Assembly: GCF_000497445.1 (NCBI RefSeq)
Contig: NZ_CM002285.1
Location: forward strand, 4,695,333 to 4,723,869
Direction: 5' to 3'
DNA from: Streptomyces roseochromogenus subsp. oscitans DS 12.976
Lineage (GTDB): Bacteria; Actinomycetota; Actinomycetes; Streptomycetales; Streptomycetaceae
DNA length: 28,537 nucleotides
Positions within the stretch are counted from its first letter, which is position 1; each line of letters begins with the position of its first letter. This document shows positions 1 through 28,537 of this stretch, piece by piece. The translations under genes were made by a program, and so were the position numbers. A model generated the notes under the pieces. It had not been told where the DNA came from and did no database searches. It saw only the letters and a list, made by a program, of their open reading frames with translations.

Positions 1-963
1 CTCGCGGTCGACGACGCCGGCCTCGACCGCGCCGAGCTGCGGCGCGGCCGGGCCGGGTCGGTCTTCGGCACGACCGGAGGCGAGACCCGCCTCCATGAGG
101 ACGCCTACGAGAGGTGGCTGGCCGAGGGGCCTGCCGCCGATTTCAGCGACCTCGTTCCGAAGATCCCCGCCTACCGGCTCGCCGTCGCGGCCAACCGCGA
201 ACTCGGCATCGACGGCGAGGCGGTGACGCTCGCCACCGCGTGCTCGGCGAGCAACTACGCGATCGGCTACGCCTACGACATGATCGCGGGCGGCGACTCC
301 GACTACATGATCGCCGGTGGCTCGGAGGCCATGTGCGCGTTCGCCGTGGCCGGCTTCTACCGGCTCGGCGCTCTCGCGAAGGACGTGTGCACGCCCTTCG
401 ACGCGAACCGCAAGGGCATCCTCATCGGTGAGGGCAGCTCCGCTCTGCTGCTCGAGTCGCTGGACTCGGCGCTCGCCCGAGGCGCCAGGATCTACGCCGA
501 AGTGCTCGGCTACGGGCTCAACTGCGATGCCAACCACATGGTTTCGCCGCTGGCCACGTCGATCGCCGAGTGCACCCGCCGGGCCCACGAGAACGCCGGG
601 GTGAAGAAGGACGAGATCGACTACGTCTGCGCCCACGGCACCGGTACGCCGTCGAACGACTCCGCCGAGGTCGCCGCCATGCGCGAGGTCTTCGGCGACC
701 AGCTCCCGCCGATGAGCTCGATCAAGTCGATGCTCGGTCACTCCATGGGCGCGGCAAGCGGTTTCGGCGCGATCGCGTGCTGCCTGGCGATCCGGGACGG
801 TTTCATCCCGCCGACCATCAACCTCAACACGCTCGACCCGAACTTCGAGGGGATCGACGTGGTGCCCAACGTCTCGCGGGACGCCGACGTGCGGATCGTG
901 CAGAACAACGGGTTCGCCTTCGGCGGCAACAACGCCATCACGATCTTCGGGAGGTACGAGTGA
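1..963 (+). CDS. Type II PKS beta-ketoacyl synthase (KS-alpha), 5' truncated by window edge
   Basis: The reading frame is open from base 1, so the start lies outside the window and about 320 residues are visible. The protein should catalyse decarboxylative Claisen condensation on an ACP-bound chain, paired with the next gene. The thiolase-fold catalytic residues are all present: the nucleophilic Cys (codon 241-243, in TACSASN), the first His (634-636, in HGTGT), the conserved Lys (724-726) and the second His (739-741, in LGHS), followed by the GFAFGGNN glycine loop near the C-terminus. The stop codon overlaps the GTG of the next gene (GTGA), showing tight coupling. It is an active KS of the type II PKS/FabF class. 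I cannot tell from this fragment whether the product is aromatic, polyene or fatty-acid-like. Confidence 0.93.
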   Translation, partial: LAVDDAGLDRAELRRGRAGSVFGTTGGETRLHEDAYERWLAEGPAADFSDLVPKIPAYRLAVAANRELGIDGEAVTLATACSASNYAIGYAYDMIAGGDSDYMIAGGSEAMCAFAVAGFYRLGALAKDVCTPFDANRKGILIGEGSSALLLESLDSALARGARIYAEVLGYGLNCDANHMVSPLATSIAECTRRAHENAGVKKDEIDYVCAHGTGTPSNDSAEVAAMREVFGDQLPPMSSIKSMLGHSMGAASGFGAIACCLAIRDGFIPPTINLNTLDPNFEGIDVVPNVSRDADVRIVQNNGFAFGGNNAITIFGRYE

Positions 964-2090
964 GCGCCATGGCCGTGACCGGATGGGGGGTGCTCTCCGC
1001 CATCGGCACCGGTGCAGAGGAGTTCTCCGAGGCCTGGGGCGAGCGCCGCAGCGGCCGCAAGGACGTGACGGAGATGTTCGAGCAGAAGCTCCCGTCCGAA
1101 ACCGCCTGCGCCATCCCCGACTTCGACGTCAAGGCACACCTGGGCCGGAAGGGGACCAGCTTCTTCGACCGCTCGACGGCGCTGTCCGTGGTCACCTGCA
1201 AGCTCGCCCTCGAGGACGCCGGCCTGGTCCGCGACGCGAAGGACGAGGAGACCGACGGCGGCATCGGGCTCGTGCTCGGGCTGAGCAGCGGTGGGCCCCA
1301 GGCGATGTCGGACTTCATCCACGAGATGTACACCAGTGAGAAGCCGTACCTCGTCAACCCGCTGCTGTTCCCGTACGCGGTGATGAACGGCGCGGCGAGC
1401 GCCACGGCGATCTGGCACAACCTCAAGGGCGTCAACGCCACGGTGTCCGGCGGGCAGATGGCCTTCCTGACCGCGCTGCGGTACGCCCGCAACAAGGTGC
1501 GCAGCGGCTATGTGAACGCCGCGGTGGCCGGTGCGGTCGAGGAGTTCTCTCCGACCCGGGCCTGGGCGTCGCACCAGGCCCGCGGTGCCGGGGAGGAGCG
1601 TGTCGACCTCGGCGAGGGCGGTGCCTTCTTCGTGCTGGAGGACGCTCAGACCGTGCGGACGGCCGGCCGCGGCCTCGACGCGGAGATCCTGGCGGTCGAG
1701 TGCGGTCTCTACGGAGAGCCTGGCAGCAAGGACGACCCGGCCGTCGGCATGACGGAGTGCATCATCCGGGCGCTCGAAGCCGCCGGCGTCGCGGCGAGCG
1801 ACGTCTGGGCGGTCGCGCCGTCGCTCTCTGGTTCGCCCAAGCGCGACCGGATCGAACGGGTGGCCATCACCGCGGCGCTGGGCACTGACACCCCGAACCT
1901 CCTGCCGGTCAAGGAACTGGTCGGAGAGACCTACTCCGCGGCAGGCGGCCTGCAGTTGGCCGCGCTGCTCGCGGAGCACCGCAGGAACCCCGAGCGCGAC
2001 GGCGCGGTCTCCCTGGTCACGTCGCTCACCTCCGAGGGGATGGTCGGCGTGGCCGTGGTCCGAGGGTGGAGCCGTGCGACGAGCGCATAG
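960..2090 (+). CDS. Chain-length factor (KS-beta) partner of the ketosynthase
   Basis: This is a 376-aa ketosynthase homologue translated from GTG 960, which overlaps the upstream stop; ATG 969 is the alternative start. It opens with the typical MAVTGWGVLSAIG N-terminus. At the nucleophile position (about residues 161-168) the sequence reads VSGGQMA with no Cys, and the active-site HGTGT motif is also missing (APSLSGSP stands near that place). Such catalytically dead partners form the KS-alpha/KS-beta heterodimer and set chain length. The intact-KS followed by Cys-less-KS order is diagnostic of a type II PKS. The visible operon holds no aromatase or cyclase gene, so a linear product such as a polyene or acyl chain is possible, but this is inference. 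Confidence 0.9.
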   Translation: MSAMAVTGWGVLSAIGTGAEEFSEAWGERRSGRKDVTEMFEQKLPSETACAIPDFDVKAHLGRKGTSFFDRSTALSVVTCKLALEDAGLVRDAKDEETDGGIGLVLGLSSGGPQAMSDFIHEMYTSEKPYLVNPLLFPYAVMNGAASATAIWHNLKGVNATVSGGQMAFLTALRYARNKVRSGYVNAAVAGAVEEFSPTRAWASHQARGAGEERVDLGEGGAFFVLEDAQTVRTAGRGLDAEILAVECGLYGEPGSKDDPAVGMTECIIRALEAAGVAASDVWAVAPSLSGSPKRDRIERVAITAALGTDTPNLLPVKELVGETYSAAGGLQLAALLAEHRRNPERDGAVSLVTSLTSEGMVGVAVVRGWSRATSA

Positions 2091-2931
2091 CGCCTGGGAA
2101 CCGGTCGCCCGGTCGGTGGTCGACGGCGTGTCACTGACAGCGCACAGCCCGGCCCATCGTCCGACGATGGTCATGCTGCACGGCCTGGAGGACGACTGGC
2201 AGAGCTGGAAGCCGATGGCGGACAGGCTGGGCGACCGGTTCCACTGCTATGCGATCGACCTGCCGTGGCGGGCCGGCGGCGGCTACGAGTGGCGCGCGGG
2301 CGGGACGGCCGCGCAATGGGTGGAGAACGCCCTGGCGCTGATCCCCCAGCCGATCTCGGTACTCGTCGCCCATTCCATGGGCGCGAACGCCGTGCTGCAC
2401 TGGCTCGCGTCGGGCACGCCGCGGCGGGTCGACGCTCTGGTGCTGCTGTCCCCGTTCTACCGCCTGGCCTCCGCCCCGGTGGACTGGGCGATGTTCGACC
2501 GCTCGCTCGCCGACTTCCGGACCGTCATGGCGGCCGGGCTGCGAGCGCGTCTCGGTGAGCGCGCCGAGCGGCTCGAACCGGAGATCGTCAGCCTGATGGC
2601 CGAGAAGGCCCTCGACCGCATCGGTCCGGAGGGCTTTCTCAGCCTGTTCGACATCTTCATCTCCTCGTCCGGGATCGACCTCTCGTCGAACACCGTGCCG
2701 ACACTCGTCGTCGGCGGCTCGGCCGATCCCGGCATCAGCGGTCCACGCGCCGAGGCCCTGGGCCGCGACATGCCGACCGCGGAGATCCGGCTCGAGGACG
2801 AGCTGACCCACTTCTGTCACATCGAGCAGCCCCAACGGGTGTCCGAACTCGTCTCGGAGTTCCTGCTCCGCCGCCTGCCCGCCGCCCTGGAGGGCGGGCG
2901 GCGGCCGGCACTGGAAGGAGTGCACCTGTGA
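2074..2931 (+). CDS. Alpha/beta hydrolase
   Basis: This 285-aa protein starts at GTG 2074, overlaps the end of the CLF gene by 17 nt and has a GGTGGAG ribosome site. Its alpha/beta hydrolase features are the oxyanion motif HGLEDDW (residues 36-42), the nucleophile elbow VAHSMG with Ser101, a probable acid Asp218 in GGSADPG, and a probable His246 in the THFCHIEQP stretch before the last helix. It has a cap-like helical insert (about 130-205). There is no signal peptide, so it is cytoplasmic. In this operon it could release or edit the polyketide chain (type II thioesterase-like) or hydrolyse or cyclise an intermediate. The elbow is AHSMG rather than GHSMG, a minor departure. The substrate cannot be read from the sequence. 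Confidence 0.85.
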   Translation: MRRAHSAWEPVARSVVDGVSLTAHSPAHRPTMVMLHGLEDDWQSWKPMADRLGDRFHCYAIDLPWRAGGGYEWRAGGTAAQWVENALALIPQPISVLVAHSMGANAVLHWLASGTPRRVDALVLLSPFYRLASAPVDWAMFDRSLADFRTVMAAGLRARLGERAERLEPEIVSLMAEKALDRIGPEGFLSLFDIFISSSGIDLSSNTVPTLVVGGSADPGISGPRAEALGRDMPTAEIRLEDELTHFCHIEQPQRVSELVSEFLLRRLPAALEGGRRPALEGVHL

Positions 2932-3566
2932 GCAACCGCTACCCCCCGAAGTTCTACTTCTCCCTGCACAGCCCCTACAGCTGGATGGCGAGCAGGCTGC
3001 TGGCCGAGCGCTGCCCGGATGCGCTCGAGTCGATGCAGTGGATTCCGTATTTCTACCCGGACGAGCAGACCTGGAAGTCGATGGCGGAAAGGGGGATCGA
3101 GCTGCACTACGCGGACATGAGCAAGGCCAAGCACCTCTACATCCTCCAGGACGTCAAGCGGCTGTCCGCGCGGTTCGGCTTCGACATGGCCTGGCCGGTC
3201 GACCGCGAGCCGTGGTGGGTGCTGCCACACCACGCGTGGCTCGCCGCCAAGCGGACCGGCGACCAGAACGCTCTGTACTGGGCGCTGGTCGAGGCCCGTT
3301 GGGGTCGCGGTGAGAACATCTGCGACCGGGAGACGGTGCGCAAGATCGCCGACGCGGCCGGGCTCGACGGCGAGGCGCTGAGCGCCGCACCCGAGGACCC
3401 GGAGCTGCGCGAAGAGGGCATGGCCGCGCAGGAGGCGGCCTACCTGGACGACGTGTTCGGCGCGCCGTACTTCAAGATCGGCCCCCAGCGGTACTGGGGC
3501 CTGGACCGCCTCGACGACTTCATCGCGGGATTCCGGCAGTGGCAGCAGAAGGGCAAGGCGGCATGA
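2928..3566 (+). CDS. DsbA-fold 2-hydroxychromene-2-carboxylate isomerase-like protein
   Basis: This 212-aa protein starts at GTG 2928, overlapping the previous stop (GTGA) and preceded by GGAAGGAG. The N-terminus FYFSLHSPYSWMAS carries the SPYS signature of the HCCA isomerase/GST-kappa family (Ser15 takes the place of the thioredoxin-fold catalytic Cys). The C-terminus has the family motif VFGAPYFKIG...YWGLDRLDDF. Characterised relatives use glutathione-assisted cis-trans isomerisation or ring opening. Actinomycetes generally lack glutathione, so the thiol cofactor, if any, is unknown. Next to a KS/CLF pair a plausible role is E/Z isomerisation or rearrangement of an unsaturated polyketide chain; this is inference. 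An ATGA overlap couples it to the following small gene. Confidence 0.85.
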   Translation: MSNRYPPKFYFSLHSPYSWMASRLLAERCPDALESMQWIPYFYPDEQTWKSMAERGIELHYADMSKAKHLYILQDVKRLSARFGFDMAWPVDREPWWVLPHHAWLAAKRTGDQNALYWALVEARWGRGENICDRETVRKIADAAGLDGEALSAAPEDPELREEGMAAQEAAYLDDVFGAPYFKIGPQRYWGLDRLDDFIAGFRQWQQKGKAA

Positions 3567-3736
3567 CGACGCAGCCGAACGCCGACCGGACACCGGAGGC
3601 GGAGAGCCTGACAGGCCTGCGTCGCCCGGTACCGGTCGTCCTCGACATCGACGACGATCCGATGGAGGGCATTCCGGCCGAACTGGTCGACATGGTGGGC
3701 CAGTTCGACCGGGACACCGCGGGCGGCTGCGGCTGA
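3563..3736 (+). CDS. 57-aa hypothetical peptide, translationally coupled on both sides
   Basis: The ATG at 3563 overlaps the isomerase stop (ATGA) and its own TGA overlaps the ATG of the aldehyde dehydrogenase. The frame is therefore locked into the operon and very likely translated. The peptide has a charged, proline-containing N-terminus, a hydrophobic VPVVLDIDDDP segment (about residues 23-33), and ends in TAGGCG, with one Cys as the penultimate residue. There is no signal peptide, no ACP-like DSL motif and no membrane helix. I do not recognise a family. Possibilities include a small accessory subunit or scaffold of an operon enzyme, or a peptide substrate. No function is assigned. Confidence 0.75.
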   Translation: MTTQPNADRTPEAESLTGLRRPVPVVLDIDDDPMEGIPAELVDMVGQFDRDTAGGCG

Positions 3737-5169
3737 TGGCGTCCGTACCCGCACAGACACACTGGATCGACGGCGCCTGGACCACCGGGCACACCCGGTG
3801 GATCGACGTGGTCGACCCGACGACCGAGGAGCGCCTGGCGGCCGTGCCGGCGGGCACCACGGCGGACGCGGAACTCGCGGTCGCGGCGGCCGCGAAGGCC
3901 TTCGGCCACTGGTCCGCCGTCCCGCTCGAGGACCGCGTGGCCGCAGTACGGGCGGTCGCGAAGGGGCTGTCGGCCCGGCACGACGAAATCGCCGCGACGA
4001 TCACCGCGGAGGTCGGTGTGCCGACGTGGTTCTCGCAACGGGTACAGGCGAGCCTGCCGGCCGCCACCTCGGCTGCGGTCGCCGGCATCGCGGAGGAGTT
4101 CGCCTGGACCGAGCAGATCGGGCACTCCACCGTGATCCGCGAGCCGGTCGGGGTGGTCGCGGCGATCACCCCGTGGAACTTCCCGCTGCACCAGGCCGTC
4201 GCCAAGGTCGTACCGGCGCTACTGGCCGGGAACACGGTGGTGCTGAAGCCGAGCGAGATCGCCCCGCTGACCGCGCGGTTCCTCGCCGAGGTCACCCGCG
4301 AGGCTCAGATCCCCGACGGCGTCCTCAACATCGTCCACGGCGAGGGCCCGGTGGTCGGCGAGGCGCTCGCCACCCACCCCGGCGTCGACATGGTGTCCTT
4401 CACCGGATCGACGGCGGCAGGCAAGCGGGTCGCGGCACTCGCCGCGGGGACCGTCAAGCGGGTCGCCCTGGAACTGGGCGGCAAGTCCGCCAACCTGGTG
4501 CTTCCGGACGCCGATCTCCTCGCCGCCGTCCGGGCCGGCGTCGCGAACTGCTTCATGAACAGCGGCCAGATGTGCTGGGCCTGGTCCCGCATGCTGGTGC
4601 CCGCCGCGCTGCACAGCCAGGCGGTGGAGGCGGCGGCCGCGGAAGCGGCGGCCTTCACCGTCGGCGATCCCGTCCAGCCGGACACCCGCCTGGGCCCGCT
4701 GGCGTCCGCCGCCCAGCGCGACCGCGTGCGGGGCTACATCGAGCGCGGAGTCGCCGACGGCGCACAGCTCGCGGCCGGCGGCCCGACACCGCCGGACGGG
4801 CTCGACCGCGGCTACTTCGTCCGACCGACCGTCTTCGGCGGGGTCGATCCGACCGCGGTGATCGCCCAGGAGGAGATCTTCGGGCCGGTGCTGTCGATCA
4901 TCCCGTACTCCTCCGAGGACGAGGCGGTGGAGATCGCGAACGCCACCCGGTACGGCCTCGGCGGCGCAGTGTTCTCCGCGGACCCCGACCATGCGCTGGC
5001 CGTCGCCAGGCAACTTCGCACCGGACAGGTCGACATCAACGGCGCGGCCTTCAACGCGGTTGCCCCGTTCGGCGGCTACCGCCAGTCGGGGAACGGCCGC
5101 GAGCTCGGCCGCTTCGGGCTGGAGGAATTCTGCGAGGTCAAGTCAATCCAACGATCGGCATCCGTGTGA
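3736..5169 (+). CDS. NAD(P)-dependent aldehyde dehydrogenase
   Basis: This is a full-length 477-aa ALDH-superfamily enzyme, with its ATG coupled to the previous stop. Visible landmarks are PWNFPLHQ (cofactor-binding strand), the FTGSTAAG Rossmann loop, the general base Glu246 in ALELGGKSA, the catalytic Cys280 in NSGQMC, and EEIFGPVLS followed by NATRYGLGGAVFS near the C-terminus. It should oxidise an aldehyde to an acid, most like the broad betaine/medium-chain aldehyde group. In this cluster it may finish or trim the polyketide product or act on a starter unit; the substrate is not predictable. It is cytoplasmic and lies in the middle of the operon. Confidence 0.93.
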   Translation: MASVPAQTHWIDGAWTTGHTRWIDVVDPTTEERLAAVPAGTTADAELAVAAAAKAFGHWSAVPLEDRVAAVRAVAKGLSARHDEIAATITAEVGVPTWFSQRVQASLPAATSAAVAGIAEEFAWTEQIGHSTVIREPVGVVAAITPWNFPLHQAVAKVVPALLAGNTVVLKPSEIAPLTARFLAEVTREAQIPDGVLNIVHGEGPVVGEALATHPGVDMVSFTGSTAAGKRVAALAAGTVKRVALELGGKSANLVLPDADLLAAVRAGVANCFMNSGQMCWAWSRMLVPAALHSQAVEAAAAEAAAFTVGDPVQPDTRLGPLASAAQRDRVRGYIERGVADGAQLAAGGPTPPDGLDRGYFVRPTVFGGVDPTAVIAQEEIFGPVLSIIPYSSEDEAVEIANATRYGLGGAVFSADPDHALAVARQLRTGQVDINGAAFNAVAPFGGYRQSGNGRELGRFGLEEFCEVKSIQRSASV

Positions 5170-5195
5170 CGGTCGCTGCAGGGAAGTGAGGCACC

Positions 5196-5849
5196 GTGCC
5201 GACCCGCACGCTCGACGACGGCATCGAGATCATCCTGATGATCCGCGACGACATGCGGCGCTACGGGGTCGAGGGAATGTTCCGTTCGCTCGACACTCCG
5301 CTGACGACGCATGCCTGCACGGACTTCGGTGAGCTCGCCAGATTCTCCAACGGCCAGCTGATCGTCTCCTCCGACGATGTCGCGGGTCCCATCTCCGACG
5401 AGACCGCCGGCACCCTGCGCGCGCACGGCATCCGTATGCTCATCCTGGTCGACTCGGCCGCCGCGCTCGACCAGTCGTGGGCCGATTGCGCTCATGGCTT
5501 CCTCGACTGGGCGGACCTCCGCCCGGAGTCACTGCGCGACGCGATCGCCGACGTCGCGTCCGGGCGGTTCCACATGTCGGAGTCCCTGGCACGGCGGTCG
5601 GTGACGGCACCCGAGCAGGCCGAGAGCGACCCGACCGCGCGGCGGTCCTCGATCTCGCTGACGGCACGTGAACTCCAGGTGCTGCGGCTGATCGCCGGCG
5701 GGCTGAGCAACCGGCAGGTCGCGCGCTCGCTGAGCATCTCCGAGCACGGCGTCAAACGCCTGGTCGGAATCGTCCTGGCCAAGCTCAACTGCCCGAACCG
5801 CACCCTCGCCGTGGTCCGAGCCATCGAGTTGGGGCTCCTCACCCTCTGA
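5196..5849 (+). CDS. LuxR/NarL-type regulator with a degenerate receiver domain
   Basis: This 217-aa protein starts at GTG 5196 after GTGAGG. The C-terminal part (about 150-215) is a clear LuxR/GerE HTH: LTARELQVLRLIAGGLSNRQVARSL is followed by a recognition helix (SISEHGVKRLV) and AKLNCPNRTLAVVRA. The N-terminal part is receiver-sized and follows a receiver-like pattern, but the strand that normally ends in the phosphoacceptor Asp reads GQLIVSSDD, so classical phosphorylation is doubtful. No histidine kinase is adjacent. It is an orphan or atypical response regulator sitting inside the operon, likely pathway-specific. In LVGIVLAKL the helix is a little unusual but intact. Confidence 0.87.
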   Translation: MPTRTLDDGIEIILMIRDDMRRYGVEGMFRSLDTPLTTHACTDFGELARFSNGQLIVSSDDVAGPISDETAGTLRAHGIRMLILVDSAAALDQSWADCAHGFLDWADLRPESLRDAIADVASGRFHMSESLARRSVTAPEQAESDPTARRSSISLTARELQVLRLIAGGLSNRQVARSLSISEHGVKRLVGIVLAKLNCPNRTLAVVRAIELGLLTL

Positions 5850-5880
5850 ATCGGCCGTTGCCCGGAAGGAGCATCGACTC

Positions 5881-6411
5881 ATGTCACAGGTCCACCGCGG
5901 CCGCCACACCGCACACATCGAGGGCGACTTCGTCGTCTTCCTGATCGGCATGCATGTGAACCGCCCCTGGCGGATCCACAAGTGGTGGCCGGTCTTCCGC
6001 TCGATGTTCGGCATGATCAAGGATCTGCGCGAGCATCCCGAGAAGGGCGCCCTGTGCAGTTACTTCGCGCTGATCTCCGGCGTCGGGCCGGCGGTCGTGC
6101 AGTACTGGCGCAGCTTCGAGCATCTCGAGGCCTTCGCCCGGAACACCGACGACCCGCATCTGCCGTCCTGGCGGCGGTACAACCAGCGGGTCCTCAAGTC
6201 CGGGGACGTCGGCATCTGGCACGAGACGTACCTGGTGAAGGACGGGCAGTACGAGACCGTCTACGCGAACATGGGACGCATCGGGCTCGCCCGGGCCGGC
6301 GAGCTGAAGCCCGTACAGGCCAAGGGCCACACGGCCGGGCGCCGGCTCGGCCGCACCGCCGAGGACGACTTCCCCGACGGCACCCGCCCAGGGGGCGGTT
6401 CGCCGTCGTAG
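5881..6411 (+). CDS. DUF4188 family protein
   Basis: This 176-aa protein starts at ATG 5881 with a strong GGAAGGAG ribosome site. It matches the DUF4188 pattern: an N-terminal strand HIEGDFVVFLIGMHVNR, a basic stretch (RIHKWWPVF), a central Trp/Phe-rich part containing VQYWRSFEHLEAFAR, and WHETYLV near residue 115. The family has a dimeric alpha/beta-barrel-like fold and is often loosely called monooxygenase-like, but no reaction is firmly established. The C-terminal tail after about residue 140 is low-complexity and charged. It is cytoplasmic and follows the LuxR gene by 31 nt in the same direction. A role as oxygenase or small-molecule handling protein for the pathway is possible but unproven. 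Confidence 0.75.
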   Translation: MSQVHRGRHTAHIEGDFVVFLIGMHVNRPWRIHKWWPVFRSMFGMIKDLREHPEKGALCSYFALISGVGPAVVQYWRSFEHLEAFARNTDDPHLPSWRRYNQRVLKSGDVGIWHETYLVKDGQYETVYANMGRIGLARAGELKPVQAKGHTAGRRLGRTAEDDFPDGTRPGGGSPS

Positions 6412-6574
6412 TGCCCGCAAGTGCCATGGCCGGGGACCACCACGCGGCCCCCGGCCGTCGTATCGGGCCGACGGCCTCACTCCTTGGGCGTGGCCCCTCG
6501 GTTTGCGCTTGGCCCCTCGGTCTTCTCAGTCTTCCCGGTCGTCGACGGCCGGTCCGATGGAAAGGTGATGCACG

Positions 6575-7393
6575 ATGAACGCTGCCACGACGAGCGAGGC
6601 GCTGCTGCCGCCCATCGACAGGTCGTGGCGGACCTGGGCCGGCGCTCTCGGCGGCCTGGTGTCCACGCTGATGCTTCGGCATGCAGGTGACCAGCTGACC
6701 GTGGACCTGGCGCCCAGGGCGCTGCACAGCTCGTTCCTCGCCCCGGTGTCGGACCACCCGCTGCTGGTGCGGTCGGAGGTGGTGCGCCAGTCGCGGACCA
6801 GCGCCGTGGTGCGCTCGACGCTCGAGCAGCACGAACGGCCGGTGGCACTGGCGACGGCACTGTTCGGCACCATCGGGGACAAGCCGACGCTGCAGGCGGC
6901 TGAGGCACCGGTTGTGCCGTCGCCCGAGGACTGCCCGGATGCCGGGTTCCCGGCCCGGATGTTCCCGTACGCCGCCCACTTCGAGACCAGGATGGCGGGC
7001 GAGGAGCGGCCGTTCGGCGGGGGGACGCACCCCGAGATGACCGCCTGGCTGCGGTTGCGGGAGCCCGACCTGCCGATTGCCGCGGCGGCGCTGGTCCTGC
7101 TCGACGCGATGCCTCCAGCGGTATACGCGGCGGCCTCCGAGCTGGTCGCGGTACCGACCGCCGAGTACTCGGTGCACTTCACCGACGGACTGTCGTTCGC
7201 CGAGAGCGGCGACTGGGCGCTGGTCCGGGTCGGGACGGATCAGTCGAGTGACAGATGGACAGTAGAGTCCAGCAGCCTGTGGAACGCGGACGGCACCCTG
7301 CTCGCGGTCGGCCGGCAGACCCGTCAGTTCCTGCGTCCGACAGCGCCCGGCAGCGCCCTCAAGGTTCCGCCCACCTGGTGGCAGCGCGCCTGA
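6575..7393 (+). CDS. Acyl-CoA thioesterase-like (double hotdog) protein
   Basis: This 272-aa protein starts at ATG 6575, preceded by AAAGG at a 9-nt spacing; a 163-bp gap separates it from the DUF4188 gene. Its shape is that of a TesB/4HBT_3-type thioesterase family protein: an N-terminal hotdog half ending in RSEVVRQSRTSAVVRSTLEQ, and a C-terminal half with LVLLDAMPPAVYA followed by VHFTDGLSFAESGDWALV and a final strand DGTLLAVGRQTRQFL. The repeated SSSLWNADGTLLA-type ending is usual for this family. It would hydrolyse or release acyl-CoA or acyl-ACP thioesters, matching a polyketide or fatty-acyl pathway. It is the last gene of the operon before a strong convergent terminator. Confidence 0.8.
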   Translation: MNAATTSEALLPPIDRSWRTWAGALGGLVSTLMLRHAGDQLTVDLAPRALHSSFLAPVSDHPLLVRSEVVRQSRTSAVVRSTLEQHERPVALATALFGTIGDKPTLQAAEAPVVPSPEDCPDAGFPARMFPYAAHFETRMAGEERPFGGGTHPEMTAWLRLREPDLPIAAAALVLLDAMPPAVYAAASELVAVPTAEYSVHFTDGLSFAESGDWALVRVGTDQSSDRWTVESSSLWNADGTLLAVGRQTRQFLRPTAPGSALKVPPTWWQRA

Positions 7394-7463
7394 CCCCGCT
7401 CACCCGCAATCGTCCGGGATTCCTCCCGAAAAAGAGCACAAAATAAACACAAAGAAAGAAATA

Positions 7464-7503
7464 CCTGCCTCCCGCCCCCGGTCGACCGAGGACAGGAGGC
7501 AGG
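7464..7503. terminator. Hairpin terminator between convergent genes
   Basis: A 9-bp stem (CCTGCCTCC at 7464-7472 with GGAGGCAGG at 7495-7503) encloses a second perfect palindrome, CGGTCGACCG at 7479-7488. It sits between the thioesterase (ending 7393) and the convergent regulator (stop at 7506), so it can serve both strands. On the left an A-rich run (7434-7463) precedes it, which is a U-rich tail for minus-strand transcripts. Confidence 0.75.
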
Positions 7504-7505
7504 GG

Positions 7506-8276
7506 TCAGGCCGAGTACCGGTACGGCAATTCCTCGTCGCGACCGCCACGCCTCAGCAGACCGTCCCGCAGTGCGTGCACGCCGGCTTGGAAGCGGGAAT
7601 TCGCATCGAGTCGGCTCATGAGCTCGGCCACCCGCCGCCGATAGGTGCGGAGCGATATTCCCAGCCGCCGGGCGGCAACCTCGTCCTTGGACCCGCCAGC
7701 CAGTTCATTGACGATCTGCAGATCCGCCTCGTCGAACTCGGACCGGGGGTAGCGCAAATAGCTCACCGGCTCGCTGGCGCCATTCCAGACGGCCGTGAGC
7801 AATGACTGCAGATTCTTGATCACCGGCGGCGCCCAGATCGCCAGGCACTGCTCCTGGGAGAGGCTCACCTGGGTACGCATGAAGGCGACCTGGGAGTCCA
7901 CGATCACGAGTTCCTGCAGCTTGGTGTCGGTGACCCGGACCCGGATGCCGCACTCCGCGGCGGACAGCAGGTAGTCCGGAGTGCACCAGCTGGGGAGGTC
8001 GTCGCAACGATAGAGCTCTCGCACGGCGACCCTCCGCCGTGCCGCGTCACCAACTATTTTCTGAACCGTCCGGCGCCGTTCGCTGGAGTACCATTCCGAT
8101 TTCAGTGCCGATATCATCACGTCGTAGCGGGCCCGCATGACGGACTGCAGCGCGGATATCCGCATCTCGTCCGCATTGTCGAATTGCTCGATGAGCCTGC
8201 CCTGCTCAACTCCCGAAAGTATTTCCGCACGAGTCACCTGATGCGTGCCTGAAGGCGCCAGCAAGAATTCCCCCAT
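7506..8276 (-). CDS. LuxR/HTH-type transcriptional regulator
   Basis: This 256-aa protein is read from ATG 8276; the ribosome site is weak. The C-terminal part (about 180-245) is a helix-turn-helix of LuxR type: FDEADLQIVNELAGGSKDEVAARRL is followed by the recognition segment GISLRTYRRRVAELM and LDANSRFQAGVHA. The N-terminal 170 residues look like the TrmB/sensor-like regulatory part seen in many Streptomyces orphan LuxR regulators, with a VIVDSQVAFMRTQ strand pair. There is no receiver motif and no Walker box, so it is neither a response regulator nor a LAL. It faces the biosynthetic operon convergently and is a probable local regulator. Codon third positions are slightly less GC-rich than in the PKS genes. 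Confidence 0.82.
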   Translation of the reverse strand: MGEFLLAPSGTHQVTRAEILSGVEQGRLIEQFDNADEMRISALQSVMRARYDVMISALKSEWYSSERRRTVQKIVGDAARRRVAVRELYRCDDLPSWCTPDYLLSAAECGIRVRVTDTKLQELVIVDSQVAFMRTQVSLSQEQCLAIWAPPVIKNLQSLLTAVWNGASEPVSYLRYPRSEFDEADLQIVNELAGGSKDEVAARRLGISLRTYRRRVAELMSRLDANSRFQAGVHALRDGLLRRGGRDEELPYRYSA

Positions 8277-8379
8277 GGGCTTGACCCCTGAACTTTCTCC
8301 TTCAAACTATACCGGCCGAGAACTCCACTCAAGCGTGACCTACACCAAATTCGTGCATATACTCGGGGTCGGCAGGGGT

Positions 8380-8811
8380 TCAGCGGCGGGCCGCGGAGAT
8401 GCCTTCAAGCCACTCACGGATCGCGGCTCGCTGCTCCGGCGTGAACGCGGCTTCCAATTCGGCTTCGCAGCGGTCGACGGCCTTGCGGGCAGCGGCCAGA
8501 CGTGTCCGCCCGGACTCGGTGACGAAGATCTGATGGCTGCGCCGGTCGGACGGATTCGTCCGCCGCTCGATCAGCCCCTCCTGCTCGAGCCCGACAAGCA
8601 TCTCGTTGGCGGCCTGCCGGGAGCTCGCCACCTCCCGGGCGATGTCCGACGCCGACATCCCGGGCCGCACCTCGGCCATCAGCAGGGTGGCGTACTGCGA
8701 GGTCGACAGCCCGAACGCCGTGAGCTCCCCGGCGATCGCCGACCTCATGTTCAGCCAGACCCTGCGGACCAGGAAGGTCAGCGAGCCGACTGCGGCCCTG
8801 CGGGGATCCAA
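8380..8811 (-). CDS. MarR family transcriptional regulator
   Basis: The best start is TTG 8811: it lies 7 nt after a strong GAGGAGG, and the frame upstream of it is unrelated transposon debris. This gives 143 aa. The winged-helix pattern of MarR proteins is complete: a dimerisation helix (VRRVWLNMRSAIAGELTAFGLS), ATLLMAEVRPGMSASDIAREV, recognition helix SSRQAANEMLVGLEQEGLIE, wing RRTNPSDRRSHQIFVTESGR, and a C-terminal helix ending in EWLEGISAARR. It should bind a palindromic operator and respond to a small ligand, and may control efflux or the neighbouring cluster. No transporter gene stands next to it, so its target is unknown. It lies 103 bp from the HTH regulator, in the same direction. 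Confidence 0.87.
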   Translation of the reverse strand: MDPRRAAVGSLTFLVRRVWLNMRSAIAGELTAFGLSTSQYATLLMAEVRPGMSASDIAREVASSRQAANEMLVGLEQEGLIERRTNPSDRRSHQIFVTESGRTRLAAARKAVDRCEAELEAAFTPEQRAAIREWLEGISAARR

Positions 8812-8904
8812 CGCTCCGCCTCCTCGGCTAGTGGCAGGTTCTTGACGATGACCCGAGACCACCGGGCTTGTCAAGTTCTTGTCGAACAGAGCAAAGCCCA
8901 CCCG

Positions 8905-9060
8905 CCACCCAGGGGCCCTGGCCTCGATCCCTGACCGGTGACGAAGCCCGAGCCGGGCGATCGGCCGGTCGGGGGTGCTGGTGGCGAGGCAGGTGATCCC
9001 CAGGCCGTCCGCGTCGGCGATCCTCAACTGCACGCCGGGATGAGGTCGTTCCTTGCGAAC
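8905..9060 (-). pseudogene. IS1380-type transposase fragment
   Basis: The minus-strand frame joined upstream of the MarR gene encodes a stretch starting ERPHPGVQLRIADADG, followed by ITCLATSTPDRPIARLGLRHR and IEARAP. This resembles the C-terminal core of IS1380-family DDE transposases (a strand ending in DADG, then a NT(P)-type motif, then LELRHR and the ARxEDRIR region, here broken). Only about 50 residues survive, with no ends visible. The assignment is from remembered family pattern, not from a search. Confidence 0.5.
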
Positions 9061-9087
9061 ACCAAGGTCCGCTTCGGCAATCCCTAC

Positions 9088-9379
9088 CGGAAGGGAGCAC
9101 TCGGGCTCGCGGCATTCGGCGCGGTGAGAACCAAAGACACCTGCCTGCAAGCCCGTTACAAGCGGATCACCACCCGCCGCGGCCCGCTCAGGGCCCTGGT
9201 CGCCGTCGAGCTCGATCACCACCGCGATCTGGCACATGCTCAGCGACAACGTCACCTACCGCGAGCTCGGCGCCTACTTCACCCAGCGCAACCCCCAACG
9301 CGCCACCCGCCGCGCGATCAACGCCCTCAACCAGCACGGCTACACCGTCACCCGCAACCCGCGGGGAGCCACAGCCTGA
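9088..9379 (+). pseudogene. IS110-family transposase C-terminal remnant with frameshift
   Basis: In one frame the + strand reads AAFGAVRTKDTCLQARYKR followed by TTRRGPLRALVAVE. Near base 9213 the coding frame shifts and continues TTAIWHMLSDNVTYRELGAY, QRNPQRATRRAINALNQHGY, to the stop at 9377-9379. This is the C-terminal part of an IS116/IS110/IS902-type transposase (the ARRG...ALVAVEH...IWHML...Y.ELG pattern), broken by a frameshift and missing its N-terminal catalytic DEDD domain. It is a dead element. Together with the IS1380 piece it marks old transposition between the PKS region and the peptide loci. Confidence 0.65.
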
Positions 9380-9672
9380 CCACGCCACGGCCAAGCACCC
9401 GGCAGCCTCTGCGGCCACCGGACGCCCAGCCCAGTCCCGCAATTGCAGCCAGCAGGTCATGCCCGAGCCGGAGCCCAGTTCCTTCGGCAGGTACTTTCAC
9501 CGGATCCCGGTGTGCAGCACGTACACGATCCCGCACAGCACCTCCGCCGGCGCTTGAGGAGGAGTTCGCCGACGAGGTTGGTGAGGCCAGGAGCGTCGGA
9601 GGGATGCCGACCAGGGCGCGTGTGCGTACGAGGTCAGGCGTCAGGATCCCTCCGCTCATCCCGACGTCGGGA

Positions 9673-10245
9673 TCAGGCTCCGTAGCGGGGCAGGACGCCA
9701 GTGTCGAGCGGGGACGGCAGAGGGGCGGGCAGTTCGACCACCTCTCCATACTCTCCATGGACCTGACCGCAGTACTCTCCGCCCTTAGGACGGGTATGCA
9801 GAGTCCAGCGACCGGTACGAGGGTCCAGGACAAGCAGGACGGCGACCCCGGCTCGGGCGTACCAGCCATTCTTGTCGGTGATGTCCTTCGCCTTCTCCGA
9901 CTGGGAGATCACCTCGACAGCCAAGGCGACATCACCAGGGTCGGCCAGCCAGGAATCGTCCTCGTCCCACTCCACGGGCAGGACCGTCAGATCGGGCGTG
10001 GCGTAGTCGTCCGGATCCTCCGGCATGGCGACCGAGGACATCTCGTACGGCGCCAGGCCCCCGGGCAGCCGAGGCTCGATCTGCACCCGCAGGCGCCGGA
10101 TAGTGCCAGCGTGCTTGCCGCGTGGGGTGGGGGACATCACGAGGCTGCCTCCGATGATCTCGACCCGTAGCCCGGTGGAAGCTTCGATGCGTTCGGCGAC
10201 CTCGCGCAGGTTTCCGGGGCGCGGGTGCAGCACGGGAAGGGTCAC
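9673..10245 (-). CDS. Uma2 family restriction-endonuclease-like protein
   Basis: GTG 10245 is preferred because GAGGAGG stands 9 nt upstream, and it gives 190 aa, the usual length. ATG 10263 is the alternative. The family pattern is present: VEIIGGSLVMSPTP near residues 28-41, a central helix, PDLTVLP (84-90), LAVEVISQSEKAKD (108-121) with Glu111, then Lys125, Tyr129 and AGV (132-134), ending in strands VLLVLDPRTGRW. This is the PD-(D/E)XK-like core of DUF820/Uma2. Uma2 genes are very numerous in Streptomyces and often stand alone; their biological role is unclear. It is flanked by IS remnants on one side and non-coding DNA on the other. Confidence 0.85.
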   Translation of the reverse strand: MTLPVLHPRPGNLREVAERIEASTGLRVEIIGGSLVMSPTPRGKHAGTIRRLRVQIEPRLPGGLAPYEMSSVAMPEDPDDYATPDLTVLPVEWDEDDSWLADPGDVALAVEVISQSEKAKDITDKNGWYARAGVAVLLVLDPRTGRWTLHTRPKGGEYCGQVHGEYGEVVELPAPLPSPLDTGVLPRYGA

Positions 10246-10822
10246 AGCTGCCCACCTCCTCATCGGTGGCCGTTCGATCACTACCGTACCGGTCGAGCCC
10301 TCGCCACGGCAGGTAACCAGAGCCGCGCCCAGGCCCGGCGCCGCCATCCGCTACCCGGCAGGCCAGGTAAACCAGCCCGCGAACCTCAAGGAACACGATC
10401 CCCACCTCCGCGTACCCGCCGGGGGGACAGGGGATACCAGGGGAGCCACAGGGGAACACGGATCTCTCGAATCCCTTTAACCACAAGGGATCCCCCACGT
10501 CCATCCCCTGCCGCGTGCGCACTTACCTTCCTGACCTGCGGAAACGCCGGAGAACCGGGACAGACATCCCCGTTTGCATCCTGCTGGATCCCCCTCGATC
10601 CTGCTCGATCTGGCACCCGTGCTGACACGTCAGCACGCCCCACCGATCGTTTGCGCGGCGCAATCTGGTTCCCGCTTGAAGCTGGCAATTTACTGGCCAT
10701 CACTTGGGTAGATCGCGATGCTTAAACGATGCGCTAGAGCAAACTCTGGTGGCGGCGACCGGATTGACCCCGACGAGGCGCTGTCCAGCGGCCTGATGCT
10801 GAAGGCCAGAACCCCCTGCTTC
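10246..10822. other. Gene-free interval with short repeats
   Basis: I see no credible gene here. The stretch holds G-rich direct repeats (GGGGA units at about 10424-10456) and a 7-bp hairpin (ATCCCTT 10471-10477 with AAGGGAT 10485-10491). It also holds three motifs that recur next to the tRNA at 21.1 kb, including the palindrome at 10619-10636. The last 100 bp lie downstream of the lasso B2 gene and show no clear terminator. Confidence 0.5.
10619..10636. promoter_or_regulatory. Palindromic site, possible operator
   Basis: GTGCTGAC and GTCAGCAC form a perfect 8-bp inverted repeat with a 2-nt spacer. A near copy (one mismatch) stands at 21092-21109. The size and symmetry suit a dimeric repressor or recombinase-accessory site; no protein is assigned. 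Confidence 0.4.
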
Positions 10823-11251
10823 TCAGACACGCTGCCTGTGGTGGGGCGGCACGGTCATGATGCGGCGGTACTGGGCGATGGCGGTGTCCTCGTCCACGGG
10901 GACTGCCTCGACCTCGACCCAGGCGTGCGCGGCGAAGGGCTGGGTGCGCACGCCGGTGCACCAGGTGGGCCAGCTCCCCCGCATGCGACACAGCAGTGTG
11001 GTGGCCAGGGAGCGCTGGAGGCAGCCTTCCCCCGCGCAGGCCAGGCTCAGGGATGTGATCTCGGTGCGGGCGCGCTGGGCTTCACCACGGGTGGCGGGGC
11101 GCGCCCCGCGTCGTACCAGGAGCAGGATGGTGCGGATGCGCCCCGGGGGAAGGCGGCTGAGCAGCCAGGCGACGGTGATGGCCAGCCGAATGGGAGGCCG
11201 GCGCCACCATGCGGGACGGTCCGCTGTGGGGAGGGCGGTGTGGACGCTCAT
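10823..11251 (-). CDS. Lasso peptide leader peptidase (B2, transglutaminase-like)
   Basis: This 142-aa protein is the B2 half of the split lasso maturation protease. It cleaves the leader after the Thr-X site and hands the core to the cyclase. The papain/transglutaminase-like Cys is Cys77 in GEGCLQRSLATTLLCR, His109 lies in PFAAHAWVEV, and Asp120 or Asp122 in PVDED is the likely third residue, matching the actinobacterial B2 pattern. An N-terminal hydrophobic, Arg-rich segment (IRLAITVAWLLSRLPPGRIR) is usual. It follows B1 by 36 nt in the same direction; the ribosome site is weak, suggesting coupling. It is the last gene of the cassette, with no D transporter after it. Confidence 0.9.
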   Translation of the reverse strand: MSVHTALPTADRPAWWRRPPIRLAITVAWLLSRLPPGRIRTILLLVRRGARPATRGEAQRARTEITSLSLACAGEGCLQRSLATTLLCRMRGSWPTWCTGVRTQPFAAHAWVEVEAVPVDEDTAIAQYRRIMTVPPHHRQRV

Positions 11252-11287
11252 GCGGAAGCCGTGTTCTGTGTGGAGAGGGATCGTGGA

Positions 11288-11548
11288 TCAGGCGAGAGAG
11301 CCAAGACCGCGCCGGGCCAGGTCGGCCAGAAACGCGTTGACGTCGGCTGCGGCTTGGGCAGGCGTGGCATCAGTGCCTGCCGTGAGCCGGTGGACCGCCT
11401 CCTCCTGGCTCGCTCCGTTCAGGAGGGCGGTCAGGGTGGCGGAGCCCGTCCCGTTCAGCTCGAAATAGCCGCCCGTGCGCTCGTCGAGGATGACCATGCC
11501 GGTGTCGGTGGTGACGGCGGTGACATGTCGGTGCAGCCGAAAGGCCAT
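11288..11548 (-). CDS. Lasso peptide RiPP recognition element (B1, PqqD-like)
   Basis: This 86-aa protein starts at ATG 11548, just after the cyclase stop at 11550-11552, so the two are coupled. A longer frame exists upstream but only repeats cyclase DNA. The sequence has the PqqD/RRE fold pattern: strands around RHVTAVTTDTGMVILDERTGGYFELNGTG, then helices (SATLTALLNGASQEEAVHRL, AQAAADVNAFLADLARRGLG). B1 binds the leader, mainly its YxxP and GxF residues, and delivers it to B2. The order C-B1-B2 and the length match actinobacterial lasso clusters. Confidence 0.92.
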   Translation of the reverse strand: MAFRLHRHVTAVTTDTGMVILDERTGGYFELNGTGSATLTALLNGASQEEAVHRLTAGTDATPAQAAADVNAFLADLARRGLGSLA

Positions 11549-11549
11549 G

Positions 11550-13388
11550 TCATGTGCTCCTGGTGGACCGTACGGTGCTTCTGGACGGGGTGGCGGCAGG
11601 CAGGGTGAGGCGTCCGTGGTGCAGCCAGTGCTCCACCACAAGGGTGTCTTCGAGGTCGGCGGAGATACGCGGTACCGGAGTGTGCAGCGCCGCGCCCAGG
11701 GCTGCGGCGTCCAGCAGACCGGCCTGGGCCAGTCGGGAGCGCTCCACGAGCTGGTTCAGGGCGGCCCGCTGTTCACGCAAGCCCGCGTAGAAGTCGGTGT
11801 CGGTGCTGCCCTTCGTCGCGCGGGCGAGCAGGTGACCGGGCATCAGGCCGTGCATGGCCCGGGCCAGGAGTGGTTTGTAGGCGAAGGGTGTCCCACGCTC
11901 GTGAGTACGCACCGCGAGACAGGCTTCCACCACGCGGTCGTCGAGGAACGGCAGCCCCATCCACGGCTGGTCGTACTCCTGGCGCATCAGCCGGTAGAGC
12001 TGGGAAACGGCCCGCAGCCGGTGCAGGGTCTGGTGCTGTCCCCGGTCGGCGGCAAGGGGCAGCGCGGTCGTCGCAGCTTCCTCCAGGAGGTCGGCGACCA
12101 GCAGGGCTGCCCGGCGCGTGGCCCATGGTGCCATGCGCACCGGCGGTCCCCATCCCAACGGCACGTGGTGGGAAGGCTCGGTCGGCGGGCCACCGCGCAG
12201 GCGGCGAGCCTGGTCGCGCAGCCACTGCGGGTAGGAGCGTCGGTCGACGAGCCCTCGTAGCGCGAGGCTCAAGGGCCAGCGGCGGACCGAACGGTGGCCG
12301 CGCAGGTGACGGACGGCGAGAAGCGGGTGGGCCGGCAACAGGTCGCCGAGGTAACCGGGCGGGGTCTGGAGAACCTCGTCGCCGCCGTGGCCCGCGAGTT
12401 GAAGGACGACTCCGTGCCCGCGGTAGCGAGCGGCGGTCGCGTCGAACACGGCCCTGCCTCGCAGCACCCCGGACGGAGCGTCCGCCGGGCTGCCCGGCTC
12501 GCCCAGGTTCTCGTACTGGCCAGGCAGTTCGTCGTCGGCCAGCGACAGCGCCACCGTGTCCGGCAGATGGCTTCGGGCCAGGTTGGCCCAGTGTGTGTCG
12601 TCGTTGGCCGGATCCCGGAACGCCAAGGTCATCGTGTGCAAGGAGGCGCCGGCGGCGCTCGCGAGGAACGCCAGCGCGGTGGAGTCCATGCCTCCGGACA
12701 GGTCACAGCCCACCGCAGATTCCGGTGCCTGGGCGATCCGCAGGGCCACGGCCTCGGCGAGAGCGGCTCGCAGCGCCGCCGCGCCGGTCTCCACCGGCCG
12801 GTCGGGAAGAGGCGGTGACCACCAGGGCCGGTGCGCGGATCCGCCGTGCGCGCCGACCGTCAGCGCGTCGCCCGGCGGGACGGCGAAGACGCCCTGCCAG
12901 GCGGTGAGACCGTCCAGCAGATGTGGGGGCCCGCCGGTGATGAGTCGTACGGCCAGCCATCGCTCGTCCAGGTCGGCGCCCGACAGGTCCGCCAGGATGT
13001 CCGCGCGGTCCGCCGCGACCGTGATGCCGTGCATACGCGCCGTGTAGACGCGACGCAGACCGGAAGCCGTGCCCCGAAGCCGGAACCGGCCCGGTCCCGA
13101 GACGGCCACATGCACGCTTCCCGCCGACGCTGAAGGCCCCGGAACGCCTTGGTCAGTGCTCAGGGGCGGCAGGAGACGGGCAAGGGATGCCACGTCTGCA
13201 CCTGCGTGACCGATGACGGCCACCCTCAGGTCGCCCGTCGACAGGACCTGGCAGTGGCCCGTCGGCACCCGGCCGACCAACCAGGGTCTGCCGGACGCGT
13301 GCCGGGCCAGGACCGACCCTTCACACCGGAGCTCTTCCAGCACCCGGAGGGCGGCAGGACAGTCGGGTACGGCGACGAACCACTGCAC
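11550..13388 (-). CDS. Lasso cyclase (asparagine-synthetase-like, C protein)
   Basis: This protein adenylates the side-chain carboxylate of the ring Glu and closes the macrolactam with the N-terminal Gly while the tail is threaded. GTG 13388 is preferred: AGTGAGG lies about 6 nt upstream and it gives an MQWFVAVPD start. GTG 13400 is the longer option, adding 4 residues. The product is 612 aa. The N-terminal glutaminase-like half lacks the Cys2 nucleophile, as expected. The synthetase half has the PP-loop CDLSGGMDSTAL (about 229-240), LAGHGGDEVLQTPPGYLG in the middle, and a C-terminal part with MRQEYDQPWMGLPFLDDRVVEA and YKPLLARAMHGLMP. It begins 12 nt after the precursor stop and ends one base before B1. 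Confidence 0.93.
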   Translation of the reverse strand: MQWFVAVPDCPAALRVLEELRCEGSVLARHASGRPWLVGRVPTGHCQVLSTGDLRVAVIGHAGADVASLARLLPPLSTDQGVPGPSASAGSVHVAVSGPGRFRLRGTASGLRRVYTARMHGITVAADRADILADLSGADLDERWLAVRLITGGPPHLLDGLTAWQGVFAVPPGDALTVGAHGGSAHRPWWSPPLPDRPVETGAAALRAALAEAVALRIAQAPESAVGCDLSGGMDSTALAFLASAAGASLHTMTLAFRDPANDDTHWANLARSHLPDTVALSLADDELPGQYENLGEPGSPADAPSGVLRGRAVFDATAARYRGHGVVLQLAGHGGDEVLQTPPGYLGDLLPAHPLLAVRHLRGHRSVRRWPLSLALRGLVDRRSYPQWLRDQARRLRGGPPTEPSHHVPLGWGPPVRMAPWATRRAALLVADLLEEAATTALPLAADRGQHQTLHRLRAVSQLYRLMRQEYDQPWMGLPFLDDRVVEACLAVRTHERGTPFAYKPLLARAMHGLMPGHLLARATKGSTDTDFYAGLREQRAALNQLVERSRLAQAGLLDAAALGAALHTPVPRISADLEDTLVVEHWLHHGRLTLPAATPSRSTVRSTRST

Positions 13389-13412
13389 AGGAGACCTCAC
13401 TTCAGACGGGCA

Positions 13413-13574
13413 TCACGCTTCAAAACGGCCGATACCGGCTTCCCTGTACTTCCCGTAACCACCGCGCGTGTCGTGTGCGAACCTCCCGGCCTCCGCGACC
13501 ATCGGCGGCTCGTAGGCGACCGGCTCCTCGACAGCCACCCGCTCCTCGTTCGTGAGCACCTTCTGGATTTCCAT
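13413..13574 (-). CDS. Lasso peptide precursor, predicted core GGYGKYREAGIGRFEA
   Basis: This 53-aa peptide is read from ATG 13574, with GGAGG 7 nt upstream; another ATG at 13580 lies too close to that site. The leader carries the complete recognition motif: Tyr21, Pro24, Val26 (usually Leu), Gly30, Phe32 and Thr36. Thr36 is the -2 residue, so cleavage is expected after Arg37. The core of 16 residues starts with Gly1 and has Glu at position 8, giving a predicted 8-residue ring (GGYGKYRE) and tail AGIGRFEA. It has no Cys, so it would be a class II lasso peptide. Hand calculation gives a monoisotopic mass of about 1711.84 for the cyclised core. The stop lies 12 nt before the cyclase. I do not recognise the core among lasso peptides I know. 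Confidence 0.9.
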   Translation of the reverse strand: MEIQKVLTNEERVAVEEPVAYEPPMVAEAGRFAHDTRGGYGKYREAGIGRFEA

Positions 13575-13952
13575 GCCCATCCCTCCTCAGGAATCAGGAC
13601 GGGGCGCATCCCCGCCGCTGGAATGAATACCTGCCGCCATCTTCCTCAAACCCCCTGAACAGACGCTGATTTCAGCCAACATCCATCAATTCTTGCAGTT
13701 CGAACCCGAGTCCAAATAGGCACGCATCAAGGCCTGTTGACCAATTATTGAGCATGCCCGCTCAGGTGAGGTAATCACCACCGTCGATCACTTTCCACTC
13801 CCAAGAGTGAAGCCTTCCCGCATCACGGTCCTACGGTGCGCCAGTCGGCTAGCCTGGCACACATCTCCCTTTGGCCATACGGGAGTTCGGCGCACCGGAG
13901 CGCATCGCGCCCTTCAAGGATGAATCACCGCAACACCAGAGAGAGAGCCGCC
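13575..13952. promoter_or_regulatory. Divergent intergenic region of lasso cassette and DUF5132 gene
   Basis: These 378 bp separate the minus-strand lasso precursor from the plus-strand small protein gene and must hold promoters for both. The segment 13660-13760 is distinctly A/T-richer than the surroundings. I do not see a -35/-10 pair that I would defend, and there is no gene. Confidence 0.45.
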
Positions 13953-14237
13953 ATGCCTCCTGTCGTTCCCCCGTTCCTGCTAGGGCTTGTCTTTGCTCCC
14001 CTGGCCAAGCGTCTGGTGAAGCCGCTGGTCCGCGGCACCGTCAAGACGTCGATGAGCCTTGTCATGGAGTTGAAGAAGGCAGCGCACGAGGCTGGTGAGG
14101 AACTGCACGACATGACCGCGGAGGTCGCTGCCGAGTTGATCGGCGCCGAACTCCGGGAAGAGGAAACAGCCGTCGGCAAGCCGGTCAAGCCTCGGAGCCC
14201 TGCCGGCTCGGGTACTGCGGCCGGAAAGGCCCGCTAA
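13953..14237 (+). CDS. DUF5132-like small protein
   Basis: This 94-aa protein starts at ATG 13953 after GAGAGAG. The N-terminus PPVVPPFLLGLVFAPLAKRLVKPLVRGTVKTS is a hydrophobic/basic amphipathic segment. It is followed by a charged helix (LVMELKKAAHEAGEELHDMTAEVAAELIGAEL) and a Lys/Pro-rich tail. I recall this pattern as DUF5132 of actinomycetes, which I associate with HMA-domain proteins and metal transporters. An HMA-like domain also occurs in the ABC gene at 18244. It may be a membrane-associated accessory or chaperone-like protein, but the function is unknown. Codon use is ordinary for the window. Confidence 0.6.
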   Translation: MPPVVPPFLLGLVFAPLAKRLVKPLVRGTVKTSMSLVMELKKAAHEAGEELHDMTAEVAAELIGAELREEETAVGKPVKPRSPAGSGTAAGKAR

Positions 14238-14257
14238 GTCGGCCGACGGAGCACGGA

Positions 14258-14590
14258 ATGACGATTCAGCATCCTGGGGACGACGGCATGGTCAGATTTT
14301 TCTCGACCGCGCCGCCGTCCCCATTCGTCCTGCCCCAGACAAGGAAATGCGTGACTGAATACGGTGACGTTTTGGCCGACATCACGACCACGACTGACAT
14401 CATGGAAGAGAGCGACTCCGCTACGAATGTGCTGTACAGGGCGGAGCTGGTGCTCAACAACGGCTCATACACTCTCGTCGTGCGGGATCTCGTACACGGC
14501 ACGCTGCGAATGACCGGTGTGCCCAGGAGGATGGTGGCAAAGTTCCCCGCCTACCTTTCGATGCTCAATCTTCAGCACGTGGATGAATGA
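14258..14590 (+). CDS. Hypothetical protein, 110 aa
   Basis: The ATG at 14258 follows GGAGCACGGA and lies 20 bp after the DUF5132-like gene. Third codon positions are less GC-rich than in most genes here (codons such as AGA, TTT, AAA and ATT occur), so it may be recently acquired. The C-terminal 75 residues look ordered: VTEYGDVLADITTTTDIME, then LYRAELVLNNGSYTLVVRDL, then VPRRMVAKFPAYLSMLNLQ. There is no signal peptide and no membrane helix. I do not recognise a family. Its 3' end overlaps the convergent isoprenoid-synthase-like gene by 19 bp. Confidence 0.55.
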   Translation: MTIQHPGDDGMVRFFSTAPPSPFVLPQTRKCVTEYGDVLADITTTTDIMEESDSATNVLYRAELVLNNGSYTLVVRDLVHGTLRMTGVPRRMVAKFPAYLSMLNLQHVDE

Positions 14591-15558
14591 ACCGAACTGC
14601 CTTCGGCGGCCGGCTCGGGGACAGGATCCGGGACGGCGGGCAGCCGGAGCCGCTCGCCTCGCTCCAGCCGCCACCGGATCCAGGTGAGCAGCACCGGCCT
14701 GGGCAGCAGGGTGTAGACGCGGGTCGGACTGCGCTTGACGGCGAGGGCGCGCAGCGGGCGCGGGCGGAGCAGGAAGACCTGGGCGAACCGGACCAGGGAC
14801 CGGCGGTCGGCGGCGGCGAGGTCGCACAGCAGGTCGTCGCAGAGCCGCCGCCAGACTTCGTGGAGGCGGGCGCGGGCGGCTTCGACGCCGACGGCCCAGA
14901 CACACATGCGGTAGAAGTTGCAGGAGTCGTCGGCCACGTCCTTGGCATAGCCGACAACGTCACTGATCAGTTCTCCCATCGCGTGCATGTGTCCCGCGAG
15001 CCGGTCGAACGACTCGTCCCCGGGCAGCCCGGCGAGGCGTCGGCCGAACCCCGTCATGATCCGCACGTCGGACGACCGCCCGTGACAGGCACGCACGAGA
15101 TCGTCCACGCTGTACTGAGCGCGGCGGCTCATGGTCTCGGTCTCCCAGCGGGCGTACTCCTCCAGCGCGCGCAGATCGGCGAGTGCCTCGGCGGTGTCAC
15201 AGCCGTATCCGCGCAGCACCTCCTCGATGCCGTCGCGCCAGGCGGTGCCCGCCGGAGGGCCGTCCGCCTGCTCCCGCTCGACGGCGAGATCGCCGACGTA
15301 GACCAGCGCCTCCAGATTGAGCAGCGGGGGCCAGTAGTAGTCCAGCGCGTCGTGCGGACAGCCGAGGAGACGCAGGGTGTGGACGCAGTGCAGCGTGACG
15401 GCACCGGCCTTGAGCTGGTGCCGGAGGGTGACGGCGGTGCGCTCCCAGGCCATGGGGGGATCGGCGGACAAGGGCCGCTCCCAGGCGCGCTCGGCGGCGC
15501 CCCGAGCACCGCGCGACACCAGCGGACGGCGCGCCTTCGCACTCTTCGTGGCGGTCAT
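14572..15558 (-). CDS. Divergent class I isoprenoid synthase/terpene synthase-like protein
   Basis: This 328-aa, largely alpha-helical protein is read from ATG 15558 with GAGGAAGG upstream. The helix pattern follows class I terpene synthases: LLNLEALVYVGDLAVERE (80-97) at the place of the Asp-rich motif, then TETMSRRAQYSVDDLVRAC with GRSSDV (161-165), then GELISDVVGYAKDVADDSCN (195-214) at the place of the NSE triad, then VEAARARLHEVWRRLCDDL. The metal-binding motifs are degenerate: GDLAVE instead of DDxxE, and SDxxGxxxD instead of NDxxSxxxE. It may be a cyclase with altered metal binding, a prenyltransferase acting on a peptide (compare ComQ), or a non-catalytic relative. The C-terminal 60 residues are Arg/Pro-rich. 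It is divergent from the 32-aa peptide gene. Confidence 0.5.
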   Translation of the reverse strand: MTATKSAKARRPLVSRGARGAAERAWERPLSADPPMAWERTAVTLRHQLKAGAVTLHCVHTLRLLGCPHDALDYYWPPLLNLEALVYVGDLAVEREQADGPPAGTAWRDGIEEVLRGYGCDTAEALADLRALEEYARWETETMSRRAQYSVDDLVRACHGRSSDVRIMTGFGRRLAGLPGDESFDRLAGHMHAMGELISDVVGYAKDVADDSCNFYRMCVWAVGVEAARARLHEVWRRLCDDLLCDLAAADRRSLVRFAQVFLLRPRPLRALAVKRSPTRVYTLLPRPVLLTWIRWRLERGERLRLPAVPDPVPEPAAEGSSVHSSTC

Positions 15559-15789
15559 ACGAGCCTTCCTCGGCGACGGGGTGAACGGGCGGCCGGCGCG
15601 GACACTCCGCCGCCAGGACGACGGACACCGTAATCACCGCAACAGCGCCAACTGGCATAGAACATAGGCATGTTCACCACATCGAGTGGCGTGCACACCC
15701 TGCGAGTTTTTGCCGCCGAGCGCATGGAAATGCCCCGTGCGGTGCCAGTCCGACAGGGGCCGGCACCGCCTTCGAAAGGAGTACCAATC
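15559..15789. promoter_or_regulatory. Divergent promoter region
   Basis: This interval lies between the isoprenoid-synthase-like gene (minus) and the 32-aa peptide gene (plus). The section 15627-15675 is A/T-richer and is the likeliest promoter site. An in-frame ATG at 15670 would extend the peptide to 72 aa, but the strong AAAGGAG stands right before 15790, so I treat 15670-15789 as leader DNA. Confidence 0.4.
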
Positions 15790-15888
15790 ATGTTCCTTCC
15801 CGACTACGGCAACCCCCGCGACCCCGGTTCCGATGACGCTCCCGCTCTGCGCTGGCAGGCGGAGGTCTACGAGGGCGACGAGGCCTGA
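15790..15888 (+). CDS. 32-aa acidic peptide, candidate secreted peptide/RiPP precursor
   Basis: The ATG at 15790 has a near-perfect AAAGGAG 8 nt upstream, the best ribosome site in the neighbourhood, and the frame ends at TGA 15886-15888. The peptide begins MFLPDYGNP and ends ALRWQAEVYEGDEA. It has four prolines, all in the first 18 residues, a single Trp (residue 22) and a strongly acidic overall composition. It has no Cys. Cleavage after Pro18 by the neighbouring prolyl oligopeptidase would release the 14-residue ALRWQAEVYEGDEA. A strong hairpin follows 40 bp later, a layout usual for precursor genes made in excess over processing genes. It is not similar to any precursor family I know. An N-terminally extended 72-aa form is possible. 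Confidence 0.6.
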   Translation: MFLPDYGNPRDPGSDDAPALRWQAEVYEGDEA

Positions 15889-15928
15889 GCGGCACCTGCC
15901 CCTCCGGGACACCCCGTGTGAACCGAGG

Positions 15929-15963
15929 AACGGCGGGGCCGGCGCCTACCTGGCCCCGCCGTT
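15929..15963 (+). terminator. Perfect 12-bp hairpin, probable attenuator after the peptide gene
   Basis: AACGGCGGGGCC (15929-15940) pairs perfectly with GGCCCCGCCGTT (15952-15963) around an 11-nt loop. It is followed by a short pyrimidine run (CTTCACATCC) rather than a clean U tract, so partial read-through into the oligopeptidase gene is likely. Confidence 0.7.
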
Positions 15964-16004
15964 CTTCACATCCGTACCCCCTCCCGCGCGCCCGAGGAAG
16001 CACC

Positions 16005-18170
16005 GTGTTGCCAGAGACCACCAGCGTCCACCCGCCCGCCGCCCGCGAGAACCTCGTCGAGACGGTGCACGGGCGGCCGGTTGCCGACCCTTACCGGTGG
16101 CTGGAGGACCTGACCAGCGACGCCTCGCGCGCGTGGGCCGAGGCCCAGGACACCCTGTTCGCCGCGCACCGGACGGCCTGGCCGGACCGGGACGCATGGG
16201 ACGAGCGGCTGAAGGCCCTGTCGGTGACCCGTCGGGTGTCCGCGCCGGTCTGGCGCGGCGGACGGCACTTCACCGAACGGCATCTGCCCGGCCGCGACCA
16301 GGCCGTGCTGTACGCCACCGGGGCGGACGGCACCGAGCGGTTCGTGGTGGACGCGGGCACACTGGCGCCGCAGGGCCGGGTACGGCTGGCCGGGTGGCGG
16401 CCCTCCTGGGAAGGCGACCTGGTGGCCTGTCAGTTCGCGGTGGACGGGGCCGACATCACCCGGCTGGTGGTGTACGCGGCCGACGGCGGGGGAGCCGTCG
16501 ATGAGCCCGTGGAGGGGCTGCGGCACTCGCCGGTGGCATGGCTGCCCGGCGGGCAGGCCTTCTACTACGTGGGCCCCGCGGCCGAGGGGCCGGACGGCAT
16601 GCTGCGGGTCAAACTGCACCGCCTGGGGCGGCCCGCCGGGGAGGATGAGGAGGTGTTCGGTGAACAGGCCGACGGATTCGCGTACTTCGGGCTGACCATC
16701 ACGCCCGACGGCGATCGGCTGGTCGTCTCCGTGGCCCGCGGAATCGCCCATCACAACGACCTGTGGCTGGCCGAGACCCCGGTGAACGACCCCGCGCGGC
16801 CGACGTGGCAGCGCTTGGTGGACGGCACGGAGACCAAGGCGCTCGCCTCGATCCGGCTGCACCGGGACGGCGGCGGACGCCTCCACACCGACCGGGGCGC
16901 GCCCCGCGGGAGGATCCTCGTCACGGACCGCACAGCGGCGCGCGGTGACGGCTGGCGGGAACTGGTACCGCAGGACCCGGACGCCGCTCTCGACGACAGT
17001 GTCCTGCTGGACGGGCTCGCTCTCGCGGAACCACTGCTGCTGGTGTGCTGGAGTCGGGCTGCCACCAGCCGGATCACCGTGCACCGGGCCGCGGACGGGA
17101 AACGCATCGGGGAGGTCCCGCTGCCCGGCAGCGGAACGGTCCGGGCGCTGCGGGGGCGTCCCGAAGGCGGCCACGAGGCGTGGTTCACGTACACCGACTT
17201 CGGCAAGCCACCGGCTGTCTTCGTCTTCGACGCGGTCAGCGGGCGGGTCGCACCGTGGCCCGGGCGCGGTGCGCCCCCCGGGCCCCGGGCGTCCGTGGAG
17301 CCGACCGGGGCACCCGGCTCCACGGCGGAGCTGCTCACCAGTCAGGTCCGGTACGAGGCCGACGACGGCACGCCGATCCTGCTCTTCCTCCTCAGCCGCG
17401 CCGACCAGCCGCTCAACCCGCCCGCCGGGCCGCCCCGGCCCGCCCTGCTCACCGCCTACGGCGGCTTCGGCGTCCCGATGCGCCCCGCCCACACCCCTTC
17501 CGCGCGAGCCTGGGCCCAAGCCGGCGGCGTGTACGCGGTGGCCTGCGTACGGGGCGGCGGCGAGCACGGCAACGCCTGGCACGCCGCCGGTCGTGGCGCC
17601 GCCAAGTCCCGTGCCGTGGACGACCTCAACGACGCCGCCCGGTATCTGATCGACCGGGGCATCACCGCGCCGGACCGGCTGGCCGCGACCGGCCAGTCCA
17701 ACGGCGGACTGCTGGTGACCGCCGCCCTGACCCGCCGCCCTGATCTGTACGCCGCCGTCGCCGCCATCGGGCCACTGTGCGACATGGCCCGCTACGAGCG
17801 CTTCGGCATCGGTCACACCTGGACAGCGGAGTACGGGACCGCCGTCGACCCCGGGCAGCTCGACGCACTCCTCGCCTACTCGCCGTATCACCAGGTACGT
17901 CCCGGCAGCCGCTACCCGGCCGTCCTGCTCTGCGGCGCCGACACCGACCAGCGCACCGGAGCCCAGCACGTGCGCAAGATGTGCGCGGCGTTGCAGCACG
18001 CCACAGCCTCCCCCGCTCCGGTCCTCATGCGCCGTACCACGACCGGCGGACACGCACACGCGTCAGCAGGAACGGCACACGATCTCACCGCAGACGTCAC
18101 CGCCTTCCTCGCCCACCACACCGGACTGCCCGCGCCGACGTCCGCGACCGCCGACGGATCGCCGCGTTGA
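16005..18170 (+). CDS. Prolyl oligopeptidase family serine peptidase (S9)
   Basis: The start is GTG 16005 after AGGAAG, giving 721 aa. The N-terminus ETVHGRPVADPYRWLEDLTS is the PREP hallmark, followed by a seven-bladed-propeller-sized region (about 70-420) and the alpha/beta hydrolase domain. The catalytic residues are visible: Ser565 in ATGQSNGG, Asp648 in GADTDQR, His683 in TTGGHAHAS, with AYGGFGVP upstream. Such enzymes cut after Pro in peptides shorter than about 30 residues. No signal peptide is present, so it acts in the cytosol. Its place between a 32-aa Pro-containing peptide and an exporter suggests leader removal before export, as with class III lanthipeptide POPs. A general housekeeping role is the alternative. 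Lasso isopeptidases are also S9 relatives, but this one has the canonical PREP N-terminus. Confidence 0.93.
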   Translation: MLPETTSVHPPAARENLVETVHGRPVADPYRWLEDLTSDASRAWAEAQDTLFAAHRTAWPDRDAWDERLKALSVTRRVSAPVWRGGRHFTERHLPGRDQAVLYATGADGTERFVVDAGTLAPQGRVRLAGWRPSWEGDLVACQFAVDGADITRLVVYAADGGGAVDEPVEGLRHSPVAWLPGGQAFYYVGPAAEGPDGMLRVKLHRLGRPAGEDEEVFGEQADGFAYFGLTITPDGDRLVVSVARGIAHHNDLWLAETPVNDPARPTWQRLVDGTETKALASIRLHRDGGGRLHTDRGAPRGRILVTDRTAARGDGWRELVPQDPDAALDDSVLLDGLALAEPLLLVCWSRAATSRITVHRAADGKRIGEVPLPGSGTVRALRGRPEGGHEAWFTYTDFGKPPAVFVFDAVSGRVAPWPGRGAPPGPRASVEPTGAPGSTAELLTSQVRYEADDGTPILLFLLSRADQPLNPPAGPPRPALLTAYGGFGVPMRPAHTPSARAWAQAGGVYAVACVRGGGEHGNAWHAAGRGAAKSRAVDDLNDAARYLIDRGITAPDRLAATGQSNGGLLVTAALTRRPDLYAAVAAIGPLCDMARYERFGIGHTWTAEYGTAVDPGQLDALLAYSPYHQVRPGSRYPAVLLCGADTDQRTGAQHVRKMCAALQHATASPAPVLMRRTTTGGHAHASAGTAHDLTADVTAFLAHHTGLPAPTSATADGSPR

Positions 18171-18243
18171 TCCCTGAGCGAGTCGCCCAGCCCGCCCACC
18201 CCGCCCGAGGCGGAGAGAAGCAGAGAGAACCGGTGATGCCCGC

Positions 18244-20655
18244 GTGTCCCGCTACGTCACCCCGCCCGCAGAACCGCACGGCCATCAGCACCCGGTCCGC
18301 GGTCCGCTGAGGCTCCGGTCGGCCGTGCCCGGGCGGCAGCGGTGGGAAGCTCCCGTCCTCGCCGGGCGCCCCCGGCTCGCCGGGCTGCTCACCGCCGTAC
18401 TGGGCAAAAGCCCCGGTGTCACCGGCGTCCGAGCCAGCGCGGTGACCGGCAGCGTGCTCGTACACCACGATCCGGCGCTCGGTGCGGCGGATATCGGCGC
18501 ACAGCTCCGGGCGGTCCTGGACGACCTTCTGCGACAGGTGGGGACGCAGAGCCAGGTCCCCCAACCGTCGGCCGAGCCAGTCCGGACCCGTGAACAGGCT
18601 GGTGATCCGGCCGGGGCTCATCAGGCCACCCGGTCCGGTGTCCGCCCCCGCATGCTGGTGGCCGGCGGTGCCGCGGCCTCCCTCGCCCTGGGCGGCTCCG
18701 GGCTGCTCCTGGGCCCCTGGGTGGCTCTGGGTGCGGTCGGCGCCGCCACCACGCTGCTGATCCGCCGGGCCTGGCATGAGACGAGCGACCCACGAAAGCT
18801 GCCCGCCTCACCGCTGAAGCCCGCCGAGGCGGCCCGTCCCGTCGGGAACGCCGGCGCACCTCCGCTGCTGCGCCTGGCCAGGAGGCACCGGCGCCGGATC
18901 GGCCGCGCCGCAGGACTGTCGGCCGCCGCTGAACTCGCCGAACTGGGCGTCTTCACCAGCCTCGGCGCGCTGCCGCTACTCCTCGCCCGCGGCAGCAGCC
19001 CGGTGCTCACCGCGCTGGGCGTGACCGGAACCCTCCCCCAGCTGGGCGTGCTCACCGCCGTCGCCGCGCTGGCGAAGCTCATCCAGGCGGCCCTGTCCTA
19101 CCGGGCCGACCTCGCCTGGCGCACCCTCGGTCAGGACGTGGAACACGAGTTGCGCAGCGAGGTGTATCCCCATGTACAACGGCTGCCCCTGCGGGACCTG
19201 GAGGGCGAGCGGACCACGCGGATCGCCGGTGTGCTGAGCGCGGACATCCCACACGTCGGCGCCTTCCTCGCCCACGGCCCCGGCGAACTGGTCCAGCTCG
19301 CCACCTGTTTCCTGGTGATGGCGCCCGCCTTTCTCCTCCTCGCCCCCCGGCTCGCCTGGGCCGCCTTCCTCCCCGTCCCGGTCATCACCTGGCTCTCCCT
19401 GCGGCACCACTCCCGCTCCGGGCGCGCCTACGCGGCCGTGGGCGACCGCAGGGTCCGGCTGAACAGCCAGGTCATCAACACCCTGGAAGGCAGTGCCACC
19501 GTCAAGAGCTTCTGCACCGAGGCCGAGGAGGCCGCCCGTGTGGAGCGGCTGAGCGACGCGTGCCGCAACGACACCCGGCTCAACGACCGGGAGACGGCTC
19601 GGCACATCCAGACCGTCGGCACGTGTGCCAGCCTCTCCCTGCTCGGTACCGGACTGCTCGCCGCCCGCGACGTGTTCCGGGGCACTCTGTCCCTGAGTTC
19701 CTTCAACACCCTGCTCGCCCTGCCCAGCCCGGTGCTGTATCGGCTCACCCGGATCGGCACGACCTTGGAGCAGTACCAGCACACACTGGCCGCGCTCGAC
19801 CGTGTCGAACACCTGCGGAACCTGCCGACCGAGCCGGACGAGGGCGGACGCCCTCTGGATCCCGGACGGGTCGAGGGTGAGCTGGTACTCGACGGGGTCA
19901 CCTTCGCGTACCCGGGGCGCCCCCCTGTGCTGCGGGACACCCGGTTGCGATTCGTGTCCGGCCGTACGACCGCCATCGTGGGTGCGACCGGGGCCGGCAA
20001 GACCACCATCGCCAAACTACTCATGCGGTTCCAGGACCCGGTGGCGGGCCGGATCCTGCTCGACGGCCAGGACATCCGGGAGCTACGCCTGCAGGACCTG
20101 CGGCGCTGCATCGGTTTCGTCGCCCAGGACGCCTTCCTGTTCGACGGCACGATCGCCGAGAACATCGCCTACGGCACCCCGCACGCGGAGCACGCAGCCA
20201 TCGTCGGTGCCGCAGGCATCGCGCAGGCGTCCGGGTTCATCGAAGCACTGCCGCAGGGGTACGACACGGTGGTGGGCGAGCGGGGAGCTGCACTGTCCGG
20301 CGGTCAGCGTCAGCGCATCGCGCTGGCCCGCACCATCCTCAAGGACCCTCCGGTCGTCATCCTCGACGAAGCGACGTCGGCCGTCGACAACGACACCGAA
20401 GCCGCCATCCAGCACGCCCTCCGGAACTTCACTGCCGGCCGCACCACCGTGGTCATCGCCCACCGGCTCTCCACCATCCGGCACGCCGACTGGATTCACG
20501 TCATGAACGAGAACGGGACCATGGTGGAGGAGGGAGCCCACCAGGACCTTCTCACGCAAGACGGGCAGTACGCGTCGCTGTGGCGACTACAGACCGGAAT
20601 GCCTGAGCGGGACCCCGAGGATGCCGGGAGAGTACTGGTCACGGCCACACATTGA
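18244..20655 (+). CDS. ABC exporter half-transporter with N-terminal HMA-like domain
   Basis: This 803-aa protein starts at GTG 18244, 73 bp after the peptidase. Residues about 20-95 (LRLRSAVPGRQRWEAPVLAG, then GVTGVRASAVTGSVLVHHDP) match an HMA_2-type heavy-metal-associated-like fold but without CxxC. A linker and a hydrophobic pair (about 138-175) follow, then the six-helix type I exporter core (about 215-510) and the nucleotide-binding domain: Walker A GATGAGKTT (580-588), signature LSGGQ (684-688), Walker B VVILDE with Asp708 and Glu709, and H-loop His740 in IAHRLS. There is no C39 peptidase domain, so the cargo must be pre-trimmed, which suits the upstream peptidase. Cargo may be the 32-aa gene product and/or the lasso peptide. 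Confidence 0.9.
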   Translation: MSRYVTPPAEPHGHQHPVRGPLRLRSAVPGRQRWEAPVLAGRPRLAGLLTAVLGKSPGVTGVRASAVTGSVLVHHDPALGAADIGAQLRAVLDDLLRQVGTQSQVPQPSAEPVRTREQAGDPAGAHQATRSGVRPRMLVAGGAAASLALGGSGLLLGPWVALGAVGAATTLLIRRAWHETSDPRKLPASPLKPAEAARPVGNAGAPPLLRLARRHRRRIGRAAGLSAAAELAELGVFTSLGALPLLLARGSSPVLTALGVTGTLPQLGVLTAVAALAKLIQAALSYRADLAWRTLGQDVEHELRSEVYPHVQRLPLRDLEGERTTRIAGVLSADIPHVGAFLAHGPGELVQLATCFLVMAPAFLLLAPRLAWAAFLPVPVITWLSLRHHSRSGRAYAAVGDRRVRLNSQVINTLEGSATVKSFCTEAEEAARVERLSDACRNDTRLNDRETARHIQTVGTCASLSLLGTGLLAARDVFRGTLSLSSFNTLLALPSPVLYRLTRIGTTLEQYQHTLAALDRVEHLRNLPTEPDEGGRPLDPGRVEGELVLDGVTFAYPGRPPVLRDTRLRFVSGRTTAIVGATGAGKTTIAKLLMRFQDPVAGRILLDGQDIRELRLQDLRRCIGFVAQDAFLFDGTIAENIAYGTPHAEHAAIVGAAGIAQASGFIEALPQGYDTVVGERGAALSGGQRQRIALARTILKDPPVVILDEATSAVDNDTEAAIQHALRNFTAGRTTVVIAHRLSTIRHADWIHVMNENGTMVEEGAHQDLLTQDGQYASLWRLQTGMPERDPEDAGRVLVTATH

Positions 20656-20913
20656 CGCCCTGCTCAACACCGCGAACTCCTGGATCAGAGAGCGGCTCGA
20701 CGTGCCCCGGATTCGGCGGACGCGGTGTTCAGATCCCGGACGGCGAACACGCCGTGCACGCCTTGCCCGCCTCAGCTCGGGGCGCCCTGAAGGGCAGAAC
20801 GACGGGCGCGACCACCAGGGCAACTGCCGCATGCAGCAGTTGTTCCGGCGGTCGCGGCCGGGCCGGGATTTCCTGGTCGCTCCCGACCCCGCCGCGGACT
20901 ACGCCTGCGCGGA

Positions 20914-21087
20914 CTACGTGTGCACGGCCGAGGCACTGTCCGGGTCGAGGCTGTCGATCTTCACGTAGAGGTCGTCCTGGTTGCCGATGTCGGGGACTGC
21001 CACACCGCTGACCGAAGGAACGAAGCAGACCGCGGAATGGCGCAGGTCCGCTTTGCCACCGCCGTCGGTCCGGGCATTTGTCAGCAC
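20914..21087 (-). CDS. Possible 57-aa small protein
   Basis: From GTG 21087 the frame reads on to TAG 20916-20914, with a coding-like body: KADLRHSAVCFVPSVSGV, then PDIGNQDDLYVKIDSLDPDS. Codon third positions are G/C-rich in this frame only. The GTG lies within an inverted repeat and there is no clear ribosome site, so the start is uncertain. It may be the remnant of a longer gene. No family is recognised. Confidence 0.35.
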   Translation of the reverse strand: MLTNARTDGGGKADLRHSAVCFVPSVSGVAVPDIGNQDDLYVKIDSLDPDSASAVHT

Positions 21088-21109
21088 CGCCGTGCTGACA
21101 CGTCAACAC
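21083..21109. repeat. Nested inverted repeats, near copy of the 10.6-kb palindrome
   Basis: GTCAGCAC (21080-21087) and GTGCTGAC (21092-21099) form an inverted repeat with a 4-nt spacer. The second arm pairs again with GTCAACAC (21102-21109, one mismatch). CCGTGCTGACACGTCA at 21090-21105 is identical to 10617-10632. Confidence 0.6.
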
Positions 21110-21121
21110 GGGAACCGGGAC

Positions 21122-21161
21122 AAAAACACCCCCCTGACAGCGTTTCCGCAGGTCAGAGGGG
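21122..21161 (-). terminator. Intrinsic terminator of tRNA-Ala
   Basis: On the minus strand a stem of nine pairs with one bulged base (21152-21161 with 21130-21138, loop 13 nt) is followed at once by a GTGTTTTTG tract (bases 21121-21129). It starts about 10 nt after the tRNA 3' end, the expected layout for a tRNA terminator. Confidence 0.75.
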
Positions 21162-21171
21162 TATCTGATTG

Positions 21172-21244
21172 TGGAGCCTAGGGGAGTCGAACCCCTGACA
21201 TCCGCCATGCAAAGACGGCGCTCTACCAACTGAGCTAAGGCCCC
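21172..21244 (-). tRNA. tRNA-Ala (anticodon TGC)
   Basis: The minus strand folds into a full cloverleaf of 73 nt: acceptor GGGGCCT with AGGCTCC (one G-U pair), D arm TTAGCTCAGTTGGTAGAGC, anticodon loop with TTTGCAT giving the UGC anticodon, and T arm GGGGTTCGACTCCCC. The discriminator is A and CCA is not encoded. The accessory DNA lies on its 3' side, the side where tRNA-targeting integrases act. Confidence 0.97.
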
Positions 21245-21426
21245 GGGAAGCAGCGACCTGCCGGAGGTGTCGCGTTCCGGCGGGTGCCGCAGACCAGAGT
21301 ACCGGGTCACCCCCGGTGTTCCGCAAAAAGATGGGGGTCCCCGCAGATGACCACTCTCCGTAAGATGCTCGACGTGGTTCGCTACAGCGAACCGCGGTTT
21401 TTCAGGGGAAGCGATGGGGAGACGCA

Positions 21427-21975
21427 ATGGACGCCGCACAGCAGGAAGCCACCGCGAGAGCGCGGGAGCTGCAGCGGAACTGGTACGGAGAGCCGTTGGG
21501 GGCGCTCTTCCGTAAGCTCATCGAAGATCTCGGGCTCAATCAGGCCCGTCTCGCGGCGGTCCTGGGGCTGTCCGCTCCGATGCTCTCGCAGCTGATGAGC
21601 GGCCAGCGCGCGAAGATCGGCAATCCCGCCGTGGTCCAGCGGGTGCAGCTGTTGCAGGAGCTGGCGGCCCAGGTCGCGGACGGCAGCGTGAGCGCCGCCG
21701 AGGCGACCGGGCGCATGGAGGAGATCAAGAAGTCGCAGGGGGGCTCCGTGCTCAGCAACACCACCCAGACCACGAGCGGTTCGGGCGCGCCGACGGTCAA
21801 GCGGGTGGTCCGCGAGATCCAGTCGCTGCTGCGCTCGGTGGCCGCCGCGGGCGACATCATCGACGCTGCCGACAGCCTCGCCCCGACCCATCCGGAACTG
21901 GCGGAGTTCCTCCGCGTCTACGGCGCCGGCCGCACCTCCGACGCCGTCGCGCACTACCAGTCGCACCAGAACTAG
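21427..21975 (+). CDS. Conserved helix-turn-helix DNA-binding protein
   Basis: This 182-aa protein starts at ATG 21427 with GGGGAGA upstream. An XRE-like HTH lies at about residues 35-62 (DLGLNQARLAAVLGLSAPML followed by SQLMSGQRAKI). A helical middle part, a Ser/Thr/Gly-rich linker (about 100-120) and a C-terminal helical part (VVREIQSLLRSVAAAGDIIDAA) follow. I recall a closely similar protein next to tRNA-Ala and a protein kinase in Streptomyces chromosomes, so it is probably core genome. It may be a substrate or regulator linked to the kinase downstream, but nothing in the sequence proves that. Confidence 0.8.
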   Translation: MDAAQQEATARARELQRNWYGEPLGALFRKLIEDLGLNQARLAAVLGLSAPMLSQLMSGQRAKIGNPAVVQRVQLLQELAAQVADGSVSAAEATGRMEEIKKSQGGSVLSNTTQTTSGSGAPTVKRVVREIQSLLRSVAAAGDIIDAADSLAPTHPELAEFLRVYGAGRTSDAVAHYQSHQN

Positions 21976-22081
21976 CGGCCACGGCCCGGTTCACGGAGGA
22001 GGTCCGGGAGCCGGGCCGGGGCCCAGGTCCATGGGGGGATCGGGGGACCAGTCCTCAAGCGGGGACGGGGTCGTATCACTC

Positions 22082-22110
22082 ATCTCAGTCATCTCACTGA
22101 TCTCAGTCAT
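22082..22110. repeat. 9-bp tandem repeat (three copies)
   Basis: ATCTCAGTC, ATCTCACTG and ATCTCAGTC stand in tandem from 22082 to 22108, in the kinase leader region. They are followed by a purine-rich G/A tract from 22112 to about 22245. Confidence 0.6.
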
Positions 22111-22250
22111 TGCGGGGGAGAGACCGGGGAAGAGACGGGAGGGAGAGACCGGGGGAAGATCAGGGAGAAGGTCAGGGGGAAGCGCGGGAAGCGGGGAAGT
22201 AAGGGGACAGAGGGACTGGCGGGGGCCAGGGGGAGGAGTGATGGGCTGTC

Positions 22251-23726
22251 ATGGGTGAGGTCTTCGCCGGACGGTACGAGCTGGCCGACCCGATCGGACG
22301 CGGTGGCGTGGGCGCCGTATGGCGCGCCTGGGACCACCGCCGACGGCGCTATGTGGCCGCCAAGGTGCTCCAGCAGCGTGACGCCCACTCCCTGCTGCGC
22401 TTCGTCCGCGAGCAGGCCCTGCGGATCGATCACCCGCATGTCCTCGCCCCGGCCAGCTGGGCCGCCGACGACGACAAGGTGCTCTTCACCATGGACCTGG
22501 TCGGCGGCGGCTCACTGGTCCATCTCGTCGGCGACTACGGCCCCCTGCCGCCCGCGTTCGTGTGCACCCTGCTCGACCAGCTCCTGTCCGGTCTCGCCGC
22601 CGTCCACGCCGAGGGCGTCATCCACCGGGACATCAAGCCCGCCAACGTCCTCCTCGAAGCCACCGGAACCGGCCGGCCCCGGCTGCGGCTGTCCGACTTC
22701 GGCATCGCCATGCGGCTCGGCGAACCCCGGCTGACGGAGACCAACCTCGTGGTGGGCACGCCGGGTTATCTCGCGCCCGAGCAGATGCTCGGCTGCGAAC
22801 CCGACTTCCCCGCCGACCTGTTCGCCGCGGGCCTGGTCGCTCTGTATCTCCTCGAAGGCGCCAAGCCCGACGCCAAGGCGCTCGTGGAGTACTTCGCGGA
22901 CCACGGGACGCCCGGGCCGCCCAAGGGCATCCCGGAGCCGCTCTGGCAGGTCGTCGCGACCCTGCTCCAGCCCGACCCGGACGCGCGCTTCCGCACCGCC
23001 ACGGGTGCGCGCAAGGCCCTCGCCGCCGCCGTGGAACTCCTGCCGGAGCCCGAACCCGACGACGAACTGATCGAGATATTCGACCAACTCGGGCCACTCC
23101 CACCCGGGTTCGCCCCCGACGGCCCCCTCAAGCGGGCCTCCGGAGTGGCCCTGGAACTGGTCGAGCCGGTCGAGGGCGCGGATACGACGTCGGCGCCGGA
23201 TACCGACCTCGGCCTCGACCCCGACCCCGACCTCGATTCCGGCACGGATTCGCACGCCGCCCCGGGCACCGGCTCCCTCTCGGACACCGGCAGCTTCCGT
23301 CTCCCGCCTCCTCAAGAGCCCTCCACCCCCGAGCCGTACCCCCCACAGCCACCCCAGCACGCCACCGCTGCCTCCCCGTACCCCCCGTACGTCCAGCAGC
23401 CCCAGCCCCCTTCGGAACCCCCCTCCCAACTCCCGTCTCACCAGCCGTACTTCTTCCCCCACACCCCCACCCCGAGCGCGATGACAGGGCATCGCGTCGA
23501 TCCCTCCACCGCCTCGTACACCACCCAGGACGCGCAGGTTCCGCCTCCGCCCCCGCCCCCGCCTCAGTCGACCTCCGGCGCGCCCGCGCAACGGCACAGG
23601 GCGAGCCGGTCGCGCCGGGCGGGCCGGAGTCGGCGGGCCGGGCCGCCGGCCAAGGTGGCGATCCCGATGCTGCTGCTGGCGCTGGCCTGTTACGCGGTGG
23701 GCTTCTGGGCGTTCACCCGCGTCTGA
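22251..23726 (+). CDS. Eukaryotic-type Ser/Thr protein kinase, membrane-anchored
   Basis: This 491-aa protein starts at ATG 22251. The kinase domain (about 8-265) has the glycine loop IGRGGVGAVW (15-24), Lys38 in AAKVL, HRDIKPAN (125-132), DFGIA (149-153) and GTPGYLAPEQ (169-178), so it should be active. It is followed by an acidic stretch, a long Pro/Gln-rich linker (about 340-450), an Arg-rich segment and a single C-terminal membrane helix (about 468-488) that ends the protein. There is no extracellular PASTA domain, so it cannot sense peptidoglycan in the PknB way. Its 3' end overlaps the convergent secreted-protein gene by 37 bp. Confidence 0.93.
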   Translation: MGEVFAGRYELADPIGRGGVGAVWRAWDHRRRRYVAAKVLQQRDAHSLLRFVREQALRIDHPHVLAPASWAADDDKVLFTMDLVGGGSLVHLVGDYGPLPPAFVCTLLDQLLSGLAAVHAEGVIHRDIKPANVLLEATGTGRPRLRLSDFGIAMRLGEPRLTETNLVVGTPGYLAPEQMLGCEPDFPADLFAAGLVALYLLEGAKPDAKALVEYFADHGTPGPPKGIPEPLWQVVATLLQPDPDARFRTATGARKALAAAVELLPEPEPDDELIEIFDQLGPLPPGFAPDGPLKRASGVALELVEPVEGADTTSAPDTDLGLDPDPDLDSGTDSHAAPGTGSLSDTGSFRLPPPQEPSTPEPYPPQPPQHATAASPYPPYVQQPQPPSEPPSQLPSHQPYFFPHTPTPSAMTGHRVDPSTASYTTQDAQVPPPPPPPPQSTSGAPAQRHRASRSRRAGRSRRAGPPAKVAIPMLLLALACYAVGFWAFTRV

Positions 23727-25129
23727 ACCCGCCGTGCCGTCACTGTCCAGACGGCGAGCACCAGCAGCAGCACGGTCCCCGAGCCGATCCCGCCGATCGC
23801 GACGAGCTTCATCCCGGAGCCGCCCCCGCCCCCGGTGCTCCCGGTACCCCCCGTGCTCCCGGTGAGCGCCGCCGCCCGGTCGGGCCCGGTGAGCGTGAAC
23901 GCGTCCCCCGGCACGGGCCGCCCGGCGTACTGCGGCCCCGCGTGCGCCCGCCCGGCCACCCGGACTCGCAGCGTCACACCGAACGGACCTCGCCCGTACA
24001 GGCCGGTCAGCTGCTCGCTGAGATGCAGGACCAGGTAGTAGTCGCCGGCGAAGCGGACCGAGGTCACGCCGGCGGGAGCCGCGTAGCGGTTGGCGTAGTC
24101 CACCGGCGGGGGCGGTGCGAGTACGGCGGGTTTCCGGATGCCGGTGTAGCCGAGGGCGGCGTCCTCGACATAGCCGCGGACGGGGTTGTAGAGCGAGAGA
24201 TTCAAGGCACCGCCGACATACCCGTGCCCCGAGGCACCGTCCAGCTCGGCGGAGGCGTTCAGTTGCCGGCCCCAGTCGACCGGCACCTTGTAGAACCGGG
24301 TCTCACCGGGCACGAGGCCGGTCCGCCACACTCCTTGGCCCAGCGGGCGGGCCGAGGCGAAACCGGTGCCGCCGGAGGCGTCGCGGGGCGTACCGCCGAG
24401 CGGCTCGGGGGTGGCGGAGTCCCAGGTCTGCGGCGCGGAGGTGGCCCCGGCCCGGGCCGGGCGCGGTTCGGTGGCGGGCGCGATCTCCAGGCCCCAGCGC
24501 TGTGCCGGGCCCGACGTACCGGAGCCCTCGGCGTCGAGGCGCTGGACGAGCACGTAGTACGGCCCCTTGCCCTGGCACAGCGTCTTGCCCGCCTCCCTCA
24601 GTCCCAGCGCGGTGACCGGGCGTGGGCTCAGGCCCGCCCCGAAACGGGCGGCGGCGTAGCCGCAGGGCGTGCCGTGCGCGTCCTGGACCGACACCCTGAT
24701 GCCGTCGGTGGCGGAGACGGTGGCGTTCGCCGGGGGTACGGCGGTGACGGGGACGTACGCCGTGTCGGCGGCGGTGAGGTCGAGCCGGTAGTAGAGCCTG
24801 CCGTTCCTCGGCAGGGAGCTGCGGTAGATACGGCCGGGGTCCAGCCGTTCGGCCGTCGCCGGGTCCGACGCGCCCGCGACATCACGGGCGCCGGGCGCGA
24901 AGGCGTACGACCGCCCGTCCTCAGCGGCGGCCGCGGGCGCGGTCGCGGTACCGACCGTCGGCAGGACGAGCAGCGCGCACAGTCCCGACAGCACAACCGT
25001 CCGCACCGCACCGGCACCGAAGACCGCCCGCCGGCCGAGCCGCCCCTCCCGCCACCGCCACGCCGTACGTCGCCCTCGCCCCCGCACGTGCCGCCCTCCC
25101 CTGGTCGCACTCGCCGTACCGGACCACAT
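23690..25129 (-). CDS. Secreted hypothetical protein with C-terminal membrane anchor
   Basis: Up to 479 aa are read from ATG 25129; a later start is possible because the first 40 residues are Arg-rich. A signal peptide (about 44-68, VVLSGLCALLVLPTVGTATA) ends before AAAAEDGRSY. The exported body is beta-rich with pairs like RLYYRLDLTAADTAYVPV and ETRFYKVPVDWGRQLNAS, each resembling a jelly-roll-like module and suggesting an internal duplication. A Gly/Ser/Thr linker precedes a membrane helix (about 440-462) and a short basic tail, so it is surface-anchored. Function is unknown. Convergent overlap with the kinase gene suggests long association. Confidence 0.8.
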   Translation of the reverse strand: MWSGTASATRGGRHVRGRGRRTAWRWREGRLGRRAVFGAGAVRTVVLSGLCALLVLPTVGTATAPAAAAEDGRSYAFAPGARDVAGASDPATAERLDPGRIYRSSLPRNGRLYYRLDLTAADTAYVPVTAVPPANATVSATDGIRVSVQDAHGTPCGYAAARFGAGLSPRPVTALGLREAGKTLCQGKGPYYVLVQRLDAEGSGTSGPAQRWGLEIAPATEPRPARAGATSAPQTWDSATPEPLGGTPRDASGGTGFASARPLGQGVWRTGLVPGETRFYKVPVDWGRQLNASAELDGASGHGYVGGALNLSLYNPVRGYVEDAALGYTGIRKPAVLAPPPPVDYANRYAAPAGVTSVRFAGDYYLVLHLSEQLTGLYGRGPFGVTLRVRVAGRAHAGPQYAGRPVPGDAFTLTGPDRAAALTGSTGGTGSTGGGGGSGMKLVAIGGIGSGTVLLLVLAVWTVTARRVQTRVNAQKPTA

Positions 25130-25209
25130 GAACGCCTACAGCACCCGCCGGGCCCCCGCAACAGGAAGCGACATCTGGACACCGGGACACCCGGAGGGAC
25201 AACACAAAA

Positions 25210-25233
25210 CCCCGACCGCGCGGGCGGTCGGGG
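25210..25233 (-). terminator. Intrinsic terminator
   Basis: There is a 10-bp perfect GC-rich stem (25210-25219 with 25224-25233) and a 4-nt loop. On the minus strand it is followed by TTTTGTGTT, so it terminates the small gene at 25259-25387. Confidence 0.85.
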
Positions 25234-25258
25234 TCTGTTCAGATTCTGGTATCGGCAC

Positions 25259-25387
25259 TCACGAACCCGTGGGCACGGAGTCAGTCGCCTCCGTCCACAG
25301 ATCCTGCTCGGCGCGATCCGCCTGGATCTGGCGGTACACGAGGAGCCCGCCGATGGCGGCCAGTGCGACCAGGAGCAGCTTCTTCAC
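25259..25387 (-). CDS. 42-aa membrane-anchored small protein (Streptomyces conserved)
   Basis: GTG 25387 with GAGG 7 nt upstream gives a 42-aa protein. The N-terminal helix KKLLLVALAAIGGLLVYRQ is a membrane anchor or uncleaved signal, followed by QADRAEQDLWTEATDSVPTGS. The conserved-looking D-L-W-x-E-A-T-D ending is one I associate with small proteins near gyrA in Streptomyces. The function is unknown. A terminator follows directly. Confidence 0.75.
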   Translation of the reverse strand: MKKLLLVALAAIGGLLVYRQIQADRAEQDLWTEATDSVPTGS

Positions 25388-25451
25388 CGCGCGACCTCGT
25401 CTTTCCTTGACGTAGGGGACCTCTGGCGCCCGACTATACACACCGACCGAT

Positions 25452-25530
25452 ACCGATCGGTGATCTGCGCCGGACCCCAACTCCCGCCTCCGGCAGCGCA
25501 ATAGCCCTGGTCCGGCGCCGTTCCGATCGG
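25452..25530. promoter_or_regulatory. Paired CCGATCGG palindromes upstream of the 42-aa gene
   Basis: ACCGATCGGT (25452-25461) and TCCGATCGGA (25522-25531) are two perfect palindromes sharing the CCGATCGG core, 70 bp apart, each followed within a few bases by TGATC. The spacing is close to whole turns of DNA. They lie in the 350-bp interval between the 42-aa gene and the DUF6344-like gene, which otherwise contains no gene. Confidence 0.35.
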
Positions 25531-25736
25531 AGGGTGATCGCACCTCCACGGACCGTTACTTTGCTCCCTCTTCGCTCACCCTCACCAGCTTTTGGGAGTT
25601 TTCCGGCCCTCTTACCGCCATCCGGGTGGTGTTGATCTGAACATCGACGCGCCACGGGCGTCGGTCCACCACTTCGCGGCCCGCATACACATCATGAGGA
25701 AAGTACGCAAATCGCCCAACCCGAAAGTGAGGGGCC

Positions 25737-26087
25737 ATGACCCAGAACAAGGTCATGAACCTGTGGACCGCCATCGTCACCGCCTTCCTCGCGCTGTGCA
25801 CGGCGCTCGGACTCATCACCACCACGACCGCCACGACCGCGACGGCGGCACCTCAGCCCGAGAGCACCAGCACCCGCACCGGTACCGCACAGCGGACCGT
25901 CCCGACGATCCCGGCGCCACGCCACTGGGCCTGGTCCTATTCCAGGGCGCTGCCCCCCACGATGAAGCAACGCATCCGGGCCGAGGCCCACGGAAAGTCC
26001 CCGAGCTGCCGGCAACTCCCCCTCACCGACACCCCGGAGAGCGCGGCCGTTCCTGAACAACCCGCGGCGGCAAGACCCGACTGCTGA
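25737..26087 (+). CDS. DUF6344-like small exported protein
   Basis: This 116-aa protein starts at ATG 25737 with GTGAGGGG upstream. A signal peptide spans about residues 8-38 (LWTAIVTAFLALCTALGLI, then a Thr/Ala-rich segment ending ATAAPQPE). The mature part has the segment HWAWSYSRALPPTMKQRIRAEAHGKSPSCR, typical of the Streptomyces DUF6344 group as I recall it, and ends with a Cys. The function is unknown. It is followed by a strong terminator. Confidence 0.75.
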   Translation: MTQNKVMNLWTAIVTAFLALCTALGLITTTTATTATAAPQPESTSTRTGTAQRTVPTIPAPRHWAWSYSRALPPTMKQRIRAEAHGKSPSCRQLPLTDTPESAAVPEQPAAARPDC

Positions 26088-26163
26088 CCCCCCCAGCCTC
26101 CCCCTCGCAGTACCGCAACGTCTCGACACAGGGCGACTTGCGTACGCATCAGTCGAAACGAAC

Positions 26164-26193
26164 AGACCCCCGGCCGGGTTCGGCCGGGGGTCT
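26164..26193 (+). terminator. Intrinsic terminator, 12-bp stem
   Basis: AGACCCCCGGCC (26164-26175) pairs perfectly with GGCCGGGGGTCT (26182-26193) around a 6-nt loop. It lies 77 bp after the DUF6344-like gene. Confidence 0.8.
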
Positions 26194-26200
26194 TGCGCTG

Positions 26201-26307
26201 TTCCCACCCGCTGTTCCCACCGCTATTCCCGCCGCTATTCCCACCACTGTTCCCACCACTGTTCCCACCACTGTTCACCGCTGTCCCACCGCTGTCCCCA
26301 CCCACTG
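26201..26307. repeat. Degenerate 12-bp tandem repeat
   Basis: About nine units of TTCCCACCACTG-type sequence are present; three in a row (26238-26273) are identical. Read on the minus strand they encode a run of (N)SGG, but no gene is credible there. The array lies between a terminator and the glycosyltransferase gene. Confidence 0.85.
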
Positions 26308-26370
26308 TTGTCACCCAGGCGACATGACGGACACCATGGCGCACACACCCACGACGCTCCCGGAAAGGTG

Positions 26371-27150
26371 GTGAGCGCTGCCGTGTCCCGGCGTGTCACC
26401 GTCATCACCGCTGTTCACGGCCCGTCCGCGCGCTTCCTGCCGGAGGCCCACGCCTCCCTGTGCGAGCAGCGGCTGCCCGGCGGCTGGGAGTGGGAATGGG
26501 TGATCCAGCAGGACGGCACGACGGACGAGGTCCGCGCGTACGTCCCGGACGACGCGCGCGTGAGCTTCGGTCAGGGCCGGCCGGGCGGGCCCGGAGTCGC
26601 CCGTACGATCGCGCTGGCGCGCGCCGGGGGCGCGTATGTGAAGGTCCTGGACGCCGACGACCGGCTCACGCCGGGCGCGCTGGCCCGCGATCTGGCCGTG
26701 CTGGAGACGGACCGCACCGTCGGCTGGACGACGTCCCGGGCCCTCGACCTGCTGCCCGACGGCTCCACGGCCGGTTTCCCCGGCGACCCGGACGACGGTC
26801 CGCTCGACCGCGGCTCCGTGCTCGATCACTGGAAGCGGAACGACTTTCGTGCACCGGTCCATCCGGCGACCCTGTGCGTCCGGCGGGAGCTGCTCGTCGC
26901 ACTCGGCGGCTGGATGGCCCTGCCCGCCTCCGAGGACACGGGCCTGCTGCTGGCGCTGGACGCGGTGAGCCGCGGCTGGTTCTCGGCGGAGGCCGGCCTG
27001 CTGTACCGCAAGTGGGACGGCCAGGTCACGGGCCAGGCGTCCCACGTCGACCCCGTCGAACGAGCGGCCCGTACGACGGTCACCGAGGCCCGTGCCCGCG
27101 CCCTGTCCGACCTCGGGTGGACCTACCCGGCCGGCGCACGCACTCCCTGA
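26371..27150 (+). CDS. Family 2 glycosyltransferase
   Basis: This protein has about 259 aa from GTG 26371; GTG 26383 is equally possible, and GGAAAGG lies at 26362-26368. It has a GT-A fold: VTVITAVHGPSARFLPEA at the N-terminus, WEWVIQQDGTTDEV (first Asp), PGVARTIALARAGGAYVKVLDADDRL with the DxD-like LDADD motif near residue 93, and a C-terminal acceptor part (GGWMALPASEDTGLLLAL with the ED motif). There is no membrane helix, so it is cytoplasmic. It would transfer a sugar from a nucleotide donor to an unknown acceptor. Seemingly core genome. Confidence 0.87.
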   Translation: MSAAVSRRVTVITAVHGPSARFLPEAHASLCEQRLPGGWEWEWVIQQDGTTDEVRAYVPDDARVSFGQGRPGGPGVARTIALARAGGAYVKVLDADDRLTPGALARDLAVLETDRTVGWTTSRALDLLPDGSTAGFPGDPDDGPLDRGSVLDHWKRNDFRAPVHPATLCVRRELLVALGGWMALPASEDTGLLLALDAVSRGWFSAEAGLLYRKWDGQVTGQASHVDPVERAARTTVTEARARALSDLGWTYPAGARTP

Positions 27151-27196
27151 ACTACCGCCTGAGCACGTCGAGTTACTTTCCGAGTACGTTGAGTCA

Positions 27197-27382
27197 TCAC
27201 CTGAGCGCGATCGCCTGCGACGGGCACTTCTCGACCGCTTCCAGAACCCGCGGGTCGTCGGCGGCCTCCTCCCGGCCGGGCCGTACGACGCCGTATCCGT
27301 CCTCGAACGCGAACACGTCCGGCGCCCGGTGCGCGCACTCGGCGGAGCCGTAGCACAGCGAGCGGTCGACGGAGACCTTCAT
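27197..27382 (-). CDS. 3Fe-4S ferredoxin
   Basis: This 61-aa protein starts at ATG 27382 with GGAGGG upstream. Cys10, Cys16 and Cys53 (CYGSAEC and KCPSQAI) are the three ligands. The position between Cys10 and Cys16 that is Cys in 4Fe-4S proteins is not Cys, so a [3Fe-4S] cluster is expected. This is the class that donates electrons to cytochrome P450s in Streptomyces. No P450 gene lies in the window. Confidence 0.93.
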   Translation of the reverse strand: MKVSVDRSLCYGSAECAHRAPDVFAFEDGYGVVRPGREEAADDPRVLEAVEKCPSQAIALR

Positions 27383-27459
27383 ACGCCCTCCAGCCCTAGA
27401 CGGTGGCTTCCAGGACGTCACTGCCCGGCGAACCGCACTCCGAACCGGACCCGTGCGCG

Positions 27460-27942
27460 CTACCCCTGCCCGCCGGCAACCGAGAGCCAGTGGGCCACCC
27501 GGCGGACCGTCGGCTCGTCGAGCAGCTCGGCCATGGTCCGTACCGCCTCGCCGTCCTCGGCGCTCAGGTCGTACAGGCCCGCCTTGCTCAGACCGGCCAG
27601 GAGGACCTGGTGCCGGCGGCCCGTCATGCGTTCCGCCAGCTTGGCCGGCGCACCGGCGCCGGGCGCGGGCGGGTCGGCGGGGGCAGGGGCGGTTTCCCTC
27701 GCGGCCGGAGCGTCGTAGAGGTGCCAGGCGCCGCCGGCGTCGTCTTCGGGCCCCCACAGCGCGACCGTCACCTCCTCACCGCGCGCCCGCACGGTCTGCG
27801 TCATGTCGCCGACGGCGTACAGCACCGGAGCCCGGTCAGGGGACTCGGCGCCCACCGTCCAGGAATTCTGGTCAGCCCGGTGGAACATCGCGACCCAGCG
27901 CGGAGCACCGGGCGGTGGCGGGCACGGGGGACGTTTCTGCAT
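27460..27942 (-). CDS. Hypothetical protein, 160 aa
   Basis: This protein starts at ATG 27942 with GAAGGGG 8 nt upstream; ATG 27951 is an alternative. The N-terminal half (about 12-80) has beta-strand character with PRWVAMFHRADQNSWTV and VTVALWGPEDDAGGAWHLY. An Ala/Pro linker (about 82-102) follows, and then a helical C-terminal half (LAERMTGRRHQVLLAGLSKA, then EAVRTMAELLDEPTVRRVAHWL). There is no signal peptide. I recognise it only as a Streptomyces-type conserved protein. It follows the ferredoxin locus in the same direction. Confidence 0.75.
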   Translation of the reverse strand: MQKRPPCPPPPGAPRWVAMFHRADQNSWTVGAESPDRAPVLYAVGDMTQTVRARGEEVTVALWGPEDDAGGAWHLYDAPAARETAPAPADPPAPGAGAPAKLAERMTGRRHQVLLAGLSKAGLYDLSAEDGEAVRTMAELLDEPTVRRVAHWLSVAGGQG

Positions 27943-27957
27943 GGCACACACCCCTTC

Positions 27958-28011
27958 GGGAACAGGACGCTCACCCCTGCGGGAACAGGACGCTCACCCC
28001 CGCGGGAACAG
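27958..28011. repeat. 23-bp tandem repeat, 2.3 copies
   Basis: Two 23-bp units (27958-27980 and 27981-28003, one base different) plus the first 8 bases of a third (28004-28011) stand directly upstream of the 160-aa gene. Confidence 0.85.
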
Positions 28012-28160
28012 CCGGCGGAGGGGACCGTATCTGACGGTTCATCAGATGACCAGGGTCCGCCCGGACCGACCCGTGCTTCTGGTCTCTTCACGGCCGGCGT
28101 GGCACCCTGCCCGCACCCCGGAGCGGGGAGCGGTGTCGTCCCGGACGAGGGAGGCCGAGG

Positions 28161-28537
28161 ATGAGCGAACAGGAAGCAGCAACAGCCGCCGGAGTGATCA
28201 CGGAGGCCGAGGCGCTGCGCAGGCTCCACGGGGCCCGCGCGCGCAGCGCCTACGACCGTGCGGTCGCCGCGTGCCGATACGCCGGTGTCGGCCAGGACCA
28301 GGCCGAGGTCGTTCCAAGGGACCCCGTCGGCCGGGCCGCCAACGCGCTGCGGCTGTCGGCCAAGTCCCTCGCCGCGCTGACCGCGTCCGGCCCGGACCCT
28401 GCGGCGGACGCCCGCTGCGCCCGCAACGCCGCGGCCACCGCGGCACTGGCCGCCCAGCTGGCCGCGGCACGGGACGGCGACACCACGCCCTCGGCCACCC
28501 CCTCGGCCACGACATCCGTCACGGCATCGGCCACGAC
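28161..28537 (+). CDS. Hypothetical protein, 3' end cut by window edge
   Basis: ATG 28161 follows a GAGGGAGGCCGAGG site. At least 125 residues are visible and the frame is open to the last base. It is Ala-rich and helical (EAEALRRLHGARARSAYDRAV, then AANALRLSAKSLAALTASG, then a TAALAAQLAAARDG helix) and then runs into a Thr/Ser/Ala-rich repeat of PSAT units, typical of a linker. It is probably a longer Streptomyces hypothetical protein. No family can be given. Confidence 0.65.
   Translation, partial: MSEQEAATAAGVITEAEALRRLHGARARSAYDRAVAACRYAGVGQDQAEVVPRDPVGRAANALRLSAKSLAALTASGPDPAADARCARNAAATAALAAQLAAARDGDTTPSATPSATTSVTASAT

Follow-up and report, generated by a model that had tools for sequence, protein, structure and literature searches.

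A Streptomyces locus with an isoprenoid-synthase-like gene, a short conserved peptide gene and a prolyl oligopeptidase: a possible peptide prenylation system

Introduction

Does a divergent isoprenoid-synthase-like gene standing beside a very short peptide gene make a free terpene, or does its product modify the peptide? The question is raised by a locus of Streptomyces roseochromogenus subsp. oscitans DS 12.976, which we analyzed within a 28,537-nt stretch of DNA (the window). An initial annotation had listed four genes there, for a synthase-like protein, a 32-aa peptide, a prolyl oligopeptidase (POP) and an HMA-ABC exporter, and had proposed that the peptide is prenylated at Trp22, cut after Pro18 and exported, perhaps as a signal. 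All four genes were found at, or very near, the places assigned to them, and the observation of the locus itself holds. Among the open-access papers listed by literature searches, no title or abstract opening describes this set. The features of the locus and its surroundings are as follows.

10823..13580 (−): lasso peptide operon, separate and complete (context; Pfam/NCBIfam matches)
10823-11251 (−): B2 protease of that operon
11288-11548 (−): PqqD-type RRE
11550-13400 (−): lasso cyclase
13413-13580 (−): lasso precursor
13953..14237 (+): DUF5132 protein (context; PF17195)
14258..14590 (+): 110-aa protein without known family (context)
14572..15558 (−): class I isoprenoid-synthase-like gene, 328 aa; putative peptide prenyltransferase
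15775..15782 (+): ribosome-binding site AAAGGAGT, read from the sequence
15790..15888 (+): precursor-like peptide MFLPDYGNPRDPGSDDAPALRWQAEVYEGDEA, 32 aa; predicted leader 1-18, predicted core 19-32 (ALRWQAEVYEGDEA)
15925..15967 (+): strong hairpin (inverted repeat) between peptide ORF and POP
about 16005-18170 (+): POP, putative leader protease (PF02897 and PF00326)
18244..20655 (+): HMA-domain ABC protein (HMA_2, ABC_membrane, ABC_tran), candidate exporter with a weak link to the peptide

The lasso operon, about 1 kb to the left of the locus and with no ABC gene after its B2 gene, had gone unmentioned in the initial annotation.

Results

The peptide gene

The small ORF has a good ribosome-binding site: AAAGGAGT stands 8 nt 5' of the ATG and scored 5/6 as a Shine-Dalgarno match in a scan of the region. 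This site had been called the best in the region, which is not strictly right because an internal start in the 110-aa gene, giving a frame of 18 aa, scored 6/6 in the same scan. A homologous ORF, ending in …DEAPALRWHAEVYEGDQG, occupies the equivalent position in S. oryzae S16-07 (tblastn E 5.7e-12 in 20 kb). In aligned codons the two differ at 4 first, 5 second and 12 third positions (one-sided binomial p 0.02), and nucleotide identity falls from 0.78-0.81 within the ORF to 0.51-0.52 on its upstream side and 0.33 immediately downstream. Over the 32 codons NG86 gave a dN of 0.17 against a dS of 0.68; for the 20 C-terminal codons it gave 0.12 and 0.82, and YN00, with 0.20 and 0.21, showed no purifying signal. 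The ORFs differ in length by 24 nt, in frame, and these 8 residues fall in the N-terminal half of the peptide.

Conservation is highest over the last 20 residues. Pro18, Trp22 and Tyr27 are kept in both peptides, Tyr27 equally with Trp22, as is every Pro of the window peptide. The proposed cut after Pro18 accords with this conservation and would leave a 14-residue core in each species, ALRWQAEVYEGDEA in the window and ALRWHAEVYEGDQG in S. oryzae. A core pattern, written from these two peptides, matched 2 of 317 Streptomycetaceae genomes, namely the window strain and S. oryzae, and a reversed control pattern had no matches in the rows. In its correct frame the peptide matched no Pfam or NCBIfam family. 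Codon-level conservation and the restriction of the core pattern to 2/317 genomes argue against a spurious ORF; judged by this conservation, the S. oryzae homologue and the in-frame length difference, the 32-aa ORF is a real gene, more than chance, for a precursor-like peptide.

An inverted repeat follows the peptide gene in both species. The window hairpin (-39.5 kcal/mol, z -5.4) has no U-tract and was not called by a simple terminator scan; it is a likely attenuator, which would keep levels of the peptide transcript high.

A conserved unit of three genes

In S. oryzae the peptide gene sits between a synthase gene, which it divergently adjoins, and a POP gene (both 75% identity to the window proteins). 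The expected homologue beside the synthase in another actinomycete, with Pro18 and Trp22 kept, thus exists. The unit of synthase, peptide and POP was found in two species. POP homologues at E <= 1e-60 occur in 2 of the 7 synthase-family genomes (G000 and G146), exactly the two with the peptide, and were not found in the other five. Relatives searches centred on these two genomes added nothing further, their genome sets being, in the parts listed, the same apart from the centre. In the synthase-profile searches 5 to 14 candidate stretches were scored per genome (7 in one search), and the genome draws of the family searches overlap, which means that counts from them cannot be summed.

The POP label proved correct. 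The protein has the S9A layout of a beta-propeller and an S9 domain with a Ser/Asp/His triad (PF02897, PF00326), its best solved relative is the prolyl endopeptidase 2bkl (E 1.6e-110), and its triad positions align to the 2bkl residues that we take to form the triad there.

The exporter fared differently. Its description as an HMA-ABC protein without a peptidase domain stands: none of the 18 families listed is a peptidase, and the HMA_2 match scores 27.1 bits, under the Pfam cut-off of 30. Its S. oryzae homologues (E <= 1e-100), however, sit on other contigs, away from the cassette. Thus the one other genome found with synthase and POP keeps the ORF but lacks the ABC gene at this locus, and we rejected the exporter as a core part of the unit.

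Around the S. oryzae synthase, lasso, YcaO, LanKC and rSAM queries were unmatched within ~10 kb on each side, and no gene of these kinds was recognised in the gene list. Since the predicted core is also without Ser, Thr and Cys, no candidate modifier other than the synthase was seen there. On the same grounds we rejected modification of the 32-mer by lanthipeptide or YcaO enzymes; RamC_N and LANC queries were likewise unmatched in the window and in locus L009. A lasso precursor role was also set aside: the lasso operon of the window includes a precursor of its own, and neither cyclase nor B2 was matched around the S. oryzae homologue. The locus does have a feature of RiPP systems, a short conserved precursor gene beside a candidate modifying enzyme.

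The isoprenoid-synthase-like enzyme

The synthase matched no Pfam and no NCBIfam family at E <= 1; tblastn of plasmids found nothing, and hmmsearch of PDB sequences with its profile gave no true relative (3 matches, E 0.51-0.88). We compared an AlphaFold2 model (pLDDT 79.8, pTM 0.79) with known structures using Foldseek, and the 50 rows listed in each search were class I isoprenoid synthases. With a best E of 1.9e-3 and whole-chain TM of 0.33-0.47 to the query, the match identifies the superfamily, not a prenyltransferase; terpene cyclases are among the top-ranking rows, and Ord1 (9v4h) ranks sixth. The enzyme is therefore predicted to have the all-alpha fold of class I isoprenoid synthases, in keeping with its original description.

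Across 7 aligned homologues, D90-x3-E94, R161, R166, D200, D207 and N214 are invariant. The first Asp-rich motif (DDxxD/E) keeps D90 and E94 in 7/7 and lacks the second D. The second metal motif departs from the canonical forms (SARM or NSE) and reads xDxx[S/T/G]xxxD, with D200 and D207 as its invariant residues and a variable first position, which is N in four distant homologues. ComQ, the proposed precedent, would itself match the polyprenyl synthase family, for which Pfam gave no match here. In Trp prenyltransferases, according to section 2.4 of PMC13290415, a Gln precedes the second Asp motif. We took its spacing (-3) from Ord1 Q216 and D219, as named in structure entry titles; none of the 7 rows has Gln at -3 of D200, and the G601 row has one at -1. 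Both results speak against a trans-IDS identity of the ComQ type. The enzyme may work like ComQX or PalQX; membership in the ComQ/PalQ enzyme group is not supported.

Relatives of the enzyme in other peptide loci

Synthase homologues stand directly divergent to a lasso operon (G485), beside a YcaO gene and a 47-aa peptide (G601), and beside LanKC, class III lanthipeptide precursors and an IPP isomerase (G101; precursor models just under cut-off, 21.9 vs 22). At the G614 and G552 loci no RiPP signature enzyme was found. RiPP machinery thus accompanies 4/7 core synthase loci, counting the window's lasso operon and the window at 28.5 kb, against 0/40 evenly spaced 20-kb stretches from two genomes; the queries were drawn from the case loci, so these match by construction and only the 0/40 is an independent count. 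With the same queries, four distant loci outside the seven (L022, L023, L024, L029) gave a single weak partial lasso cyclase match, at L023 (39% over 123 aa, E 3e-10). Genes for a Pyr4-like cyclase and a short-chain prenyl diphosphate synthase are present at two of the four distant-homologue loci: G581, where the homologue is a separate reading frame following the 513-aa Pyr4-like gene, and G206, assigned by sequence likeness. Trp was not found in the candidate precursors of G485, G601 and G101; the predicted lasso core and the 47-aa peptide contain Tyr, and the class III precursors have neither.

This finding is new: synthase relatives neighbour a lasso operon in one genome, a YcaO gene and a small peptide in another, and in a third a class III lanthipeptide cluster that includes an IPP isomerase. 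It suggests an undescribed way of attaching isoprenoids to peptides, and we interpret the group as a family of enzymes, so far uncharacterised, that transfer isoprenoids to RiPPs. Tentatively, and at somewhat less than even chances, this Streptomyces class I isoprenoid-synthase-fold family would comprise RiPP prenyltransferases across lasso, YcaO and class III lanthipeptide loci, with an acceptor that may differ from Trp, and would in the window strain and S. oryzae found a new RiPP type of minimal make-up, with synthase, POP and a peptide of 32-40 aa.

A proposed pathway and its alternatives

The best explanation of the locus as a whole, to which we give about an even chance, is a ribosomal peptide product, prenylated and cut by POP. 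The 32-aa peptide would be the precursor. The isoprenoid-synthase-fold enzyme would bind an allylic diphosphate through its conserved acidic metal sites and move the isoprenoid onto an aromatic side chain in the C-terminal half, most likely that of Trp22, alternatively Tyr27. POP would then cleave after Pro18, releasing the modified 14-residue peptide, which in the window strain only might leave through the adjacent HMA-ABC protein. The conserved genes, their co-occurrence and the predicted fold class have computational backing; the transfer reaction, its residue, the order of steps, export and biological role are inference.

Could the synthase instead be an ordinary divergent terpene cyclase making a free terpene, with peptide and POP a separate pair travelling along (for example towards an unmodified 14-mer)? 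We think this rather unlikely: in S. oryzae the synthase divergently adjoins the peptide gene, an IPP isomerase ~8 kb away is the only isoprenoid gene recognised, and relatives of the synthase occur in lasso, YcaO and LanKC loci. A second alternative concerns the acceptor. The equal conservation of Tyr27 and Trp22, the Tyr without Trp in the G485 and G601 peptides and the G101 precursors without either favour prenylation of Tyr27 (or of the N-terminus after the POP cut) over Trp22. These neighbouring peptides are not certain to be substrates, though, and every characterised trans-IDS-like prenyltransferase covered by section 2.4 of PMC13290415 targets Trp; we hold this version to be unlikely.

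The lasso operon offers another target, since it lies ~1 kb off without an ABC gene after B2, and the G485 homologue is directly divergent to such an operon. The synthase would then tailor the lasso peptide (predicted core GGYGKYREAGIGRFEA), with the HMA-ABC protein as its exporter. S. oryzae, however, keeps synthase, peptide and POP with no lasso cyclase or B2 match within ~10 kb, which makes this quite improbable. Finally, the conserved C-terminal half might be a recognition follower, the product coming from the N-terminal half or POP degrading the rest. The C-terminal 20 residues are indeed the most conserved, and with every Pro kept POP could cut at several. Yet the N-terminal half has few residues, and it is there that the two species differ in length by 8; recognition and core regions may both be conserved in two species making the same product; we consider a follower very improbable.

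Discussion

The proposed pathway has partial parallels. ComQ, PalQ, the P domain of ChrPC and Ord1 are described as enzymes of the class I isoprenoid synthase fold that act on Trp (PMC13290415 section 2.4; PMC10853753). As in ComQ/ComX of Bacillus, our locus pairs a small peptide with an internal Trp and an enzyme of this fold, but the phylum differs and our enzyme has no detectable sequence family (0 Pfam families). According to PMC10853753 the proteases that process ComX are unknown, whereas a POP stands at the locus here. PalQ/PalX of Paenibacillus and ChrPC share the RiPP setting as well as the fold, and Ord1 the fold; the Gln conserved ahead of the second Asp motif in such prenyltransferases was not found in our synthase. 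PalX, as described in PMC10853753, has an NHLP leader and a C-terminal Trp, unlike the internal Trp and the leader without family match here. Isoprenoids are also placed on Trp and other RiPP side chains in cyanobactins and in the lanthipeptide MppE (by MppC), yet by alpha-beta-beta-alpha prenyltransferases of a different fold. Class III lanthipeptides matured by a POP of the FlaP type (PMC10885120, for FlaP) likewise have a POP at the locus, a leader protease cutting after Pro, a role that is putative for ours; our locus has no LanKC, and its predicted core is without Ser/Thr/Cys. NzsG/CqsB4, phytoene-synthase-like carbazole prenyltransferases of Streptomyces, are reported in PMC7466098 to prenylate an indole-containing aromatic; the acceptor is a small molecule rather than a peptide.

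Section 2.4 of PMC13290415 describes peptide prenylation by terpene-type enzymes for ComQ, PalQ and ChrPC, on Trp. If our reading is true, Streptomyces has it too, by way of a sequence family that is independent of theirs and common to unrelated RiPP classes. The three-gene system would be minimal enough to rebuild in a laboratory strain, and the family would give searches for lipidated peptides a new starting point and possibly provide a new peptide lipidation tool.

The term 'DUF5132' is not mentioned in the open-access literature searched; the gene stands directly before that for HMA-ABC both on contig C89 of S. oryzae and in G614. In G614 the HMA-ABC homologue adjoins a synthase homologue and, in addition, a protein resembling the 110-aa protein (40% identity over 58 aa).

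A conserved peptide between the synthase and a prolyl oligopeptidase

The window lies at G000:C1:4695333-4723869, in a genome of 9.78 Mb on two contigs. The four genes claimed in the initial annotation (synthase, 32-mer, prolyl oligopeptidase (POP) and HMA-ABC exporter) are all present as placed there, among the following features.

10823-13580 (-), complete, separate lasso operon to the left of the synthase: precursor, cyclase, RRE, B2
13953-14237 (+), DUF5132 gene, near the HMA-ABC gene but not directly before it
14572-15558 (-), isoprenoid-synthase-like protein, 328 aa
15790-15888 (+), 32-mer
about 16005-18170 (+), POP
18244-20655 (+), HMA-ABC exporter
21171-21244 (-), tRNA-Ala(TGC), immediately to the right of the locus

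The family search of the window gave clear assignments for the POP and the HMA-ABC exporter. Neither Pfam nor NCBIfam gave a match to the synthase at E <= 1, and the 32-mer, searched in the right frame, had none in either. For the lasso cyclase the best model, albusnodin/ikarugamycin, scored 241 bits, below its cut-off of 300; the predicted core of the precursor is GGYGKYREAGIGRFEA, and no ABC gene follows B2 in this operon. The DUF5132 gene and the gene of a 110-aa protein separate the lasso precursor from the synthase. The tRNA gene is a possible integration landmark.

In the scan of genome contigs the synthase had a sole close relative, 75% identical, which belongs to Streptomyces oryzae S16-07. 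There the layout is that of the window, with a POP of 75% identity to the window POP, and a peptide, MLLPDFDGPRAPALGDVRNPASDEAPALRWHAEVYEGDQG (L007, 10888-11010; L labels denote fetched stretches), sits between synthase and POP. It retains PALRWxAEVYEGD, and with it the Pro and the Trp whose conservation was to be looked for in homologues beside the synthase. Over 32 codons the two peptide genes differ 4, 5 and 12 times at codon positions 1, 2 and 3 (binomial p 0.02), and NG86 gave dN 0.17 and dS 0.68; YN00 ran on the 20 C-terminal codons only and returned 0.20 and 0.21, and thus no signal. Outside the ORF, identity fell from the 0.78-0.81 seen within it to 0.51-0.52 on the upstream side and 0.33 immediately downstream. 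Both species have a hairpin 3' of the ORF (in the window -39.5 kcal/mol, z -5.4) that lacks a U-tract. A degenerate core pattern, derived from the two peptides themselves and allowing <=2 mismatches, matched once each, with 0 mismatches, in these two genomes among 317 from Streptomycetaceae, while the reversed pattern had no match in the same set. We conclude that the 32-mer gene is real; its product is very probably a precursor peptide.

Predicted release by the prolyl oligopeptidase

The closest solved relative of the window POP is the prolyl endopeptidase 2bkl (E 1.6e-110), with which the positions of its catalytic triad align. Among seven genomes with a synthase homologue, POP at E <= 1e-60 occurred only in G000 (two copies) and S. 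oryzae, the same two that carry the peptide. From the conserved Pro18 we predict the products ALRWQAEVYEGDEA and ALRWHAEVYEGDQG, 14 residues in each species, and cleavage by the POP at this position is probable. POP enzymes act in RiPP maturation, according to parts of PMC10885120 (FlaP) and PMC12951456.

The second POP of G000, 44% identical and with one TAG within the matched stretch, has its own neighbours.

L044 (G000:C1:2236000-2252000), 6050-10947, POP, radical SAM protein, MFS-like gene, 49-aa peptide

The radical SAM protein has a Pfam match and does not reach the cut-offs set for NCBIfam RiPP models, the MFS-like transporter was recognised by eye, and the divergent peptide is acidic and Pro-rich with the C-terminus GETPWCIGDMTAH. 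The locus is possibly that of a second POP-matured RiPP.

The exporter lies outside the minimal unit

The HMA-ABC exporter had been counted as part of the peptide gene set, which is not supported: it is absent beside the S. oryzae cassette of synthase, peptide and POP. That cassette is on contig C199, and the HMA-ABC homologues of the species are on C89 and C24. Such homologues (E <= 1e-100) occur in 4/7 synthase-homologue genomes, twice with DUF5132 directly before them.

L038 (S. oryzae C89), 5394-8079, DUF5132 and HMA-ABC
L020 (G614), 10475-13168, DUF5132 and HMA-ABC

Contig C24 breaks off shortly upstream of its homologue, and no DUF5132 was found beside the G552 HMA-ABC in the 14 kb examined. 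In the window, DUF5132 and HMA-ABC flank synthase, peptide and POP, as if the cassette had been inserted into the pair. Among the seven core loci, the window and G614 have an HMA-ABC gene nearby, so it may have been recruited; it is outside the minimal unit, and its putative role as exporter of the window peptide is rather unlikely. No paper naming DUF5132 was found in the open-access literature searched.

Synthase homologues beside other RiPP genes

Several core homologues adjoin genes of other RiPP classes.

L018 (G485), 8615-9453, IS4/5-family transposase gene(s), adjoining the synthase homologue and a lasso operon
L019 (G601), 7830-9407 (-), YcaO gene with the 47-aa peptide MGNGTYSGGQYDHSRSLTKDEQELTGDELQQLAEAGLSVTADEADAN upstream, GGGAGG before the peptide ATG
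L008 (G101), 3674-19911, class III LanKC cluster including the synthase homologue

The G485 lasso operon (precursor, cyclase, RRE, B2, ABC) is divergent to the synthase homologue. In G601 the homologue adjoins the YcaO protein and the peptide, whose short N-terminal and acidic C-terminal parts resemble those of bottromycin precursors. The G101 LanKC matches NF038151 at 840 bits (cut-off 575), with two identical short class III-type precursors (C-terminus GSTISNSC) whose model scores fall just under the cut-off. Its cluster, presumably lipolanthine-like, also holds ketosynthase, reductases, an AMP ligase with an aldehyde-dehydrogenase-like part, a ThDP enzyme, IPP isomerase and ABC genes; with its fatty-acid-type genes it looks like a lipid-lanthipeptide hybrid, which could carry an isoprenoid. 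An IPP isomerase also lies about 8 kb from the S. oryzae synthase. G614 has DUF5132 and HMA-ABC adjoining the homologue, with an AMP ligase and a PLP decarboxylase; at G552 no neighbour gene was recognised. With the lasso operon of the window included, 4/7 core loci hold a gene of lasso, YcaO or LanKC type vs 0/40 stretches of 20 kb set at even spacing in G000 and G585, an indication only, because the query sequences came from the case loci.

Prenylation as the proposed modification

The synthase would attach an isoprenoid to the 32-mer, and the POP would release the 14-residue product after Pro18. That the synthase, as a putative prenyltransferase, modifies the peptide in this way is a reading we slightly favour; for the whole, a prenylated, POP-released RiPP, which is the reading we adopt, we see an even chance. 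The system may work like ComQX, PalQX and ChrPC, although the synthase differs from the ComQ/PalQ/ChrPC enzyme group in both features tested, the family match and the upstream Gln. Characterised trans-IDS-like prenyltransferases act on Trp (section 2.4 of PMC13290415; part of PMC10853753), which is why Trp is favoured; against it counts the lack of Trp in the candidate precursors beside the G101, G485 and G601 enzymes. Trp22 as the site is tentative, at somewhat less than an even chance.

The phytoene-synthase-like NzsG and CqsB4 of Streptomyces prenylate carbazoles (part of PMC7466098). Prenylation by enzymes of a fold other than the isoprenoid-synthase fold is known for several RiPP classes, as in cyanobactins and a lanthipeptide, and lasso peptide prenylation is stated as reported (both from part of PMC12715784). 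A bolder reading makes the synthase family putative cross-class RiPP prenyltransferases of isoprenoid-synthase fold. The gene set had been described as not known in actinobacteria, and in the open-access literature searched we likewise found no paper on it.

Distant members of the synthase family

Two of the four distant loci have clusters that are alike.

L022 (G581), 3900-10484, cluster with distant synthase-family protein
L023 (G206), 8820-16312, cluster with distant synthase-family protein
L023 (G206), 9028-9375 (-), partial lasso-cyclase match (39% over 123 aa, E 3e-10) adjoining the distant synthase-family gene

G581 has genes for a Pyr4-like cyclase and for a short-chain prenyl diphosphate synthase that passes the cut-off of the FPP-synthase model and stays under that of the GGPP model. 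G206 has genes alike to both in sequence; neither was recognised at the G585 and G731 loci. The G581 and G206 clusters also hold a Rieske-like gene and another gene, seen by eye, and by content they represent an undescribed terpenoid or meroterpenoid cluster. The partial lasso-cyclase match in G206 is a fragment or an asparagine-synthase relative.
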